Source: Bacillota bacterium
GTDB taxonomy: Bacteria > Bacillota > Limnochordia > DTU080
Assembly: GCA_012840225.1 (NCBI GenBank)
Contig: DULU01000005.1
Coordinates: 1-64,000 of the forward strand
Length of the DNA: 64,000 nucleotides
Direction: 5' to 3'
How positions within the stretch are numbered: position 1 is the stretch's first letter; each line of letters opens with the position of its first letter. The notes beneath the pieces were generated by a model. It saw only the letters and a list, made by a program, of their open reading frames with translations. It was not told where the DNA came from and ran no database searches. Positions 1-64,000 of this stretch are shown here, one piece after another. A program made the position numbers and the translations under genes.

Positions 1-716
1 ACACTGTCGGGCGCGCCGGGTTCCTCCCCACCGTCCGTGGTGATCCTCGGATACACATGGTGGGTGATAAAAAGCCTGCGGCTGTCGTTTATTAATTGTC
101 TGACCAGCTCCAGGAGGTCGATCTGTTCCGGACGAAAGTCTGCGGTGAAATCTTCCAGGCGCAGCATGTTGATCAATGCCTGCAGCGAGCGACCAAGGCG
201 CCGGTTTTCCTCCGCCACGCTTTGCAATGCTACCTTTACCTCACCGGGAAGAGGGATCTCCAACTGATCCAACCGCTGCAATTCCAGGTCTATCACGGAA
301 AGCGGCGTTTTCATATAATGGGCCCACATACCCATGAGGCGGATATTCTCCCGGTGCCGCCCGCTCTCTGCCGTCAGCTCCGTGCGCAGCCTGGAGATCA
401 CCTGATTCCAGACTGCGACAAACAGGCGGTGCTCTGCGGTATAAGCCGGCGGCAGAACCGTCATCTCATCAAGCGAAGCCTGCTCTACAGCGAAACGCAG
501 TCCGGTGAGAAAAGCTTTCCGGCGCCGGTAATCATAATAAAGATATAGTCCGAGACCGACCAAGCCGAGCAAAGCGATATAGGCGACGGTGGCCGGGCGC
601 CAGCTACCCTGGTGGACAAATTGCTCCAGATATAGAATGCCTATGATGAAGACGGCAAAAGTACAGTAGAGTATGATGAAACCCAGGGACTGGCGGAGAT
701 AGGTTAGAAAACTCAT
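1..716 (-). CDS. BceS-like sensor histidine kinase (3' part outside window)
   Basis: The reading frame starts at ATG 716 on the minus strand and runs off the left edge after 238 codons. Two membrane segments (about residues 9-31 and 42-61) are separated by only about ten residues. This is the architecture of small intramembrane-sensing kinases of the BceS/VraS type, which detect cell-envelope antibiotics together with an ABC transporter. The H-box is WAHYMKTPLSVIDL, with phospho-acceptor His133. The catalytic ATPase domain lies outside the window. It follows the response regulator at 738-1457 by 21 bases, so the two form an operon. A BceAB-type transporter would be expected to the left but cannot be seen. 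The kinase call is firm; the Bce-type assignment rests on topology and H-box wording. Confidence 0.88.
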   Translation of the reverse strand, partial: MSFLTYLRQSLGFIILYCTFAVFIIGILYLEQFVHQGSWRPATVAYIALLGLVGLGLYLYYDYRRRKAFLTGLRFAVEQASLDEMTVLPPAYTAEHRLFVAVWNQVISRLRTELTAESGRHRENIRLMGMWAHYMKTPLSVIDLELQRLDQLEIPLPGEVKVALQSVAEENRRLGRSLQALINMLRLEDFTADFRPEQIDLLELVRQLINDSRRLFITHHVYPRITTDGGEEPGAPDS

Positions 717-737
717 CCTCACTCACTCTCTCCAGCT

Positions 738-1457
738 CTACTCATCACTGTCTCGGTGTTTCAGGTTCAGGCGGTAGCCTTGCCCGCGCCTGGTTTCCAC
801 TGCCCCGTCCAGGTTGAGGGCGGCCAGGCGATGGCGCAGGCGGGTGACATTCACCGTCAAAGTATTGTCGTCCACAAAGGCCACATCATCCCACAGCACT
901 TCGAGCAGCTCCGCCCGTCCGACAATTTCTCCCTCTCGTTTGGCCAACAGCCATAACAGCCGGAATTCCTTGGCGGACAGTTCCACCCGCAGACCACGGC
1001 GGCTCACGGTGCTGTTGCTCCGGTTGATGATTACATCGTCTATCTGCAGAATGTCCGGCTCCTGGCGCCAGGCATATTCCCCATATGTTCGCCTCAGGAG
1101 ACTGTTCACTTTGGCCACCGCCAACTCCAGGCTGAATGGTTTGCTGATATAATCATCTCCCCCGCTTTCCAGGGCTCTCACTTGGTCGACATCCTGATCC
1201 CGGGCGGAAAGGAAGATGATCGGCACGGTGGAGTGCATGCGGATCTGCCGGCACCAGTGGTAGCCGTCATAACGAGGTAAATTGATATCCAGAATTACCA
1301 GATCGGGCTTTTGGGCCAAAAACTCCTCCTTGATGTGGGCCAAGTCGGATGGTACCACCACCCTGTGGCCATAACGCTCCAGTTCGGCTTTCAGGATGCG
1401 GGCGATCTTCTCATCGTCTTCCACCAGCAAGATGCGGTATCCCGGTGCTGTTTCCAT
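738..1457 (-). CDS. OmpR/PhoB-family response regulator, partner of the kinase
   Basis: A two-domain DNA-binding response regulator of 239 residues. The receiver domain shows the acidic VEDDEK pair, phospho-acceptor Asp57 in VILDINLP, and the SKPF lysine. The C-terminal winged helix ends with the usual TRRGQGYRL hairpin. ATG 1457 is preferred because a GGAG lies six bases upstream; ATG 1478 would add seven residues but has a poorer site. It sits immediately upstream of the BceS-like kinase gene and probably receives phosphate from it. It is divergent from the aminoglycoside gene starting near 1533, so its binding sites may lie in the short gap between them (inference). Confidence 0.92.
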   Translation of the reverse strand: METAPGYRILLVEDDEKIARILKAELERYGHRVVVPSDLAHIKEEFLAQKPDLVILDINLPRYDGYHWCRQIRMHSTVPIIFLSARDQDVDQVRALESGGDDYISKPFSLELAVAKVNSLLRRTYGEYAWRQEPDILQIDDVIINRSNSTVSRRGLRVELSAKEFRLLWLLAKREGEIVGRAELLEVLWDDVAFVDDNTLTVNVTRLRHRLAALNLDGAVETRRGQGYRLNLKHRDSDE

Positions 1458-1532
1458 GGCAGCCTCCATATAGTCCATCTTTTAGCTATCACCAACAATA
1501 GCAAACATATGTGTTAATTCTTTCCAAGTACC

Positions 1533-2453
1533 ATGAAACCTGCGCCGTCAGGGCAGGACGAATTGAGACAAGAGCGAAGAGTGACGGCAAAGATGAGTTG
1601 GAGAGGGCGGACGATCATCGATAATATAATACAAATTCCTGCGGAAATTACCGAACAGCTCTCTTGCGCTCAAAAGGTGATTGAGCGCCATCTGGCAGAT
1701 AAAGTGATGGCTATCCATTTATTTGGCTCGGCAGTGGACGGGGGGCTCAAGCCGCAAAGCGATATCGACCTCTTGGTCACGGTGAGCATCCAGCTTGATG
1801 ACGCGATACGACAAGCCTTGCTGCAGGATCTGCTGACAGTGTCGGTGCCGCCGGACGGCGGTGGGCGAGGCGGCGATGGTTTTTGGTTAAAGAGGAATTG
1901 GCGTTCCCTTGAGGTGACGGTGCTCGTCTATCAGGATGTGCTGCCCTGGCGCTACCCGCCCCGGCGGGAGCTGCAGTTCGGCGAATGGCTGCGCCGGGAA
2001 ATCGAGGCGGGCCGGCATCTCCCGCCCGTCGCGGATCCTGATTTAACGATATTGATCGCCAAGGCCAGGCAGCATAGCATCGCTTTGGTCGGGCCTCCCG
2101 CAGAAACCTTCTTCGCTCCCATCCCGCGGAAAGATTTTCTCCACGCTCTCGCCGATTGCCTGGCGCTCTGGGAAAAGCCGGAAGATTGGCAGGGTGATGA
2201 GCGTAACATCATGCTTACGCTGGCGCGCATCTGGTACAGTGCCGCCACCGGACAAATCGCTCCGAAGGACATGGCGGCCTCCTGGGTGGAGGAGCGCTTG
2301 CCGGCCGAGCATCGTCTCCTCCTGGCAGAGGCGCGGGCCGCATATCTGGGAGAGTTGCAAGACGATTTTGCCGCCAAGGCGACGGCAACGGCAGAGTTCA
2401 TTCGCTTCGCCAAAGCGGAGATTCGGAAGATCCTGGCAGCTTCGGGCACATAA
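1533..2453 (+). CDS. AadA-like aminoglycoside (3'')(9) adenylyltransferase
   Basis: The family transfers AMP to streptomycin and spectinomycin. The nucleotidyltransferase signature GSAVDGGLKPQSDIDLL begins near residue 65, with metal-binding Asp77 and Asp79. The downstream segments WRYPPRRELQFGEW, GDERNIMLTLARIWYS and TGQIAPKDMAASWV read almost word for word like integron-type AadA proteins, including the C-terminal helical domain (DUF4111). At 306 residues it is longer than AadA (about 260): it has an N-terminal extension and a Gly-rich insertion near residues 104-120. An internal ATG at 1593 (residue 21) or GTG at 1581 may be the true start. No attC site or integrase is seen, so it appears to be a chromosomal homologue. 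Activity against drugs is inferred. Confidence 0.88.
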   Translation: MKPAPSGQDELRQERRVTAKMSWRGRTIIDNIIQIPAEITEQLSCAQKVIERHLADKVMAIHLFGSAVDGGLKPQSDIDLLVTVSIQLDDAIRQALLQDLLTVSVPPDGGGRGGDGFWLKRNWRSLEVTVLVYQDVLPWRYPPRRELQFGEWLRREIEAGRHLPPVADPDLTILIAKARQHSIALVGPPAETFFAPIPRKDFLHALADCLALWEKPEDWQGDERNIMLTLARIWYSAATGQIAPKDMAASWVEERLPAEHRLLLAEARAAYLGELQDDFAAKATATAEFIRFAKAEIRKILAASGT

Positions 2454-2644
2454 TCATTGTAATAAGCTATACACACTCCGCGGCAGATACCACGGATTTG
2501 GTAGACAGCCGCAAATTGGCCGGCATAGCCCGGCAGCTGGCCATCTTGTTCAGAGAAGGCTTGCGCACCTACAGCAATAGATGATATACATACATTACCA
2601 ATTCCTATTTTGGCAATCCCGGAAAACGGAGAGAGCTGTGCGGT

Positions 2645-3478
2645 ATGAATGTGCCTCTTACCGGCAACATCAAAGTGCCTGTCACCAAAGAGACGATCAT
2701 TGCGGGTCTGCGCCACCTCGGGGTGAAGCCGGGTCACATGGTACTGGTTCACAGTTCCCTTTCCAGCTTCGGCCATGTGGAGGGAGGGGCGGCCACGGTG
2801 GTCGACGCTCTCCTGGAAGTGGTGACCGCCGATGGTACGGTGATGATGCCCACCTTCACGCACAATCATCATATCGTGTTCGATCCCCGCACCACGGCGA
2901 GCGTGAGCGGCGCCATCACCAATGAGCTGCGGCGCCGGCCTGAAGCCCATCGATCACTCCATCCCACTCATGCCTATGCCGCCATCGGCCGGCAAGCTCA
3001 ATGGCTGGTGAGCAACCATCAGGAGGCTACTACTTTCGGGCCTGCTTCACCTCTGGGCAAATTGTGCCGGGCCGGCGGCGATGTGATTTTGATGGGCGTG
3101 GGCATGAACAGAGCTACCGCCATGCACCTGGGCGAGATGCTGGCCGGAGCCGCCTGCCTTGGAGAGCGTACCATTCCCTGCCGCTGCATCGATCCCCGGA
3201 GCAACAAGGAGATCATTGTCTGGGCCGACGCCTTCCGCAGCAGGCAGTGCCCGGCAGGTGATGATAGGGAGATCACCCGCCGCCTGCAGCAAAAGGGCTT
3301 GTGGCGGGAAGTGACCATCGGGCAGGCCAAAGTGGCCTGCATTAAGGGTTGGGACATAGTGGAAGAGTACCGCCGGCTTTTGACGGCGGGATGGAACGGG
3401 CATCCGGGATGCCGATTATGTGAGGTAAAACCTCACACCGTGGAAAGCCTGAGCAGCAAAAGGCGGTCTTTAAGATGA
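2645..3478 (+). CDS. AAC(3)-family aminoglycoside N-acetyltransferase (YokD-like)
   Basis: A 277-residue protein of the AAC(3) family, which acetylates the 3-amino group of 2-deoxystreptamine aminoglycosides using acetyl-CoA. Typical segments are VLVHSSLSSFG near the N-terminus, GTVMMPTFTH, RSLHPTHAYAAIG, TTFGPASPLGKL and VILMGVGMNRATAMHLGE. These appear in the family's usual order and spacing. It follows the AadA-like gene on the same strand after 191 bases and overlaps the next small membrane-protein gene by four bases (ATGA). Some family members act on other amines (YokD has no known drug role), so resistance is an inference from the family and from the AadA-like neighbour. Confidence 0.86.
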   Translation: MNVPLTGNIKVPVTKETIIAGLRHLGVKPGHMVLVHSSLSSFGHVEGGAATVVDALLEVVTADGTVMMPTFTHNHHIVFDPRTTASVSGAITNELRRRPEAHRSLHPTHAYAAIGRQAQWLVSNHQEATTFGPASPLGKLCRAGGDVILMGVGMNRATAMHLGEMLAGAACLGERTIPCRCIDPRSNKEIIVWADAFRSRQCPAGDDREITRRLQQKGLWREVTIGQAKVACIKGWDIVEEYRRLLTAGWNGHPGCRLCEVKPHTVESLSSKRRSLR

Positions 3479-3858
3479 AGCTGAAAATTGTGCCTGCATC
3501 GAAGCAGAAGAAGTACCGGAAAAACACCAAACGCCCGCCTGCGGCCGGCGGCGGCAGGTGGTGGCTCTTGGTTGCCATGATGGTGGCGGCCGTGGCGGTG
3601 ATGGCGGCGGTGGCAGTGATGAGCAGTGCGGTGGCTGGACAGTCGGCGCCGGCCTGGATGTTCCGACTCGTGCTCCTCTTGGTTTTGGCAGCGATGGCGG
3701 TCGCCTTTTTGGCAATGCGGCGAGTGGGGCCACATAAAAAGAAGCCCACCACCCCACCGCCGCTGCTCAAGCCGGGCTGGCAAAACGACCCCTTCCTTAA
3801 AAAGCACCGCCTTCAGACCGAACGCTCTGCCGAGTTGAAGGGACGGCGCAACGAGTAG
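3475..3858 (+). CDS. Small two-pass membrane protein, unknown function
   Basis: A 127-residue protein whose ATG overlaps the stop of the AAC(3)-like gene (ATGA), suggesting translational coupling. The N-terminus is basic. Two hydrophobic segments at about residues 29-54 and 62-81 are followed by a basic, proline-containing cytoplasmic tail ending in KGRRNE. It has no family that I recognise. Frames on the opposite strand are also open here, but they are His/Arg-rich shadows of GC-rich DNA. The coupling and the terminator-like hairpin just after its stop favour this frame. A role alongside the acetyltransferase is not established. Confidence 0.55.
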   Translation: MKLKIVPASKQKKYRKNTKRPPAAGGGRWWLLVAMMVAAVAVMAAVAVMSSAVAGQSAPAWMFRLVLLLVLAAMAVAFLAMRRVGPHKKKPTTPPPLLKPGWQNDPFLKKHRLQTERSAELKGRRNE

Positions 3859-3873
3859 GGTGCAACGCCGCCC

Positions 3874-3906
3874 TGTTTTGGCATTGTGCATTAAAATGCC
3901 AAAACA
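3874..3906. terminator. Hairpin between convergent genes
   Basis: An 11-bp perfect stem (TGTTTTGGCAT paired with ATGCCAAAACA) with an 11-base loop lies in the gap between the + strand membrane-protein gene and the - strand lyase gene. The T- and A-rich arms would give a U-rich 3' arm in either direction, so it may end transcription from both sides. Confidence 0.5.
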
Positions 3907-3918
3907 AAATCCCGGCCC

Positions 3919-5760
3919 TCAGCGGATGATGAGCAGTTCCGGCTTGAACCCGGAGGGGTTGTTGCTGCTGTGAAATTCGGCCAGGGTGACACCGGAGGCT
4001 GCACTGACGACGGCAAAGCTCACTTTTGTTGCCCCGGCGGCTCGTCGTTCCATGACAAATGCGGATACATCGAACTCCCACCAGCGGGCTGCGGTATCCA
4101 CCAGGACCAGAGCCAACTGTTCGTCAAAACCGGGCTTGTTGTTCCAGGTGACCTCGCTTTCCCGCCAGGCATCTTCCCTCACGGCATGCACCCCAATTTC
4201 CCCGGCATTGTCGGTAGCTCCATAAAGGCGCAATATGGCTGCCCCGAAATCGGTGGGGATGCCGCTCAGATCGAACCGGAGATAGCTGATCCTGTTTTTG
4301 GATGAGTTGGACTTGGCCCGCAAGACACGGTTGGTGCCAAAATTGACATCGGCTCTCTCCCCCATCTCCACCAGCGTATCGGCCAGAAGCGGCGCTTTGA
4401 TCTGCAGCAGGGCTTCCTGCTGCATCTCGGCAGGAACAAGTCCGGCAGACGGTGAGCCGGTGGATGTCTGTACAGTGGGGGGCGACATGGTAGGCGGCGG
4501 CACGGTGGGTGGAGGTCCCGGATCCTCGTCGGGATGGAAGCCATGGGTGATGGTACCGAAGTGCAGCAGCTGGCCGCTGGCGCCGCCGATGAAGCGCAAG
4601 GGCGGCTCGTTTTGGCAATGCAGCTGCCGGCACATGGCTTCAGTGCGATAGAAGCGGTAGGCCGGCTCAAGCACCGGCATATGGTTCTCTTTGAAATAGG
4701 TGGATTTGGCCGGATTGGTAGGATTGTCGATGATGAAGTTGATGGCCTTCAGTATGGACCCGCTGCCGTCGCTATGCACATTTGTATATAAGCCGGCATC
4801 GCCCCGGCGGTAAAGCAGTTCGGCATGGGCTACTAGAGCCTGGAGGTGCACCTGTGTATAGGTCCAGGAGGCATCGTTGGCTTCGATCCAGCGCGCCTCG
4901 CACCCGGACGACCCTCTCCTCAGCTCATCGGGAATTCCCCCATAGGGTCTGATGCCCGATTCCGGGCAGCGGGAATCCATCTCCGCGGCTATCCCATTGA
5001 TGCGACGGAACTGCTTCTGATTATGATGCTGGTAGGCTTCGGCCGGAGTGCGGGCAATATTGTTCCAGTCCACCAGCACCAAGCCGCTGTCATGAAGGTA
5101 ATCGGCAATCAGGGCGGAGGTGTATGAACCGGCCGCCCCCCAGTTGTTGTCCCTGGCATCGCTTGCCCAGGAGGTCTTCACATAGACCACTGCCGCCAGC
5201 CAGCGCTGGAAGGTCGCTTTATCTTCCCTTGTCCACCCCTCATACTCCTCAAGCAAATCGGCCGCCCAGATCCAGCCGGGTATATACCAGGAGAGGTTCA
5301 GGATGCACTGGTTGGCGCCGGAAAACTGCTCGCCGAAGCCGTAGGTATCGGTTAAGTCCAGGAGCAGTTCCCGCACGGTCCGCGCATAACTCTCATCTCC
5401 GGTCAAGTGATAAGCCAGTGCTTTGGCATAGACCAGAGGGGAACCCAGGCCGATATACGGCGGCTCGTGTGTGCTCCGGCAGGCCTGGAGCCCACCGATC
5501 TCTCCATAGGTCCACGGCTGCGTCGCCTCGATGATGATCATCCGCTGCACAGCCGTCCTGTAAGGTTCAAGACCACTATCTGCTTTCTCCTTGATGAGGC
5601 GCAATTCGGCCGGGGTGGTCATATAGCCCCGGGATTGCCTTAGCGCCGGAGTATCGGCCGCAGCACTACACACCATACCGCCGAATATAATGCTGAGTCC
5701 GACGGCAAGAAAAACGGCTGCCGCCCTGAACCTTGGTAAAAGGCTTTCTATGTAACACAT
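3919..5760 (-). CDS. Secreted polysaccharide lyase-like protein with C-terminal CBM96-like domain
   Basis: A 613-residue exported protein. ATG 5760 is chosen because AAAGGAGG lies about ten bases upstream and it opens directly onto a signal peptide (hydrophobic core from about residue 12, probable cleavage after VCSAAA). The next 330 or so residues resemble the alginate-lyase superfamily (alpha/alpha toroid), with segments such as GYMTTPAELRLIKEKAD, NNWGAAGSYTSALIADYL and WTYTQVHLQALV. A Pro/Thr linker (PPPTVPPPT) leads to a C-terminal beta domain with ADVNFGTN, YLRFDLSGIP and VTWNNKPGF. This is the pattern of DNRLRE/CBM96 carbohydrate-binding modules. It lies 56 bases downstream of the ABC exporter pair on the same strand. 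The substrate is unknown; uronate-containing glycans are the family's usual targets. Confidence 0.75.
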   Translation of the reverse strand: MCYIESLLPRFRAAAVFLAVGLSIIFGGMVCSAAADTPALRQSRGYMTTPAELRLIKEKADSGLEPYRTAVQRMIIIEATQPWTYGEIGGLQACRSTHEPPYIGLGSPLVYAKALAYHLTGDESYARTVRELLLDLTDTYGFGEQFSGANQCILNLSWYIPGWIWAADLLEEYEGWTREDKATFQRWLAAVVYVKTSWASDARDNNWGAAGSYTSALIADYLHDSGLVLVDWNNIARTPAEAYQHHNQKQFRRINGIAAEMDSRCPESGIRPYGGIPDELRRGSSGCEARWIEANDASWTYTQVHLQALVAHAELLYRRGDAGLYTNVHSDGSGSILKAINFIIDNPTNPAKSTYFKENHMPVLEPAYRFYRTEAMCRQLHCQNEPPLRFIGGASGQLLHFGTITHGFHPDEDPGPPPTVPPPTMSPPTVQTSTGSPSAGLVPAEMQQEALLQIKAPLLADTLVEMGERADVNFGTNRVLRAKSNSSKNRISYLRFDLSGIPTDFGAAILRLYGATDNAGEIGVHAVREDAWRESEVTWNNKPGFDEQLALVLVDTAARWWEFDVSAFVMERRAAGATKVSFAVVSAASGVTLAEFHSSNNPSGFKPELLIIR

Positions 5761-5816
5761 GCCTTCCAGCCCTCCTTTGAGATGTAGCAGTGTTGCCCGG
5801 CGTCCGGCGCGCTCCA

Positions 5817-7697
5817 TTACCCTTCTACACCGGCACTCACCTCTGTATCGGTACCTACTTTTGTCTGCTCATCCATTTCTGCCTGCTTGCCTGCCGCTGT
5901 CTCTTCTATGTCGCTTTCGGCGGCCTGCCAAAGGTGAGCGTAATATCCGCCACGCCTTAACAGTTCACCATGTTCACCTTCTTCGACAATTTTTCCTTCG
6001 TGAAGCACCAATATGCGGTCAGCTCCGGCTACCGTGCCGAGGCGGTGAGCGATGATCAATATTCCGGCTTCGCCTCTGTTTTGCAGCAAAATGTGCTGGA
6101 TCTCTTTTTCCGTCTCATTATCCAGGGCACTGGTGGCTTCATCCAGGACGATCAGTGCCGGACGACGCACCAGAGCCCGGGCTAAAGCGACGCGCTGCCG
6201 TTGCCCGCCCGAAAGCTGGATGCCTCGCTCGCCGACCTGTGTCTCCAGCGCGTGGGGCAATTGTGCCGCCAGTCCGGTGAGACCGAGCTGCTGCCGATCG
6301 TGCGGCGAAAGCGCCAACGCCTCTCCACAGGTGATGTTTTCCAGTACCGTATCGGCATAGAGATAGGGGGTCTGCGGGACATAAGCGACCAGGGAGCGTA
6401 TGGAGGACAGATTCTCTTTGGTATTTAACCCACAGACCGCCACCTCGCCCTGATCCGGAAGATATAGCCCCAAAGCCAGGCGGGCGACGGTAGTCTTTCC
6501 GGCACCGCTCCCACCCACCAAGCCGACCACCTCACCTTTATTCACCCGCAGCGAAAGCCGGTCCAAAATGCGCCGTTCCCCGGCATGATGAAAGACGACA
6601 TCTTCCATTAATAATGCCGGCGGCTCTAACTCTTCCTCGCCCCTATGCTTTTCTTCGCCCCTTTGCTCTTCCTGAGCAATACTGGGCAGAGGAGCTGCCA
6701 CAGGGATCGCATATTCCACCGGCATGGCCAATAGTTCCTTCACCCGGCGTGCCGCCGCAAAGGCATGCTGCATACTACCCCACATATACGAGACCTGAGC
6801 GAACGGACCGGTCAGCCGATTGACCATAATCAGAAAGGCCAACACAGTGCCGGTGCTGAGGTTTCCCCGCACGGCGGCCAAGGCAATAACCATGCCGCTC
6901 GCCAGTGTGCATAACAGCCAGGATGAATAATTAATGATATGCAGACAGTTCGAGACCAGGGCTTGCCTGAGATGGAGCTTCTTCAGATCGCTCCTTATCT
7001 GGGTGAAGCGGTCCACAGCCCACTCTTCCAGATTATATGCCCGCACCACTTCCATGGCCTGCAGGTCGTCCTGGAGAAAACTGCGCATCTCCGCCTCGCC
7101 TTTCTGGATCAACTCACCCAGCCGGCGCAGCCGCCGGTCGAACACTCTGCCGACGAGGAAGATCAGAGGCCCGACGGCGGTGACGATCAAAGTCAAGAGG
7201 AAGTTGATGCGAGACAGGTAATAAAAGGCCAGGAGCGCCGTGATCACCGCCGAAGTGAATTGGGCGATGTTGGCCATAAACCCCCTGATGGCCTGCGCCG
7301 TATCATTGAAAGCCCGAGAGACGAAGTCTCCGGTATGTCCCTTTTCCAGTGCCGGCAGCGCAATCCGGTTCAGATGGGATGCCGTCTCCCGGCGGAAAGA
7401 GCGCACCACCAAAGCCATGCCGTAGTTGATGAGGTACCAGCCGGCGCAACCGGCAGCCCCCATGAGGGCTAAAGCTCCACCCCAGATGACCAGCAAGCGG
7501 TAAAGCAATGTCAAATTGCCGGCCACCACCAGATCAAGCAGGTTTTGCTGCATGCCGGCAATGCCCACCTGGAAGCCGCTGAAACCGATGGTGAGCACCG
7601 TCCCTGCCAGCCAATATGGCCACACGGGCCGCAGACGCCGGTAAATCAGAGATAATAATGAGCGCATTTCCTCATGCATTTTCAGGCTGACTGCCAA
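5817..7697 (-). CDS. ABC exporter half-transporter (second of a heterodimer)
   Basis: A 626-residue fusion of a six-helix membrane domain and a nucleotide-binding domain. The start is a TTG at 7697 with a strong GGGAGGTGA site nine bases upstream, inside the end of the preceding ABC gene (16-base overlap). The ATPase motifs are complete: Walker A GLVGGSGAGKTT, signature LSGGQRQRVALARAL, Walker B LIVLDEATSALD and H-loop IAHRLG. With its neighbour it probably forms a heterodimeric exporter of the MsbA/BmrCD class. The substrate (drug, lipid or peptide) cannot be read from sequence. A Glu/Arg-rich repeat (EEQRGEEKHRGEEE) joins the two domains. Confidence 0.9.
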   Translation of the reverse strand: MAVSLKMHEEMRSLLSLIYRRLRPVWPYWLAGTVLTIGFSGFQVGIAGMQQNLLDLVVAGNLTLLYRLLVIWGGALALMGAAGCAGWYLINYGMALVVRSFRRETASHLNRIALPALEKGHTGDFVSRAFNDTAQAIRGFMANIAQFTSAVITALLAFYYLSRINFLLTLIVTAVGPLIFLVGRVFDRRLRRLGELIQKGEAEMRSFLQDDLQAMEVVRAYNLEEWAVDRFTQIRSDLKKLHLRQALVSNCLHIINYSSWLLCTLASGMVIALAAVRGNLSTGTVLAFLIMVNRLTGPFAQVSYMWGSMQHAFAAARRVKELLAMPVEYAIPVAAPLPSIAQEEQRGEEKHRGEEELEPPALLMEDVVFHHAGERRILDRLSLRVNKGEVVGLVGGSGAGKTTVARLALGLYLPDQGEVAVCGLNTKENLSSIRSLVAYVPQTPYLYADTVLENITCGEALALSPHDRQQLGLTGLAAQLPHALETQVGERGIQLSGGQRQRVALARALVRRPALIVLDEATSALDNETEKEIQHILLQNRGEAGILIIAHRLGTVAGADRILVLHEGKIVEEGEHGELLRRGGYYAHLWQAAESDIEETAAGKQAEMDEQTKVGTDTEVSAGVEG

Positions 7698-9652
7698 ACG
7701 CCGTCACCTCCCAGTCTGCCGGCGGCAAATAACTTGCTGTAATAACCATCCATCTCTAGCAAACTGCGATGCGTACCCTGTTCAACCACCTTGCCCTGGG
7801 CCAGAACCAGGATGTTGTGCGCATGCATCACGGTCGAAAGCCGGTGAGCAATGGCCACCGTGGTGCGACCGCTGCTCACCTCATGCAAAGCCCGTTGCAC
7901 CAGGCGCTCGCTTTGATTGTCGAGAGAAGAGGTGGCTTCGTCCAAAAGCAGAACAGACGGGTTGCGGTAAGCCACCCTGGCTAAGGCCACTCTCTGGCGT
8001 TCACCCCCGGAGAGCAGCCAGCCCCGCTCACCCGGCCTGGTGGCGAGGCCTTCCGGCAGACGGGCCACCACTTCTTCCAGGTGAGCCAGGCGTAGAGCTT
8101 CGGCAAGGCGTATCGGATCGCCTGTCAAAGCCTTCCTCACCCCGGCACCGGCCGGAGCTTTGCCGCCACTTCCGCTCCTACTCACGCTTGCCCAGCCCCC
8201 GCCAAGGACGATATTCTCCTCCAGGGACAGGTGGAAAAGCGCAATATCCTGCGGTACATAGCCCAGCTGAGCCCGCCACCACCCGAGTGGGATCTCAGTC
8301 AGGGAGAGGGTACCCGAGGTGGTCTGCAGTCGGATGGCGCCCTCATCGGGATCATAGATTCGCAAAAGCAGGCGCAGAATGGAGGTTTTGCCCGCTCCCG
8401 TTTCGCCGACGATGGCCGTAAAGCGACCGGTTGGCAAAGTGAACGATAAATTCTGCAGCACGGGCTTGGACGTGCCGGGATATGTAAAAGTGACGTTGTC
8501 GAAGCAAATAGCTTTGACGGTGGCGTTGAAATCGCCGAGCCCGCCCTCGCCATTATCAGCGGCCGCAGGTGCCGGAGTCCGGGTCGTTACCTCTACCGGC
8601 AGCGGCCGATCCCTGTGGTCCTTACCCGGGGCCGCCGGAGTATCAAACACTTCATATACTCTCTGGGCGGCCGACAAGGCTTTTTGCAGGTTCGGCCATA
8701 TGCGCAGCAATTCCATGAAAGGAAAGCTAACCCGCTCAAAACTGACCAGGAAGGCAGCCAGCACGCCGGGTGATATCTCCCCCCGGACCACATGAGTGCC
8801 GCCATAGCCCAGGACAAAGAACAAACCGGCCAGGAACACCGCATATCCCGACGCCTGCAGCAGTTGGTTCCAGAATTCTATGCGGCGGATCAGCCTCAGC
8901 AACGGCTGGTAGGTGCGATCGAAACGCCTCATCAGCCAGGAATCGAGACTGAAAGCCCTGGTGGTCTCCGCTCCCTGCACGGCATCTTGCACCAGGGCGG
9001 AGATTTCCCCTTCCTTCTTATATCTTTCCTGCCACAGCCGGCGGAGGCGGCGGCCGGCCAGGTTGAGAAGGAGGGGACCGCAGGTGGCGGTGAGCAAAGT
9101 GCCGAGAGTCAGCTGCCAGCTCAGCCATAGGAGATATCCTATGGTAATCGATATAATAGCCAGGTAACGTATGGTGTCGATTGCCGCCGTGTTGAACCCG
9201 ACCTGCGCCTCATGGGCATTGCCGGTCAGCCTGGTGATCAAATCGCCGGAATGCTGGCTGGTGCAGTAATCATATTTCACCCGGTGGATGCGGCGCACCA
9301 GTTGCCCCTGCAACTTCTGCACGCTTTCCTGATCAACCCAGGTGCGGACCAATCCGGCGATCGCATTGAATAGCGTGTTGCCGGCAAAGCCGACGAGACC
9401 CACCACCATGCCCTCACGCAGCAAGTCCAGATTGCGTTCGGCAGCGGCATTGATGATCCGCCGCAAAGCGTCGGTCACCCCGAGCTCAAAGAGCGTGGAT
9501 AAAACCAGGGAAATGACAATGAGCAAATACCACTTGGCATATGGCTTGCTGCCGGAAAAGAGCCTCTTAAGGTTTCGCCAGGCCGGAGAATCACTTTCCT
9601 GCCGTCGCCGTCCGGGCAGTGCCTTCGATAGATCCATCGCTACTTCACTCAC
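7682..9652 (-). CDS. ABC exporter half-transporter (first of a heterodimer)
   Basis: A 656-residue exporter half with an N-terminal membrane domain to about residue 340 and a C-terminal ATPase. Walker A AIVGETGAGKTS, signature LLSGGERQRVALARV, Walker B VLLLDEATSSLD and switch IAHRLST are all canonical. Neither half therefore shows the degenerate ATP site found in many heterodimers. A Gly/Ser-rich insertion (GGGWASVSRSGSGG) sits between Walker A and the signature. The start is uncertain: GTG 9652 abuts its GGAGG, and ATG 9637 lies 15 bases beyond it. It is the first gene of a three-gene run with the second half-transporter and the lyase. A good promoter and a palindrome lie upstream. Confidence 0.9.
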   Translation of the reverse strand: MSEVAMDLSKALPGRRRQESDSPAWRNLKRLFSGSKPYAKWYLLIVISLVLSTLFELGVTDALRRIINAAAERNLDLLREGMVVGLVGFAGNTLFNAIAGLVRTWVDQESVQKLQGQLVRRIHRVKYDYCTSQHSGDLITRLTGNAHEAQVGFNTAAIDTIRYLAIISITIGYLLWLSWQLTLGTLLTATCGPLLLNLAGRRLRRLWQERYKKEGEISALVQDAVQGAETTRAFSLDSWLMRRFDRTYQPLLRLIRRIEFWNQLLQASGYAVFLAGLFFVLGYGGTHVVRGEISPGVLAAFLVSFERVSFPFMELLRIWPNLQKALSAAQRVYEVFDTPAAPGKDHRDRPLPVEVTTRTPAPAAADNGEGGLGDFNATVKAICFDNVTFTYPGTSKPVLQNLSFTLPTGRFTAIVGETGAGKTSILRLLLRIYDPDEGAIRLQTTSGTLSLTEIPLGWWRAQLGYVPQDIALFHLSLEENIVLGGGWASVSRSGSGGKAPAGAGVRKALTGDPIRLAEALRLAHLEEVVARLPEGLATRPGERGWLLSGGERQRVALARVAYRNPSVLLLDEATSSLDNQSERLVQRALHEVSSGRTTVAIAHRLSTVMHAHNILVLAQGKVVEQGTHRSLLEMDGYYSKLFAAGRLGGDGVWQSA

Positions 9653-9696
9653 CCTCCGCCGACCAACCAGTTTTACCTGAACCTGGAAATGTTTAT

Positions 9697-9725
9697 ATTA
9701 TGGATGCCGCTGGGTTAAATGTCAA
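9697..9725 (-). promoter_or_regulatory. SigA-type promoter of the ABC exporter operon
   Basis: Read on the minus strand there is a perfect -35 TTGACA (9725-9720), a 17-base spacer and a -10 CATAAT (9702-9697, five of six matches). It lies about 45 bases upstream of the first ABC gene. Confidence 0.7.
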
Positions 9726-9732
9726 TATTACT

Positions 9733-9749
9733 CATTAATAATATTAATG
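9733..9749. promoter_or_regulatory. Candidate operator palindrome next to the ABC promoter
   Basis: CATTAATAATATTAATG is a perfect 8+1+8 inverted repeat ending seven bases upstream of the -35 box. AT-rich palindromes of this kind are typical ROK-family operators, and the ROK gene is the next gene. Control by that protein is inferred. Confidence 0.45.
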
Positions 9750-9846
9750 GGTGGTCTTAACATATTCAATATCAATGATGATGCTATGCATACAAAAAAA
9801 GAACGGACCGCAGCCCGTTCCCTCATTTGCAGTACCAATTACAGCC

Positions 9847-11082
9847 TCAAGCCCAGCGCTTTACCTCTTTGACTTTATTGACGGCATGCGCCCAGCCCCT
9901 TCCGGCCTGCAGTTCCAAATCCGCTCCCAACAGCTTGTTAAACACCAGGCCGGCGGCGCCGATGAGCTCGGAATCGGCACCCAACTCCGAAGCCATCACC
10001 TTTATGCCGCGGCTGGCGGCAAAGGAGTGCACCTGCAGGTAATCCTGCACCCGCCGCACAACGTCCGGCTCGCTGATGATGGGACCGACCAACACCACCG
10101 CATCCGGATGGAGCATATCCACAATCGGTACGCAGACCGAAGCCAAAGCCTCGGCGGTTTCGGCAAAAATCGCCTCCACCAGCGGCTGTTTCCGATCGGC
10201 AGCCGCCACCAACACCTCTTCAAGGGTGCCGATCCCGGTAGCCTGCCGAATTTTGGCCAGGATGTTTTTAGTGCATACCCAGCAAGAAAGGCAGCTTCTC
10301 TGCCCGCAAAACGGGCAGACGAAAGCCGTCTGCGCCACTCCCGGTACGATATGCACCGGCAGATGGCCTATCTCCCCGGCATATCCCTTGCCCTTGAAGA
10401 CCCGCCCATTCAGCACGGCTGCCGCCCCGATTCCCTCATCCACTATTATCAGAATGAAATTATTGAACCGACTGCCGAAAAGGCGCTCAGCGATGGCAAT
10501 GGCCCAATTGTCGGTGTCGATCTCAATCGGTTCGCCAAAATTCCGGGCGAGCAACTCGCGCACCGGCACCAGTCCCACGCAGCCTTTAGTGAAAGAATGT
10601 ATGCCTATGGCTCCGGAACCCGGATCGAAAATCCCGGCAGTGGAGACGCCCACTCCCAACAGGCTGCCGGGCCAGGTGCGCCGGGAAAGCACCGCTCTTG
10701 TGGCCTTGATCGCTTCCTCCAGCACATGGGCGGCAAAGGGCGGATCAGCCGCCTCGCTCCGGAAGATCTCCTGATAAACGACCTTGCCCTTCAGGTTCAC
10801 CAAACCGGCCTTCACCTGGCGCTCACCGATATGTAAAGCCACCACATAGCCGGCATCGGCATTCAGGTCGATCAGGGAGCGGGGTCGACCCATACCGTTG
10901 TTATCATGTTCCTGGCCCACCTCCACCACCAGCCCGGCTTCGATTAATTCATTTATCCACCGGGTAATGGTGGGCTGGCGGGCGGAAGTGAGTCGGCTGA
11001 GCTCTATCCGTGATGTGGGACCATGTTCCAGAAGCGTATCGATGAGAGCACCATGCTTCAATATAACGGCATCGAGTGTCAT
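9847..11082 (-). CDS. ROK-family transcriptional regulator (NagC/XylR type)
   Basis: A 411-residue repressor-type protein. An N-terminal winged helix (LSRLTSARQPTITRWINELIEAGLV) is followed by the ROK sugar-kinase-like fold. The fold has the ATP-site-like GVGVSTAGIFD and a cysteine cluster CPFCGQRSCLSC in place of the usual CxCGxxGCLE zinc motif. ATG 11082 is chosen; TTG 11106 is possible but less likely. Such regulators bind a sugar or amino-sugar ligand and control nearby catabolic or transport genes. The closest candidate target is the ABC exporter/lyase operon just downstream on the same strand, whose promoter carries a palindrome. The ligand is unknown. Confidence 0.88.
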   Translation of the reverse strand: MTLDAVILKHGALIDTLLEHGPTSRIELSRLTSARQPTITRWINELIEAGLVVEVGQEHDNNGMGRPRSLIDLNADAGYVVALHIGERQVKAGLVNLKGKVVYQEIFRSEAADPPFAAHVLEEAIKATRAVLSRRTWPGSLLGVGVSTAGIFDPGSGAIGIHSFTKGCVGLVPVRELLARNFGEPIEIDTDNWAIAIAERLFGSRFNNFILIIVDEGIGAAAVLNGRVFKGKGYAGEIGHLPVHIVPGVAQTAFVCPFCGQRSCLSCWVCTKNILAKIRQATGIGTLEEVLVAAADRKQPLVEAIFAETAEALASVCVPIVDMLHPDAVVLVGPIISEPDVVRRVQDYLQVHSFAASRGIKVMASELGADSELIGAAGLVFNKLLGADLELQAGRGWAHAVNKVKEVKRWA

Positions 11083-11121
11083 ATAGGACTTACTTTCTTT
11101 ATGCAAATAATATATATTTAC

Positions 11122-11150
11122 ATGTTACGACACGAATTTTGGTGTGTCAA
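11122..11150 (-). promoter_or_regulatory. SigA-type promoter of the ROK regulator
   Basis: On the minus strand: perfect -35 TTGACA (11150-11145), 17-base spacer, -10 TAACAT (11127-11122, four of six). It lies 40 bases upstream of ATG 11082. An AT-rich near-palindrome (AAATAATATATATTT) between it and the gene may serve autoregulation. Confidence 0.6.
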
Positions 11151-11333
11151 CCATACCTGGAAGCATCTTCCACTCTGCTCCCCATACTGCTTATGCCGAA
11201 AGTCATGCTCACTACTGAGCAAATATGAAAAAAGCAGGAAATGAAAAGGAATTAAAAAGATCACCGGGAACCTGAATAAGTTGTTTGCCGAGCACCTTCT
11301 ATTATAGGACAATGATGAGGGTATGATGAGGAA

Positions 11334-11750
11334 ATGGAATCGATACTTGTGATTGACGACGACCCAATGGTGAGATCGATATTGGCCATGATGCTTTACG
11401 ACGCCGGTTTTGAAGTGATCGAAGCGGCAGATCCGGCTGCAGCCAGGGAAGTGATGCTGGCAAAGAAGCCGGATCTGGTCACCATCGATATCGATCTCAG
11501 CGGTCCGCCTGGACTGGAGCTGATCACGGAAATCAGAAAACGTGCTCTGTTGAAAGATGTACCTATAGTCGCCTTCCGCAGCTACGCCGGGAAACCGGCC
11601 GTCGTTGTCGGAGCTGATGTCACCTTCGATAAGCCGCTGAATATACAAGATATATTGGACACTGTGCAAAGCCTATTGCCTCATGGCGATTCTGTGCCTG
11701 AATCTGAACCAGAGCCGGAACCTGTACTCAAGCACAGCGGAAAAGGTTAA
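11334..11750 (+). CDS. Stand-alone response regulator receiver protein
   Basis: A 138-residue receiver domain with no output domain. The acidic pocket VIDDD (residues 8-10), phospho-acceptor Asp52 in LVTIDIDLSG and the conserved lysine in FDKPL are present. The beta-4 segment reads IVAFRSYAGKP, so the usual Thr/Ser is displaced by a residue or two. A Glu/Pro repeat tail (PESEPEPEP) ends the protein. A GAGG site lies just before the ATG. No kinase gene is adjacent, so its partner must lie elsewhere. Its stop shares bases with the stop of the convergent SIMPL gene (TTAA). Confidence 0.82.
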   Translation: MESILVIDDDPMVRSILAMMLYDAGFEVIEAADPAAAREVMLAKKPDLVTIDIDLSGPPGLELITEIRKRALLKDVPIVAFRSYAGKPAVVVGADVTFDKPLNIQDILDTVQSLLPHGDSVPESEPEPEPVLKHSGKG

Positions 11751-12484
11751 TACTCAAAGTGCACGGTCACCACCGCACGCACCATCACCTGGCCGGGAGC
11801 CACGCTGGTAGCGGCGGACTCGGCCCGGGCGAGCGTAGCGGTATATGTTAATACAGGTTGAATGGAGCTATCCCTTGCCGAGTTGTCCTGGATGCGGACT
11901 ATGTGCAGCTCGTTTAATCCCGCTCCGGCGGCCATGGCGGCGGCTCTCTCCCGGGCATCTTCCACAGCCAGTTTCAAAGCCTCCCGCTGCAGCTCACTCA
12001 TTTTGCTGGTGCTGAACCTGACATCATCGATGTTGGTGGCGCCCACGGCTACGACGCTGTCGAAGAGTGGTCCCAAAAGTTCGATATCGCTCAGCTTGAC
12101 GCTCAGCTGGTGAGTGACTGTATAGCCTCTGAAGACCCGCTGCCCGTCCACCCAGTCATATTGTGGGCCGACCCGGAAAGTGATGGTCTTTATATCGTTC
12201 TCAGGTATACCGGCCTTTTTCAGAGCCGCCTGTACAGCCTGCATCCTGGAAGCCACTTCCGCCTGAGCTTCCACCGCCGTGTCGGCTGTATGCTGGGTAC
12301 CGATAATGACCGTCGCCTGATCGGGCACGGTGGTCAGCTCGGCTACACCTGAGGTGATTATCTCCCCAGCTTCAACCCCGGCAGTCAACATCGTGAATCC
12401 CAAGGCTACCGCCGCCACCGCCACCCCGGCGAGCAGCCTCATGAGCCACTGAGTCCTGACTTTGGTTTCCCTGTTACACAACAT
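11747..12484 (-). CDS. SIMPL (DUF541) domain exported protein
   Basis: A 245-residue protein starting at ATG 12484, where AGGTGG lies seven bases upstream. An N-terminal signal sequence or anchor (LLAGVAVAAVALGFTML, AGVEAGE) is followed by one SIMPL/DUF541 domain. Typical segments are ITSGVAELTTVPDQATV, VQAALKKAGIPENDIKT, YTVTHQLSVKL and AVEDARERAAAMAAGAGL. The family forms periplasmic or surface oligomers (BP26-like) of unclear function. It is convergent with the receiver gene, overlapping by four bases at the stops. No operon partner is evident. Confidence 0.87.
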   Translation of the reverse strand: MLCNRETKVRTQWLMRLLAGVAVAAVALGFTMLTAGVEAGEIITSGVAELTTVPDQATVIIGTQHTADTAVEAQAEVASRMQAVQAALKKAGIPENDIKTITFRVGPQYDWVDGQRVFRGYTVTHQLSVKLSDIELLGPLFDSVVAVGATNIDDVRFSTSKMSELQREALKLAVEDARERAAAMAAGAGLNELHIVRIQDNSARDSSIQPVLTYTATLARAESAATSVAPGQVMVRAVVTVHFEY

Positions 12485-12609
12485 GGCAGATCCACCTTTC
12501 ATCCGTCTAATATGTCGCATTAGTCCCTGTCTTTATTTTAGGCCATAAATATGACGAAAAGGTGACAGGCCGGCCGAAGCGAAAATTATCTCCGGGGAGG
12601 AGACGGCAT

Positions 12610-13668
12610 ATGAAAAAAGATAGCGGTGGGCTGAAGGCCCGTTCAGCCGGCGAACGGCTGGCGGCGGTGCGCAGCTTTTGTAATAGTGCTGCCGGTAAAG
12701 AGGAGAAAATGGCGACGCTTCAGCCGCTGCTCAATGACCGCTCCAATTTGGTGGTGGCTGAAGTGGTCAAAGGCTTGGCCGCTCTGGAAGAGCCCGGGGT
12801 AGTGCCGGCATTGGCCGCCACTTACCTGCGCCTGGCGGAAGACGGTCCCAAGAGAGATGCAGGCTGCCGGACCCGCCTGGCCATAGTGGAAGCTCTGCCA
12901 AAGCTCAGAGCCATTGAAGCTGCCGACATCCTGCATCATGCCATTAAAACGGTGCAGGTGGAACGCTCCGGCTGTGGTTTTGAGGATATGGCCGTGCCGC
13001 TCCGGGCTCAGGCAGCGGCAGCCATGGCTTCCCTGCGTTGCCGGGGAGCGCTGCCGGCCATTTCCCTCCTGCTTTTCGACATGAAAGCACACGCTCCCCA
13101 TGCTCCTGAGGACCGGCTATTCAGCAACATGGCGGCGCGGCTCGCCGCCGCGGAGTCCCTGGCTGTGCTGGGTGATCCGGGCGGGGTGGCAGTCCTCGCC
13201 GTCAAGCTGGCCTTGCATGAAGAGGAAACAGCCGAGGTCATTGTGGCCTGCTTCGATGCCCTGGCCGAGTTGGACGCCGAGATGGCGCTGGAGCAGTTGC
13301 CGCCGTTTCTGCACCACCATGATGCCTATATCGTGGCGGGTGCCGCCACCGCCCTGGCAAGTCTGCCCGCAGTCTACCAGCCCAAGGTGCTGGAGCTTCT
13401 GGCGGAGAGGGTGGAAAAAGCCGGTTCGACCATCGTCGCCCCCACAGCTGCCTTTACTGCAGCCGCCCACACCGCAACTGCCGATACAGTCACCGCCCTG
13501 ACCCTGGCCATCGCCGCCATCCGCAGCGAAAATGCCGTAACCGTGTTGGAAGGCTTGGCCGGCCACTCCCTCCGGCAAATCCGCACTGCCGCCATAGCCG
13601 CCCTCCGGCAGCGGAGTGATCAGGCTGCCGCAGAAGTGCTGCAGCGGCTGGAGCACCGGCACCGATGA
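12610..13668 (+). CDS. HEAT-repeat protein
   Basis: A 352-residue all-helical, Ala-rich protein. ATG 12610 has GGGGAGGAG nine bases upstream, so the longer frame opening at 12562 is not needed. Repeated helical pairs such as NLVVAEVVKGLAALEEPGVV, AAAESLAVLGDPGGVAVLA and QIRTAAIAALRQRSDQAAAE match HEAT/PBS-lyase-like repeats. These form protein-binding solenoids, and no catalytic domain is visible. An Ala/Thr-rich stretch (about residues 277-300) interrupts the repeats. The binding partner is unknown. It lies divergent from the SIMPL gene and convergent with the LacI gene. Confidence 0.75.
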   Translation: MKKDSGGLKARSAGERLAAVRSFCNSAAGKEEKMATLQPLLNDRSNLVVAEVVKGLAALEEPGVVPALAATYLRLAEDGPKRDAGCRTRLAIVEALPKLRAIEAADILHHAIKTVQVERSGCGFEDMAVPLRAQAAAAMASLRCRGALPAISLLLFDMKAHAPHAPEDRLFSNMAARLAAAESLAVLGDPGGVAVLAVKLALHEEETAEVIVACFDALAELDAEMALEQLPPFLHHHDAYIVAGAATALASLPAVYQPKVLELLAERVEKAGSTIVAPTAAFTAAAHTATADTVTALTLAIAAIRSENAVTVLEGLAGHSLRQIRTAAIAALRQRSDQAAAEVLQRLEHRHR

Positions 13669-13722
13669 TGGGTTTGGTGCCGGCACCGGTACCGGGCCAA
13701 GCGTCCCGACCACTCTTCCTGA

Positions 13723-14736
13723 TTATAATGCAGGGCAGCGGGTCGACTGCCTCACTATCAGCCTGGTCGGCAAATGGTATATCTGCGGAGGCGAATCATC
13801 ACCTTCCAGCCGTGCCAACAGTTTTTCCAGTCCCTTCTCCCCCAGTTCCCGGCTGGGGCAGGCGATGGTGGTGAGCTTGGGGCGGGTATATTGGGACACG
13901 GTATCGTCGAATCCCACGACGGACACCCGCTCCGGCACGCTCAAACCTTGATCGATGAGGGCATTGAGCACGCCATGCGCCATCACATCGTTGAAGGCGA
14001 CGATGGCGGTAAAGGACACATTGCGCCCGATCAGGGTGCCCACCGCCTCATAGGCATCTCGCTCGCTATAACCATCCGCCAGCACCAACAGGCGGGGATC
14101 CTCCTCCATGCCCAACTCGGCCAAGGCTTTGCGCACTCCCCCGTAGCGCAGGCGGGTGGTTTCGCTGTCCTTTGCTCCCACAAAGGCGATGTGGCGGTGA
14201 CCCAGGCCGATGAGATAACGGGCGGCCTGTTCCCCAGCTGCTTCGTCGGCACTGACAAAACAGTCGATGGCCGGTGTCACCCGGCTGCCGGCCACGCCGA
14301 CTACGGGGATCTTTTGGCGGAGAAAGGTCTGGATCAAATCGCTGGCGGCAATATCCCAGGAGAGCACCACGAGGAGTCCATCCACACCCATGGCCGGAAT
14401 ACGTTCTTTATAAAAAGCCACCTTGGACTGATCGCCTTCCGTATTGCCCACGAAGACACAGTAGCCCTTTTTTATGGCGGCATTTTCCACGGCCTGCAAG
14501 ACGGAGGTGAAAAAAGGATTGGCTATGGAAGTGACCAAAAAAGCCAGGTTGCCGCTTTTTCTGGTCTGCAGGGCCCGGGCCATGAGGTTGGGGCGATAAC
14601 CCAACTCCTCAATGGCCGTGAGCACCCGCCGGCGCAGGGGAGTGCTCACCGGTTTGTTGTTGTTGACCACCGCAGACACGGTGGCAATGGACACCCCGGC
14701 CTTTTTGGCCACATCGCGCATGGTCGGCATCTTCAT
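13723..14736 (-). CDS. LacI-family transcriptional regulator
   Basis: A 337-residue regulator with the N-terminal LacI helix-turn-helix (MRDVAKKAGVSIATVSAVVN), hinge helix LMARALQTRKSG and a periplasmic-binding-protein-like effector domain (FLVTSIANPFF, VVLSWDIAASD, FVGAKDSETTRLRYGG, SVVGFDDTVSQYTRPKLTTI). It lies 33 bases downstream of the glutaminase-like gene on the same strand and is probably co-transcribed and locally acting. A possible LacI-type site (AAACGTTT) occurs at 16992-16999, between the glutaminase-like gene and the divergent protease gene. The effector is unknown. Confidence 0.9.
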   Translation of the reverse strand: MKMPTMRDVAKKAGVSIATVSAVVNNNKPVSTPLRRRVLTAIEELGYRPNLMARALQTRKSGNLAFLVTSIANPFFTSVLQAVENAAIKKGYCVFVGNTEGDQSKVAFYKERIPAMGVDGLLVVLSWDIAASDLIQTFLRQKIPVVGVAGSRVTPAIDCFVSADEAAGEQAARYLIGLGHRHIAFVGAKDSETTRLRYGGVRKALAELGMEEDPRLLVLADGYSERDAYEAVGTLIGRNVSFTAIVAFNDVMAHGVLNALIDQGLSVPERVSVVGFDDTVSQYTRPKLTTIACPSRELGEKGLEKLLARLEGDDSPPQIYHLPTRLIVRQSTRCPAL

Positions 14737-14769
14737 CCATCACCCGGCTATGATTATCATCCTATCGCC

Positions 14770-16812
14770 CTAACGGTGTTTATCCCGGCAAAGCAGCGCC
14801 TTGATGAAGACGCCGCCGACCACCGAGCGAGCCTGAAAACCTCTCTGCCGGCCGCTGTCGGAGAAATACCAGTCGCTTAAAGGCACCCGGCTCGGCGTAC
14901 GGTTGATATATTCATAGACCGGCGCCAACAAGTTTTGGAAGTCTTCCTCCTTTTCGGCCAGCGAGGCCGTCCACAGGCACCAATCCAGCTTCGTCCAGGT
15001 GCTGCGGTTGTCCAGCGGCAGCCCATACTCATTTAGCTTGCTCATATAAAAAGCGATCTCTTTTCTTGCCACTTCCGGAGGGAAAACCTTTAAGTCCAGC
15101 AACTCATCCCAAATCAGGTTATATTTCTGGCTCCAGGTTCCGGGTTGGTCAAAGGCCAGCCGGTAATGGTCGCCGTCGTCGGCCTGCTCCATCCACAGGC
15201 GGGCATAACGTTTGGCCGTCTCGTCATACTCTGCGGCTTCAGCGCTCTCCCCCAGCATGGCACACAACTTGCCATACGCCGCCAAAGCCAGGATGGCCTT
15301 GATGGAGAGGTTGGCATTGTGCTCCATATGGCCGGCGAAATCATCGGTGCAAAGCTGGTTTTCCGGGTCAAAACCTTTCTCTTTCAGATAGCGGGCCCAA
15401 CGGCGCAGTAGGTCGGCATAGCGGGCGGCGAAGGCCATATCGTTTTCCAATATAGCCAAGGCCGCCACCATGAGCAGCATATTGCCGCTTTCCTCCACCG
15501 GCATCTGGTTTACTTCAGAGCGTTCTCCTCCCCCATAAACCTGCCCGTTGGCCAATGGGTAAGTGCCGATGTCGTGAGGAGCGAACGGAAATGGCCAGCG
15601 GGGCAGGGAAGCATATTCCAGGACGGGCTGCAGCGCCGCCTTGAGCAGTTGGGGGTGGAAATATAGATAAAAAGGAGAAGTCGGATAGATCACGTCCACC
15701 GTACCGATGCAGCCGTTGCTGAAGTTCTCCTTGGGAAAGAAGAGCGGAGCGCCATCGACATCGGCGACCAATTTGTGAGCCCCGAGGCACTGCCTGTAGG
15801 TCAAGGCACACAGCCGGGCATACTTCTCCCCGCCGCAGGCCGTCATCTCCCCCATAAACTGCTCATCAAACTCCCGGCAGCGGTGATCGACAGCCGGCCA
15901 ATCTTCCAGGGCGGCGGAGAGAAGATCGGCGGCATTCCAGCCAGTACGCCGCCAGTAGGGCCTCAGCCGGCGATGGAGAAATTCGACGGCATATTGATCG
16001 TCGTAAGCGAGCAAGATGGTGCGGGAAACAACGGCGCCGCCCACCGTGCCGGCCGGGACGACATATGCTATACCGGCCAGCCTGGCCTGTTGCGGCATGT
16101 CGAAAGCATCGGCGCCGGGTATCGTCCCTTCCTGGACAAACTGTTGCCGGGCCCGGCGCGGAACGGTAAATACACCCCGGCAGTCTCCCTCACCGGCGGC
16201 ACCGGCGGCGGTGACACCGTCGGCGGTGACACCGTCGGCGGTGGCAGCCATAGCGTATAAATAACCCCAGTCGATGCGCAGGTTGTCGCCGGCTTTGCCC
16301 AACACTTCCTGCTCTTTGGACCCGATGTAAAGCGCCTGCCGCCGGTCCGGTAGCATCAGGCGGCCCCAGACCACTTTTTCTTCCTGAGTATTGACGGCCA
16401 GCGCCGCCCCAACATCAAAATAGATGATTACATCATGAGTCCCGCCGTCCACGGTAACGAGTTCCCAGGTTATGTAAGTGATCGGTCTCGACATAAGATC
16501 CAGGTCGTCCGGCAGCACCGGAGTGGTGAACTTTAGGGTGACGGCTATACCGGCGCCCTGAAAGCGGTAGATGGTACGGGTAGGCCACACCTCCAGTCCA
16601 ACCTGAGGCAGTTCCGGGGCTGAAGCAGGGCCCATTAAGCGATAGACCTTGCCGTCCACCCTGACCATGCTCGTCAGTGGCTGGATTGTGCCGGTCCAGT
16701 GCTTGGTATTATCGGCAGCCAATTTGTCGGCAAACGACCAGATGCTGAGATAGGGATCGCACACCACCAGCGGTACGGCGGGCGGGCGCAGGGCAGGTGC
16801 AGATGCCGGCAT
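14770..16812 (-). CDS. Glutaminase A-like protein (DUF5127/DUF4965/DUF1793)
   Basis: A 680-residue protein with the layout of fungal glutaminase A and bacterial DUF4965 proteins. An N-terminal beta domain (PLVVCDPYLSIWSFADKL, HWTGTIQPLTSMVRVDGK) is followed by a six-hairpin alpha toroid (EKYARLCALTYRQCLGAHKLV, NGCIGTVDVIYPTSPFYLYF, FAGHMEHNANLSIKAILAL, YNLIWDELLDLKVFP). ATG 16812 has AAAGGA nine bases upstream; ATG 16821 abuts it. No clear signal peptide is seen, so it is probably cytoplasmic. In bacteria these genes often sit in glycan-utilisation loci and the true reaction is unsettled. Three short repeats (VTADGVTA) occur near residues 200-214. A promoter lies upstream and a LacI gene downstream. 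Confidence 0.83.
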   Translation of the reverse strand: MPASAPALRPPAVPLVVCDPYLSIWSFADKLAADNTKHWTGTIQPLTSMVRVDGKVYRLMGPASAPELPQVGLEVWPTRTIYRFQGAGIAVTLKFTTPVLPDDLDLMSRPITYITWELVTVDGGTHDVIIYFDVGAALAVNTQEEKVVWGRLMLPDRRQALYIGSKEQEVLGKAGDNLRIDWGYLYAMAATADGVTADGVTAAGAAGEGDCRGVFTVPRRARQQFVQEGTIPGADAFDMPQQARLAGIAYVVPAGTVGGAVVSRTILLAYDDQYAVEFLHRRLRPYWRRTGWNAADLLSAALEDWPAVDHRCREFDEQFMGEMTACGGEKYARLCALTYRQCLGAHKLVADVDGAPLFFPKENFSNGCIGTVDVIYPTSPFYLYFHPQLLKAALQPVLEYASLPRWPFPFAPHDIGTYPLANGQVYGGGERSEVNQMPVEESGNMLLMVAALAILENDMAFAARYADLLRRWARYLKEKGFDPENQLCTDDFAGHMEHNANLSIKAILALAAYGKLCAMLGESAEAAEYDETAKRYARLWMEQADDGDHYRLAFDQPGTWSQKYNLIWDELLDLKVFPPEVARKEIAFYMSKLNEYGLPLDNRSTWTKLDWCLWTASLAEKEEDFQNLLAPVYEYINRTPSRVPLSDWYFSDSGRQRGFQARSVVGGVFIKALLCRDKHR

Positions 16813-16889
16813 ATTAATCATTCCTTTCCTTCGTCAATAATTATGTGACGGTATATGCCGCGGTAGCTAAACCTTTTGCAATTACCATG

Positions 16890-16919
16890 ATTATATCGGC
16901 GGCACCTTGCTGCTGTAAA
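16890..16919 (-). promoter_or_regulatory. SigA-type promoter of the glutaminase-like gene
   Basis: On the minus strand: -35 TTTACA (16919-16914, five of six), 18-base spacer, perfect -10 TATAAT (16895-16890). It lies about 78 bases upstream of ATG 16812. Confidence 0.55.
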
Positions 16920-16991
16920 TATGCCGCCACTGGAAATATGCCTATCTTTACTGCAGGATTTCCCTCAGTCGCTGATGTAGAAATAGGCGCG

Positions 16992-16999
16992 AAACGTTT
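16992..16999. promoter_or_regulatory. Possible LacI-family operator core
   Basis: GAAACGTTTA with a perfect AAACGTTT centre resembles the CG-centred operators of LacI/GalR regulators. It is 35 bases before the protease ATG. One short palindrome is weak evidence. Confidence 0.25.
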
Positions 17000-17034
17000 A
17001 ATGCAATAAACCTGAGGAGGTATCAAGGTAGCCG

Positions 17035-19443
17035 ATGGCTCTTTACAATGAGAATCGGAATCCGGCGGTCGAGTCTGACGCAGACTACGGCTATCGCCTG
17101 CCGCCCAAAGAAATGGCGGCCATTGCCACAGCCTTTCCTGTGCCGGATATCAGCCTCGACCCTACCCGCAGCAAAATGGCCTTGCTGCAGAGAGAAGCCT
17201 TACTGTCGCTGGAGCAACTGTCCCGGTCGGAACTGCGCCTGGCGGGACTGCGGTTCAGTCCGGATACCAATGGACCGAGCCGGATGTTATATTACAAAAC
17301 CATACAGCTACAAAGCCTCGCTCCCGGCAGCGGCCCGGCCGTCACTCTTTCCGGCCTGCCGCCCGAAGCGCAGATAGCCAACCCCCAGTGGTCGCCTGAC
17401 GGCCGCTACCTTGCCTTTTCCAATACTACCGGCCAAGGCATAAACTTGTGGGTGGCAGATACGCACACCGGAGAAGCCTTTCAGGTAAGCGAGGTGCTCC
17501 TCAATGAGATCTTCACCTCCGGGTTCGTTTGGCATCCGGACAGCAAATCGCTGCTTTGCCGTCTTGTGCCTCCCAACCGGCCTCAACCTCCCGAGAAACC
17601 GGCCATTCCCTACAGCCCCAACATCCAGGAAACGCAGGGCAAAAAAGCCCCGGGGCGGACATATCAGGACCTGTTGATAAACCCCTTTGATGAGTGGCTC
17701 TTTGCGTATTATGCCACCTCATGCCTGGCCCGCATCGGCATAGACGGGAAGATGACCCAACTCGGGGAAGAAGGGTTATATCTCGGCGCCAGACCTTCGC
17801 CCGACGGCCAGTACATACTTGTCGACCAGCTGAAGCCGCCCTTTTCCTATCTCGTGCCGTTTCCCCGCTTCCCCAGGCAGGTTGAAGTGTGGGACAGCGC
17901 CGGCCGCCCTGTCTTCCGGGTAGCCGACCTGCCGCTCGCCGACGATGTGCCGATTGCCATGGACGCAGTGCGGCGCGGCAGGCGGCTTTGCGGCTGGCGG
18001 GCTGATGCCGACGCCACTCTCTATTGGGTGGAAGCGGCCGATCAAGGCGATCCGGCTGTGGAAAGCGAGGTGCGCGACCGGCTGTTCACCCTGGCCGCCC
18101 CCTTTACTGAAGCCCCTGTCCTCCTCGCCGAGTTGAACCTGCGCTACTCGCACGTGCATTGGGGCAGCGACGATCTGGCGCTGGTCTATGAGAGGTGGTG
18201 GAAGACGCGCCGGGAGAAAGTGTGGCGCCTCTCGCCCGCTCACCCGGAAAAAGGTGCCCGGCTGGTGTTCGACCGCTCCTTTGAGGACGCCTATGGCGAC
18301 CCCGGCCATCCCCTTCTGCAGCCCACCTCCGGCGGTACAAGGGTGCTCATGACCGATACCGGCGGGACAAATATCTTCCTGGTGGGACGCGGCTCCTCGC
18401 CGGAAGGGGATCGCCCCTTCCTCGACCGCTTCGACATCGAGCAGAAGAAAAGCGTGCGCCTGTGGCGTTCGGAGCCTCCGTATTATGAATATGTTATTAC
18501 CATACTGGACCAGGCCGGAGAGTTGCTCCTCACCTCGAGAGAGAATGTGGAAGAGCCGGCCAACTACTATCTACGCAATCTAAAAAGCGGCACCTTGGTA
18601 GCCCTCACATCCTTCCCGCATCCTTATCCTATGCTGAAAGGCATTACCAAGGAGATCATTCAATACCGGCGGGAAGACGGGGTGATGCTTTCGGCCACAC
18701 TCTATCTGCCGCCGGGTTATAAACCCGGCGACGGCCCCTTGCCCATGCTGCTTTGGGCATATCCCCGGGAGTATAAAAGTGCCGATGCCGCCGGGCAGCT
18801 CACCGATTCACCCTACCGCTTCGACAGGATCGGCCCCACTTCCCCGCTATCCCTCCTCACCCAGGGCTATGCCATCCTCGACAATCCGGCCATGCCTATT
18901 ATCGGCGAAGGAGAGGCCCAGCCCAACGACAATTACGTCGCCCAGCTGAAGGCCAGTGCCGAGGCTGCTGTGGCGGAAGTGGTGAAGCGGGGGGTGGCTG
19001 ATCCCAAGCGCATTGCCGTGGGCGGACATTCATACGGCGCTTTCATGACCGCCAATCTCCTGGCGCATACCGACCTCTTTTGTGCCGGCATCGCCCGCAG
19101 CGGCGCCTATAACCGGACCCTCACTCCCTTCGGTTTCCAGGCCGAAGAGCGCACGCTCTGGGAAGCCCCCGACGTTTACATGGCCATGTCGCCCTATATG
19201 CATCTGCAAAACATCAACGCCCCCTTGCTTTTGATCCATGGCGAGGCCGACAACAATGCCGGCACCCATCTCATGCAAAGCGAGCGTTTCTACCATGCTC
19301 TGCAAGGCCACGGCAAACCGGCCCGGCTGGTCATACTGCCCCATGAAAGCCATGGCTACCAAGCTCGGGAGTCGGTGCTGCATGTCCTGTGGGAAATGCA
19401 CCGTTGGCTGGAAATCCACGCCAAGGGGATGAACGGTGGTTGA
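17035..19443 (+). CDS. S9D-type glutamyl endopeptidase-like serine protease
   Basis: An 802-residue prolyl-oligopeptidase-family protein. The N-terminal half is a beta-propeller (WSPDGRYLAFSN, RPSPDGQYILVDQL). Its opening YGYRLPPKEMAAI and the segment LSRSELRLAGLRF read like plant chloroplast glutamyl endopeptidase (MEROPS S9D). The C-terminal alpha/beta hydrolase carries Ser666 in GGHSYGAF, Asp739 in HGEADNNAG and His773 in PHESHGY. No signal peptide is seen, so it probably trims peptides in the cytoplasm. ATG 17035 is the only in-frame start, with AAGG six bases and GGAGG fourteen bases upstream. It is divergent from the glutaminase-like gene. Confidence 0.87.
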   Translation: MALYNENRNPAVESDADYGYRLPPKEMAAIATAFPVPDISLDPTRSKMALLQREALLSLEQLSRSELRLAGLRFSPDTNGPSRMLYYKTIQLQSLAPGSGPAVTLSGLPPEAQIANPQWSPDGRYLAFSNTTGQGINLWVADTHTGEAFQVSEVLLNEIFTSGFVWHPDSKSLLCRLVPPNRPQPPEKPAIPYSPNIQETQGKKAPGRTYQDLLINPFDEWLFAYYATSCLARIGIDGKMTQLGEEGLYLGARPSPDGQYILVDQLKPPFSYLVPFPRFPRQVEVWDSAGRPVFRVADLPLADDVPIAMDAVRRGRRLCGWRADADATLYWVEAADQGDPAVESEVRDRLFTLAAPFTEAPVLLAELNLRYSHVHWGSDDLALVYERWWKTRREKVWRLSPAHPEKGARLVFDRSFEDAYGDPGHPLLQPTSGGTRVLMTDTGGTNIFLVGRGSSPEGDRPFLDRFDIEQKKSVRLWRSEPPYYEYVITILDQAGELLLTSRENVEEPANYYLRNLKSGTLVALTSFPHPYPMLKGITKEIIQYRREDGVMLSATLYLPPGYKPGDGPLPMLLWAYPREYKSADAAGQLTDSPYRFDRIGPTSPLSLLTQGYAILDNPAMPIIGEGEAQPNDNYVAQLKASAEAAVAEVVKRGVADPKRIAVGGHSYGAFMTANLLAHTDLFCAGIARSGAYNRTLTPFGFQAEERTLWEAPDVYMAMSPYMHLQNINAPLLLIHGEADNNAGTHLMQSERFYHALQGHGKPARLVILPHESHGYQARESVLHVLWEMHRWLEIHAKGMNGG

Positions 19444-19457
19444 GGAAATAAAACATA

Positions 19458-19485
19458 TTGTTCTTTGCCGTTTATGTGGTATAAT
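19458..19485 (+). promoter_or_regulatory. Promoter of the T-box/ileS transcript
   Basis: A -35-like TTGTTC (19458-19463), 16-base spacer and perfect -10 TATAAT (19480-19485) with an upstream TG (extended -10). It lies just before the T-box leader. Confidence 0.7.
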
Positions 19486-19504
19486 GACCAATAATATATA
19501 AAGA

Positions 19505-19817
19505 CCTATACAGCGACCAAAAGCGATGATAGGGAAGAGTAGGCTAACGGGGCGGCCTAAGCGAGCCGGAGTTGGTGCGAGTCCGGCGGCAAGCGGTTAG
19601 CTGAAAATCACCCTGGAGCTGTCTCCCCCAAAGCACATAAGCTGCCGGTAGGGGATCCGGAATTTCCCGCCGTTATCAGGGAACGGGTATCGGATCTGTG
19701 ATGCATTGCATCAGGGCACGCAGGTCCCGCACCTGTCAAGGGGCCTGCCTTGCCGGGCAATTAGGGTGGTACCGCGGGAGTTTAACCTCTCGTCCCTTTG
19801 TGGACGAGAGGTTTTTT
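19505..19817 (+). ncRNA. T-box riboswitch, isoleucine specifier, upstream of ileS
   Basis: The leader contains the T-box core AGGGTGGTACCGCGG (19763-19777) followed by a 12-bp terminator stem (19784-19795 with 19802-19813) and six T. In the 3' side of Stem I the sequence GAAAATCACCCTGGAGCTG places the triplet ATC at 19607-19609, the usual specifier position before a purine, which reads Ile. Uncharged tRNA-Ile would pair with the specifier and, through its acceptor end, with the TGGT bulge. This stabilises the antiterminator and turns on the synthetase downstream. The 5' end is approximate. Confidence 0.93.
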
Positions 19818-19871
19818 GTTACCTCTTTTGCTTGATACCCCGTTATTTGGTCAGAAAGGAAGCGATGACAG

Positions 19872-22800
19872 ATGTTTCGCCAGGTCAGTTCACATCCGGA
19901 TTTCGTTTCCCTGGAGCATGAGGTGCTGAAGTTTTGGGAAGACCGACAATGTTTTGAGAAGCTGCGGAGAGCAAGGGCGGCCGAGGCGGCAGAAGTGACT
20001 GAGGGGGCTAAGGAGGCTGAAGCCGGCCGGCTTTTCTCTTTCATCGACGGCCCCATCACGGCCAACAATCCCATGGGAGTGCATCACGCCTGGGGGCGCA
20101 CCTACAAAGACATCTACCAGCGCTACAAGGCGATGCAAGGCTATCACCAGCGCTACCAGAACGGGTTTGACTGCCAGGGTCTATGGGTGGAAGTGGAAGT
20201 GGAGAAAAGCCTGAAGCTCAACTCCAAACGGGATATCAGAGAGTATGGCCTCGCCCGATTCGTCGGGGCCTGCCGGGAGCGGGTACTCAAATTTGCCGCC
20301 ATACAGACGGCGCAATCCAAACGCCTCGGGCAGTGGATGGACTGGGATAATTCCTATTACACCATGGCCGACGACAACATGGAGCATATCTGGTATTTCC
20401 TGCATCGCTGCCACGAAAAAGGCTGGCTTTACCGGGATCAACGGGTGATGCCTTGGTGTATCCGCTGCGGCACCTCCCTCTCCCAGCATGAGCTGCTCGA
20501 CTCCTATAAGGAAGTGGAGCATGATACCGTATTTGTGGCCTTGCCGCTGACTGACGCTCCGGACACGCACTTGCTGGTATGGACGACGACGCCGTGGACC
20601 CTGCCGGCCAATGTGGCGGTAGCCGTGCATCCGGAGGCTGCCTATGTCCAGATCGAGCAAGATGGCAAATCCTATATCCTGGCAGCAGAAGCGCTGAGCA
20701 AATTGACTGCCGCACCATACCACATCAGCGCCGAGTTCAGCGGCAGCGCCCTCCTCGGGAAAGCTTATATCGCCCCGTTTGCCGACCTGCCGGTGCAGAA
20801 ACAACTGAAACAGGCCCACACCATCATCGCCTGGTCAGAAGTTGATCCAGCCGAAGGTACCGGCCTCGTGCACATCGCTCCCGGTTGCGGTGCCGAGGAC
20901 CATGAGCTCGGGCAACGCTTCCACCTCCCCAGGCTCTGTCCCATCGACGAAGACGGCGTTTTTGTGGCCGGTTACGGTTCGCTAACAGGAGTCAATGTCA
21001 AGGAAGCCAAAGGCCTGCTCCTGGCGCAGATGCAACAGGCAGGCGTTTTGTATAAAACCGAAAAACTCCTGCATCGCTACCCCCATTGCTGGCGCTGCGG
21101 CGAAGAGCTGGTATTCCGGCTGGAAGATGAATGGTTCATCTCGGCTGAAGAGATCCGCCCGCACTTGATCAAGGCCGCCGCCTCCGTCACCTGGCTCCCG
21201 GATTTTGCCGGCAAGATGATGCAGGACTGGCTGACCAACATGGGCGATTGGTGCATCTCCCGCAAAAGGTTCTGGGGGTTGCCTCTCCCCTTCTACCCTT
21301 GTACCTGCGGTCACCTCACCGTGGTCAAGTCCGGAGCCGAGCTGGAGCAGCTGAGCGGTAGGCAGCTGCAGGAAAACCGCCTGCATCGCCCCTGGATCGA
21401 TGAAATAACCATCACCTGTCCCAGCTGCGGACAAAGAGTAAAGCGCATCAGCGAGGTGGGCGACTGCTGGCTCGACGCCGGCGTGGTGCCCTACTCCACC
21501 CTGCGCTATCTCAGCGACCGCCAATACTGGCAAAAATGGTTCCCTGCCGATCTGGTGGTGGAAATGCGTGAGCAGATCCGTCTCTGGTTCTATTCCATGC
21601 TCTTTATGAGCGTCACCCTGGAAGGTTGTGCTCCCTACCGGCGGGTGATGATCTATGAGAAGGTGCACGATGAACACGGCCGGCCTATGCACAAAAGCTG
21701 GGGAAACGCCATCTGGTTCGATGAAGCCGTGGAACGCATGGGAGCCGATGTGATGAGATGGATCTACGCCTCTCACTCCCCCACCATCACCCTCAACTTC
21801 GGTTACCGCCTGGCCGACGAAGTGCGCCGTAAGCTCCTCACGCTCTGGCATGTGTATTCCTTCTTCACCACCTACGCCAACATCGACGGCTGGCAACCTG
21901 CAGTCGACGAGAAGGGAAGGCTGGAGACCGGGTTCAGAGAGAAGAGGGCGGTTGGCGGCCACGGGGATGTACCTCTCCTCGACCGATGGCTGGAAGCCCG
22001 CCGGCGGCAATATTTCCAGGCTGTGCGGAAAAGTATGGATGCCTTTGATGTACAGGCGGCGATGAGGGAGCATGAATCGTTCCTGGACGACTTATCCAAC
22101 TGGTATGTCAGGCGGAGCCGGCGCCGCTTCTGGAAGAACGAAAACGACGCCGATAAAGAATCCGCCTATGAAACCCTCTACCAAGCCCTGCTCACCATGC
22201 TGCACCTATTGGCGCCGATATTGCCCTTCATCACCGAGCATATGTACCAAAACCTGGTGCGCTCCATGGCCCCCGGTGAGCCGGAGAGTATCCACCTATG
22301 CCGGCTCCCGGAGGATGAAACCAACACCGGCACGGCGAGCGCTGCCGATGCAGGAGAAATGCTGCTGGAACAGATGAAGGCCGTCAGGGAGGTCGTCAAC
22401 TTGGGATTGGCGGCGCGCAACAGGGCCAGGATACGCATCAGGCAGCCTTTGCCCAGGCTGGCGGTCTCCGGGGTGGATAGTCTGAGCCATGATCCGGAAC
22501 TGATCCAGCTGGTGCAAGAGGAGCTGAATGTCAAAGAAGTACAAGTGTTGCCGGCGGCTGAACTCAGTGCCATGCTCACCGGTGAAGCGCCTCCCTGGAT
22601 CGTGGAGAGGATTGCCGATATATGCGTGGCGCTTGATCCCACGCTCACACCTCAGCTGGTGCGGGAAGGATGGGCCCGCGACCTCGTGCGGCACATTCAG
22701 CAGCAGCGAAAGGAGAGCGGCCTTTCCATCACCGAGCGCATCTGCCTGACCATCGCCGGTGATGAGAAGTTGGCGGGAGCTGTCGAGGAACATGGTGAGT

Positions 22801-22937
22801 ATATCAAGCGGGAAACCCTGGCTGAATACCTGAGATGGGACGGCAAAAGCGAGGGGCTAAGCGAGCTGAAAAGCCAGGCGGCCAAGCAGGTCTCCATCGG
22901 AGGTCTTAAGGCTATTGTAACCATGGAACGACTGTAA
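19872..22937 (+). CDS. ileS: Isoleucyl-tRNA synthetase, IleRS2-like with GXHH signature
   Basis: A 1021-residue class I synthetase that charges tRNA-Ile. The Ile T-box upstream fixes the specificity. The HIGH motif is replaced by Gly69-Val70-His71-His72 in NNPMGVHHAWGRTYKD, so the first and third residues are swapped. The KMSKS loop reads PMHKSWGN, keeping the second lysine. Between them are the editing (CP1) domain, with WTTTPWTLPANVAVAV, and two Cys pairs (CWRCG and CPSCG). The C-terminal anticodon-binding part includes LLAPILPFITEHMYQNL. Known work on IleRS2 enzymes links the GXHH swap to extreme mupirocin resistance. It starts at ATG 19872, about 55 bases after the T-box terminator. An Ala/Glu-rich insertion occurs at about residues 34-52. 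Confidence 0.93.
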   Translation: MFRQVSSHPDFVSLEHEVLKFWEDRQCFEKLRRARAAEAAEVTEGAKEAEAGRLFSFIDGPITANNPMGVHHAWGRTYKDIYQRYKAMQGYHQRYQNGFDCQGLWVEVEVEKSLKLNSKRDIREYGLARFVGACRERVLKFAAIQTAQSKRLGQWMDWDNSYYTMADDNMEHIWYFLHRCHEKGWLYRDQRVMPWCIRCGTSLSQHELLDSYKEVEHDTVFVALPLTDAPDTHLLVWTTTPWTLPANVAVAVHPEAAYVQIEQDGKSYILAAEALSKLTAAPYHISAEFSGSALLGKAYIAPFADLPVQKQLKQAHTIIAWSEVDPAEGTGLVHIAPGCGAEDHELGQRFHLPRLCPIDEDGVFVAGYGSLTGVNVKEAKGLLLAQMQQAGVLYKTEKLLHRYPHCWRCGEELVFRLEDEWFISAEEIRPHLIKAAASVTWLPDFAGKMMQDWLTNMGDWCISRKRFWGLPLPFYPCTCGHLTVVKSGAELEQLSGRQLQENRLHRPWIDEITITCPSCGQRVKRISEVGDCWLDAGVVPYSTLRYLSDRQYWQKWFPADLVVEMREQIRLWFYSMLFMSVTLEGCAPYRRVMIYEKVHDEHGRPMHKSWGNAIWFDEAVERMGADVMRWIYASHSPTITLNFGYRLADEVRRKLLTLWHVYSFFTTYANIDGWQPAVDEKGRLETGFREKRAVGGHGDVPLLDRWLEARRRQYFQAVRKSMDAFDVQAAMREHESFLDDLSNWYVRRSRRRFWKNENDADKESAYETLYQALLTMLHLLAPILPFITEHMYQNLVRSMAPGEPESIHLCRLPEDETNTGTASAADAGEMLLEQMKAVREVVNLGLAARNRARIRIRQPLPRLAVSGVDSLSHDPELIQLVQEELNVKEVQVLPAAELSAMLTGEAPPWIVERIADICVALDPTLTPQLVREGWARDLVRHIQQQRKESGLSITERICLTIAGDEKLAGAVEEHGEYIKRETLAEYLRWDGKSEGLSELKSQAAKQVSIGGLKAIVTMERL

Positions 22938-23073
22938 ATGCAGTGAAAGTAAAAAGGAGTTGCAGGACCGGTAAAGAAGAGGTGGACCGGCAAGAGAGGA
23001 AACGAGAGAGAAAAAGCGAGAAGTTACAGCAGCAAACGCTATAACAGACATGGATTAGAAAAGAGGCAACTGA

Positions 23074-24060
23074 ATGCGCATCGGATTTTCGCCCTCAGTA
23101 TATGAGCACGCCGCCTTTTTGATCAACCGCCGGCCTTGGGAAGTCTCCCGCCGGGCCGACTTAATGGTGGCCGGACACAGGCGGGCCTATGAGCTGTATA
23201 ATCCGGCCGCCATTATTGTAGGGATCGATATCTACAACCTGGAAGCCGAAGCTTATGGCGCCGAAGTGGTGGATGCCGGGGGAGTAGGCATCCCGGCCAT
23301 TGTCGAGCCTCTCTTTACCGATCTTGATGCGGCCGGCGACATCACTCCGTTTGATCCCGCCAAAGACGGCCGCTTGCCAATGATCATCGAATGCGGGATG
23401 AAGCTGGCTGAAGTGATGCCGCCGGAGAAAGTGCACATTCCGGTGAGCGGCCCTTTTTCCATCGCCTCCAACCTCTTGGGTTTTGACACTCTTTTGTTGG
23501 AAGCCGCGCTCCGCCCGGAGCGGGTGCGCCACTTTCTCTTCCGGCTGGTCGAAGGCCAGCTGGCCTTCTGCCGGGCCATCGTGGAGCAGGGTCTGTCCAT
23601 CGCCCTCTTTGAGTCGGCCGCCGTGCCGCCGCTTCTGTCCCCCCAACAATTTGAGGAGATCGAGCTGCCGCCGCTCGCCGAACTGATGCAACGCATTAAA
23701 AAGGAGTGCGGCGTCCACGCCCAGCTGGTGCTGGGGGGCAATACCGCACCCCTGGTCGATCTCATGGCTTCCACCGGCACCACCTACCTGATCTGCCCGG
23801 CCGAGACCGACCGCCAGGCTTTCATGAGCCAGGTAGTCAAATATCCTTACATTACGGTGCGCGTAAATCTCCTCCCTGAATTGGTGGTCAAAGGTCCTAT
23901 CCCCCGTATCCTCACCGCCGTCGACGAGATTTTGGAATTGGCCGGGAAGGTACCCAATCGGATCCTCTTAGGCACAGGAGCCGTCCCCTACGAGACCCCA
24001 CCGGAGCACATCCTGGCTATCAAGGAGTATGCGGCCCGGGAGGACCCAAACCGGTCTTGA
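23074..24060 (+). CDS. Uroporphyrinogen decarboxylase-like (URO-D superfamily) protein
   Basis: A 328-residue TIM-barrel protein of the URO-D/MtaA/CmuA superfamily. It has GIDIYNLEAEAYGAEV near the N-terminus, VSGPFSIASNLLGFDTLL in the middle, LVLGGNTAPLVDLM and a C-terminal ILLGTGAVPYETPPEHILAIKEYA. The start ATG has GAGG seven bases upstream. Anaerobes carry many such proteins; most are corrinoid-dependent methyltransferases rather than heme enzymes. No corrinoid protein or heme gene is adjacent, so the substrate is open. It follows ileS by 136 bases on the same strand and is convergent with the diaminopimelate dehydrogenase gene. Confidence 0.85.
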   Translation: MRIGFSPSVYEHAAFLINRRPWEVSRRADLMVAGHRRAYELYNPAAIIVGIDIYNLEAEAYGAEVVDAGGVGIPAIVEPLFTDLDAAGDITPFDPAKDGRLPMIIECGMKLAEVMPPEKVHIPVSGPFSIASNLLGFDTLLLEAALRPERVRHFLFRLVEGQLAFCRAIVEQGLSIALFESAAVPPLLSPQQFEEIELPPLAELMQRIKKECGVHAQLVLGGNTAPLVDLMASTGTTYLICPAETDRQAFMSQVVKYPYITVRVNLLPELVVKGPIPRILTAVDEILELAGKVPNRILLGTGAVPYETPPEHILAIKEYAAREDPNRS

Positions 24061-24072
24061 CCTGCACTTTAT

Positions 24073-24972
24073 CTAAACCAGCCGGCGGATCAAGGCTTCA
24101 CGATCCCCGGGCAGGAAATCTATGATGGGGATCTCCAGTAAAGTATAGCAACCCGGCTGTTGACGACATGCAGCCCGCAGAGCCGCCACCATCACCTGGG
24201 CCGTCAGCGCCGGGTTGTTGATGCGCATGGTGAAGGTCATGAGCTGATTGTCGGTGGTGCCGGACACACCCTTGCGCTCCATCACCACTCCGTGCCCCAT
24301 GTCGATCAGCTGATCGACATCAGCCACCTCAAACACCCTGGTCTCATCTTTAACAAAATAAGGATCGCTCTTAATGGCCTGCTCCACCTCGGCAAAAACC
24401 GCTCCGGGGGCGAGCTCCACATATACGGCCCGCTTATGCGTCCCCATCCCTGCCGGAATGGTCATGGATAGCGCTTTCTTCACGCCGGGGATCGCTTTCA
24501 CCGCCACCGTGTGGCCCATCGACATCCCCGGACCGAAATTGGTATAGGTGATGCCCCGCGGGGCCATAAACTCCATCATCGCCCGCATCATCGAATCCGT
24601 GCCGGGATCCCATCCGGCAGAAATGACGGCCACCCGGCCGGCCGCCTTGGCCACCTCATCCAGGCGGCACCGCACATCGGCCAACTCCCCGTGGATATCG
24701 TAGCTGTCCACAGTATGATAGCCCATTTTCAGATACTTTTCAGCGAAGTCAGGTGCCGATCTGGTCGGTACGCAGAGCAACACCCCGGCCACATCCGGTA
24801 ACTCCTTTACATCCGCCACCACCTTGATCCCGGTCAACTCCGCCGGTATATCGGCAGTGCTGCGCCTGATCACCCCGGCCAACTCCATGTCAGGAGCGGC
24901 GTTTACCGCATTAATGGCATACCTGCCCACATTGCCGTAGCCCACTACGGCCACTCTCATCTTTGATTCCAT
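24073..24972 (-). CDS. ddh: meso-diaminopimelate D-dehydrogenase
   Basis: A 299-residue NADPH-dependent enzyme that aminates tetrahydrodipicolinate directly to meso-diaminopimelate, a one-step route to lysine and peptidoglycan precursors. It has the Rossmann start [19 protein letters not shown] and the family segments [73 protein letters not shown] and [32 protein letters not shown] 24972 has GGAGG seven bases upstream. The frame stays open for another 100 codons upstream, but that part reads as non-coding. It is monocistronic as far as the window shows. Confidence 0.93.
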
Positions 24973-25017
24973 CTTCACGCCTCCATAAAACCAAATCCAT
25001 TGCTTTAAAGTATACCA

Positions 25018-25239
25018 GAACGCGGCTGCGGCGGCGGCGAAATAAAATCCTGGACCATCGACGTCCAAGGTCGAAAAGTGTTTTGCACCATCGACAGCGT
25101 GTGGCCGGGACCGATTAAGGTGTGGTCCGGCTTCCCCACTGCGGAAGGAAAACTTCAGGTGGTAGAGACCACCATCGACGAAGCAGAGCGGTACAGTCCC
25201 GATCCGGTTGTCCTTATGCCGCCGAGCCTTACTCTGTAA
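25018..25239 (+). pseudogene. Possible gene remnant or short unrecognised coding stretch
   Basis: In the 390-base gap between divergent genes, the + frame ending at TAA 25237-25239 translates to 73 residues of normal, non-repetitive composition (including [14 protein letters not shown] and [19 protein letters not shown]). There is no ATG. The frame is closed by TAA at 25006. A GTG at 25078 with AAGG seven bases upstream could start a 53-residue product. It may be the tail of a decayed gene. No family is recognised. Confidence 0.3.
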
Positions 25240-25363
25240 AAGTGCATCTTGCTTCCTTATACCAATATAAGCAACCATTATGTTCTGTGTTTGTTAAAAT
25301 TGTTATTATCATAGGAGAAGGGTGGAGGCAATGTAATTAATAACTAAAGAAAGGAGTTCTACA

Positions 25364-26695
25364 ATGGGTTCATTTTTAGGTGTGGTACCACAACAGTCGC
25401 CGGGAAAACAACGGTCTGCTTTCCAGGGCAAGTTGATATGCTTTTTGGCGTTTGTGGTAGTCTCGCTTTGCCTTTTCGGATTGGGAGCCGAAGCCCGGCC
25501 CAAGCTGACGGTAGTGATGAGTGCCAGTGCCGTGGACGACAATGAACGAGCAGTGAGCCGCTTCGCCGCCATGCATGATGTCGATATTGAAATTGTAAGC
25601 CTGCCCAGCGGCACCTTAAGAAGAATCGAATTTATTGTCACCCGCTTTTTGGGCGGTCTTGATATGGACATCACTCATATCACGCCCGAAATGGCCGGCG
25701 CTTTGATGAAAGCGGGAGTGGCCGTTGATCTGCAGCCGTTTATCAGCAAAGATCCGTCCTTGCGCCTTTCCGACTTCGTCCCGGCGGCGCTGGACACCTA
25801 CCGCATGTTGACCGGCGAGGTATATGCCTTACCGATGGATATCGCTTTGCGCGGCCTCATCGCCAACCTCGACGCCATCAACGATGCCGGTTTGGCCCAT
25901 CCGAACAACCTGACTCCTGATGACTGGAACTGGACCAGGTTCATGGAATACGCCCGCAAGCTAACCCGATATAGTCCATCAGGAGAAGTCGAGCGGTATG
26001 GGATCAGATGGGCACCCGACAACGTGGACACACTCATTCTGCAGGCCGGCGGATATGAATTCGATCATCCCACCGCCCCGACCAAATGCGGTATACTCCT
26101 CCCCCAGACCATCCAGGCGCTGGAGACCTGGACCAGTTGGTTTCATCCCAACCCCATCGCCACCCACAGCGGTTCCGAAGACGTGGCCAGCGGCAAGGCG
26201 GCCATGGGGATTCACGTTTCGTCGCATATCGACACCTTCGTTGACGCAAAATTGCTCTTCTCCTGGGATGTCGTACGCTATCCAAAGGGGCCGGCAAACA
26301 ACGGTCATGTGGAGACCATATCGGCATTCATGATGACCAGCAACAGCAAGAATCCCGAATTGGCCTGGAAGCTCTTGAGCTTTCTCGTGACCGATCGGGA
26401 GGCGGCTCTATATTTGTTGCGCAGCAGGGCCAGACCATCCGGCTACATACCAAATCTGGAGATATACAATAGAAGCAATTTTGTGGCCGGAGCACCTCCC
26501 GGCGTCGATCTGTACAGGGAAATGGTCCTGAACCCCTTCTTCAAAGCCAAGTCGAGCTTCCCGGGCGCTGCCGATTTTATCGCCAAGATGCGTGATCTGT
26601 TGGTCGCCGATGCCATTACCGGAAAACGCTCGATTTTGGATATCGCCACTGAATTGGATCATTTTGGCGCCCAGATACTGAGCGAGCTGAAGTGA
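25364..26695 (+). CDS. Extracellular solute-binding protein (sugar ABC type), orphan
   Basis: A 443-residue family-1 solute-binding protein. The N-terminus has a hydrophobic export signal (LICFLAFVVVSLCLFGLGAEA) with no convincing lipobox, so it may be released or anchored by an uncleaved helix. The mature part has ITHITPEMAGALMKAGVAVDLQPFI, YALPMDIALRGLIANLDAINDAG, DVASGKAAMGIHVSS and AWKLLSFLVTDREAALYLL, as in sugar-binding components of ABC importers. AAAGGAG lies upstream of the ATG. No permease or ATPase genes are adjacent, so it must work with a transporter encoded elsewhere or act as a sensor. Confidence 0.85.
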   Translation: MGSFLGVVPQQSPGKQRSAFQGKLICFLAFVVVSLCLFGLGAEARPKLTVVMSASAVDDNERAVSRFAAMHDVDIEIVSLPSGTLRRIEFIVTRFLGGLDMDITHITPEMAGALMKAGVAVDLQPFISKDPSLRLSDFVPAALDTYRMLTGEVYALPMDIALRGLIANLDAINDAGLAHPNNLTPDDWNWTRFMEYARKLTRYSPSGEVERYGIRWAPDNVDTLILQAGGYEFDHPTAPTKCGILLPQTIQALETWTSWFHPNPIATHSGSEDVASGKAAMGIHVSSHIDTFVDAKLLFSWDVVRYPKGPANNGHVETISAFMMTSNSKNPELAWKLLSFLVTDREAALYLLRSRARPSGYIPNLEIYNRSNFVAGAPPGVDLYREMVLNPFFKAKSSFPGAADFIAKMRDLLVADAITGKRSILDIATELDHFGAQILSELK

Positions 26696-26754
26696 CACCG
26701 CTATACCGTAAGTGACGCCGGATTTGCTGCTGGATGTGATGCGATGTAGAGAGT

Positions 26755-27639
26755 TCAGACCACGAACTTTCGCTCCTGGTCGGCGAGGGAAGCCACGCCG
26801 ACCAGGTCATATATTTCGGCCAAAGTAGCTATGTCGCTTTCGACAGCGGCTAGCTGCTCAGCCTGCCGAGCTTTGGCTAAAGCCGCGGCCATGGCTTTGG
26901 CTGCGGCCCGCACGGCAATATTGGCGAAGATGATCATTTTATAACCAGCCTGATAAAGTGCGGCGGCAGAAACCCTGCTATATGTGGTAGGTACGGCAAT
27001 CAGGGGACATTTGCCCCGCCACGCCCGGCCGGCAGCCAGCACTTCATCAGGCGTTTTGGCCTTGGAATGAATCATCACAGCATCGGCCCCGGCGGCGTGG
27101 TATGCTTCGGCCCGGCGCAAGGCCTCCTCCAGGCCTAAGCCTAATATCAAAGCTTCGGTGCGGGCGGCCACAAAAAAGTCGGGACTCCGCTGCGCTGCTT
27201 TGGCCGCCCTGATTTTCCCGGCATGTTCCTCAATAGGCGTCAGAAGGCGTTGCACACCGTCGTAAAAACTGCACCGCTTGGGAAATACATTATCCTCCAA
27301 AACGATGCCGGCCACTCCGGCTCGCTCATATTCCTCCACGGTACGGATGACATTGACGGCGTTGCCGTAGCCGCTATCGCAGTCGGCAATTATCGGCAGG
27401 TCGGAGGCGGAGATCATCATCCTGATGCTGACTAAATTGTCGCTCATGGTCAGTATGTTGGCATCGGGCACCGCATGAACCGCCGAAATTTCAAACCCGC
27501 TGGCCCAGATGGCGGCGAACCCCGCCCTTTCCACCAGTCTGGCACTCAAACCATCATGCGCTCCCGCTACCAGCACCGGTTTATCCATAGCGAGGAGTTG
27601 CCTTAAACGGCCGGCTGCTGTTGCTTTTCCTGTGGTCAT
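26755..27639 (-). CDS. PEP mutase/isocitrate lyase superfamily enzyme
   Basis: A 294-residue TIM-barrel enzyme closest in wording to PEP mutase and phosphonopyruvate hydrolase. It has WASGFEISAVHAVPDANILTM, the metal-binding IIADCDSGYGN, GIVLEDNVFPKRCSFYDG, VAARTEALILGLGLEEAL and DAVMIHSKAKTPDEV. The flexible catalytic loop of true PEP mutase reads EDKxFPKxNS; here Asn is Cys (KRCS) and the Lys after ED is Asn. This leaves the reaction open among P-C bond chemistry and C-C lyase chemistry. It is divergent from the LysR gene. No phosphonate-pathway partner (decarboxylase, transaminase) is nearby. Confidence 0.8.
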   Translation of the reverse strand: MTTGKATAAGRLRQLLAMDKPVLVAGAHDGLSARLVERAGFAAIWASGFEISAVHAVPDANILTMSDNLVSIRMMISASDLPIIADCDSGYGNAVNVIRTVEEYERAGVAGIVLEDNVFPKRCSFYDGVQRLLTPIEEHAGKIRAAKAAQRSPDFFVAARTEALILGLGLEEALRRAEAYHAAGADAVMIHSKAKTPDEVLAAGRAWRGKCPLIAVPTTYSRVSAAALYQAGYKMIIFANIAVRAAAKAMAAALAKARQAEQLAAVESDIATLAEIYDLVGVASLADQERKFVV

Positions 27640-27853
27640 GTGGCGACCCCCTCTGTGTGTTCAGGTCGACCACATGATAGCATTGCCTGGCCGCTTTCGA
27701 CCAATTAGCGCTCTTTATGGTCCTATAAAAAGGGCAATGAACCGCCTCCGGCCTTTTTTGCAGGAGAGGTGGCTGCCCGGAGGAACCCTATACCATAGTC
27801 ATCGGGCATGGAAAAAATGGCAAAGGACTTATGACAAAGGAGTTGTTCAAGAG

Positions 27854-28796
27854 ATGGATTGGATCCTGGATGCCCGTCTGCGCATTTTCCATGCCGCAGC
27901 CCGCTACATGAGTTTTATCAAGGCCGCGGAAGCCCTTTACATCACTCAGCCGGGAGTGTCGTTTCAGATCCGTTCCCTGGAAGAAGCGCTGGGAGCCAAA
28001 TTATTCAAGCGCAGCGGTGCCGGCCTGGAATTGACGGAGTTGGGCAAAGAGTTATATAAAGCGACGGAAGAACTGCTCCACAGGGCTGCAGCCCTTGATG
28101 AGACCATGGCCGGCATCACCAAGATCATCAAAGGTACATTACATATCGCCGTAAGTGATCGGGAGCTATGTGTTGCCGGCAATAATCCGGAAATTCATCA
28201 GGGACGAAAAGCATCAATGCCGCATCGAAGCCCTGGTGGCCAACAGCAAAACGGTTTTGGAATATGTCGCCGACGGTACGGTGGATATCGGCATCGTGAG
28301 TGATCCGGTATACCGCAAAGATTTGGTAGTCGAACCTTATTTCAAAGATGAGGTGGTATTGATCACCCCACCCCACCACCGCTGGAGCCAAGGCCCACCC
28401 ATTCCTCTCAGCGCCCTGCAGACTGAACCTTTCATCCTGCGTGAGCCGGGCTCGGGCACCCGAGCCATTCTGGAAGCTCAATTACAGACCATCGGTTTGA
28501 CTGTGGATAATCTGCAGGTCGCCATGGTGCTGGGCGGCCTGGAAGCGGTAAAAGCGGCCGTGATGGATGGTCTTGGGGTTTCCCTGGCTCCCAGCATCGG
28601 TATCCGCCGGGAACTGGAAACCAAACGTCTGGCTGTAGCTCGGTGGGCCGACGTGGAAATGGTCAGAGATTTCAATCTGGTATATGCCAAAGGGCGCCCT
28701 CTGCCGGCCAGGATGAAAGCCTTTTTGAAATGCGCCAGGGAAGCAGTGGCCGGGTGGATCGGAGGCAGCGAGGCGGCAAGTGAGGGTAACGGATAA
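27854..28796 (+). pseudogene. LysR-family transcriptional regulator, frameshifted
   Basis: The first frame, from ATG 27854 (AAAGGAG eleven bases upstream), encodes the LysR winged helix (FHAAARYMSFIKAAEALYITQPGVSFQIRSLEE broken by no stop) and runs to LHIAVSD. The effector domain continues in another frame from about 28155 (IGSYVLPAIIRKFI through LVYAKGRPLPARM) to 28796. The switch, near 28151-28160 (GTAAGTGATC), needs a one-base skip, i.e. an extra base or two missing ones. Both halves are otherwise intact and together give the usual length of about 313 residues. This could be a recent mutation or an assembly error. It is divergent from the PEP-mutase-like gene and abuts the DUF1932 dehydrogenase. 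Confidence 0.75.
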
Positions 28797-29882
28797 ATGA
28801 TTGATAAAATAGATATAAAAGTCGGCATATTAGGATGCGGAGAAGTAGGAAGTACCTTCGCCGGGGCCATTAGCCGGTGTGGAGCGCAGGTGACGGTATA
28901 CGACAAACTCCTGGAGCAGGATGGCGGGGCAGAAATAATTAGGGACCGTCTTCACCGCCATCTCCAGCAGCCTCTTCATCTCCCCTTCCCTCCCGGCACG
29001 GTGGACGGCGGAATAAAGCCCGGCCAAATAAAGCTCGGCAGCTTGAGGGAGATGGTTCAGGGGAGCGACATGATATTGTCCACCGTAACCACCGATGTGG
29101 CCGAAAAGGCAGCCGGGGAAGTGGTGCCCTATCTGCACCGAGGCCATATATATGTCGACATGAACTCCACCGCCCCGCAAAAGAAAATCGCCATTGCCGG
29201 ATTGATCATGGCTACAGGCGCCGATTTTGTGGAAGGAGCCATCCTGGAACCGGTGGGAGCCAAGGGAGCGGCAGCCCGTATCCTGCTTGGCGGCAAAGCG
29301 GCAGAAAAAGCGGTGGGAATATTAAGAAATCTCGGCCTGAACACGGAGTTTTTTTCGGAGGTCATCGGTCGGGCCGCCAATTTTAAGATGATCAGAAGCA
29401 TATTTACCAAGGGTGTGGAGTGCCTCTTGGTGGAGCTATTGATTGCCGCCAGGCGGACAGGCATCCAAAATGAAATCTGGCAAGATATTACCGGGTTTAT
29501 GTCCGGGAATCCGTTTGAGCAGCTGGCCGCCAACTGGATAAGAACACACGTCTCCGCCGCCGGCAGACGATACCACGAAATGACGCAGGTGGCGGAGACG
29601 GTGGCAGAATGGGGTTTGGATCCCCTCATGACAGCGGCGACCCGGACTTTCCTGGCCAGGTCGGCTTCTGCAGTCGCCGCTATCGCATCTCATGCCGGTG
29701 AAGATAAACCTCACATCGGTGAGGATCAACCACACACCAGGGGGAATCAACCCCGGAACAAAGTGCAGTCCGGCATAGAGCAGTCCGGCATAGAGCAGTC
29801 CGGCATAGAGCAGTCCGGCATAGAGCAGTCCGGCGTAAAGGCCGTCGAGCAGGTAATCACCCTGCTCGACGCTCTACTCTGA
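28797..29882 (+). CDS. 6-phosphogluconate dehydrogenase-like oxidoreductase with DUF1932
   Basis: A 361-residue NAD(P)-dependent enzyme. An N-terminal Rossmann domain (VGILGCGEVGSTFAGAIS) contains ILSTVTTDVAEKAAGEVVPYL and YVDMNSTAPQKK. It is followed by the helical DUF1932 domain (IGRAANFKMIRSIFTKGVECLLVELLIAARRTG, with lysine in the catalytic position). It belongs to the beta-hydroxyacid dehydrogenase superfamily; the substrate is unknown. The ATG follows the LysR stop with no gap. The C-terminal 45 residues carry expansions: two or three DKPHIGE/DQPHTRG units and five QSGIE-type repeats. Confidence 0.84.
   Translation: MIDKIDIKVGILGCGEVGSTFAGAISRCGAQVTVYDKLLEQDGGAEIIRDRLHRHLQQPLHLPFPPGTVDGGIKPGQIKLGSLREMVQGSDMILSTVTTDVAEKAAGEVVPYLHRGHIYVDMNSTAPQKKIAIAGLIMATGADFVEGAILEPVGAKGAAARILLGGKAAEKAVGILRNLGLNTEFFSEVIGRAANFKMIRSIFTKGVECLLVELLIAARRTGIQNEIWQDITGFMSGNPFEQLAANWIRTHVSAAGRRYHEMTQVAETVAEWGLDPLMTAATRTFLARSASAVAAIASHAGEDKPHIGEDQPHTRGNQPRNKVQSGIEQSGIEQSGIEQSGIEQSGVKAVEQVITLLDALL
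29766..29840 (+). repeat. Five 15-bp tandem repeats inside the DUF1932 gene
   Basis: CAGTCCGGCATAGAG occurs four times exactly, then once with two changes. It encodes QSGIE repeats in frame near the C-terminus. Confidence 0.95.
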
Positions 29883-29921
29883 TCCCTGATACTCTTTTAT
29901 CCCTATCCCTGATCCTCTTGG

Positions 29922-32585
29922 CTATATGTTGATACCGGAAATTCCGAGCAGAAGAATGTCTGCATCGGTTTCTCCATTCCCACAGCAGAGAATGGCAGCG
30001 ATTTCCCGCTCAGGATGCGGGTTCACCCACTCAAAGCCGAGGGCGGTTACATCACGCCCGTCGCCGGTTTTGGCCTGCAGCAGCGGATCCCCCCAATAGG
30101 TGGCGATATATCCCTGATGACGGTAATATTGCTGCGGCAAAGGTTGACCATACCGCCTGGTATAAACACATATATTGCCGGCATATTCGACAGGTATTTC
30201 CACCTGGGAACCGTCGGCATAACGGACGATATACCGACCGACTTCTTTCAGCGGCTGCCAGGCAATGCGCATGGCATTGTTGGCGGTGGCATGGAGGAAT
30301 ACGAGCTTGTCATAGTTGGCTCTCACCGGCACCTCGATGGGTGTGGTGGTGAGCCTTTGGGCATTGGTAAAGTCAAAAGAGCAGCTCCACAGTGTGGTGG
30401 GTGTGCGCTGCAGCGCTTCGGCAAGTGCAGCAGGCAAAGCAGACGAAGCTGGCAAAGCAGGCAAAGAGATGGCCCTGGAGGTGAACTGGTGACCAAAAGG
30501 CTTGGCGATGCCCCGCAACTCATCCCGCAGCCTGGGCAGCCGCTTGGTTATCCAGGCAGTATATATCTCACGAGCCCGGGAATCATAGGTTTCCGACCAG
30601 AGCATCTCGGCTGAATATAACAGGTCGAAGATCTTCCCTTTCTTCGCCAAGGTGTATTCATCGCAGCGGCACCAGGTGGAAACCTCCCCTCCGATCATGC
30701 CTTCTTTGGCGATGCGCTGCTCAAAGCGGGGATAATGGCTGGAATACATATTCCCCATGATGATCTTGTAGCCATAGGGCAGGAGATTATCTTCCAGATC
30801 GAGGTCAAAATGGAAATACCAGATAAAATCGAGCAGCACTATGTCCCGCGGCAGCCGCTCCCTTGCCGGATGGGTTTTGTAGCGTTCGGTGGGCTGCAGC
30901 ATATCGCACCAGATCATCATTTTCAGGCCTTTTTTGGCCAGATACTCGTACATACGCCTGACATGCAGCTCATACAGCTCGGCATGATCCTTGCCCTGGC
31001 AGCGGGGACAGAGCCCTATCTGGTAGATTTCGTCATGCCCCATGTGCACATAGCGTTCCGGGCGGACGACCTCTACAATCTCGTCAATAATATCATAGAT
31101 GATTTCATAGCTTTTCTCGTGCAGGGGGCAGTAGGTGTGATAGTAATGTGTGCTCGGCGGCTGATCGGCGAGGCGGGTGTCGAGCTTCTTCTCCTTGACA
31201 GCCTCCTCCGCCACCTCGGCGATTTCGGGGTGGGCATAGGTGATGTATTGGGTATGCCCGAAGGACTGCACCTCGGGGATCACTTCGAAACCGAATTGCT
31301 TGCAATAGGCGACGAACTCCCGCACTTCATCCTTCTCCAGCAGCTCGCCACCGGCTACCATATCGCCGTGTGGGAACTTCGGCTGCAGGCCGGCGGCGGC
31401 GGCCCGGTTGCCTTGCACCCAGGCTTCGCTGATCTCGGGATGCCGGTCAAAACGCATGCCGCCGGCAAATTCTATGAAAATGGTGTTGTAGCGCATAGGA
31501 ATCAGCACATAGCGGATCAAGCGCTTCATAAAAGGTATTTCTTCCCGGGGCGGCAACCCGAAGTGGAACCCGCGCACCTCGCAGCGGGGCTCGTCATCCA
31601 CTTCACAGAATGGCACGGTACCTTTTTGGGCCAGCTGGACAAGGGTTTCGGCAGCATATAGCAGGCCGATCCTCTGCGAAGCGACGAGCTCCACACCGCC
31701 GGCATGCACCCGGACGCCATATCCGTTGGGCTTGATGGCGGCATCGAGGGCGATGGTGATCGTCCCTTCCGGAGCGGCCGGGTTGGCTGACGGAATGGCT
31801 GACGGTGCCTGCCCGGACGATGTGATTATCGGCAGGTCAACACCGAAACATTCTCTCAGGCGTTCCTTTATAAAGGAAGCAACAAATTCCACATCGGCTG
31901 CGGCGGCGGCTGTGGTTGGGGTTGGGGCTGGGGCTGCGGCTGAGTCGGAGGCGGGAATCATGATGGCTTTCAAAGCCGAAAGCGGCAGCTCTCCTTCCTG
32001 GTAGCGGAGGCTTTTGGGCGTCGGGTAGACATCCGGCTCATCGGCTTCGGCTCCAATGACTGCCAGTTTGGATATAACGATATCTTTCAGGTCAGCCTGC
32101 AGCCGCACGACTAGTGTAGCCGCCCACACGCCAATGGGTACGGTTATTTCCCCATTCAGCAAATGGCCGCTCCCGGCATCCAGACGCCCGACACAGGTGA
32201 GGGTATTATTATGCGCACCGCTTTCACCGGCAAGAGAAAAGACCTCCACAGCCGCCACGCCGGAACGCCCGGTAAGTTCCAGACAGACTGCGCCGATGAA
32301 AAAAGCCTGGCCAAAATTGATGCGGATATCGACGCCGGTATCCATCAGCGAATTCCATTTCCATCCCACCGGAGCGCCTTGGCCCAGACTCTCTGTACCG
32401 AAGGGGATCTCTCCGCCCTGTGGCTTGGCATCACCTGTATCCGGGGTTATATCAGGTGGAAAAGGCTTCCCCGTTCCCCGGCGGAAAAACTGATAGCTAC
32501 CTTTAGGATCAATGCTGTTTATGTTTAGTTGACCTATATACATCTCTCGCTTGGTGGCTGATCCGACGCCGAAGACCGGAGGCAC
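29922..32585 (-). CDS. Glycoside hydrolase family 20 (beta-N-acetylhexosaminidase-like)
   Basis: An 887-residue multidomain protein without a signal peptide. A discoidin-like domain (about residues 70-180, ending IVISKLAVIGAE) precedes the GH20 N-terminal domain (VYPTPKSLRYQEGELPL). The GH20 catalytic barrel has CEVRGFHFGLPPREEIPFMKRLI, VIPEVQSFGHTQY and the catalytic pair Asp518-Glu519 in HMGHDEIYQ. A C-terminal beta region follows. GH20 enzymes remove terminal GlcNAc or GalNAc by substrate-assisted catalysis. The start is uncertain: GTG 32585 or ATG 32543. An Ala/Pro/Thr-rich insertion (about residues 213-232) is low-complexity. nagA at 54.9 kb could handle released GlcNAc after phosphorylation. 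Confidence 0.85.
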   Translation of the reverse strand: MPPVFGVGSATKREMYIGQLNINSIDPKGSYQFFRRGTGKPFPPDITPDTGDAKPQGGEIPFGTESLGQGAPVGWKWNSLMDTGVDIRINFGQAFFIGAVCLELTGRSGVAAVEVFSLAGESGAHNNTLTCVGRLDAGSGHLLNGEITVPIGVWAATLVVRLQADLKDIVISKLAVIGAEADEPDVYPTPKSLRYQEGELPLSALKAIMIPASDSAAAPAPTPTTAAAAADVEFVASFIKERLRECFGVDLPIITSSGQAPSAIPSANPAAPEGTITIALDAAIKPNGYGVRVHAGGVELVASQRIGLLYAAETLVQLAQKGTVPFCEVDDEPRCEVRGFHFGLPPREEIPFMKRLIRYVLIPMRYNTIFIEFAGGMRFDRHPEISEAWVQGNRAAAAGLQPKFPHGDMVAGGELLEKDEVREFVAYCKQFGFEVIPEVQSFGHTQYITYAHPEIAEVAEEAVKEKKLDTRLADQPPSTHYYHTYCPLHEKSYEIIYDIIDEIVEVVRPERYVHMGHDEIYQIGLCPRCQGKDHAELYELHVRRMYEYLAKKGLKMMIWCDMLQPTERYKTHPARERLPRDIVLLDFIWYFHFDLDLEDNLLPYGYKIIMGNMYSSHYPRFEQRIAKEGMIGGEVSTWCRCDEYTLAKKGKIFDLLYSAEMLWSETYDSRAREIYTAWITKRLPRLRDELRGIAKPFGHQFTSRAISLPALPASSALPAALAEALQRTPTTLWSCSFDFTNAQRLTTTPIEVPVRANYDKLVFLHATANNAMRIAWQPLKEVGRYIVRYADGSQVEIPVEYAGNICVYTRRYGQPLPQQYYRHQGYIATYWGDPLLQAKTGDGRDVTALGFEWVNPHPEREIAAILCCGNGETDADILLLGISGINI

Positions 32586-32670
32586 AACCGGATCAACCTT
32601 CGCTCCTTTCCTTATGTGATGTTTTTATATGCTTTTCAGGTCAGGTCATGCCAGGCCGCAAAATTGATAA

Positions 32671-33393
32671 TCAATAATGAAACGACAGGCCGGCAATGCC
32701 GTCTACAACCAGAGAGAAGGCAACGGTGTTGGCATCGGTCTGAGCACCTTTCTGTTCTGTAATAGCTGTCATAATCTGGCGGCATTTTTCTTGCGGCGTC
32801 ACAATCAGCAGCACATCCTTCTCGGGATGGATGGTAATGCCCAACACCTTGCTGGCATATTTCATGCCGACACCTCTGGCGTGCAGCACCGTTCCACCTG
32901 AGGCACCGGCCGCTTTCGCCACGCTCATCACTTCGTCAACATAGCCGCGATTCATGATGGCTACAATCAAATTGTGGGCGCAAGACTGCCCGGATGCGGA
33001 TGAACCAGGCTGGTCATGTTGCTCCACGGCTTTTCCCTCCCCCCCTGCCGTTCCTCCCTTTTCTTCCGGCATACATTTTCCGTGTGCCATGCCGGCAATG
33101 GCACAAAGCGGTATGCTAATAGCAATACCCCCGCCAAATGAGGATAATAGCACTTTGTCCAGTTTCTCCAATACAACCCGTGACAGCGGCAATGGCAGGC
33201 AGCTGAATAATACATCTTTTTCGCTTATGCCCAGTCCCAAATAGGCCAGGATACTCGTATCGGCTGTGCCTTTACCCAAAGTTAGATAGTTAAACAAGAT
33301 GCCCTTCTCGATAAATATATCTGCCAGCTTATCTCCAAAGCCCCTGTTGATTATCACGATCAGTAATGCCAATGATGTGACCGTTGTCGGCAT
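32671..33393 (-). CDS. Tandem P-II-like regulator linked to DUF1538
   Basis: A 240-residue protein made of two P-II-like (GlnB-fold) units. The first is at about residues 5-105 (LIVIINRGFGDKLADIFIEKG, GKGTADTSIL). The second is at about 140-240 (NLIVAIMNRGYVDEVMSVAKAAG, HARGVG). A Gly/Glu-rich linker joins them. P-II proteins bind nucleotides and regulate transporters. This one lies 47 bases downstream of the DUF1538 membrane protein on the same strand, a known pairing, so it probably gates that protein. The uridylylation-type T-loop tyrosine is not evident. Confidence 0.8.
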   Translation of the reverse strand: MPTTVTSLALLIVIINRGFGDKLADIFIEKGILFNYLTLGKGTADTSILAYLGLGISEKDVLFSCLPLPLSRVVLEKLDKVLLSSFGGGIAISIPLCAIAGMAHGKCMPEEKGGTAGGEGKAVEQHDQPGSSASGQSCAHNLIVAIMNRGYVDEVMSVAKAAGASGGTVLHARGVGMKYASKVLGITIHPEKDVLLIVTPQEKCRQIMTAITEQKGAQTDANTVAFSLVVDGIAGLSFHY

Positions 33394-33440
33394 ATGTGAA
33401 TGATCACCACCTCTCCGGCTCTCCCTATAGCTCTCTAGCC

Positions 33441-34985
33441 CTATCTAGCCCTCTCGGTGTCAGCCTCGGCATCTGTCTCCCATGCCGCCGTACTTTCCGC
33501 CGTCCATGTCGAACTAATGGCAGAATCCATCGCCTGCCTGCGCCGCAGATACTGGTTATATATAATTCCTATACACTGGATGGTTATCAGCGGCATGGTC
33601 GCTACCATGGCTATAATACCAAAAGCATCTTTTATGATATTGCCGCCGACCCCCTCACATATGCCCACCGCAAAGGGCAGCATGAACGCCGCCGCCATGG
33701 TACCGGCAGCCACACCGCCTGAGTCGAAGGCTATGGCAGTGAATATACCCGGCGTAAAGAAGGTCAAAAGCAAAGCCAGGGCATAACATGGTACCAAAAA
33801 ATACCAGATGCCGGTCGAAGTGATTATCCTGATCACTGCCAACACCACGGCCAGGCTGACGCTGATGGACAGGCCGGTCATCATCGTCTTTCGGGATATG
33901 GCCCCACTCGTCAGCTCCTCAACCTGTTTGGTAAGCATGTGCACCGCCGGTTCCGTATAGACAATAAAGAAGCCGATGACGGCGCTTAGAGGAATCAATA
34001 GCCACCCGAAAGAAGGAGCTATGCTCCCGATATACATCCCCGCGGGCATAAAGCCGACATTCACTCCCGTCAGAAAAACAGTCAAGCCGAAGAGGGTGTA
34101 GATCAGGCCGAATATAATGCGCATCAGGACGGTTTTCGACGTTTTGAAACCGGTGAGTTTCAGGATGATGAATATCAACACGATGGGAAAAAGGACCGTC
34201 AGCACTTCCTGAAATAGTTGCCAACCTTCTCTGATATATGCCGTCGCCAGTTTCCAGACATTGTCGACACCTTCGACCGGGGTAAACACGTGGCCGGAGG
34301 TGGATGGGTCGAAGAACATGCCCATAATCAGGACTGCCAGTATGGGGCCTATCGAACAGAGCGCGCATAAGCCGAAGCTGTCTTCTTTGACACTGTGCCC
34401 TCCTTTGGTGGCGGAAATACTGGCGCCTAAAGCCAAGATAAATGGTACCGTAACCGGCCCGGTGGTCACACCGCCGGAGTCGAACCCGAGCGCCAGGTAG
34501 TCGGGGGCGGTGAAGGAGGCAACGATAAACACCAGCAGGTAGGCGGCTACGAGCATATAAGCCAGCGATATCTGAAACACAATCCGCAATATAGACAGCA
34601 CCATAAAGAAGCCGACGCCGACGGCTACCGACGTTATCAGGATGGCATCCGGGACGGACGGCACCTGCTTGGCCAGCACCTGCAGATCCGGTTCGGCTAC
34701 AGTGACCACAACCCCAATGATAAAAATGATAATGATTATCAGGGAAAATCTGCTGATTTTAGGTAACTTCGCTCCTACTGCCTCACCAATTGGCATGATG
34801 GCCATATCAGCGCCCAAGGAAAAGATGCTCATGCCGACGATGAGCAGCAGGGAACCGACGAGAAAAAGCATCAGTGTCCAAAACGGCATGGGTGAGGTTA
34901 TAAGGCTGAGCAAAAGAATAATGGCACTTACGGGTAATACCGATTGTGCCGCTTCTTTAATTTTTTGCAGCAGTTCTCCGAACAT
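33441..34985 (-). CDS. DUF1538 membrane transporter-like protein (two DUF1538 halves)
   Basis: A 514-residue polytopic membrane protein starting at ATG 34985 (AAGGA eight bases upstream). Two homologous halves are visible from the repeated motif GFDSGGVTTGPVTVPFILALG in the first and AFDSGGVAAGTMAAAFMLPFAVG in the second. Each half has several hydrophobic helices. The family is uncharacterised, with an inverted- or tandem-repeat transporter look, and commonly neighbours P-II-like genes as here. The transported substrate is unknown. The frame stays open upstream to 35243, but that part overlaps simple repeats and lacks a good start site. Confidence 0.86.
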   Translation of the reverse strand: MFGELLQKIKEAAQSVLPVSAIILLLSLITSPMPFWTLMLFLVGSLLLIVGMSIFSLGADMAIMPIGEAVGAKLPKISRFSLIIIIIFIIGVVVTVAEPDLQVLAKQVPSVPDAILITSVAVGVGFFMVLSILRIVFQISLAYMLVAAYLLVFIVASFTAPDYLALGFDSGGVTTGPVTVPFILALGASISATKGGHSVKEDSFGLCALCSIGPILAVLIMGMFFDPSTSGHVFTPVEGVDNVWKLATAYIREGWQLFQEVLTVLFPIVLIFIILKLTGFKTSKTVLMRIIFGLIYTLFGLTVFLTGVNVGFMPAGMYIGSIAPSFGWLLIPLSAVIGFFIVYTEPAVHMLTKQVEELTSGAISRKTMMTGLSISVSLAVVLAVIRIITSTGIWYFLVPCYALALLLTFFTPGIFTAIAFDSGGVAAGTMAAAFMLPFAVGICEGVGGNIIKDAFGIIAMVATMPLITIQCIGIIYNQYLRRRQAMDSAISSTWTAESTAAWETDAEADTERAR

Positions 34986-35099
34986 CGGCCGGTCCTTTTT
35001 GCTTTTATATTGTGCTTTTTGCTTGTGGCGATCTATAGCTGATAACCACAACCCCTGGCAAGCATATTCGACGCCAAGTATAGGTCGCCTGCAATATTT

Positions 35100-35206
35100 G
35101 CATGCCATGGATGTGACAAACGCGATGAGTGTGATGAATGTGATGAAGGCGATGAAGGCGATCGTTGCCGGGATTGACGGATTGACGGATCGACGGATCG
35201 ACGGTT
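35100..35206. repeat. Short tandem repeats upstream of the DUF1538 gene
   Basis: The gap 34986-35277 holds GATGAAGGC/GATGAATGT-type nonamers, then GACGGATTGACGGATCGAC-type octamers. No gene is seen here. Confidence 0.6.
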
Positions 35207-35277
35207 GAAGCTGAAGATGTGACGGCTGACCACCGCCACTCATACCATGGTACTAATCATTTATTGGAGGAGTGGCG

Positions 35278-36045
35278 ATGAGGAATAAAACCAGGAAATT
35301 GGCAAATGGAAACGGAGATAGGCAAAGAGATGGGGATAAACACCGGGACGGGGATAAGCGCAGGGACGGCGATAAGCACCGGGACGGCGATAAGCACCGG
35401 GACGGGAAAAGACAACGCCATGGCGAGCGGACCAGGACCCGACTGATGCTTATGAACCAATTCCGGCTGCTTTGGGAACAGCATGTCTATTGGACGAGGA
35501 TGGTTATCCTCGGTATAGCCTTCGATACACCGGATCTGGAGGCCACTACAGAACGGTTGCTGCGCAATGTGCCGGATTTCGAGGCTACTCTCAGCCAGTT
35601 TTATAGCGCGGAAGAAGTCGAAACATTCGGGAGATTGCTGAGAGATCACCTAGTGATTGCCGCCGAGCTGGTTACCGCAGCCAAGGCGGGCGATAATGCC
35701 GCCGTGGCGGAAACCACAGAGAGATGGTACGCCAACGCCGACGAAATTGTGGCACAGATGAACCGGATGAATCCATTCTGGACTATCGAGGAGCAAAGGT
35801 CGATGTGGCAGCGTCATCTTGATCTGACCATCGAGGAGGCTGTGGCTACCTTGTCGGGCGATTATGCCCGCAGCATAGCAACCTTCGACGCCATAGAGGA
35901 ACAGGCGCTGATGATGGCCGACAGCTTCACCAGGGGAATAATCAGGCAGTTCGACCTGGATACCGGTACATCGGCAGCGAAAGGAACAAAAGGAAGGGGA
36001 AAAAGAACAACACGGAGGAGAACAAGAACGAGAACAAGGACATGA
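35278..36045 (+). CDS. Helical hypothetical protein with basic repeat tails
   Basis: A 255-residue protein; ATG 35278 is seven bases after GGAGG. The N-terminus is a run of RDGDKH-type hexapeptides and the C-terminus a run of Arg/Thr dipeptides, both from DNA repeats. The central part (about residues 58-225; LLWEQHVYWTRMVILGIAF, FYSAEEVETFGRLLRDHLVIAAELV, RWYANADEIVAQM) resembles a helical-bundle family of Bacillota, sometimes mislabelled acetylglutamate kinase. No kinase motif is present and no function is known. It precedes the ATP-grasp gene on the same strand. Confidence 0.7.
   Translation: MRNKTRKLANGNGDRQRDGDKHRDGDKRRDGDKHRDGDKHRDGKRQRHGERTRTRLMLMNQFRLLWEQHVYWTRMVILGIAFDTPDLEATTERLLRNVPDFEATLSQFYSAEEVETFGRLLRDHLVIAAELVTAAKAGDNAAVAETTERWYANADEIVAQMNRMNPFWTIEEQRSMWQRHLDLTIEEAVATLSGDYARSIATFDAIEEQALMMADSFTRGIIRQFDLDTGTSAAKGTKGRGKRTTRRRTRTRTRT
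35326..35406 (+). repeat. 18-bp tandem repeats in the 5' coding region
   Basis: About four units of GGGACGGCGATAAGCACC with minor changes encode RDGDKH repeats in frame. Confidence 0.9.
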
Positions 36046-36129
36046 ACAAGAAACAAGTAGCATATAGCAGGTAAAGCAGGCTTGGCAGTATAATTGTGCA
36101 TGCAGTAAACATCAGAAAATGGAGTTGAC

Positions 36130-37362
36130 GTAGCAATTCGAGTCCTGATCGTATATAACACCCCGCCTGCCGGAATAGATTATGCTGAATGCCACAGAGG
36201 TGTAATCGATGCAGTACGCCATGTCTCTCTCGCCTTGACCGAGCTTGGCTATAGCAGCTCATCAATGGGCATCGGGGCCGACCTGGGTCGTGAACTGAAG
36301 ATCCTGGCCGACACCTCTGTTGATGTAATTTTCAACTTGTGCGAAAGCTTATGCGGCGAAAGCAGGTTGCAGCCATGCTTTGCCGGGTATTTGGAGCTTT
36401 TAGGTATACCATTCACCGGGGCGCCGGCTGAGGCGATTACTTTAGCAATCGACAAGCTAAAGACCAAAGCTCTTCTTTCTGCGGCGGGGATTCCTACCCC
36501 GGAGTACTACCACGTCGACCAGATTCTGCCGGAGGGAGCCGGGGCGGACGAGGAGGAGGCTGGGGAGGCTGGGGAGGCTGGGATTGTTGCCGGGGAGGCT
36601 GGGGTGGCTGCCGGAGAAGCCGGTGCGGCTGCCGGTACTGGGGCAACTCCGAGGTCGGAGAGGACCGAAGCCGAACTACCACCCCCCTCCTCCTTCCCAC
36701 TGATCGTCAAACCGGCCCAGGAAGACGGCAGCATCGGAATCGAACAAAGCAGCGTGGCGGAGAACCGCTCGCAGCTCATTTCTCTTCTCAAGAAATCCAC
36801 TGGTCGCTTCGGCCGGCACATTCTGGTGGAGAGATATATAGCCGGGCGGGAAATATCCGTCGGCTTGCTTGGAAATGACTGCATCGAAGTCCTACCCTTG
36901 GTAGAAGCGACTTTCGCTGCTCAGCCTGCCGGATACCGCCCCATCATTACCTACCAGGTCAAATGGGAGCCGGAATCCGGTGAGCATCAAAGATTCCGGC
37001 GCATATGTCCGGCGCCACTGGCACCTGATTTAGCGAAATATATAGAGGTGATCTGCCGAAAGGCGTATCAATTGATCGGCTTGAGTGGTTACGGCCGTAT
37101 CGATATTAGATTGGAGACTGATACCTCACGTCCATACATTATAGATGTAAACGCCAATCCGGATCTCACCGGATACGGTTATGGTTCCTCCCTGGACAAC
37201 TCCGCTACATTACCTCTAGCTGCTCAGGTGGCTGGAATCACCTACCCGGAGCTTATTGACCGCATCATAAAATGTGCTCTGCTGCGGAGGACCAAAAGTG
37301 CCATGCCGTGGGGTGCGGAAAGTGCTCTACAGCAAAGTGCTGCCTCAACCGCCCAAGCATAA
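36130..37362 (+). CDS. D-Ala-D-Ala ligase-like ATP-grasp protein without a standard start codon
   Basis: The coding sense begins at codon GTA 36130 (AIRVLIVYNTPPAGIDY follows), preceded by GGAG five bases away. The first in-frame standard start codons are far inside (TTG 36235 removes the first beta-alpha unit). An in-frame TAA lies at 36106. The body matches ATP-grasp ligases of the Ddl type: VIFNLCESLCGESRLQPC, LELLGIPFTGAPAEA, LIVKPAQEDGSIGIEQ, ILVERYIAGREISVGLLGN, YGRIDIRLETDTSRPYIIDVNANPDL. A 45-residue Ala/Glu/Gly repeat insert splits the middle domain. Either a GTG start has mutated to GTA, or a base is missing near ATG 36119, or ATT 36136 is used. A peptidoglycan role is possible but not shown. 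Confidence 0.72.
   Translation, partial: VAIRVLIVYNTPPAGIDYAECHRGVIDAVRHVSLALTELGYSSSSMGIGADLGRELKILADTSVDVIFNLCESLCGESRLQPCFAGYLELLGIPFTGAPAEAITLAIDKLKTKALLSAAGIPTPEYYHVDQILPEGAGADEEEAGEAGEAGIVAGEAGVAAGEAGAAAGTGATPRSERTEAELPPPSSFPLIVKPAQEDGSIGIEQSSVAENRSQLISLLKKSTGRFGRHILVERYIAGREISVGLLGNDCIEVLPLVEATFAAQPAGYRPIITYQVKWEPESGEHQRFRRICPAPLAPDLAKYIEVICRKAYQLIGLSGYGRIDIRLETDTSRPYIIDVNANPDLTGYGYGSSLDNSATLPLAAQVAGITYPELIDRIIKCALLRRTKSAMPWGAESALQQSAASTAQA
36549..36640 (+). repeat. GAGGCTGGG-type nonamer repeats in the ATP-grasp gene
   Basis: Imperfect nonamers (GAGGCTGGG, GAAGCCGGT, GGGGTGGCT) encode EAG/VAAGEAG repeats in frame between conserved segments of the ligase. Confidence 0.85.
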
Positions 37363-37380
37363 TGGGTGGTTGAGGCAGCA
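37338..37380. terminator. Long hairpin between convergent genes
   Basis: An 18-base arm (37338-37355) pairs with 37363-37380 with one G-T wobble and a seven-base loop. It overlaps the stop of the ATP-grasp gene and faces the TPR gene end. The T tract is weak on both sides. Confidence 0.55.
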
Positions 37381-37395
37381 TTAAAGCTCCCTGAC

Positions 37396-39699
37396 CTATT
37401 TACTCATGCTATGTCCAAAAGCTCCAATGACTGAACTGGTTGTGGTATAAGTTGACGGTCCGGCCAAAGAGCCGAAAACACCTGAGACTCCGCCGGATCC
37501 ACCGTAACTAACGGGCCCGATTCCCGAGCTAACGCCAAATTCAGCTTTATCAGTCCAACCTACAAAATCTCCTTTTTGGTTAAAGCGGAAGGTAAGCCCG
37601 CCTTTAGCCGACAACTCCGCCTTTGCGAAACCAGCTCCGGCAGAAGCTTTAACCCCCACCAATATGCTGATTTCCGACTCGCCGGTTTTAAAGTTTTGCT
37701 TATATGATCCTCCTACCCCCAAAAGCGCCTCCAACTCCCAACTGTCGCAATCCACAGCCATGGATGCGATACCGAGGCTAAAAGTCATTTTGCCCTTAAG
37801 CCCACAAGTACTGGCTTTTTTCTTCGGCACTTCCATCTCATCGATGGACTGCGCACTCCCGTGGTCGATTTGTTCGTCCGGGGTAACTATAGGAGCAACA
37901 TAGTCGGCAGTAGCGTAAGCAGCAGGAAGAGTGATCAAATCCGCGGCCAGAGGTAAATAACTCGAATAAACTGTTAGCTCCCGGATCTGATTGACGTAGT
38001 CCATTACATCCTGATCATATATGCCGGCTGTAACCTGATCCGACATCCTCCAGTATTCTTGGAGGAGTTTTTCCAAACGGCCATATGTCTCTAGTGTTAG
38101 GTCCCGCCAGGCATAGAAATGGGTATCGGCAATTTGCCCGGCTTGCTTGTTAATAACCTTACCTATTTCCTTCGCTGCAGGTATTTCACCGGCCATGATC
38201 AGCTTTTCCAGCTGCTTCATTTGACCGCCTTCTTTTAGGTTGGTCATCTCCTGGGCAAATCGATCCTCAATCTGTTTCCGCCGCTCGCCCATTTTTGTCA
38301 ATTCATTCGCAATCATTTCCGCATAATAATCATTCACCAGTTCCAGCATAAAGAGCTTTTCCTGGTAGGCGGACTTGATCACCGTCATACCCGGTATGTC
38401 GGAATCACCCCAGTCGTCATCGTTCCAGTCTCCATAGTCCCAACCGTCGTCTTCCCAGGCATCGTAATCATCCCAGGAGTCCTCGCCCTCCCAGGAATCG
38501 TCGCCCCAGTCGTCATACCAATCATCATCCCAGTCGTCATCCCAGTCATCGTCCCAGTCGTCATCCCAGTCATCGTCCCAGTCGCCTTCCGAGGAAGGGT
38601 CTCCGAACATGTCACCACTCGTACTTTCAGCTAATACATCAGAGTGATATGTAAAAGCAAAGGTTAAAGAGCCAAGGAGTCCTTTATCCATAACCTGGCT
38701 TGCAAAACGTTGATAGGTGGGTGCTGAAGCTATGAACGCCATGCGATCGTTCCAACGAGGCAGAGAGGGTAGTCGTAAAATGTCACCTTGTGGGCTTGGT
38801 TGATCATCATCAACTTGGTCATGATCAGGCGATGAGCTATCTTCTTGATTATCAACAATATCTTCTATAATAACGTCTATAAACCGGCCTACCGAACCGC
38901 CGGCAGTCTTCACTCCCATATAAACTTGACGCATGGAGGGGAAATACCCTCCCCGGGCTGCTTTCAGCAACTCTTCCATAGCCATATCGGGCATGCCACG
39001 ATTAAGCCATATGAGGCTCAGGCCATAATGAGCTGCATCGAAGTCGGGATCATATGCAAGGGCTTTGTTATATGCCAACTCCGCCTCCACATGCAGGCCT
39101 TTGTCAAGATATGTATTGCCCAGATTGGTTAAAATCAGCGGTGAAAATGGAGCCAGCTCATCAGCGTAAAGTAATACCTCGATGGCTTCATCATATCGTC
39201 CATGAGCTCGTAGGGCAGTCGCTAAATTGTTAACCACCAGAGGGTTTTCAGGAGCCGCTTTTACGGCTAGCAAAGCAAGGGCTACACCCAAATATTTGGA
39301 AGAGGCGGTAGCCTCGATGATCACTCCAGCCGATGAAACTTCAGCGGCTATGTCCATTACCTCTGCCACGCCTTTGCTTAGCCTGGCTTTCTGGTCGTTA
39401 ACGTAACTGTGTTCATCCTGATCTAGTTTGCTTACATAATCTTCATAGAGGCTGTCGACCAGAGCGAGAAAGCCTTCCTGCGTTGGCACCTGAAACTGCC
39501 CCTGCGCCTGCACCTGCCCCTGCGTTTGCACCTGCCCCTGCGCCTGCACCTGCCCCTGCGCCTGCACCTGCTCCTGCGCCTGCACATGCACCTGCACCTG
39601 CACTTCAGATGCCTGTATACCGGATATAAAAAGGCTGCTCATTGCCCAAAGAAAAGCAATCACACCAGCAATTATTTTCTCACTCATTTTCCTTCTCAT
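37396..39699 (-). CDS. Exported TPR protein with Asp/Trp repeat tract
   Basis: A 767-residue protein; ATG 39699 has GGGGG nine bases upstream and opens a signal peptide (IIAGVIAFLWAMSSLFISGIQA). Then come a Gln/Val repeat (QVQAQG units, about residues 33-75), TPR-like helices (VVNNLATALRAHGRYDEAIEVLLYAD and LILTNLGNTYLDKGLHVEAELAYNKALAYDPD, about 150-240), and an acidic tract of WDDD units (about 372-440). A helical stretch (EMIANELTKMGERRKQIEDRFAQEM) follows. A Gly/Ser-rich C-terminal region (SAGAGFAKAELSAKGGLTFRF) looks beta-rich. No family is recognised for the whole. It is likely secreted or surface-bound. The acidic tract could bind cations. Confidence 0.72.
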   Translation of the reverse strand: MRRKMSEKIIAGVIAFLWAMSSLFISGIQASEVQVQVHVQAQEQVQAQGQVQAQGQVQTQGQVQAQGQFQVPTQEGFLALVDSLYEDYVSKLDQDEHSYVNDQKARLSKGVAEVMDIAAEVSSAGVIIEATASSKYLGVALALLAVKAAPENPLVVNNLATALRAHGRYDEAIEVLLYADELAPFSPLILTNLGNTYLDKGLHVEAELAYNKALAYDPDFDAAHYGLSLIWLNRGMPDMAMEELLKAARGGYFPSMRQVYMGVKTAGGSVGRFIDVIIEDIVDNQEDSSSPDHDQVDDDQPSPQGDILRLPSLPRWNDRMAFIASAPTYQRFASQVMDKGLLGSLTFAFTYHSDVLAESTSGDMFGDPSSEGDWDDDWDDDWDDDWDDDWDDDWYDDWGDDSWEGEDSWDDYDAWEDDGWDYGDWNDDDWGDSDIPGMTVIKSAYQEKLFMLELVNDYYAEMIANELTKMGERRKQIEDRFAQEMTNLKEGGQMKQLEKLIMAGEIPAAKEIGKVINKQAGQIADTHFYAWRDLTLETYGRLEKLLQEYWRMSDQVTAGIYDQDVMDYVNQIRELTVYSSYLPLAADLITLPAAYATADYVAPIVTPDEQIDHGSAQSIDEMEVPKKKASTCGLKGKMTFSLGIASMAVDCDSWELEALLGVGGSYKQNFKTGESEISILVGVKASAGAGFAKAELSAKGGLTFRFNQKGDFVGWTDKAEFGVSSGIGPVSYGGSGGVSGVFGSLAGPSTYTTTSSVIGAFGHSMSK
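38401..38590 (-). repeat. 12-bp tandem repeats encoding WDDD units
   Basis: The unit GACTGGGATGAC (minus strand) alternates GAC/GAT codons. It is near-perfect at 38506-38586 and decays over 38401-38505. It encodes an Asp/Trp tract of about 60 residues. Confidence 0.92.
39490..39606 (-). repeat. 18-bp Gln/Val-coding tandem repeats
   Basis: Units such as CAGGGGCAGGTGCAGGCG (minus strand) encode QGQVQA repeats just after the signal peptide of the TPR protein. Confidence 0.9.
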
Positions 39700-39937
39700 G
39701 TCGATAAACCCCCATTGCAGGTTAATTGCGGCTAACTGCCCCTTAACTGTCCGCCGGCACATATATTTCGACGCTCATTGGCAATATTAACAGACACTTG
39801 ACAAGGAATATTTATCCAGCAGGCGAGTATTTCATCAGCGATTCTATTTGTCCTTCTTTTCCGCTTTTGTGGTGGCGGGAAGAAGAAGGAGCGAGAGGGG
39901 AGGAGGGAGGTGGGTGGAGGGGCCCAGACTGCTCGCC

Positions 39938-40095
39938 GCAGTTCTGCTGGATTTTGCCGTTTTTTTTCCACCGCCTATGCCACCCCAGCCGGCCAGCCAG
40001 AGACCTAATTCTTGCTCGCCAAGCAGTACACTGCATCTCTTGTCCAGCTATATGATGCCGTTGGTTGGTGGAAAATTACTACCAAATCCGCAGGG
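39938..40095. repeat. Hairpin-prone repeat, copy A
   Basis: The 5' box TTTTGCCGTTTTTTTTCCACC and 3' box GGTGGAAAATTACTACCAAA bracket about 110 bases. TTTTCCACC and GGTGGAAAA are exact inverted repeats. The element ends in ATCCGCAGGG. It lies in the gene-free stretch 39700-40909, which otherwise holds pyrimidine-rich simple sequence. Confidence 0.65.
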
Positions 40096-40188
40096 TCTGC
40101 CCTAATCATCCACTCCCTCCTCGCTCCCGCTCGCCCTCCCTCTTGCCCACCGACTCGCCTGCCAACCCGGCATCCCCTCTTTCCTCGC

Positions 40189-40325
40189 TGCAGTTTTGCC
40201 GCTTTTTTTCCGCCCCCTGAACCTCACCTACCTGCCTGCCAGAGGTTATAGAGCTCATCACCTGTATTGCCTTTGCAGCTATCTGCTGCAGAAAAACAGG
40301 GAAAAAACCTACCAAATCCGCAGAG
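40189..40325. repeat. Hairpin-prone repeat, copy B
   Basis: The 5' box TTTTGCCGCTTTTTTTCC and 3' box GGGAAAAAACCTACCAAA share the family layout. It ends in ATCCGCAGAG. The inner TGCAGCTATCTGCTGCAGAAAA is nearly shared with copy C. Confidence 0.7.
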
Positions 40326-40499
40326 CCGAAGCCTCCACCTCCTCTCCCGCCCGCCGGCTGCGAAGCCGCCTGGTGCTCCGATTACGCAGCCGGCAGCAGA
40401 CTCGAACCGCAAGGAGCAGCCGGAAAACCTGGGTGGATAGCAGATGCAATGAAGCGAAGTAGGCGGCGGAAGGGAATGCCGCTATGCATCCCTCCTGCC

Positions 40500-40641
40500 G
40501 GCTGCTGTTTTGCCGATTTTTTCTATTGCCTAAACCATACCTACCGGCCTGCTAAAGGCCTTAGCGCATATCAACTGCAATATTTCTGCAGCTAACTGCT
40601 GCAGAAAAACCATGGTAAAAATCTACCAAAACTGCAGATGG
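40500..40641. repeat. Hairpin-prone repeat, copy C
   Basis: The 5' box TTTTGCCGATTTTTT and 3' box GGTAAAAATCTACCAAAACT share the layout of copies A and B. The inner part includes CTGCAGCTAACTGCTGCAG and a CGGCCTGCTAAAGGCC stem. Confidence 0.7.
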
Positions 40642-40909
40642 CTCAGCCTCCCCTGCTTTCATCGCCCTCCTACACCTCACTGCGCTCACTCCGCCCCCTC
40701 CCTGCCTACACCCCCCTCCCCACCTCCCCCTCACCTCACCCCTGCCTTTCGGCATATTTTCCTTCTCGCTACGCCCATTCTCCATTTCCGCGATCCATGG
40801 CTTGGCGACTGCATGGTAAACTGAAAATATATTGTCAGAATTATAATGCAGATTACATCACGTCTGCAATTACATCACGTTATAAATTAAATGGGGGTAT
40901 GTCGATTAC

Positions 40910-41950
40910 ATGCTGATGAACGAGGTTCATTTGGTGCAGGTTCCTGTTACGTTTCTGATCGATCCCCGGTTGCGGCCGACGGCACAACTGCTGTGGCTGG
41001 CTCTGTGGATCAGCGGTCCCAGCGCAGGAATTGCTCTCGACCAACTCCTCTCACCCACCCGGCTATCCAAGATTACCGGCCTTTCCTGCCCCACCGTCCG
41101 CAAAGGTATAGCCCAACTTATCGAACATAGATGGCTGATATGGCCGGTAATAGACAGCAGAATTTTTCCGAGCGGTATATTCGAGCACTGTAGAATCGTC
41201 TATTTACCCAGCGATCTGATTACAGACCATAAAGTAAGCCCCCAGGCCAAGATGCTTTATGGCTACCTGCAGTACCTACCCAATTATGTCTATTGGAAAC
41301 GGGAAGGTCGGACAACCTACCAGGCGCTTAGCCAGATACTCAGCATAAATGTGAAAACTGTCCGCCAGGCGATGTATATGCTCCGAAGCAACGGCTGGAT
41401 AAAAACCGTACAAGCCAATCAAAAGGCGGAGATAAAATATACCCTCACGCACCCAGTCGTGACCCACTACGAAACCTTATGGCGTCATGTTGATAAAGCC
41501 GAATTCAGAGGTGAAACCCTCATGAAGGAGTGGCTTTCCGTCCTGATTGATTCCGCCGAATATGTCGACAACGGCTACTTCGGCTTTCTAATCAATCCGG
41601 AAACCAATGAGCAACTGCAGCTGGACCGTTATTATATGAACTTTAAAGTAGCGTTTGAATTTAATGGCGACCAGCACTACAAATCATCAGCCCTGTTCGA
41701 TAAAGAGACCGTAGCCAAACAAATGCGGCGCGACCGTATCAAAAAGGAGATCTGCAAACACATGGGCATCACGCTGGTAATCATTCACTGGAATGATTTG
41801 CACAACATCGGCGCACTGTTACAAAACTTGCCGAACAAATTGCCGCTGCGAGACCTGAGCCAATATGAGTCGCACCTCGCCTTTCTGCAATCCGAGACCA
41901 GCAAATATCAAGAATCTACAATAATAAATATAAACAGAACCAGAAACTGA
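40910..41950 (+). CDS. Double winged-helix protein with C-terminal restriction-fold nuclease domain
   Basis: A 346-residue protein. The first winged helix is at about residues 15-80 (LSKITGLSCPTVRKGIAQLIEHRWL). A second is at about 100-170 (SPQAKMLYGYLQYL, YQALSQILSINVKTVRQAMYMLRSNGWI). The C-terminal domain (about 205-320) has LINPETNEQLQLDRYYMNF, VAFEFNGDQHY, KQMRRDRIKKEICKHMGITLVIIHW. This is the D...E-x-x-QHY...RRD pattern of PD-(D/E)XK/EDxHD-type nucleases found in homing enzymes. Two winged helices also recall replication initiators. A five-codon reading frame (40899-40916) overlaps the start, and ATG 40916 is an alternative. A paralogue follows at 42181. Base composition is more AT-rich than the surroundings. 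Confidence 0.75.
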   Translation: MLMNEVHLVQVPVTFLIDPRLRPTAQLLWLALWISGPSAGIALDQLLSPTRLSKITGLSCPTVRKGIAQLIEHRWLIWPVIDSRIFPSGIFEHCRIVYLPSDLITDHKVSPQAKMLYGYLQYLPNYVYWKREGRTTYQALSQILSINVKTVRQAMYMLRSNGWIKTVQANQKAEIKYTLTHPVVTHYETLWRHVDKAEFRGETLMKEWLSVLIDSAEYVDNGYFGFLINPETNEQLQLDRYYMNFKVAFEFNGDQHYKSSALFDKETVAKQMRRDRIKKEICKHMGITLVIIHWNDLHNIGALLQNLPNKLPLRDLSQYESHLAFLQSETSKYQESTIININRTRN

Positions 41951-41999
41951 AATAGCAAATCTGCAAGCCATGATAGTAACCGCCACGGCTTCAACGCCA

Positions 42000-42056
42000 G
42001 GAATAGCAGTGCCGGGAATAGCAGTGCCGGAAATAGCAGTGCCGGAAATAGCCCCT
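42000..42056 (+). repeat. 15-bp tandem repeats between the nuclease paralogues
   Basis: GGAATAGCAGTGCCG and variants occur three to four times in the 230-base gap between the paired genes. Confidence 0.85.
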
Positions 42057-42145
42057 CCATATAAATCATGCGAGCTAACTAGCCATAATTTATTTTAAGG
42101 TTATTTCACAATTAATAGTTTACATCAGGAGGAATAAGGCCAACC

Positions 42146-42172
42146 ATGTCCAACGAGTTTCCAACGAGGTGA
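42146..42172 (+). CDS. Possible leader peptide of eight codons
   Basis: ATG 42146 follows AGGAGG and encodes MSNEFPTR. Its stop lies within GAGGTGA, the ribosome-binding site of the next gene (ATG 42181). The layout suggests translational coupling or a regulatory leader, but the frame is very short. Confidence 0.3.
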   Translation: MSNEFPTR

Positions 42173-42180
42173 CTGTTGCT

Positions 42181-43209
42181 ATGCTATTTTTTGATGCCGA
42201 GGCGCCAATCTCCGTACTGGTTTCTCAAGAATTATCACCGGCGGCCAAAGTGATGTTGGTCTGCCTTTATGCTGATAAAGAGGATGCTGAAATATATGCT
42301 GACGATACTATATATACTCCGGCCTGTTTAGCACTGCGCACCGGATTATCCAGGCCTACCGTCAATGCTGCTCTTCAGGAATTAGAGGATAAGGGATGGT
42401 ATATTTCACCTTTTTCAGATGAAGGTGGTACTATAGCTATTCGTCCATTGCCGCACCCTCAGATTACCTTACCCGGGGCGCTGCTAGCCGAAAAAGAAGT
42501 GAATGCTCTGGGTAAAGTGGTCTATGGGTTAATTCAAACACACCCCGATTTCAAGCACCCAAGCGGCATTTTTAGTTATTACACTCTCGGCAAACAGCTA
42601 AAGGTAAGTACCAGAAAACTGGAGACAGCCTTCTCGCAATTAGTCCAGACCGGTTGGTTAAAAATAGATGACGCAAGCAATATGGATAAAGTGCAATTCA
42701 CCTTATGCAGACCACGTGTCTTTCCTGATTTCAATACATTGGACATGGTAAAAAGAGGCCTGAAAGTGCAGGGAGTTAATGGCAAGAACTTGATGCATTA
42801 TTACTTATCAATCATCGTCGATTACGATGAAGGTCTGCTTAATGCGCAGCTCAACTTCCTACTAAATCCGTTCACTGATGAATTGATGAGGTATGATATC
42901 TATTACAGCAAATTTGCCGTGGCCATCGATTGCGCCGAGCCTACGGAATGCATAGGTACCTCTCCCTACACTCCCCTCATTTCCATAGAAGAGGCTGAAC
43001 GGGCTATGAAGGCCACTATCAGCAAAATTAAAGGGATTAGCTATATAGAAATAACACTCGACGACCTCTGCTACGAAAAAATGTTGGAAAAAGTGCGCGG
43101 TCACCTGCCTCTGCGTGAAGATGTCACCAAGTATAAACCATCCCTTAATTATCTGGACAAAAAAAGCCGGTCATATGCCAAATCAATGGCCTACCTGATG
43201 AGAAAATGA
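42181..43209 (+). CDS. Paralogue of the winged-helix/nuclease protein with decayed nuclease site
   Basis: A 342-residue protein aligned end to end with the 40910 gene product. It has two winged helices (LALRTGLSRPTVNAALQELEDKGW; YTLGKQLKVSTRKLETAFSQLVQTGWL) and the C-terminal domain with LLNPFTDELMRYDIYYSKF. Where the partner has AFEFNGDQHY, this copy has AIDCAEPTEC, and the RRD segment is lost, so nuclease activity is probably gone. ATG 42181 lies eight bases after GAGGTGA; GTG 42169 is less likely. It ends with LPLREDVTKYKPSLNYL, matching LPLRDLSQYESHLAFL of the partner. The pair may be active and regulatory subunits or an ageing duplicate. Confidence 0.75.
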   Translation: MLFFDAEAPISVLVSQELSPAAKVMLVCLYADKEDAEIYADDTIYTPACLALRTGLSRPTVNAALQELEDKGWYISPFSDEGGTIAIRPLPHPQITLPGALLAEKEVNALGKVVYGLIQTHPDFKHPSGIFSYYTLGKQLKVSTRKLETAFSQLVQTGWLKIDDASNMDKVQFTLCRPRVFPDFNTLDMVKRGLKVQGVNGKNLMHYYLSIIVDYDEGLLNAQLNFLLNPFTDELMRYDIYYSKFAVAIDCAEPTECIGTSPYTPLISIEEAERAMKATISKIKGISYIEITLDDLCYEKMLEKVRGHLPLREDVTKYKPSLNYLDKKSRSYAKSMAYLMRK

Positions 43210-43485
43210 GAGATTTGAGCTGGGCAAGGCCAAGGACAGGAGCAGGGAAAGGGACAGGAGCAGGAGCAGGGACAAGAGCAGGGCCCGGGGACAGGTGCAA
43301 ATACCGAAACCATTAATTAATCCAGAGGCCGGGCTCAGGTTGGAGCCCTGAGCCCTGAACTCAGAATCCAGAACCCTGAGCCCGGAAATCATAGCTGTAG
43401 CTGTAGCTGGCACTTACACTGTAGCCGTTGATAGAGATGTGGAGATGGAAATGGATATAGTCTGATACCTCCAGTCTTGCACAGA

Positions 43486-44259
43486 CTATTTCTTCCAATA
43501 GCCGTTCCTCTTCAGCAACCCTCTAGCTTCAGTTAGATGCATATTTCGTTGCAAGACCGCCAGTTCCAGACAACCACGCCCCGAAAACCCGGCGGTTTCC
43601 AGGATTTTACAGATTTCCACGAGCGGCATGGCAGCCAGCGGTGTCGTCGGCCCACCTTTGATATGTAGTTGGGCAATGAGCGGCGCACATATTTGCGCCT
43701 GTTCCACAGGATCTTCCCCGACATAGTAGCAATTGCCCATATCAAAATAGATACGGAAAGCCGGGTGTCCAATTGCCTTCACCAACTCGGCCAACAGATA
43801 TGGCTTATACCCGCCCACATGCTCCAAAGCCAGGGTAATGCCTGCTGACGCAGCTTCATCGGCTACCGCAGTAAGTTCCCGGCGGTAGATGGCCGCTAAT
43901 TCCGGGATAGGCGCAGTGAGCTGCTCCCTGGTGGCCAATAGAATCGCATCGGCCCCTATTTCTTTTGTCAGCCTCACCATCGCCGTGACGTCAGCAACCA
44001 ATTTTTGCTGCTCAGCCGGTGTCTTGGCCGCAAAATCGGTAAAATGCCCCATACTGGTCTGCAGAATAGGCAAGCCCGTCTTTCCGACTAATTCCTTATA
44101 ATATGCGCCGACCTCAACTGCCGACCGTTCCAACTCTTCACGAGGTACGACCAGCTCCAGAAAGTCATAATCCAACTCTTTCAGCACTTGCATCTTCTCT
44201 TCGAGTGTTTCCACTACTCCTACGCAATTGTCACGTACCCCAATTTGCATTATTATCAT
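43486..44259 (-). CDS. Sugar phosphate isomerase/epimerase-like TIM barrel
   Basis: A 257-residue protein of the xylose-isomerase-like/AP-endonuclease-2 TIM-barrel superfamily. Metal-site residues appear in order: Glu in ITLALEHVGGYK, Asp in IYFDMGNCYY, His in IAQLHIKGG and the final Glu in GRGCLELAV. Such enzymes isomerise or epimerise sugars and cyclitols. The start may be ATG 44259 or the second ATG at 44250 (GAGGG upstream favours 44250 in spacing). It stands alone within the repeat-rich island. The 276 bases between it and 43209 hold GACAGGAGCAGGG-type simple repeats and CCCTGAGCCC repeats, with no gene. Confidence 0.82.
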   Translation of the reverse strand: MIIMQIGVRDNCVGVVETLEEKMQVLKELDYDFLELVVPREELERSAVEVGAYYKELVGKTGLPILQTSMGHFTDFAAKTPAEQQKLVADVTAMVRLTKEIGADAILLATREQLTAPIPELAAIYRRELTAVADEAASAGITLALEHVGGYKPYLLAELVKAIGHPAFRIYFDMGNCYYVGEDPVEQAQICAPLIAQLHIKGGPTTPLAAMPLVEICKILETAGFSGRGCLELAVLQRNMHLTEARGLLKRNGYWKK

Positions 44260-44574
44260 TACCCTCTTTCTTTAGGCATCGTCCGTTCGTTCATTCAGTC
44301 AATCAATACAATGCGCCTCGCCTGAACTTTTTCTCCTTTTGCATACCAAACCCCTTTAGATAGCAATAAACGAATATTAAGCGGTAGTATGGCGATGGCA
44401 ATGAGGATGGGATGGCAAAGGGAAAGGCGAAGCCGGAGGCCGATGGCGAAAAGCATAGGGTAGGGTGATATGTATGCCACAAGACGGGAAGTTGCTGAGG
44501 GAAAATAGCTGCTGAGGGAAAACAGCTGAGATTTTCCTCCATTTTGCGCTGCAGAGAACCTCTCCATTACCACC

Positions 44575-44642
44575 TCACCACCTCCATCACCACCTCCATC
44601 ACCACCTCCATCCCAACTCCATCCCAACTCCATCCCAACTCC
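44575..44642. repeat. CACCTCCAT and CCCAACTCCAT simple repeats
   Basis: The gene-free stretch 44260-45383 contains CACCACCTCCAT three times and CCCAACTCCAT three times, then the 207-bp direct repeat and copies D and E of the hairpin family. Confidence 0.8.
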
Positions 44643-44740
44643 CATTGCACTATCACCCCTGTGCCACTTCAGTCCTACTATGGTCGCAGTTTCTCAATTA
44701 TGGCACACACAGTAGCAACGGCATTGATGGTAAGAATGTG

Positions 44741-44947
44741 GCGTGAGCGGACAGGGGGTAGTGTACTGTACGCCCGGCATTCTGCCGGTAACCACTATGC
44801 ATATGGATGTTTTGCCGCTTTTTTACCACAGACCCTTCCCCAGCTCAAGCCGGCGATTGGGCATGGCCTGGAAAAGTCATGACTGATCGCCCAGCTCATG
44901 GCGATTGGCAGAGGAGGGGTTGACGGTGGCAAAATCTTACCAAAACC
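44741..44947. repeat. 207-bp direct repeat, first copy (contains hairpin-prone repeat D)
   Basis: It begins GCGTGAGCGGACAGGGGG and matches 45009-45215 at a constant offset of 268 bases with scattered substitutions. It contains GTACGCCCGGCATTCTGCCGG, then the family boxes TTTTGCCGCTTTTTTACCA (44810) and GGTGGCAAAATCTTACCAAA. Confidence 0.9.
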
Positions 44948-45008
44948 CCTGGGTACTCGATACCATATGCGCCCACCGCTCACTGCTCCCTTTTTCCACC
45001 ATCGACAG

Positions 45009-45215
45009 GCGTGAGCGGACAGGGGGTGGTGTACTGTACGCCCGGCATTCTGCCGGTAACCACTAAGCATATGGATGTTTTGCCGTTTTTTTACCACAGA
45101 CCCTTCCCCAGCTCAAGCCGGCATTTCGGCATGGCCTGGAATAGGTATGGCTGATCGCCCAGCTCATGGCGATTGGCAGAGGAGGGGTTGCCGGTGGCAA
45201 AAACTTACCAAAACC
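45009..45215. repeat. 207-bp direct repeat, second copy (contains hairpin-prone repeat E)
   Basis: Same layout as the first copy, 61 bases downstream of its end. The boxes are TTTTGCCGTTTTTTTACCA and GGTGGCAAAAACTTACCAAA. There are no insertions or deletions relative to the first copy. Confidence 0.9.
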
Positions 45216-45383
45216 GGAGGGGAGCTCCTCTCCCCTCTTCAACCTGTTCCCGCTTTCTGCGGCAACCGATTGACGCAACAGGTGGCTGCGTACGACGGAG
45301 GCAACGGAGACGGAGATAGTGGTGAGATTTGGCAGGGATAGAGGAGGGATAGCAGCAGGATAGTGTTGGAATAGTGGCTACAG

Positions 45384-47090
45384 CTATTGCTGCACATTCA
45401 GGCGCAGGCGTTTGTAGGCGTTAATCAGGCCGTTTGTGCTGCTATCGTGGCCGGTAGCCATTTCATCACTTTTTAGCTCGGGCAATATTTTATTCGCCAA
45501 CTGTTTACCCAACTCCACTCCCATCTGGTCGAAGCTATTTACGTTCCAAATAGCTCCTTGCACAAAAATCTTGTGCTCGTAGAGGGCTATCAGCTTACCG
45601 AGGGTTTCAGGATCTAACCGCCGGTATAAAAATGTATTGGTAGGTTTATTGCCGGCAAACGTTTTGGCTGAGACATAAGCCGGGTCGGCGGCACGAGGAT
45701 CACCGGCTGCCTCCAGCTCCGCCTTGGTTTCAGCAAAGGTCCGCCCCTTCATTAGGGCTTCGGTTTGCGCCAGGCAGTTGGCGATAAGTATCTGATGGTG
45801 GTCGCCGATTGGGTTATGGCTTTCGGCAGCAGCCAGAAAATCGCAAGGAATCAGTTTAGTGCCCTGATGAATCAACTGATAAAAAGCATGCTGGCCGTTG
45901 GTTCCCGGTTGTCCCCATACGACCGGTCCGGTTTGGTAATTCACCAGGTTTCCATTTTTGTCGACGCTCTTGCCATTGCTTTCCATATCGGCTTGCTGCA
46001 TGTAATCGGCAAAGTAAGTTAGATACTGATCATATGCCAATATGGCGTGGCTTGCCGCTCCCCAGAAGTTGTTGTACCAAATGCCCAGCAGAGCCATGAT
46101 CACGGGGATGTTTTTATCCAGCTCAGCGGTGCGGAAATGCCTATCCACCATATGCGCCCCGGTGAGCAAGGCCTCAAAATTATCCATCCCTATATATAGA
46201 GCTATCGACAGACCGATGGCCGACCACAAAGAATAGCGGCCGCCTACCCAATCCCAGAACACAAACATGTTCTCCGGATTAATGCCAAACTCCTGAACAG
46301 CCTGCCGATTGGTGGATATAGCCACAAAATGCTTGGCCACGGCAGATTGATCAGGAACATGGCTCAAAAGCCAACTGCGAGCCGAACGAGCGTTGGTCAT
46401 CGTCTCCTGGGTGGTAAAAGTTTTCGACGAAATTAGGAACAGGGTTCTATCCGGCGGCAGGTGCTTCAAGGTTTCTGCCAGGTCGGTAGGGTCAACATTG
46501 GAGACAAAGTGGACCCGCAAGGGCTGCCCGTCGGCGGTTTGGCGGTATGCATAGGGTTGCAAGGCATATGTAACCATCCTCGGCCCCAGGTGCGACCCAC
46601 CGATGCCGATATTGACCACGTCGGAAATGGTTTTTCCGCTATATCCCTTCCAGGCCCCACTGTGAACCATATGGCAAAACCGGCGCATCTTTTCCAATTC
46701 CGCATTTACATGCGGCATCACATCCCGGCCATCCACGAGGTATGGATCATTGGAGCGGTTGCGCAAAGCCACATGCAAGACCGGCCGGTTTTCGGTGTTA
46801 TTAATACGTTCACCTCTGAACATAGCTTCTATTTTCTCAGGCAGCCCGGTCTCGATTGCCAGCTTAAGAAGCAGTTTCATAGTCTCGCTGGTAATGCGGT
46901 TTTTGGAGTAATCGAAAAGCAGGCCATCCCAAAATATAGAAAAACGGGAAAAACGTTCGGGATCGGACGAAAAAAGGTCCCGCATGTGCACGCCGTTTAT
47001 ATCCTGTTGATGCTTAATCAGCTTCTGCCAAGCAGGAAGTGAGGTGACATTTGAGGTAATGGCGGTAGTGGTAGTGGTAGTTGTGGACAA
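45384..47090 (-). CDS. pgi: Glucose-6-phosphate isomerase
   Basis: A 568-residue isomerase interconverting glucose 6-phosphate and fructose 6-phosphate. Signature segments: [70 protein letters not shown] and the C-terminal [21 protein letters not shown] 47090 (AGAGGAG seven bases upstream) is preferred. GTG 47135 would overlap the preceding gene by 29 bases. After the start comes a run of seven Thr from a repeated ACC/ACT tract. It resembles the long, proteobacterial/eukaryotic-type Pgi rather than the short Bacillus type, which suggests transfer. It lies directly downstream of the GH140-like gene. Confidence 0.93.
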
Positions 47091-47106
47091 GAAACGGCTC
47101 CTCTCT

Positions 47107-48912
47107 TCAGGATGATGGACACATTTCGGATGCACGGCATCGAAGCAGCAGCACCCAATCGTGTCTATCCGGGGCGGATAATTCGCATACCCCGCCGGCT
47201 GCGGCCAACGGTAATGGCTTCATATATATTCCGGCATCTGGATTGTACCACACCGCTTCGCCGTCGGGTTGAGCCAACCAGGAGATATCCAGCGTTATTT
47301 TACCACCCTCGGGTAAATAGATTACGGCAAGGGTATTGTCGTCCGTCTTTGCCGCAGCCACGAATCCATTTGGATCATCCCCAGCCGGCTGGTGGAGCAA
47401 CATTTCCGGAGCGGGGTAAAGTCGCCACCAAGGCAACGAGTCGAAAAACCGCCTTATATTCGTCACGCTGTCGATGCCCGGCGTATAAAGGCCGTGCTGC
47501 CATGCATTAGAAATGCCTATATTCTGATGACCGGGAGCAGGCCCTCTCTCGGTCAACCATGGCCAGATACTGTTGTTGCCATAGGAAACCCCGGCTGTAG
47601 GCGTGATGAGCAGATTCCAGTAAAGAGCCCGGCGGACCTGGTGCGGGGTAATATGGCGGCGGGCATGATATGATAAATGGGCTTCATAGTTGGGCTCCAG
47701 ATCAATAATAGGTCGGGGTGGAGTGTTCCGCCATTCGCCGGCAGGCGGACCATTGATCAGCCAGTTGAGAGCCTTGGCGCTGTCTCCATGGCCGCTTTGA
47801 TAGCCGACAAAGGAATACCATTTTTCATAGCGAAATTCGTCCGCCACCCATTGTTGGCCGCCCGGATGCATGGTGACCAGCCGCTCGCCTAGACCTAGAC
47901 CCAGACCAGGACCCATAGCAGGACCCATAGCAGGACCCGGACCTGGAGCAGGACCTGGAGCAGGAGCAGGACCTTGACCTGGACCTTGACTTGTCCCTGG
48001 ACCCGACTTTGGCAATAGCCCGAAAACCTTTCGCCCGATGCGGCGCCAACGTTCCGCCTTATCGCCGGTATAGTTGCCGTCACCTCCCAGGAACCACACC
48101 ACCTGATGGCAGCCATAGCGGGCAACAATATACCGGGCCAGCAAAATGGCGTCGTCCTCCGGCAGGAAATAACCAACATCGCCAGGCGTGCAAGCCCACA
48201 AGATGACCAGCCCGGCTACCAAGCCGTGACGATTGATGGCTGCCACCTTGGCATCCAGGCGAGCGAAAAAGGCCGGATTGATGCGGATATTTTCCTCCCC
48301 GGCGAAAGCCGTTTCGCCGCAGGCATCGGCCGTCATAGCCCGCCAATGAGTCATGACGCATTGCACGGCGGTAAAGCCTTGTTCGTGCCGCACTTTTAGG
48401 TAATGCTCCCAATCGGCCGGATCTGCTTTCAACACGCCGTTCCAGGCAGTATCCGCCATCCAAAAGAACGGGGTGCCGTCGGCATATGTCAGTCTGTAAT
48501 CCTGGGGATATGCCCGCAAGCCGCCATGTATCCACAGCGGGTGCAAAGGCGGGTAGCCTGCCACTTTCACCTTACCGGTCAAGCCGTTCAGGTTGGCGCC
48601 GGGATCGCTCGTGACCACCCGGTATGTCCAGGTACCGGCGGCATCGCCCCCGATGCGGGCTTTCCAGATCGCCCCGCCATCCCAAAAAGCCGGCACTGCT
48701 TTGCGCCGGCCGCTATCCTCGTCCACTAACTCTACCGTTACATCAAGATCCCGCACCGGATCGCCGTAAAGTCTATCGCTGGCAAATACCAACTCGGTGT
48801 AGCCCAACCCGGTGCTGGCGCTACCCATATCGGCGTTGCTCCCGCTCCCACTTCCTGCAGATAACACCGGCCCCCCACCTTTCTCCCGGTATTTGTACCG
48901 GTTTCTGTGCAT
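47107..48912 (-). CDS. GH140-like glycoside hydrolase (DUF5060/DUF4038)
   Basis: A 601-residue protein without a signal peptide. An N-terminal beta domain ([38 protein letters not shown]) matches DUF5060. The DUF4038 TIM barrel follows: [68 protein letters not shown]-terminal beta domain ([28 protein letters not shown]) resembles the Collagen_bind_2-type end. Characterised GH140 members act on apiose in pectin; others are untested. A Gly/Pro repeat ([18 protein letters not shown]) interrupts the barrel. pgi follows on the same strand. Confidence 0.82.
47888..48005 (-). repeat. Gly/Pro-coding hexamer-nonamer repeats in the GH140-like gene
   Basis: GGTCCTGCTCCAGGTCCT-type units (minus strand) encode GPAPGP repeats of about 40 residues inside the catalytic region. 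Confidence 0.9.
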
Positions 48913-49129
48913 TGCAGACAGTGATTTTAGTTGTTCAGGTTAGTTGTTCAGGAATTCAGATTTACTGTTTCGCCGGACTTCGGCGCTCTCCTATCTTCCA
49001 TCTTCTTGTTTGCTGCTTTATATTCATATATTTTATAGATAACGGACTAACGGGTAGCCGATAATGGATACATGCTAACCGAAGGATAATATTAGATACC
49101 TGCCGGAGACCGGAGAGGGGTATAAGCAA

Positions 49130-50083
49130 GTGGCCAAATACATTACCATTAGCACTATCGGCGTGAAAGGCATAACGATCCACGACAACCACATCGACCC
49201 GGATGTAATCGTCGCCCAAAGTATCCGGCATCTGCAGCACGAAATACAGCAAGTGTTGCCCGACCGGCCGGATCTAATCGTCTTGCCTGAAGCTTGTGAT
49301 GGCCCTTTGGGCTTGTCGAAAGAGAAACTGTTTACTTATTACCGGGTAAGGGGCGAGAGGATATTAAATGAAATGCGCCGGATAGCCAAGGAAAACAACT
49401 GCTATCTCGCTTATCCGGCCATAATGGCAACCCCTAACGGCAGCTGGCGCAACAGCACTCACCTGATCAACAGGTCGGGAGAGGTGATCGGCACCTACAC
49501 CAAAAACCACCCGACCATCACAGAAATCGAACAAGGCATTCTCTGCGGCACCTCTGCCCCTCTTATCCAATGCGACTTCGGCACCCTGGCTTGTGCCATT
49601 TGCTTCGATCTCAATTTCGACCGGCTCAGGCTGCATTACCGGACGTTACATCCCGACCTGATCCTTTTTAGTTCCATGTTTCACGGCGGACTGTTGCAAA
49701 AAATGTGGGCCTATACCTGCCGGGCATATTTTATAGGCGCTGTAGCCTACGGCGGCCCCAGCGCCATCTTATCTCCGCAAGGCGAGATCATCGCCACCAG
49801 CACCAATTACTATAACTTCGCCACAGCCCGTATAAATTTGGATTATGCTCTCGTACATCTCGACTACAACAGAAACCGCCTGAGCAAAATGAAATCTAAA
49901 TATGGGCCGAAGGTCAAAGTATACGATCCTGGACAACTAGGTTCGGTGCTTATAACCAGCGAGACGACGGAGTTCAGCATCAAAGAAATAGTAGCCGAAT
50001 TTGAGCTGGAGCTATTGGACGATTACCTGCAAAGAGCCCTCGCCGAACAACAGCGCCACCCACTGGGTTCATCGGATTCATAA
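49130..50083 (+). CDS. Carbon-nitrogen hydrolase (nitrilase superfamily)
   Basis: A 317-residue amidase-type enzyme starting with GTG 49130 after GGAGAGGGG. The catalytic triad is Glu54 (VLPEAC), Lys125 (TYTKNHPT) and Cys158 (ACAICFDLNF). Family members hydrolyse linear amides, ureido acids or nitriles; the substrate is not evident. It stands alone between divergent and convergent genes. The 217 bases upstream show no clear promoter. Confidence 0.88.
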   Translation: MAKYITISTIGVKGITIHDNHIDPDVIVAQSIRHLQHEIQQVLPDRPDLIVLPEACDGPLGLSKEKLFTYYRVRGERILNEMRRIAKENNCYLAYPAIMATPNGSWRNSTHLINRSGEVIGTYTKNHPTITEIEQGILCGTSAPLIQCDFGTLACAICFDLNFDRLRLHYRTLHPDLILFSSMFHGGLLQKMWAYTCRAYFIGAVAYGGPSAILSPQGEIIATSTNYYNFATARINLDYALVHLDYNRNRLSKMKSKYGPKVKVYDPGQLGSVLITSETTEFSIKEIVAEFELELLDDYLQRALAEQQRHPLGSSDS

Positions 50084-50159
50084 AGAGTCCGCCCATCTCC
50101 ACCCATCTCCGCCTATCTCGCCGGTTCTGCTTATTTATTACATCCGTCTGTGTCCTATG

Positions 50160-51059
50160 TCAGCAATAGCTATTCAACACCTCCCGGATGACGGAGCGGT
50201 CCGGCGGCGGGGCTTCATACAGTTTATCTGCCCCCACTTCACTTCTGAAGCGGTCAGCAAAAACCGGATCAGCCGGCGCTTTGTAAATAATGCCCACCGG
50301 GATTTTATCCTCCCATTCCATGGCTTTGGCCAAAGCCGCCTGCTTGTCGCTTGGGTCGAAGTCGGCGGGGAGCTGGTAAACCCGCTCCTTATACCAGTTC
50401 ATGGAGCGTGTACCCCAAATAATGCAAGGCTGGATAACATCTATATACGAAAAAGCCGGGTGTTTGATGGCTTCCACAAACAGCTTGGCCAGATGAGGTA
50501 TATCGCCGGTAAAGCCCCGGGCCACAAAGGTGCAACCTTGAATGATAGCCAAAGCCAGAGGTCTGAGCGGATAGTTTTCCACACCCGACATCTGCAGGCG
50601 GGTCCTATCTCCCTTATCGGTGGTCGGTGAAGCCTGTCCTTTGGTCAGCCCGTATATCTGGTTATTGTGCACGATCAAAGTGAATTTGGGATTGCGGCGG
50701 ATGGTATGGAGGAAATGGTTGCCCCCTTCACCATAGCAGTCGCCGTCGCCGGTGGTGACGATGGTGGTAAGGTGCGGATTGGCTGCGCACACCCCCGTGG
50801 CTACGGAAAGAGCCCGACCATGGAGCCCGTTGAAATAATTGCAGCGCAGGTATTGCGGCGTTTTGGCTGCTTGCCCGATACCGGAGACCAGGCATATTTC
50901 CTCCGGTTTCTTCTGCAATTCTACCAACGCCCTTTTCAGGGCGGTTAATATGGCAAAGTTATAACATCCGGGACACCATTGGTTCTCAACTTTATTGTTA
51001 TAATCCTGCAAAGTCACCACATTATCGTTTTTATTATTGTTATTGTTGTTATTGCGCAT
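50160..51059 (-). CDS. 2-oxoacid:ferredoxin oxidoreductase, beta (TPP) subunit
   Basis: A 299-residue TPP-binding subunit (KorB type) of an enzyme that oxidatively decarboxylates 2-oxoacids to acyl-CoA with ferredoxin. It contains ENQWCPGCYNFAILTAL, LVSGIGQAAKTPQYLRC, the TPP/Mg motif VTTGDGDCYGEGGNHF and NNQIYGLTKGQ. ATG 51059 follows GGAGGTG within the end of the alpha gene; GTG 51071 is less likely. The first residues are an Asn/Lys run from an AAY repeat. The alpha gene overlaps upstream, so the two are coupled. Confidence 0.92.
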   Translation of the reverse strand: MRNNNNNNNKNDNVVTLQDYNNKVENQWCPGCYNFAILTALKRALVELQKKPEEICLVSGIGQAAKTPQYLRCNYFNGLHGRALSVATGVCAANPHLTTIVTTGDGDCYGEGGNHFLHTIRRNPKFTLIVHNNQIYGLTKGQASPTTDKGDRTRLQMSGVENYPLRPLALAIIQGCTFVARGFTGDIPHLAKLFVEAIKHPAFSYIDVIQPCIIWGTRSMNWYKERVYQLPADFDPSDKQAALAKAMEWEDKIPVGIIYKAPADPVFADRFRSEVGADKLYEAPPPDRSVIREVLNSYC

Positions 51060-52872
51060 GACGCATTCCACCTCCGTTGCCCAAAGCGGCAGTCATCACA
51101 GGAGATTGCACAATATATGAGCTGGTCAGAGGGAGTCCGTCGTAGCGGCAGATGCTTCCGGCAAGGCGAAGGGCGTATTCACCCCGCAACAGCCTGGCGA
51201 GCTGCCCGCCGGCATTGCTTTCCACGGTATAATAGCGGACGCCTTCGGCGAAAGTGTAGTCCGGCAAAGGCCACAGTTCGGTGAAATGCAAGGCGCCGAC
51301 TTTATGGCCGGCCGCCCGCAACCGAGCTACCGCCTCGAATACTGCAGACCGGGAAGAGCCCCAACTGAGCAGAACGATTTTGACATCTTCAACCAGGTGG
51401 GCTTCCGGAGGAGCGATTTCCTGGCGGAGAGCCTCCAGCTTGTGCATCCGCTTCTCCACCATCTTCTGCCGCAATTGCAAATCCTCAGTAATATGCCCGC
51501 TTTCGTCATGCTCGTCGCTGTCGCAGCATACCAACTGCGGCCCTTGGCCGGGAAAGCGCCTGGGGGAAATGCCGGAGTCGGTCAGGGCGTAGCGGTAATA
51601 CTCCGCCCCGTCTCCCGCCCCTGCGTTGCCGGCCAACTGGTCGTCCCCGCCGCCGGCGACCTCGACAGCCTGGGCAGCCCCGTCGACAGCCTGGGCAGCC
51701 CCGGCGGCAGCCTGCAGAAGAAGATCCGGATCCAAATCTATGGTGCTGTAGGCATCGGCCAGGTATTGATCGGTCATGACGATGACAGGTATTTGGTATT
51801 TTTCCGCCAGGGTGAAGGCCCGGGCTGCTTTATAAAAGGCATCGCGGGCATCTGCCGGCGCCAGCACCGCTTTGGGAAACTCGCCGTGCCCGGCGTTTAT
51901 GGCGAAGAGCAGATCACCCTGTTCGGTGCGGGTCGGAAGACCGGTAGCCGGGCCGGGCCGCTGACCCAGGACAATCACCATCGGGGTCTCCGTCATGCCG
52001 GCCAAGCTTACCCCTTCGGTCATCAGGCAAAAGCCACCGCCGGAGGTGGCGGTCATGGCCCGGGCGCCGGCATAAGAGGCGCCGATGGCCATATTTATAG
52101 CGGCAATCTCATCTTCCGCCTGCTCTGTCAGGACGCCTAATTTCCGGCTGTAAGCGGAAAGGAAAGTGATGATGCCGGTGGAGGGGGTCATCGGGTAGGC
52201 GGACATAAAATTACAGCCGGCAGCCGCTGCTCCCAGAGCCAGCGTCTCATTGCCGGATATGAAATATTTGGCGCCGGAGGTAGAGGTGGAAGGCAACTGC
52301 CACCTTTGCGCCGCGGAGGTTTGGGCTGTGGCCAGATCATAACCGGCTTTGGCGGCAGCAATATTGGCAGCCGTCACCTCCGCCCCTTTCCTGCCGAATT
52401 CCTCGGTCAGAATGTCGTTCACCACGGCGAGATCCATGCCCAGAATGCCGGCGAGCGCCCCTACAGCCACCGTATTGGCATAGAGTTTGTTGCCCAGCTG
52501 CTGCTCGGCGATTTGCTGGAAGGGCACCGTTACCACAGCCGGCCCTCCCTCAGTCGCCTCCCGCTCTCGCCCGGCCGCCTCCCGCTCTTCTATGAGAACG
52601 CCGTCATCCTCCAAGAGCGGCAGGTATTTGGCCCGGGACTTGGCGTCGAGCGGCAAAAATATGGAGAAACGTTCGATAGGCGCCGCAGCTATTTTTTCTC
52701 CCACTCGGATCATATAGCTGTTGCTGCCGCCCCTGATGCGGGATTCATATTCCTGCCAGGCAAATACCTCATAACCGGACCTGGAGAGCGCTTTGGCCAA
52801 GACATAACCTACAGTCTGCAATCCCTGCCCGGCGGCTCCCGAAATGATGATTCCTATATCATTCTTATTCAT
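51049..52872 (-). CDS. 2-oxoacid:acceptor oxidoreductase, fused gamma-alpha subunit
   Basis: A 607-residue KorA-type subunit. An N-terminal gamma domain (IIISGAAGQGLQTVGYVLAKALSRSGYEVFAWQEYESRIRGG broken by normal spacing) ends near residue 190. The alpha domain follows: FISGNETLALGAAAAGCNFMSAYPMTPST, AINMAIGASYAGARAMTATSGGGFCLMTEG, VIVLGQRPGPATGLPTRTEQGDL. The C-terminal domain includes VKIVLLSWGSSRSAVFEAVARL. A low-complexity insert with AAQAVDGAAQAVE repeats (about residues 395-425) lies before it. It overlaps the beta gene by eleven bases. A role in 2-oxoglutarate or branched-chain oxoacid oxidation is likely; the exact substrate is open. Confidence 0.92.
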   Translation of the reverse strand: MNKNDIGIIISGAAGQGLQTVGYVLAKALSRSGYEVFAWQEYESRIRGGSNSYMIRVGEKIAAAPIERFSIFLPLDAKSRAKYLPLLEDDGVLIEEREAAGREREATEGGPAVVTVPFQQIAEQQLGNKLYANTVAVGALAGILGMDLAVVNDILTEEFGRKGAEVTAANIAAAKAGYDLATAQTSAAQRWQLPSTSTSGAKYFISGNETLALGAAAAGCNFMSAYPMTPSTGIITFLSAYSRKLGVLTEQAEDEIAAINMAIGASYAGARAMTATSGGGFCLMTEGVSLAGMTETPMVIVLGQRPGPATGLPTRTEQGDLLFAINAGHGEFPKAVLAPADARDAFYKAARAFTLAEKYQIPVIVMTDQYLADAYSTIDLDPDLLLQAAAGAAQAVDGAAQAVEVAGGGDDQLAGNAGAGDGAEYYRYALTDSGISPRRFPGQGPQLVCCDSDEHDESGHITEDLQLRQKMVEKRMHKLEALRQEIAPPEAHLVEDVKIVLLSWGSSRSAVFEAVARLRAAGHKVGALHFTELWPLPDYTFAEGVRYYTVESNAGGQLARLLRGEYALRLAGSICRYDGLPLTSSYIVQSPVMTAALGNGGGMRHAQ

Positions 52873-52942
52873 AATCCATCACCACCATCCAAATATAATT
52901 GCCTTAAATTTATTGCAATTTGCTGCTCATGTCAATCGTCAG

Positions 52943-54739
52943 TTAAGCAAGGGAGCGAATATATGCATAATATGCACCCAAATCCAATCCATCCTGGTTG
53001 GTCAGCCGACCCTGCATATGCACCGGACCTTCATCCAAATAAATCTGGAAAACGGCTGCCGCATCACTCTCGCCGACCACCTGCTCATACTCCGTATCGC
53101 CCACCTTTAGCTTCACTTTTTCTACTGCCAACGCCTTTCCCCCTGTGTAATAATCATGATTTTCCACAGGTACGCAGGATGCGGCAAACTCCACATCGGA
53201 GCCCTCGATGCCGCTTCGCATAGGCAGCCCGGTCTCCCTGGGCCAGCGCCGTAACTCTACTCTATACCAGCCGGCCTCAGCCACCAGTACTTCCCAATAG
53301 CCGCCGACCAGGAGGCCCCGGCGGATCAAGCCCTGGTGATATGGGCAGCTTTCCATATTCACCCGCCAGTCATGACAGGTCAGGCAGGTCTCCTCACCCG
53401 GTTTCAGGACAAACGGGATCTCTTCGGCAAACCGGGCGGAGACCAACTCCCACCATTTTTCATATTCCGCCTGCAGCTCACGCACTACCTCCGGATACCG
53501 GTCGGCTACATTGTGCCGCTGCTCCGGATCGACAAGTATATCGTAGAGTTCACTGTGGCGCACCAGCCGCCAGCGTCTGGTCATCACGGCGGCATCTTTT
53601 CCCTTAACCGGATTCACCAGCCGCTGGGTGTCGGTGATGAGGATCCGGTCGGAGAAAGCTTTCGTCCCCTCTCCATATAAGAGCGGCACGAGGCTCCTGC
53701 CGTGGAAATGATGGGAAAGATGCTCCCCATTCTCCCCCTCCTCCCCCGCCGCCGCAGACAGACCGCAGAGCTCCAATATGGTGGGCATAAAGTCGACATA
53801 ACTCGTCAACTCCGGCACCTCCCGGCCGTGGTCCAAGCCGCCGCCCGGCCAGTGGAGGAAGAAAGGAACCCGGTGACCGCCGTCGTACGGAGAACATTTC
53901 TTGCCACGCATCCCGGCATTGAAGCCGTCCACCACAAAGCCGTCACCGTCGACTTTGGCTCCGGCGCTCGTGCCGTTATCGGTCATGAAGATCAGGATGG
54001 TGTTTTCGGCCAACCCCCATTCCGCCAGCTTAGCCCTGAGCAGGCCGAAATTGGTGTCGATCTGGGTGATCATCCCGTAGAAGCGGGCCCGCCGCTCCGG
54101 CACCCGGCCCCGGTAAAGATCGGCATATTTATCCTCCACCACGAAGGGCTCGTGCGGAGCATTGGTCGCTATGTAACAGAAGAATGGTCGTTCACTTTCT
54201 CTATTTTGCTCTATATACTCCAGAGCCAGGCGAAACCACACATCGGTGCAATGTCCCTGAAATCGCTGCGGGCGGCCATCTACCAGATAGACATCGTCAA
54301 TATAATCGTTTCCCCAGAAATCCGGGGTTTGCCCTATACCTCCGCCGCCATGCACGACACTTGTCTCGAAACCCCGGTCCTGTGGCCGGTAAGGATAGGT
54401 GTCGCCCAGATGCCATTTGCCGAAGATGGCGGTGCGGTAGCCATGTTCCTTTAGCACCTCCGGCAGCGTCCTTTCATCCCGGCGCAGGAGCGAGCGCCCG
54501 CCCAGGGTATGCCAGACCCCTGTGCTATTGGCATGATGGCCGGTCATCAAACCTGCTCTGGTCGGGGCGCAGGTGGTACCGACATGGAAGTTTGTAAATC
54601 GGGTGCTGACCCGGGAAAAGGCATCGATGTGGGGTGTCTGAATGATAGGATTCCCCGTACAGCCCAGATCGCCATATCCCTGGTCGTCGGTAAGGACAAA
54701 AATTACATTAGGTTTTCCCGGCAACTGTCTTCCAGCCAA
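52943..54739 (-). CDS. Sulfatase (arylsulfatase family S1)
   Basis: A 598-residue sulfatase without a signal peptide. Metal-binding Asp pair in VIFVLTDDQGYGDLG, formylglycine site Cys in TTCAPTRAGLMTG (Cys-type C-x-P-x-R), then GKWHLGD, ATNAPHEPF, IFMTDNGTSAG and GMRGKKCSPYDGGHRVPF. TTG 54739 with GAGGTG seven bases upstream is a good start; GTG 54760 or 54757 are alternatives. A maturase (FGE or anSME) must be encoded elsewhere. The substrate is probably a sulfated sugar or glycan fragment taken up into the cell. It is divergent from nagA, which suggests sulfated amino-sugar use (inference). Confidence 0.92.
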   Translation of the reverse strand: MAGRQLPGKPNVIFVLTDDQGYGDLGCTGNPIIQTPHIDAFSRVSTRFTNFHVGTTCAPTRAGLMTGHHANSTGVWHTLGGRSLLRRDERTLPEVLKEHGYRTAIFGKWHLGDTYPYRPQDRGFETSVVHGGGGIGQTPDFWGNDYIDDVYLVDGRPQRFQGHCTDVWFRLALEYIEQNRESERPFFCYIATNAPHEPFVVEDKYADLYRGRVPERRARFYGMITQIDTNFGLLRAKLAEWGLAENTILIFMTDNGTSAGAKVDGDGFVVDGFNAGMRGKKCSPYDGGHRVPFFLHWPGGGLDHGREVPELTSYVDFMPTILELCGLSAAAGEEGENGEHLSHHFHGRSLVPLLYGEGTKAFSDRILITDTQRLVNPVKGKDAAVMTRRWRLVRHSELYDILVDPEQRHNVADRYPEVVRELQAEYEKWWELVSARFAEEIPFVLKPGEETCLTCHDWRVNMESCPYHQGLIRRGLLVGGYWEVLVAEAGWYRVELRRWPRETGLPMRSGIEGSDVEFAASCVPVENHDYYTGGKALAVEKVKLKVGDTEYEQVVGESDAAAVFQIYLDEGPVHMQGRLTNQDGLDLGAYYAYIRSLA

Positions 54740-54921
54740 ACCAAACCCACCTCTCACCACTTCTTTACCATTTTTCCATTTTTACCTTCTCAGGCAATTG
54801 AACCTGCCTGCCGCCTCACCCCCTTCACCATATAAGCCTCGCAAAAAACATTTATTAATATCTGATATAATTATCTTACCATATTTATCTAGGCGAATTT
54901 AGCGAGAGGAACGGTTTATAT

Positions 54922-56217
54922 ATGAGTTCTAACGGCGGTAGCTTGATAATCGAAAACGGCAGCCTCATCACCTCCGGGCAGATCATCGACGACGGCATGG
55001 TGGCGATCCATGAAGGAAAGATCGTATATGCCGGGTCCAGACGGCCGGTGGACAGCGCTTGGTTCTCTAATCCGCCGGCGCGGGAAACCGGAGCCGGCAG
55101 CATCAGTATCAATAACAATATCAATAGGTTTGATGCCGGGAGAGGCTGGATCTGCCCTGGTCTGCTCGATGTGCACCTTCATGGCGGTGGAGGTGCCGAT
55201 GTGATGGATGCCTCCATTGAGGCTTTACATACCATCGCCAAAGCTCACACCCGGCACGGCACCACCGGTTTCCTGGCCGGCACCGTGACCGCCTCCCACC
55301 AAGAACTATTGCCTGTAGCCGAAGTGATTCGCCAGGCGGTGGCGGCCGGCGCCAACTCATTCGCCTCCACCCCCGCCTCCTCCGCCTCCTCCACCACCTC
55401 CACCCCAGACTGGCAAGCGGCTGCCGTGCTGGGTCTGCACCTGGAAGGCCCCTATCTGAGTTACAATAGGCGCGGCGCCCACAACGCCGCCCACCTGCGC
55501 CCCCCCTCCAAAGAAGAACTGGCGGAACTCCTGGCGATCCTCGGCGCGCATTTCCGCATGATCACTCTTGCCCCGGAACTGGAAAACGCGCTGGAAATTA
55601 TTCCCTGGCTGGTCCAACATGATGTCACCGTCTCCCTCGGCCACAGCGAAGCCCCATACGAGCTGGCACTAAAAGCCATAGCCGCCGGAGCCCGGCATGC
55701 CACCCATACCTATAACGGCATGAACGCTCTCCACCACCGTGATCCGGGCCTGCTCACCGCCGTGTTGCTGGAAGACCGGCTCACGGCCGAGCTGATTGCC
55801 GACGGCATACATGTACACCCGGCCGTCCTCCGCCTGGCCTGGAAGCTCAAAGGTACGGAGCGTACCTGCCTGGTGACCGATGCCATAGGCGCCATGGGCA
55901 TGCCTCCGGGCCTGTATAATCTCGGAGGATTGGAAGTGGAAGTGGTCGGCAACACCTGCCGCCTGATCGAAGGCGGGAGCTTGGCCGGCAGCGTACTCGG
56001 TATGGATATAGCCGTAAAAAATATGGTGGAAATGGTGGGTGTGCCCCTGAGGGAGGCCGTATATATGGCCACCGCCGTTCCGGCCAGGCAGATGGGTCTC
56101 GCCCACTGTAAAGGAGCTCTGGCTCCGGGCATGGACGGTGATATCTGCGTGCTGGGCCAGGATTTGCTGTGCTCGGCCACCATCATCGCCGGCCGACCGG
56201 TATACCGGGCCGGCTGA
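54922..56217 (+). CDS. nagA: N-acetylglucosamine-6-phosphate deacetylase
   Basis: A 431-residue amidohydrolase that releases acetate from GlcNAc-6-phosphate, the entry step into glucosamine-6-phosphate metabolism. Key segments: PGLLDVHLHGGGGADVMD, TTGFLAGTVTA, GLHLEGPYLS, VSLGHSEAPYE, HATHTYNGMNALHHRDPGL (family usually HLFNAM), LIADGIHVHP, LVTDAIGAMGMPPG with catalytic Asp, and LAGSVLGMDIAVKNMV. The start has GAGAGGAAC upstream. A Ser/Thr/Ala repeat (STPASSASSTTSTP) interrupts the region before LEGPY. No nagB is adjacent. Confidence 0.92.
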   Translation: MSSNGGSLIIENGSLITSGQIIDDGMVAIHEGKIVYAGSRRPVDSAWFSNPPARETGAGSISINNNINRFDAGRGWICPGLLDVHLHGGGGADVMDASIEALHTIAKAHTRHGTTGFLAGTVTASHQELLPVAEVIRQAVAAGANSFASTPASSASSTTSTPDWQAAAVLGLHLEGPYLSYNRRGAHNAAHLRPPSKEELAELLAILGAHFRMITLAPELENALEIIPWLVQHDVTVSLGHSEAPYELALKAIAAGARHATHTYNGMNALHHRDPGLLTAVLLEDRLTAELIADGIHVHPAVLRLAWKLKGTERTCLVTDAIGAMGMPPGLYNLGGLEVEVVGNTCRLIEGGSLAGSVLGMDIAVKNMVEMVGVPLREAVYMATAVPARQMGLAHCKGALAPGMDGDICVLGQDLLCSATIIAGRPVYRAG

Positions 56218-56340
56218 ACATACCTGTTTTCGGTGATATAATTACAACCCGGCAACACTTCACAATAAAACCTCTTCGTGCTAACATGAAACAGGTTGGT
56301 AACGTAAATGTTCGTAAATGTTACTCGATAGGAGGTATCA

Positions 56341-57381
56341 GTGGTGTCCAAGAAAGTGGGTTGGGGTATAATCGGTTGCGGCGTCATCGGCCCTACACAT
56401 GCTGTGGCCATAAATGAAGTGGAAGATGCTGCTCTGGTGGCGACTTGCGATGTGATTCCGGAGAGAGCCGAAGCTATGGCCAAGCAGTATAATGCCGCTC
56501 ATTGGTATACCGACTATAACGAAATGCTCAAACGGGACGATATCGATGTGGTATCGATTTGCGTTCCCAGCGGCTTGCACGGAGAAGTGGCGGAAGCAGC
56601 AGCCAAAGCCGGCAAGCATGTATTCACCGAGAAACCGATGGAAATCACCAAGGCCAAGATCGACCGCATGATTCAGGTTTGCCGTGAAGAAGGTGTGAAG
56701 CTCGGCTGCGTCTTCCAGATGCGCACCGTCGCCGCCAACATCATCGCCCGCCAGACGATCCAGGAAGGCCGCTTGGGCACCATGGTATTAGCCGACTGCT
56801 ATCAAAAGTATTATCGCAGCCCCGAGTATTACAAAAGCGCCGATTGGCGGGCCACCTGGGAGCTCGACGGCGGCGGCGCCCTGATGAATCAATGCGTGCA
56901 CGGCATCGACCTCCTGTTGTGGATGGTGGGCAGTCCTGTGGAGAGCGTGGTGGCTCAAGCTGAGCACCTGGTGAGGGATATCGTCGTTGAGGATACTGCC
57001 GTAGCTCTCCTGAAATTTAAAAACGGGGCTATGGGCGTCATCGAAGGCACCACTTCATGCAATCCCGGGCAAAAAGCCCGCTTCGACATCCACGGCAACG
57101 ACGGCACTATCATCCTGGAAAACGGGCAGATCGTGCAGTGGCATGTGCCGGATATGCCGAAGCCGGAAATCAAGTCCCCGAAAGAAGCCGGCGAAGTTTA
57201 TAAAGATCCCAAAGCCCTCTCCAAGCACGGCCATATCGTGCTGGTCAAGGATATGACGGAAGCGATACTCCACGATCGCCAGCCGATGATCACGGGCGAG
57301 GAAGCCAGGAAAGCCGTCGATCTCATCTTGGCTATTTATGAATCGGCGCAGAACAACAGGCGGGTTTATCTCAATAATTGA
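56341..57381 (+). CDS. Gfo/Idh/MocA-family oxidoreductase
   Basis: A 346-residue NAD(P)-dependent sugar or inositol-type dehydrogenase. It has the Rossmann start WGIIGCGVIGPTHAVAI, VVSICVPSGLHGEVAEAAAKAGKHVFTEKPM with catalytic lysine, and the C-terminal domain with WELDGGGALMNQCVHGIDLLLWMVG. GTG 56341 or GTG 56344 follow GGAGG by five and eight bases. It is downstream of nagA by 123 bases on the same strand and followed by a clear terminator, so it may be in the same operon. Confidence 0.9.
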   Translation: MVSKKVGWGIIGCGVIGPTHAVAINEVEDAALVATCDVIPERAEAMAKQYNAAHWYTDYNEMLKRDDIDVVSICVPSGLHGEVAEAAAKAGKHVFTEKPMEITKAKIDRMIQVCREEGVKLGCVFQMRTVAANIIARQTIQEGRLGTMVLADCYQKYYRSPEYYKSADWRATWELDGGGALMNQCVHGIDLLLWMVGSPVESVVAQAEHLVRDIVVEDTAVALLKFKNGAMGVIEGTTSCNPGQKARFDIHGNDGTIILENGQIVQWHVPDMPKPEIKSPKEAGEVYKDPKALSKHGHIVLVKDMTEAILHDRQPMITGEEARKAVDLILAIYESAQNNRRVYLNN

Positions 57382-57440
57382 TGTTGATGCCGGCGGTCAA
57401 TACCGGCAACGTGAGTGTGGGAAGTTGTTGGGAAGTTATC

Positions 57441-57480
57441 GAGGCGGGTGCCGGCAGAGGTCCCGCCTCATCTTTTTCTT
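57441..57480 (+). terminator. Intrinsic terminator after the Gfo/Idh/MocA gene
   Basis: Stem GAGGCGGG (57441-57448) with CCCGCCTC (57462-57469), 13-base loop, then ATCTTTTTCTTTTT. Confidence 0.85.
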
Positions 57481-57552
57481 TTTCCCTAAATTTTATCCCT
57501 AAATTTTCCGCAGATACGGCAATAAAACTCTACCTCCTGCGTCTTTACTGTT

Positions 57553-58092
57553 ATGGGAAACGAAAAGGCTGGCATCACGAACTTCATAACGGTGGAATAC
57601 CGGCGGCTGGTGCGCTATGCCGCCCGCCTGGTGGACGGCTTGGAAGACTGGGATGCGGAAGATGTGGTCCAGGACGTCATGGTGCGCTTCTTTTCCCGCC
57701 CCAGGAGCGGTCTTCCGATAACGAAACTGACCGCCTACTTCTACCGGGCCATCAGGAACAGGGCTATCGATCTGTATCGCACCCACCACCATGAAGAGTC
57801 CATCGATGCTCCGGTGGATGATGATGAAGATTTGCACCTGGTCGACCTGTTGACCGATCTCACGCACGACGTCGCCGCTGCCGTCGAGCAGAACGAGTTG
57901 TTCGAGCGGCTCTATCAGGCCATCGACGCCTTGCCGGCGAAGGAGCGGGAGATCATTTTGGCCACCGAATTTGCCGGGCGCAAGTACAGTGAGCTGGCCC
58001 GTGAGCTGGGTGAGCCTATCGGCACGCTCTTGTCCCGGAAAAGCCGGGCTCTCTCCCGCTTGCGAGCAGCGTTTCCCGAACTGACCAAGTGA
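57553..58092 (+). CDS. ECF-type RNA polymerase sigma factor
   Basis: A 179-residue group 4 sigma factor. Region 2 is at about residues 15-85 (LVRYAARLVDGLEDWDAEDVVQDVMVRFF, KLTAYFYRAIRNRAIDLYR). Region 4 is at about 120-175 (LYQAIDALPAKEREIILATEFAGRKYSELARELGEPIGTLLSRKSRALSRLR, split by no gap). It directs transcription of an unknown regulon, often envelope-stress genes. A small membrane-protein gene follows after 26 bases with a strong ribosome site and is the likely partner or anti-sigma. No zinc anti-sigma motif (HxxxCxxC) is seen. Confidence 0.9.
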   Translation: MGNEKAGITNFITVEYRRLVRYAARLVDGLEDWDAEDVVQDVMVRFFSRPRSGLPITKLTAYFYRAIRNRAIDLYRTHHHEESIDAPVDDDEDLHLVDLLTDLTHDVAAAVEQNELFERLYQAIDALPAKEREIILATEFAGRKYSELARELGEPIGTLLSRKSRALSRLRAAFPELTK

Positions 58093-58118
58093 CACAAAGA
58101 CAGAAGGAGGTTCCCTAT

Positions 58119-58679
58119 ATGAGCTTGTTCAGATTACTGTCACGTCTCCAACCCAAGCGTTATAGCGGTGTAGCCAAAGCTTTGATCATTGCCGCCATCG
58201 TGCTCTCGATCGCCGGTATCATAACCGGTCTGATTTTCCTGATCGCCTATATCTTCATGGCGTTGTGGAACTGGCTGATGCCCGATATTTTCGGTTTGAA
58301 GACCATATCTATTCTGCAAGCCGTCGGCCTGATTTTCCTGGCAAAAATCCTCTTCGGCGCCTTTGAGGGCAACCGTGGTTCTTCTCAAAGCAGCCATCAC
58401 AGTCGTCATCATCATGACCATGCTCCGCCCAAGCACCCGTGGCCGCCGTCGACGTCGGCCTCAGCCCCGGCACCGGCAGCACCGGCAACACCGGCAGCAC
58501 CGCCGGCACCAGATGATGAGGCCGGAGCGGCCGGATCCTGGCCGGGTTCCGGATCCGAGCCCGGACCCACGGCACAATGGCAACAATATTGGCAGGAAGA
58601 GGGCAAAGCCGCCTTTGAGGCCTGGTTGAGAAAGAAAGGTATCAAGAGAGAAGAGCCGGAAAACGGAAAAAACGAATAA
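58119..58679 (+). CDS. Membrane protein paired with the ECF sigma factor
   Basis: A 186-residue protein; ATG 58119 lies eight bases after AGAAGGAGG. Two hydrophobic helices (about residues 23-47 and 61-77) are followed by a His-rich stretch (SSHHSRHHHDH), an Ala/Pro repeat linker, and a charged amphipathic end with WQQYWQEEGKAAFEAWLRKKG. The topology could place the C-terminal helix in the cytoplasm to bind the sigma factor (inference). It ends just before a strong terminator, so sigma and membrane protein form a two-gene unit. Confidence 0.75.
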   Translation: MSLFRLLSRLQPKRYSGVAKALIIAAIVLSIAGIITGLIFLIAYIFMALWNWLMPDIFGLKTISILQAVGLIFLAKILFGAFEGNRGSSQSSHHSRHHHDHAPPKHPWPPSTSASAPAPAAPATPAAPPAPDDEAGAAGSWPGSGSEPGPTAQWQQYWQEEGKAAFEAWLRKKGIKREEPENGKNE

Positions 58680-58687
58680 GTCAAAGG

Positions 58688-58718
58688 AACGGCCGATGCA
58701 TAATCGGCCGTTATTTTT
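58688..58718 (+). terminator. Intrinsic terminator after the sigma operon
   Basis: A perfect 10-bp stem AACGGCCGAT/ATCGGCCGTT with a five-base loop (58698-58702), followed by ATTTTT. Confidence 0.92.
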
Positions 58719-58733
58719 CCGGCCATTTTCCTG

Positions 58734-58739
58734 TATAAT
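58734..58739 (+). promoter_or_regulatory. -10 element upstream of the next membrane-protein gene
   Basis: A perfect TATAAT preceded by TG lies 38 bases before GTG 58777. The -35 region (TTATTT, 58711-58716) is weak. Confidence 0.45.
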
Positions 58740-58776
58740 ATAGGTTATTAAAACAAAGCTGGAAGGATACCGCCCG

Positions 58777-59274
58777 GTGAACAAAAACCTGCTGATCAAG
58801 TTCGGTGTTTTATTTCTGGCCATCATCGCCGTCCTGGTTTTGCTGTTGCCGCTGGCCGCCGTGAAGGGCACCAGTGGCTTCACTTTCACCTTCTGCAACA
58901 TCATGGCGGTCATATTCCTCTCCATTGCCGCCTTCCTCAGCCGGAACAGGGATCAATTCGTCAACAGCAGCAACGGCAACGGCAACGGCAGCGGCAGCAA
59001 GCAGCTCAGAGCCGACTGGAAAGAGCGCTTTCGCCTCTTCATCATGTATGTGGCCGGCATTGGTGTAGCTGCGGCGATGAGCGGGTATCTCCTCCTGTTT
59101 CTCATGGCCCCCCACAGCGGGCGGCTGCTCCTCGGCGCCGCCATAGCGGCTTTCGACGCTTTCCTCTGGGTCACCTTGATGTCGTGGGTGCTGGCCGGAC
59201 GGCGGATCGACCCTTTTACCTACTGGTCTCCTTTCGTCTTTTATAACCTTGGCACATTCATAGCCTTGATATAA
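58777..59274 (+). CDS. Four-helix membrane protein, unknown function
   Basis: A 165-residue protein starting with GTG 58777 (AAGGA nine bases upstream). Hydrophobic segments are at about residues 8-29, 35-54, 87-108 and 116-138, with a further one near the C-terminus. An Asn/Gly repeat (NSSNGNGNGSGS) links the second and third. I recognise no family. Its own promoter and the terminator before it separate it from the sigma operon. Confidence 0.65.
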   Translation: MNKNLLIKFGVLFLAIIAVLVLLLPLAAVKGTSGFTFTFCNIMAVIFLSIAAFLSRNRDQFVNSSNGNGNGSGSKQLRADWKERFRLFIMYVAGIGVAAAMSGYLLLFLMAPHSGRLLLGAAIAAFDAFLWVTLMSWVLAGRRIDPFTYWSPFVFYNLGTFIALI

Positions 59275-59298
59275 GGGCTTTATGGCGGCGCTATATCG

Positions 59299-60294
59299 CT
59301 ATATTGGCGAGACGTCGGAAGTCAGATCGAGCCAGGAGAGTTCCGCCGCAGTGAGCTTTATATCAAGGGCCGGCAAATTGTCTGCCAACTCGGCCGGACT
59401 GGCAGCGCCCACCAAAGCAAATACATTTAGACCATGATGGAAAAGGTAGGCCAAGGCCACCTGCGGCACGCTCACGCCCTTGACCTCCGCCAGCCGTCTC
59501 GCCCGTTCCAGGCGCTCAAAATTGGGTTCGTGGCAATAGGCGCGCCGGCAGGCCTTATCCAGCTGCTCTTTGGTCCGGTGATAGTTTTCCCTGGTAATGC
59601 GCCCGGAAAAGAGTCCCCGGGCCAGGCTGGAATAGGCGAAGATAGGCATGTTCCCTCGGCGATACCACTCCCTGGCCTCCGCCTCCCTCGGGCCGCTGAT
59701 GGACACACATCCCGGTCCCCAGGGATTATCCAGTTGCTCGGCCAGGCTGAAGTTGGGGCTGCTGGCCACAAAAGGCTGCAGGTTATGGGCTGCGGCATAG
59801 TCGTTGGCCGCCTGGATTCTTTCATGCCGCCAGTTGGAACCGCCGAAAGCCCTGATTTTCCCCGCTTCGTAGTGTTCATTCAACACCTCGACTATGGGGC
59901 CGACCGGCACTTCCGGATCATCCCGGTGCAATAGATAGATGTCGATGTAATCGGTTTGCAGGCGAGCCAGAGAGTCGGTCAGGTCGGCGGTGATGTCGAA
60001 AGGTGTTACCCGCCAGCGGTCGGCATTGGGATGAGCGCCTTTGGATATGATGACCACTTTTTCCCGGTTGCCCCTGGCCTTTAGCCAGCGGCCGATGGCG
60101 CGCTCGCTGTCGCCGCCGGCATATACATGAGCCGTATCCAGGGTATTATATCCCTGCTCAAAGGCGCTATCCAGTAAGGCGAAACTGCTTTCCAGCTCTC
60201 TGGTGTTTATGATCATCGTCCCCAGCACCAGCCGGGAGACCGATTTGTCGACACCTGGCACTTGACCGTATTGCATGGATGATGATGCTGGCAT
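59299..60294 (-). CDS. Aldo/keto reductase
   Basis: A 331-residue NADPH-dependent oxidoreductase. ATG 60294 follows GGAGGAG. The catalytic tetrad is visible: Asp and Tyr in NTLDTAHVYAGGDSE, Lys in VVIISKGAH, His in DIYLLHRDD. The nucleotide-binding end has FALVGAASPAELADNLPAL. It is the last gene of a run phosphoesterase - Gfo/Idh/MocA - aldo/keto reductase; its ribosome site overlaps the stop of the preceding gene. A role in sugar reduction is likely but the substrate is unknown. Confidence 0.9.
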   Translation of the reverse strand: MPASSSMQYGQVPGVDKSVSRLVLGTMIINTRELESSFALLDSAFEQGYNTLDTAHVYAGGDSERAIGRWLKARGNREKVVIISKGAHPNADRWRVTPFDITADLTDSLARLQTDYIDIYLLHRDDPEVPVGPIVEVLNEHYEAGKIRAFGGSNWRHERIQAANDYAAAHNLQPFVASSPNFSLAEQLDNPWGPGCVSISGPREAEAREWYRRGNMPIFAYSSLARGLFSGRITRENYHRTKEQLDKACRRAYCHEPNFERLERARRLAEVKGVSVPQVALAYLFHHGLNVFALVGAASPAELADNLPALDIKLTAAELSWLDLTSDVSPI

Positions 60295-60299
60295 AGTTG

Positions 60300-61286
60300 C
60301 TACTCCTCCATCGGGTATTTCAGACCCCATTGCCGGCGCAGGGTATCCATGGTCTTCAATATGGAAAGGGATTCGCGGTGCGGCATGCGCTCGCACTCCA
60401 GCTTTCCCTCTTTCAGGCATTGGTTGACGGCCGCCGCTTCGTAATTGTAGCCGTTTCCCAGGAGCGGTATCTCCACCTTGAGGGGTTCTTTTCCGGGGAT
60501 ATTCAAGGTGGCGGCAGTGGGATGCCAAAAGGCGGGCAGGTGAATATAACCGCCGGTGCCATATATCCAGGCCGACTGGATGGTGGTGGTGCGCACGGCA
60601 GAGGTGAGCGTCGCCAGCCGTCCCCCATTATAGGCCAGCACCATGGCGGCTTGTTCATCCACTCCGGTCTCGCCCAGATGCGCCAGGCCGGTAATGCGCT
60701 GTGGCGGCTCGCCCATCACCCATTCAGCAAAGGATACGGTGTATACGCCCACATCCAGCAGGCTGCCTCCGGCCAGTTCCGGCTTGAACAGGCGGCCTTC
60801 CGGATTCCAGGCGCCGCGAAAACCGAAATCGGCGCTCACCAGGCGCACCTCACCGATGGCTCCCGCCGCCAACCAATCTTCCACCTGCTTCATGATGGGA
60901 AAAAAGCGGGTCCACATGGCTTCCATAAGGAACACCCGGCGCTCCCGGGCGGTAGCGATGAGCTTTTGCGCCTGGGCGGCATTGACGGTCAGCGGTTTTT
61001 CGCACAACACTGCCCGGCCGGCCTCCAGACAAAGCAAAGCGCATTCCAGGTGGGCGGAATGGGGGGTGGCCACATAGACGACATCGATGGAATCATCGGC
61101 AGCCAGATCCTCGTATGAGCCGTACCTGAGAGGGATGTTATACTTGTCCGCAAAAGCGTTGGCCTTTTCCAGTGACCTGGAGGCCACGGCCGCCAGCTCG
61201 GCGTCGGGCACCACCGCCAGCCCGGCGGCAAATTTGTGCGCTATGTTGCCCGGTCCCATTATTCCCCAGCGGATATTCTTTTTCAT
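60300..61286 (-). CDS. Gfo/Idh/MocA-family oxidoreductase (dihydrodiol dehydrogenase-like)
   Basis: A 328-residue NAD(P)-dependent dehydrogenase. ATG 61286 overlaps the stop of the phosphoesterase gene (ATGA) and has AAAGGAG ten bases upstream. Rossmann start IRWGIMGPGNIAHKFAAGL, then VVYVATPHSAHLECALLCLEAGRAVLCEKPLTVN with the catalytic lysine, VFLMEAMWTRFFP, and GGSLLDVGVYTVSFAEWVMG. The wording is close to dimeric dihydrodiol/xylose dehydrogenases. It is translationally coupled to both neighbours, so the three gene products probably act together. Confidence 0.9.
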   Translation of the reverse strand: MKKNIRWGIMGPGNIAHKFAAGLAVVPDAELAAVASRSLEKANAFADKYNIPLRYGSYEDLAADDSIDVVYVATPHSAHLECALLCLEAGRAVLCEKPLTVNAAQAQKLIATARERRVFLMEAMWTRFFPIMKQVEDWLAAGAIGEVRLVSADFGFRGAWNPEGRLFKPELAGGSLLDVGVYTVSFAEWVMGEPPQRITGLAHLGETGVDEQAAMVLAYNGGRLATLTSAVRTTTIQSAWIYGTGGYIHLPAFWHPTAATLNIPGKEPLKVEIPLLGNGYNYEAAAVNQCLKEGKLECERMPHRESLSILKTMDTLRRQWGLKYPMEE

Positions 61287-62353
61287 GCTTGATCGTCTCC
61301 TTTCCGCACCGGCCACAGCCGCTCTGCCGGCGGCAGTTCCGGTTGATCCTTATATAGGCGATTAAAGGTCCGGCGGCCGGCCTCGGCATAGACCGCCCGC
61401 ACTTCATCCCCCACTATTTCCAGATATCCTTCTATCCCTAAAGAAAAATAGGTGTCTGCCTTGAATATTTTCCCCCAGCGTTGCGCCAGACGTCCGAAGA
61501 GGCCGTTGAGCGCTCCGGGCGAGTGGCCGAAAGCCACTTGCTTCATGCCATATGCTTCGAAGAGCCGGTCCACCGCTTCCTCGCCGTCCTGCCACCAGTG
61601 ACGGGCCGCCACCGGGCTTTCCCGTCCGGCATAGGGATCAAGCAGGGGGTGATCCCAGCGCTGCTGCTCAAGAAGGGCGGCAAAGGTGCGGTTGAGGGCG
61701 GCGACACCGGCTGTCCATCCGCAGGGCGGGCCGCCGTGAAAAAAGCCCCAGGTGCCGATTTTGGCGGCCACCGGCAGGCGCTTCAGCCAGGGGAGGGTGC
61801 CGTCCTTCTCCAATATGTCGCCCAGGAGGGCGGCGGCTTGCCGGGCTACCGCCGTGGGGATGGCAGCACAGGCGGAAACATATTCCTCCGGGTAATCGTC
61901 ACGCCTTTTTTCCAAGAGCGATTGCTGAAAACAGGTCTGCAGATGCGATGTGCCGAGAGAAGGCACCTGATGGCGATCCAGATACTCACCGAGCCGCTCG
62001 CCGCCTCCAGCCCGCCCCCAACTCCGGGCAGTCTCCCAGTTGAGCCGGTCGTCCCCGGTGGCGAGCGTCCTGAGCAGGAGCAGCTCATGATTGCCCAGCA
62101 AAACGGTGACCCGGCCGGAGAACTCCTCCGTCAGGCGGCGGATCAGGAACACCACTTCGCGGGAAGAAGCGCCCTCATCGATCATGTCTCCGCAAATCAC
62201 CAGGTGCTCGCCGGGAGCAATGCGCCACTCTCCCTTCCGGTCGATGAAGGAGGCCAGCTGCATGACTCTGGTGAACCCCTCAAGGCAGCCGTGGATGTCG
62301 CCTACCACCACGAGGCGCCTGATTTTGCTTGTGTCGTCATGGCTTTTTTCCAT
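61283..62353 (-). CDS. Calcineurin-like metallophosphoesterase
   Basis: A 356-residue phosphoesterase with the binuclear metal motifs VVVGDIHGCLEGF, LVICGDMIDEG and VTVLLGNHELLLL, plus C-terminal histidines (GFFHGGPP, VAFGHSPGAL). This is the PPP/ApaH-like pattern. Possible substrates include phosphoproteins, dinucleoside polyphosphates or sugar phosphates. It is the first gene of the coupled three-gene operon, and divergent from the S9 peptidase gene with a 127-base gap. Confidence 0.87.
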   Translation of the reverse strand: MEKSHDDTSKIRRLVVVGDIHGCLEGFTRVMQLASFIDRKGEWRIAPGEHLVICGDMIDEGASSREVVFLIRRLTEEFSGRVTVLLGNHELLLLRTLATGDDRLNWETARSWGRAGGGERLGEYLDRHQVPSLGTSHLQTCFQQSLLEKRRDDYPEEYVSACAAIPTAVARQAAALLGDILEKDGTLPWLKRLPVAAKIGTWGFFHGGPPCGWTAGVAALNRTFAALLEQQRWDHPLLDPYAGRESPVAARHWWQDGEEAVDRLFEAYGMKQVAFGHSPGALNGLFGRLAQRWGKIFKADTYFSLGIEGYLEIVGDEVRAVYAEAGRRTFNRLYKDQPELPPAERLWPVRKGDDQA

Positions 62354-62480
62354 ACGGAGGTGTCAATTCGGCACCTCAGAATAAACGCCTGCCTGAAAAA
62401 AGCAGGAGACCGCCTTTTCATATATTAATTGTATACATAATCAATAACTACAATCTGCTCAGCAAACGAGGTGTGTTAAC

Positions 62481-64000
62481 ATGACCGCCTGCTCCCGCCC
62501 CCAAGTGGCCCCCTATGGCTCCTGGACTTCCCCAATCACTGGCGATATGGTAGCCGCCGCCGGTATCTCTCTCGGGCAGATCTGTGTAGATGGTCAGGAT
62601 ATATACTGGCTCGAAGGGCGTCCGGCCGAAGGCGGGCGGGGCGTGATCATGCGCCGCCTCGCGGACGGGCGGCTCGTGGAGATGACTCCGGCCCCCTACA
62701 ACGTGAGGAGCCGGGTGCATGAATATGGCGGCGGCGCCTACACTGTCGCCGCGAGTTGTCTCTATTTTGTCAACTACGCCGACCACGGCATATATATGCA
62801 GCCATCGGGGGAGCCGCCCCACCTCCTTCTGGCCGAGGAAGGACGGCGCTTCGCCGATCTGGTGGTCGACACCAGGCACCGCCGCCTGATCTGCGTCTGT
62901 GAAGATCACTCGCCAGGGAATGCCGAACCCGTCAACACCATTGTGTCTATAACGCCGGCCGAACTGGCCGAGCCGGCCGATCCTGCCGGCATGGCCACTG
63001 TACAGGTGCTGGTGCAGGGAAGCGACTTTTACTCCTCACCACGCCTCAGTCCGGACGGCACCAAGCTCGCGTGGCTCTCCTGGAACCACCCAAACATGCC
63101 TTGGGACGGCTGCGAGCTGTGGCTCGCTCCTGTGTTGGAGGACGGCTCGCTCGGCCCGGCCTCCCTCGTGGCCGGGAGCAGAGAGGAATCCATCTTCCAG
63201 CCGGCCTGGGGACCGGACGGCAGCCTCTATTTCGTCTCGGACCGCACCGGGTGGTGGAATATATACCGGCTGGACAATAACCAGATCCGCGCCATTGCCG
63301 CCGGGGCCGAGGTCCAGGCTGAAGCGAAAAACCTCACGCCGCTGGAGGCGGAGTTCGGCATGCCGCAGTGGGTGTTCGGCATGTCCAGCTATGCAGGGCT
63401 CGATGCCGCCAGCATCGCCTGCGCCTATACGCAGCAAGGTCTCTGGCACCTCGGGCGTCTCGATGTGCCGAGCGGCACACTCACTCCGCTGGACCTGCCT
63501 TTCACCACCTTTGCTTATTTGCAGAATGCTTCCGGCCGGGCGGTGATGATCGCCGGAGCCCCCGACCGCCCGGACAGCCTGATTGCCATCGCTCCCGCCA
63601 CCGGCACCATAGAGGTGATCAGGCACACCGCACCGCCAAGTGGCCTTTCCGGCACTGCCGGTTACCTTTCGCAGCCGCAGGCCGTCACCTTTCCCACAGC
63701 CGGCGGGCGGGAAGCGCACGGATTCTACTATCCGCCACATAACCCCGACTATAAAGGACCCGAAGGAGAGCGCCCGCCTCTCCTCGTGATGATTCACGGT
63801 GGTCCCACCTCAGCCGCCAACACCTCCCTGCGCTGGGCGATCCAGTTCTGGACCAGCCGCGGCTTTGCCGTGCTGGATGTCAACTACGGCGGCAGTACGG
63901 GCTGGGGGCGGGCCTACCGCCTGAGGTTGGACGGCCTGTGGGGCATTGTGGATGTGGAGGATTGCCTCAACGGCGCCCTCTACCTGGTCCGGCAGGGATT
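62481..64000 (+). CDS. S9-family peptidase (dipeptidyl/acylaminoacyl peptidase-like), cut by right edge
   Basis: The frame opens at ATG 62481 (GAGGTG seven bases upstream) and stays open for 506 codons to the window end. The N-terminal two-thirds is a beta-propeller (SSPRLSPDGTKLAWLSWNHPNMPWDG, FQPAWGPDGSLYFVSDRTGWWNIYRL). The alpha/beta hydrolase domain begins with PPLLVMIHGGPTSAA and reaches FAVLDVNYGGSTGWGRAYR. The catalytic Ser, Asp and His lie outside the window. No signal peptide is present. It is distinct from the S9D-type protease at 17 kb. Confidence 0.9.
   Translation, partial: MTACSRPQVAPYGSWTSPITGDMVAAAGISLGQICVDGQDIYWLEGRPAEGGRGVIMRRLADGRLVEMTPAPYNVRSRVHEYGGGAYTVAASCLYFVNYADHGIYMQPSGEPPHLLLAEEGRRFADLVVDTRHRRLICVCEDHSPGNAEPVNTIVSITPAELAEPADPAGMATVQVLVQGSDFYSSPRLSPDGTKLAWLSWNHPNMPWDGCELWLAPVLEDGSLGPASLVAGSREESIFQPAWGPDGSLYFVSDRTGWWNIYRLDNNQIRAIAAGAEVQAEAKNLTPLEAEFGMPQWVFGMSSYAGLDAASIACAYTQQGLWHLGRLDVPSGTLTPLDLPFTTFAYLQNASGRAVMIAGAPDRPDSLIAIAPATGTIEVIRHTAPPSGLSGTAGYLSQPQAVTFPTAGGREAHGFYYPPHNPDYKGPEGERPPLLVMIHGGPTSAANTSLRWAIQFWTSRGFAVLDVNYGGSTGWGRAYRLRLDGLWGIVDVEDCLNGALYLVRQG

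Follow-up and report, generated by a model that had tools for sequence, protein, structure and literature searches.

The window (the whole stretch of DNA that was analysed, 64,000 nucleotides on contig C120) carries an ileS gene preceded by a T-box leader (Table 1). Judged by its score against TIGR00392, the curated NCBI equivalog model for ileS (710.5 bits, cut-off 621.4), and by its pocket and editing residues, the gene product is an isoleucyl-tRNA synthetase (IleRS). Alignment to the Thermus thermophilus enzyme (1ile) finds P61, D100, W533, Q568 and W572 kept at the places of P46, D85, W518, Q554 and W558, the residues that hold isoleucine in published structures, and the residue table drawn from the alignment likewise has the editing residues T238, T239, T240, T243, H334 and D343 in place. 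No CxxC zinc motif is present in the C-terminal sequence. The AlphaFold2 model (pLDDT 89.6, pTM 0.86) has as its top fold matches the Priestia megaterium IleRS2 structures 8c8v, 8c8w and 8c9d, of which 8c8w is an engineered GVHH form; the overall fold is thus ordinary for a type 2 IleRS.

An isoleucine T-box had been predicted upstream of the gene, and the Rfam match, the AUC specifier, the core and the terminator bear this out. The leader unites what defines the isoleucine class of this riboswitch, namely a stem I with an isoleucine specifier, a T-box core and a competing terminator, the latter with a stability of -21.1 kcal/mol (z -7.1 against shuffles). Four relatives (L015, L016, L017 and L044) also have AUC-ACC at this point of their leaders. 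A promoter can be proposed only tentatively.

Table 1. Features of the ileS locus, other window genes referred to in the text, and the second ileS of the genome
Feature	Position	Strand	Remarks
TTGTTC, weak candidate -35	19458-19463	+	paired with TATAAT
TATAAT, candidate -10 of the leader promoter	19480..19485	+	found by eye; consensus scan below threshold; tentative
T-box leader, isoleucine-specific	19517..19800	+	Rfam RF00230, 114.2 bits, gathering 93, E 1.6e-24
Specifier codon AUC (Ile)	19607..19609	+	stem I specifier loop GAAA-AUC-ACC, cmscan alignment
T-box core TGGTACCGCG	19767..19776	+	antiterminator, binds 3' end of uncharged tRNA; cmscan alignment
Intrinsic terminator	19784..19817	+	12-bp stem (19784-19813) and U-run; terminator scan
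ileS	19872..22937	+	1021 aa; second IleRS, divergent IleRS2-like clade; TIGR00392
GVHH at HIGH position	20076..20087	+	residues 69-72; aligns to H54-H57 of 1ile
CP1 editing domain	20502..21086	+	residues about 211-405; match to 1wk8
EMREQIRLW in place of EGxDQxRGW ATP/Ile loop	21561..21587	+	residues 564-572; alignment
YEKV in place of HG[F/L/H]x	21654..21665	+	residues 595-598; K597 at adenine-facing position; alignment
PMHKS at KMSKS position	21684..21698	+	residues 605-609; Lys608 kept; aligns to K591-S595 of T. thermophilus IleRS
Anticodon_1 domain	21981..22451	+	residues 704-860; Pfam PF08264, E 1.9e-28
DUF5915 C-terminal domain	22596..22874	+	residues 909-1001; Pfam PF19302, E 3.1e-25
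AadA C-terminal-domain protein	1533-2453		this and the following gene lie next to a response regulator
Aminoglycoside 3-N-acetyltransferase-like protein	2645-3478
IleRS1	1438-4299 of L001 (contig C21)		953 aa; HIGT, KMSKS, C-terminal zinc motif

Signature motifs of the enzyme and its clade

HIGH and KMSKS are the defining motifs of class I synthetases. The GVHH that the original prediction placed at codons 69-72, within 20073-20090, falls exactly on the HVGH of 1ile and of P. megaterium IleRS2 in the alignments, and PMHKS, named there as the KMSKS loop, was likewise placed on that motif by alignment to the T. thermophilus and P. megaterium enzymes; in the alignment with characterised IleRS no canonical HxGH falls elsewhere in the window protein. 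The description of the active site as doubly unusual is right in that both motifs are altered, but the alterations run through a whole clade and are not peculiar to this gene.

Scanning 84,980 species genomes yielded 249 loci; the 80 relatives kept from these share 41-53% identity with the window protein and belong to Bacillota, Chloroflexota, Actinomycetota, WOR-3, Planctomycetota, Armatimonadota, Heimdallarchaeota and DPANN archaea. Positions 3 and 4 of the HIGH motif are His-His in all 81 sequences (the relatives and the window protein) and position 1 is Gly in 76 of the 80 relatives, so GVHH is not the product of chance or of a sequencing error. Most of the relatives also have an altered KMSKS segment. 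One part of the clade has PMHKS, EMHKS, DMHKS, AMHRS and similar there; in the Oscillospiraceae/Clostridia part the loop is shortened and the segment is [KR]FSK[TS]. The fourth position is Lys or Arg without exception. GxDQ, the loop found in both IleRS1 and classic IleRS2, occurs in none of the 80 relatives; most of the clade has E-M-x-E-Q-[IVL]-R-L-W-F in its place and a basal group has E-[CS]-F-P-G-Q-F-[RK]-N-W-F. In the rows that were compared with these, from IleRS1, classic IleRS2 and the archaeal type, the loop reads E-G-x-D-Q-x-R-G-W-F, with a second residue that is sometimes Ala or with Lys-neighboured variants.

Across the 81 sequences, 33 of the 37 rows with His at the third KMSKS position lack the first lysine, and 42 of the 44 rows with Ser there have Lys or Arg at the first. 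Residue 597 is Lys or Arg in 22 of 35 rows without the first lysine, against 2 of 46 rows that retain it. The raw counts for a coupling between loss of Lys1 and gain of His3 are strong, but the tree provides no more than four or five independent contrasts and the coupling is not statistically significant, so the association is suggestive only. In L021, a Chloroflexota sequence nested among PMHKS enzymes, the segment is RLSKS; Arg1 and Ser3 return together here, so this sequence is a naturally occurring test of the coupling. The literature that was searched yielded no paper mentioning PMHKS and no discussion either of a Lys1 loss linked with a His3 gain or of the rewritten ATP loop.

How might such an active site work? 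His71, at the third motif position, could fill the role of the histidine that opens HIGH. Lys608 would be the remaining KMSKS lysine, and His607, perhaps together with Lys597, might substitute for the one that was lost. Since both signature motifs are altered and so is the ATP loop, the gene product might be a synthetase paralogue that is catalytically dead or moonlights, which we consider extremely improbable: identical alterations are found where the clade gene is the only ileS detected, and the pocket, the editing site and the anticodon domain are conserved. A window-clade gene is the sole TIGR00392 match (E <= 1e-120) in 45 of the 50 other carrier genomes checked and, even when incomplete metagenome-assembled genomes (MAGs) are allowed for, the essentiality of the reaction implies that the family must charge tRNA-Ile. 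A widespread clade that alters HIGH, KMSKS and the ATP loop, yet provides the sole IleRS in many genomes, amounts to a natural experiment on essential active-site parts.

Relation to known types of IleRS

The window clade forms one group in both trees that were built, a quick one of 63 proteins (support 100) and a careful one of 37 (100/100); classic IleRS2 is its sister clade (100 and 100/99, respectively) and IleRS1 lies outside. The nearest kin of the window protein are two proteins from Bacillota MAGs (L016 and L017). Besides its separate branch and the missing zinc motif, the protein differs from IleRS1 in reading RTYK where IleRS1 has NK[IV]L after HIGH.

The classic eukaryote-like IleRS2 class was reportedly delineated by Cvetesic in 2016, with HYPFE as its motif. 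With these enzymes (those of T. thermophilus and P. megaterium, MupA, and the Streptomyces/Nonomuraea type) the window clade shares the type 2 domain layout, the nearest solved folds and the lack of a C-terminal zinc motif. Classic IleRS2, however, keeps KMSK[S/H], E[G/A]xDQTRGW and, mostly, HYPFE, all three of which the window clade lacks, and identity is about 30-38%. The window protein has RYLSD in place of HYPFE, carries PMHKS and EMREQ, and falls outside the clade of T. thermophilus, P. megaterium, MupA and actinobacterial sequences. The original label, IleRS2-like with a swapped motif, therefore stands as far as the closer kinship with IleRS2, the GXHH and the altered KMSKS are concerned, but does not extend to membership of the classic class. 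The protein does belong to IleRS2 in the wide sense, with two clades, of Brkic et al. (2023; PMC10485003), being nearer to classic IleRS2 than to IleRS1 in the tree, in its DUF5915 domain and in its folds.

The GXHH motif was described in some IleRS2 in that study, which distinguishes a major and a minor clade in which the change occurs, the latter comprising few sequences, from Planctomycetota and Chloroflexota (PMC10485003). The window clade is probably this minor clade, by a comparison of descriptions rather than sequence by sequence: in both, GXHH is ancestral, the position is apart from the main IleRS2 clade, and Planctomycetota and Chloroflexota are among the members. The published text does not discuss a KMSKS change and is silent on the lost GxDQ loop and on members from Bacillota, Actinomycetota and archaea, all of which are found in the window clade. 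Members of classic IleRS2 that carry GXHH (Nonomuraea, Rhodococcus, Acetoanaerobium) retain KMSK and the DQ loop, so the motif was most likely gained independently in the window clade; a joint origin is disfavoured by the tree, though short of formal rejection (AU p = 0.053).

The window enzyme is mostly a case of an already recognised phenomenon, GXHH in IleRS2, and what is added here is a T-box-controlled second copy and a clade that rewrites KMSKS and the GxDQ loop. Whether the clade deserves the rank of a third kind of IleRS is a matter on which we lean towards no, while holding the idea as a serious possibility. Such a kind would have moved the HIGH histidine from position 1 to 3, exchanged the first KMSKS lysine for a third-position histidine (many members having also gained a lysine eight residues upstream) and turned GxDQ into MxEQ, with full housekeeping activity retained. 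Heimdallarchaeota genomes (L025/L028 and L126/L127) encode a pair of IleRS enzymes: one, with GMHH and AMHRS, belongs to the window clade, and the other, with HVGH and KMSKH, is a classic IleRS2.

Two ileS genes in one genome

A search for a second ileS elsewhere in the genome finds one on contig C21 (987 bits), an IleRS1. Among relatives, 39 of 40 genomes have one strong IleRS match, and all 29 that were inspected are IleRS1; among 73 class genomes, that of the window alone has a gene of the window clade. The view that the window gene is the housekeeping copy does not survive these findings, insofar as it is not the sole housekeeping gene. Two class relatives (G093 and G094) that appeared to be further carriers, at 38% identity, turned out to have a classic IleRS2 with HIGH and KMSKH instead. 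In this genome and in 28 of the 29 inspected relatives (L001, L095-L123), the fourth HIGH residue of IleRS1 is Thr (HIGT or HLGT); according to the 2023 survey, HXGH is present in all IleRS1 (PMC10485003).

Could the two genes stem from two organisms in one bin, with one ileS each and either the window contig or C21 as contamination? The assembly consists of 154 contigs with an estimated contamination of 4.28%, which leaves some room for this, but we judge it quite improbable. Tetranucleotide correlation with the genome mean is 0.98-0.99 for the window segments, with one atypical segment at 0.85, and 0.98 for C21, compared with 0.70-0.72 for other genomes of similar GC, and the only phosphoglucose isomerase (PGI) gene of the genome sits on the window contig. 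By their composition, C120 and C21 thus appear to be parts of a single genome.

The distribution of T-boxes differs between the two genes. Nine T-box matches were found in the genome, none of them on C21, and a permissive scan down to E = 5 found none in the leader of the C21 ileS1; at the ileS1 loci of relatives a T-box is present in 14 of 20. Directly upstream of L015, L016 and L017, the genes most closely related to that of the window, there is likewise a T-box, so the leader may have moved along with the gene. In Firmicutes, ileS is usually under T-box control (PMC2494555), and the window locus resembles those loci in its AUC specifier and its terminator/antiterminator leader; unlike them, it has the T-box on an accessory ileS2, with none on ileS1. 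Since such control is normal for housekeeping ileS genes in Firmicutes, the presence of a T-box is not in itself proof of a backup role, and it is conceivable, if unlikely, that housekeeping falls mainly to the window gene, with the IleRS1 on C21 as a minor copy and the T-box as ordinary amino-acid control. The status of clade members as sole ileS in most other carriers would fit such a role; the uniform presence of IleRS1 in inspected relatives, the rarity of the window type in the class and the lack of a recognisable T-box at this genome's ileS1 speak against it.

The best reading, to which we give a probability of about 0.7, is that the window gene encodes an active IleRS of a deep, under-described IleRS2-like clade, serves as an acquired, T-box-inducible backup beside IleRS1 and is predictably insensitive to mupirocin. 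The complete isoleucine T-box on this gene is what makes a starvation-inducible backup the best reading. The gene would be an accessory, patchily distributed copy, for which horizontal transfer is the best explanation; it was probably acquired as a second copy beside the IleRS1 gene that lacks a T-box.

Mupirocin and the proposed backup circuit

The published work invoked for a link between a swapped HIGH motif and mupirocin hyper-resistance exists. In other IleRS2, GXHH raises the Ki for mupirocin by as much as about 1000-fold, and a clash with the third histidine, modelled for P. megaterium IleRS2, would exclude the drug; the same change inactivates IleRS1 (PMC10485003). As the swap in the window protein is the GXHH of that study, mupirocin hyper-resistance or insensitivity of the enzyme is a fair prediction. 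The conclusion is not automatically transferable, because the enzymes studied belong to another IleRS2 clade with normal KMSKS and GxDQ and the change is inactivating in IleRS1. Second IleRS2 enzymes of Bacillaceae (P. megaterium) and the plasmid-borne MupA resemble the window gene in standing beside an IleRS1 and are linked to mupirocin resistance; theirs is a canonical HIGH in another clade, whereas the window enzyme has GVHH. A precedent for a T-box-controlled, mupirocin-resistant IleRS appears in a figure legend of PMC2494555.

Drawing on established T-box biology and on the 2023 study (PMC10485003), we propose the following sequence of events. Shortage of isoleucine or inhibition of IleRS1 would cause uncharged tRNA-Ile to accumulate; this would antiterminate the AUC T-box and permit read-through only then, so that IleRS2 is made. 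GXHH would exclude mupirocin from the window enzyme, and charging would be backed up under inhibition. A T-box on ileS2 with none on ileS1 would plausibly form an inducible backup circuit. The clade as a whole suggests that uncultured bacteria and some archaea harbour a reservoir of enzymes that are probably insensitive to mupirocin.

In mupirocin-producing Pseudomonas, a resistant IleRS2 serves self-protection (cited in PMC10485003). By that precedent the window gene could be a self-resistance gene against an IleRS inhibitor made by the same organism, a very improbable reading given that no polyketide or peptide assembly genes were found among the 40 window proteins scanned. The aminoglycoside-modifying homologues, which had been offered as a resistance context, are separated from ileS by about 16 kb and many unrelated genes, share neither an operon nor proximity with it, and thus lend no support to such a context.

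The remainder of the window is rich in glycan-degradation genes (3919-16821, 29922-32585 and 47107-54760), among them an alginate lyase with CBM96, a GH20 protein, an apiosidase-like protein, a sulfatase and a glutaminase A hairpin, accompanied by ROK and LacI family proteins. The compositionally atypical segment spans 32000-48000, has a lower GC (0.515) and a correlation of 0.85 where the rest of the window reaches 0.98, and is possibly a mobile insertion. It contains open reading frames at 40910-41950 and 42169-43209, one of them with a weak helix-turn-helix match.

Follow-up and report, generated by a model that had tools for sequence, protein, structure and literature searches.

Rep-like nuclease genes linked to repeat arrays in Limnochordia-like Bacillota: a candidate family of chromosomal site-specific nucleases

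We describe here a real and probably undescribed family of Rep-like nucleases whose genes are linked to arrays of repeats. Two of its members lie in the window, by which we mean the whole stretch of DNA that was analyzed (64,000 nucleotides from a member of the Bacillota). The explanation that we favor, and to which as a whole we assign a probability of roughly 0.5, is that these nucleases are chromosomal, site-specific and directed at repeat elements of their own. The unit of the family is a single gene with its repeat array, rather than a pair of genes such as the one in the window.

The first gene of this pair, P0001 (40910..41950, + strand), encodes a protein of 346 aa with predicted tandem winged helices (wH) of the Rep-initiator fold followed by a Vsr/EDxHD-type nuclease with an intact catalytic motif. 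The second, P0002 (42169..43209, + strand, 346 aa), is a paralogue that keeps the tandem wH and the nuclease fold and has lost catalytic residues. An earlier note on this DNA had pointed to two neighboring reading frames of like length in AT-richer DNA, and this description holds: both frames are complete at these coordinates, and the GC content is 0.44-0.48 at 41-43 kb as compared to ~0.55 for most of the window. The two proteins are homologous, with 28% identity and E=7.7e-31 in a search of their own genome. The catalytic motif of P0001 reads D239...E250-F-N-G-x-Q-H...D275-x-x-K278 (+ strand codons: D239 at 41624, E250-H256 at 41657-41677, D275 at 41732 and K278 at 41741), whereas P0002 keeps D239 and K278 alone, the E, N, G, Q, H and D being gone. 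The contrast to which the note had drawn attention, between a D...EFNGxQH motif in P0001 and the segment AIDCAEPTEC (42922..42951, + strand) that takes the place of the conserved (A)FEFNGxQHY in P0002, is therefore genuine. Its proposal that the active and inactive proteins work together as a system can be discarded, as no second locus with such a pair occurs among the loci seen; one family member is present per locus everywhere but in the window, and P0002 alone has lost its active site among the examined loci whose sequence spans the motif region. Because every other examined locus has a single member, and because the motif is never lost where it is covered, P0002 is either a duplicate of local origin that has decayed or a regulator that binds the sites.

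Two TTACATNATGTAA-like palindromes (40853..40882, + strand), which begin 57 and 40 bp ahead of the P0001 start codon, form a probable operator. Paired palindromes of the same kind precede the start codons of five paralogues in the same genome (C51, C42, C31, C74 and C5), and they are likely to be autoregulatory operators, distinct from the elements of the arrays. A 15-bp tandem repeat (GCCGGAAATAGCAGT) lies at 41996-42052, in the gap between the two genes. Long low-complexity tandem expansions are found in the neighboring proteins encoded at 37396-39762 (-), 36235-37362 (+) and 35272-36045 (+), with motifs such as QVQAQGQVQ, DDWDDDWDDDW, GEAGVAAGEAG and DGDKHRDGDK, and Q/P-rich inserts separate wH1 from wH2 in the family members C5, C74 and C51 of the same genome.

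The two winged helices and the restriction-like domain read from the translations in the earlier note were borne out by AlphaFold models of P0001 (pLDDT 90.9) and P0002 (pLDDT 88.4) and by fold comparison. Residues 2-188 of P0001 align with RepE54 structures, often in complex with iterons, at Z 7.9-9.2 over ~160-178 residues; its second winged helix (residues 96-183; 41195..41458, + strand) matches the RepA_N initiators 4pql/4pt7/5kbj at Z 8.5-9.6; its nuclease domain (residues 197-313; 41498..41848, + strand) gives Z 8.4 with Vsr 1cw0 (106 residues, 2.8 A) and Z 8.0 with 3r3p, the EDxHD homing endonuclease I-Bth0305I (94/97 residues); and P0002 matches RepE54 (Z 9.5, 169 aa, 4.3 A), the pi-iteron complex 2nra (Z 8.4) and, by its nuclease domain, 3r3p (Z 8.6), all with an aligner whose best background Z is typically 7-8, so that scores of 8-9.6 exceed background slightly and each row is weak when taken singly. 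The many initiator entries obtained for both paralogues nevertheless point the same way as profile searches of the Pfam/PHROGs type, which matched HTH_36 and "replication initiation protein" and, for the nuclease, the homing endonuclease profile phrog_9084 (E=9e-11), with DUF2726 (E=0.0013) under its cut-off. The tandem winged-helix initiator fold is present, at Z 7.8-9.5 to RepE54/pi over ~160-178 residues and ~10% identity; given these middling scores and low identity, the resemblance to plasmid initiators appears to be one of common fold rather than of proven kinship. A profile of wH1 also matches wH2, which suggests an internal duplication, and many family members have the second winged helix alone. 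Its fold match and its conserved D239, E250, H256, D275 and K278 place the C-terminal domain in the Vsr/EDxHD branch of restriction-fold proteins rather than among the classical PD-(D/E)xK enzymes. MOB_C relaxases consist of a wHTH and a restriction fold; the proteins gave no match to a Pfam relaxase family up to E=1, and no transfer genes were noted in the neighborhoods read by eye. No HUH/Y1 transposase domain appeared in Pfam/NCBIfam/PHROGs profile searches.

The gene pair is flanked on both sides by one repeat family, as the note had observed, in the form of five copies of one element, all in the same orientation, with arms TTTTGCCGNTTTTTT and an A-rich TACCAAA. E1 (39952..40093, left arm TTTTGCCGTTTTTTTTCCACC, right arm GGTGGAAAATTACTACCAAATCCGCAG), E2 (40188..40323) and E3 (40502..40637) precede P0001, and E4 (44806..44953, core CGCCCAGCTCATGGCG) and E5 (45074..45221) lie past the gene that comes after P0002 and form a 268-bp tandem unit; all five are given on the + strand. 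The TTTTGCCGNTTTTTT arms start at 39952, 40194, 40508, 44810 and 45078, and each is paired with a partner arm that ends ~130-142 bp downstream. Nowhere else in the 64-kb window is there a repeat pair of more than 70 bp. A curated structured RNA family was considered and rejected, as Rfam had no match at the repeats; its one match in window 39500-45500 was at chance level and far under its cut-off, and on eleven loci nothing reached the gathering score apart from a tRNA.

The genome from which the window derives (3.55 Mb, 154 contigs) has ~11 family members on different contigs, in neighborhoods that vary from copy to copy and consist, as judged by eye, of housekeeping-like genes. Members were also found, often several at a time, in 11 of 59 related genomes besides this one, with ~11 as the highest copy number per genome. 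A single-sequence scan of genome contigs gave no close homologues, but an alignment-based scan did find members, at ~57 more loci that overlap in part with those of the 59 related genomes and that are nearly all from Limnochordia-like Bacillota MAGs; they include Fermentithermobacillaceae (among them the complete chromosome CP062796), Limnochordaceae, Symbiobacteriaceae and MAGs labelled Thermaerobacter. For relatives from phages and viral contigs, the match is chiefly to the nuclease domain. D239, D275 and K278 are conserved in 98-100% of the family; the conservation of EFNGxQH is biased for the loci of the alignment-based scan, since EFNGxQH served there as the search pattern, and it also holds for members from the whole-protein search. 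Across 12 gene pairs, both paralogues and orthologues, dN/dS is 0.04-0.38, which denotes purifying selection. A second member near 1.997 Mb of CP062796, a Fermentithermobacillus chromosome, is split across two frames and is apparently a frameshifted copy, and in four Lokiarchaeota MAG proteins (L131, L133, L134 and L142) the EFNGxQH nuclease motif region occurs in otherwise different proteins.

The linkage between gene and repeats recurs in related genomes, a check that the earlier note had itself proposed. When copies were counted as 14-mers with at most 2 mismatches in 800-bp windows, at least five copies were present within 1.5 kb of the gene at 19 of 69 loci and beyond 3 kb at 1 of 58 (paired Wilcoxon p=1.3e-5 for near versus far copy number over 57 loci), a contrast that is an upper estimate because the far windows consist largely of coding sequence and the loci are not independent of one another; several loci have no clear array. 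These results, together with the predicted folds, support the notion in the earlier note of nucleases with a DNA-binding part and a restriction-type fold that are linked to repeats. Self-comparison of loci places noncoding repeats with a period of 145-330 bp beside family genes, and elsewhere in the class the arrays consist of short iterons that recur every 31-64 bp, such as AGTGCAAACCnnGTTnGCACT (L105/L107), CTGGTCnCCACnGACCAG (L118) and GTGTCGGTnnnACCGACAC (L128). The array at L113 is 1.3 kb long, with 18-bp units that recur every 33 bp; its repeats are degenerate and its spacers recur inside the array, as compared to the near-identical repeats and unique spacers, accompanied by cas genes, of a CRISPR array. 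CP062796 carries one array next to the gene and another, small one at a distance of 26 kb. Since many family genes and arrays are located at contig ends, the arrays probably break assemblies. The repeats at L055 5215-5780 were rejected as elements, their translations being those of paralogous (microcompartment-like) protein genes. Immediately upstream of the family gene in a genome of the same family (G002 contig C69; L069 1023-2400) is a 600-bp repeat pair with 75% identity.

The elements of the source genome have a common anatomy, in which two inverted arms flank a conserved AGCTGGGCTTTT core at a fixed spacing. In nine elements of the C42 type, from six contigs, both 20-bp arms and the central (T)CAGCTGGGCTTTT core are conserved, and the linkers vary at a spacing that is constant to ~1 bp and free of large gaps. 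The AGCTGGGCTTTT core recurs in elements of this genome whose arms differ widely, as well as in G002 (L069), L085, L089 and L090 and, in a weaker form, in L070/L071. A core matrix trained on the home clade found 21 matches near the gene and 15 far from it in other genera (141 versus 268 kb, p=0.003), and its reversed form, used as a control, was likewise enriched near the gene (11 versus 10), so that core enrichment beyond the home clade is no more than suggestive. As the arms vary with the DNA-binding part of the protein and the core is constant like the nuclease, these patterns suggest that the core may be the place where the nuclease acts.

Paralogues and element types go together. C42, C31 and C18, whose proteins are 64-79% identical where measured, have one element type in common (GTGGCAAAAAAGTGGC arms), C51, C5 and C74 have a second, C111 and C29 a third, and P0001 has its own; close paralogues with a common element type occupy different neighborhoods. 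One MAG has four gene+array units (L076-L079) whose genes are 75-89% identical at the DNA level. For the orthologues L105 and L107, identity is 81-90% in the flanks and just 67-71% in the arrays, so that array turnover is rapid. Site symmetry, moreover, tracks the number of winged helices: at 12 two-wH loci the arms, of 20-25 bp, are asymmetric (internal palindrome score at most 3.5), and at 17 one-wH loci the sites are mostly palindromic (Mann-Whitney p=0.0005, or 0.0014 without near duplicates, for representative iterons picked by eye and with L113, L116, L117 and L128, two-wH by length, reassigned to the one-wH class on the grounds that the wH profile detected no more than one domain in each). 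A relationship of this kind would be expected if the wH domains recognized the sites directly.

Elements also occur away from the gene. At C91, two intergenic 231-bp units of the C42 type have no family gene within the surrounding 8 kb, and elements of the window type are present at C139 and C147 with no family gene in the stretches read. A search of the source genome with the C42-type pattern gave 19 matches versus 2 for the reversed control, and one with the window-type pattern gave 22 versus 11, a background on account of which only the perfect and paired window-type matches (C139 and C147) were counted; BLAST of the window elements against this genome was too insensitive, and pattern search did better. 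Matches at contig ends (C10, C14, C36, C55, C27 and the C42-type copies that end C139) were left out as gene-free loci, since a gene might lie past the contig break.

The occurrence of gene+array units in different neighborhoods of one genome implies that they get copied within it. The two partial genes of C12 and C29 match at 95% identity along a stretch of 525 bp that begins ~100 bp before the ORF, and lie in surroundings that differ. Synteny indicates that two ortholog pairs, L070/L071 and L105/L107, were inherited vertically, and L070/L071 was dropped as proof of mobility for this reason. As regards homing, what was observed amounts to dispersed gene+array units in one genome and to gene-free elements, with no insertion boundary or empty site among the loci examined and with two syntenic ortholog pairs; movement of the units, if any, would be occasional. 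In the region syntenic between L070 (G028:C6) and L071 (G016:C20), extra insertions, one of ~10 kb and one of ~6 kb, adjoin the gene in G016; they contain genes that look, by eye, like those for RAMP/Cmr proteins and ABC-transporter fragments.

In the explanation that we propose, for which DNA binding, cutting, the position of the cut and mobility are all things that we infer, the winged-helix part, with the fold of iteron-binding plasmid initiators, would bind the arms or iterons adjoining the gene. A pair of protomers, bound to inverted arms, would then position their Vsr/EDxHD domains over the AGCTGGGCTTTT core and nick or cut it, and repair of the break could lead to tandem duplication of elements and to occasional copying of gene and array to other sites. 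The unit would persist as a selfish element of the homing or REP-like kind, able to move its own sites in trans, and P0002, as a decayed copy that still binds sites, might serve as a regulator or competitor. That the protein recognizes the elements is likely, and that its nuclease acts on them is plausible, slightly more so than that it does not. Selfish spread, rather than a function for the host or in defense, is our best single guess, ahead of Odn-like defense, and is held at less than even odds. More tentatively still, we may be dealing with a new kind of self-contained bacterial chromosomal element in which a re-used initiator fold tethers a nuclease of the homing type to an iteron array of its own, amplifying both its sites and itself within the genome, and in which the number of winged helices sets the symmetry of the site. 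Against the explanation stand the failure to find an insertion boundary or empty site, the synteny of two ortholog pairs, the loci with no clear array and the consideration that cutting a resident array of one's own would be costly unless regulated.

Several other accounts of the family deserve to be weighed. An origin-directed chromosomal defense, in which a Rep-type domain would steer the nuclease to the iteron origins of plasmids, phages or satellites and the arrays would be decoys, sequestration sites or regulatory sites, has the domain logic of Odn on its side (RepA_N-like domain and homing-type nuclease, PLE origins, iterons; PMC8263062), as well as the patchy distribution and the many divergent paralogues per genome. 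We consider it unlikely, since Odn has no described array of its own, PADLOC gave weak wH matches and nothing more, the neighborhoods are by eye housekeeping-like and not defense islands, and no viral contig had cognate pairs for four element types, in a search by exact patterns only and hence an insensitive one. A relic or dormant replicon is a second alternative, in which the protein would be the initiator, the array an origin left by integrated plasmids and the nuclease a means of nicking it. The RepE/pi/RepA_N fold and the iteron-like arrays would both be at home there, but ~11 dispersed chromosomal copies are needless for a single initiator, a full-length relative was absent from the plasmid collection searched, and plasmid, phage or conjugation genes were not recognized by eye beside the copies examined, so that such an origin is improbable.

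To about the same degree we doubt a domesticated chromosome-organizing or gene-regulatory system that would bind clustered palindromes in the manner of centromere-binding wH proteins, with the nuclease mainly structural or engaged in rare processing. Vertical inheritance of two ortholog pairs under purifying selection, the retention of the DNA-binding fold in P0002 despite its dead active site, and the appearance of the plasmid centromere-binding protein AspA among weak fold matches all accord with it; elsewhere in the family, however, the catalytic residues hardly vary at all, an argument for the importance of cutting, and copy number and positions differ between genomes. Least probable is coincidence, i.e., a modification-dependent (type IV) restriction enzyme or a stand-alone regulator that happens to lie among ordinary intergenic repeats. 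Low-complexity tandem repeats are indeed frequent in the source genome, and N6-methyladenine-sensing endonucleases with a fused wH are on record (PMC11037411), but Vsr, DUF559 and iterons are all absent from that paper, and linkage in many genera, element types common to paralogues and a symmetry that tracks wH number are not expected by chance.

If site-specific action on a resident array is indeed what these proteins do, the DNA recognition of plasmid initiators would be joined to a homing-type nuclease outside the phages, as a resident chromosomal unit with its own target adjoining it. The family would also offer, as material for deriving a recognition code, a natural series of paralogous protein-site pairs, with a different iteron for each protein and with one or two winged helices for palindromic or asymmetric sites, and it would be a candidate cause of the long tandem repeats and assembly breaks in these genomes. 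The earlier note knew of no described system with this layout, and the combination of Rep-like wH, nuclease and array was likewise not found in a text search of the literature, most subscription journals lying outside its reach.

The closest analogues of the family are Odn of phage ICP1 and the REP/RAYT systems. Known plasmid Rep proteins, in which the note saw a possible refutation of its reading, account for one half of the protein: the DNA-binding part has the initiator fold, and no known Rep with this nuclease was found. The likeness to RepE/pi-type (1rep, 7rva, 2nra) and RepA_N (4pt7, 5kbj) initiators lies in the two-wH fold and in iteron-like arrays that adjoin the gene, and the present arm length of ~20-23 bp suits a tandem-wH protomer; the present family differs in its added nuclease domain, its lack of a plasmid context and an identity of only ~10%. 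With I-Bth0305I and Vsr it has in common the fold of the C-terminal domain and a conserved acidic/His motif, whereas the DNA-binding part, the chromosomal context and the linked arrays are different. In Odn, a RepA_N-like, replication-initiator-type DNA-binding domain is fused to a homing-type nuclease that cuts the origins of the satellite PLE and requires their semi-palindromic iterons (PMC8263062). Odn, however, is phage-borne, has a T5orf172 nuclease and cuts the origin of a satellite, whereas the present family is chromosomal and multi-copy, with a Vsr/EDxHD-like nuclease and a putative target array beside the gene. REP/RAYT (TnpA-REP) systems resemble it in having a nuclease gene with cognate palindromes, element types specific to paralogues and solitary elements (PMC8266576, PMC3686654). 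RAYT is an HUH transposase, whereas in the present family no HUH domain was found and the nuclease matches Vsr/EDxHD, and its elements, as compared to REP sequences, are ~90-150 bp long or form short-iteron arrays and are few per genome.
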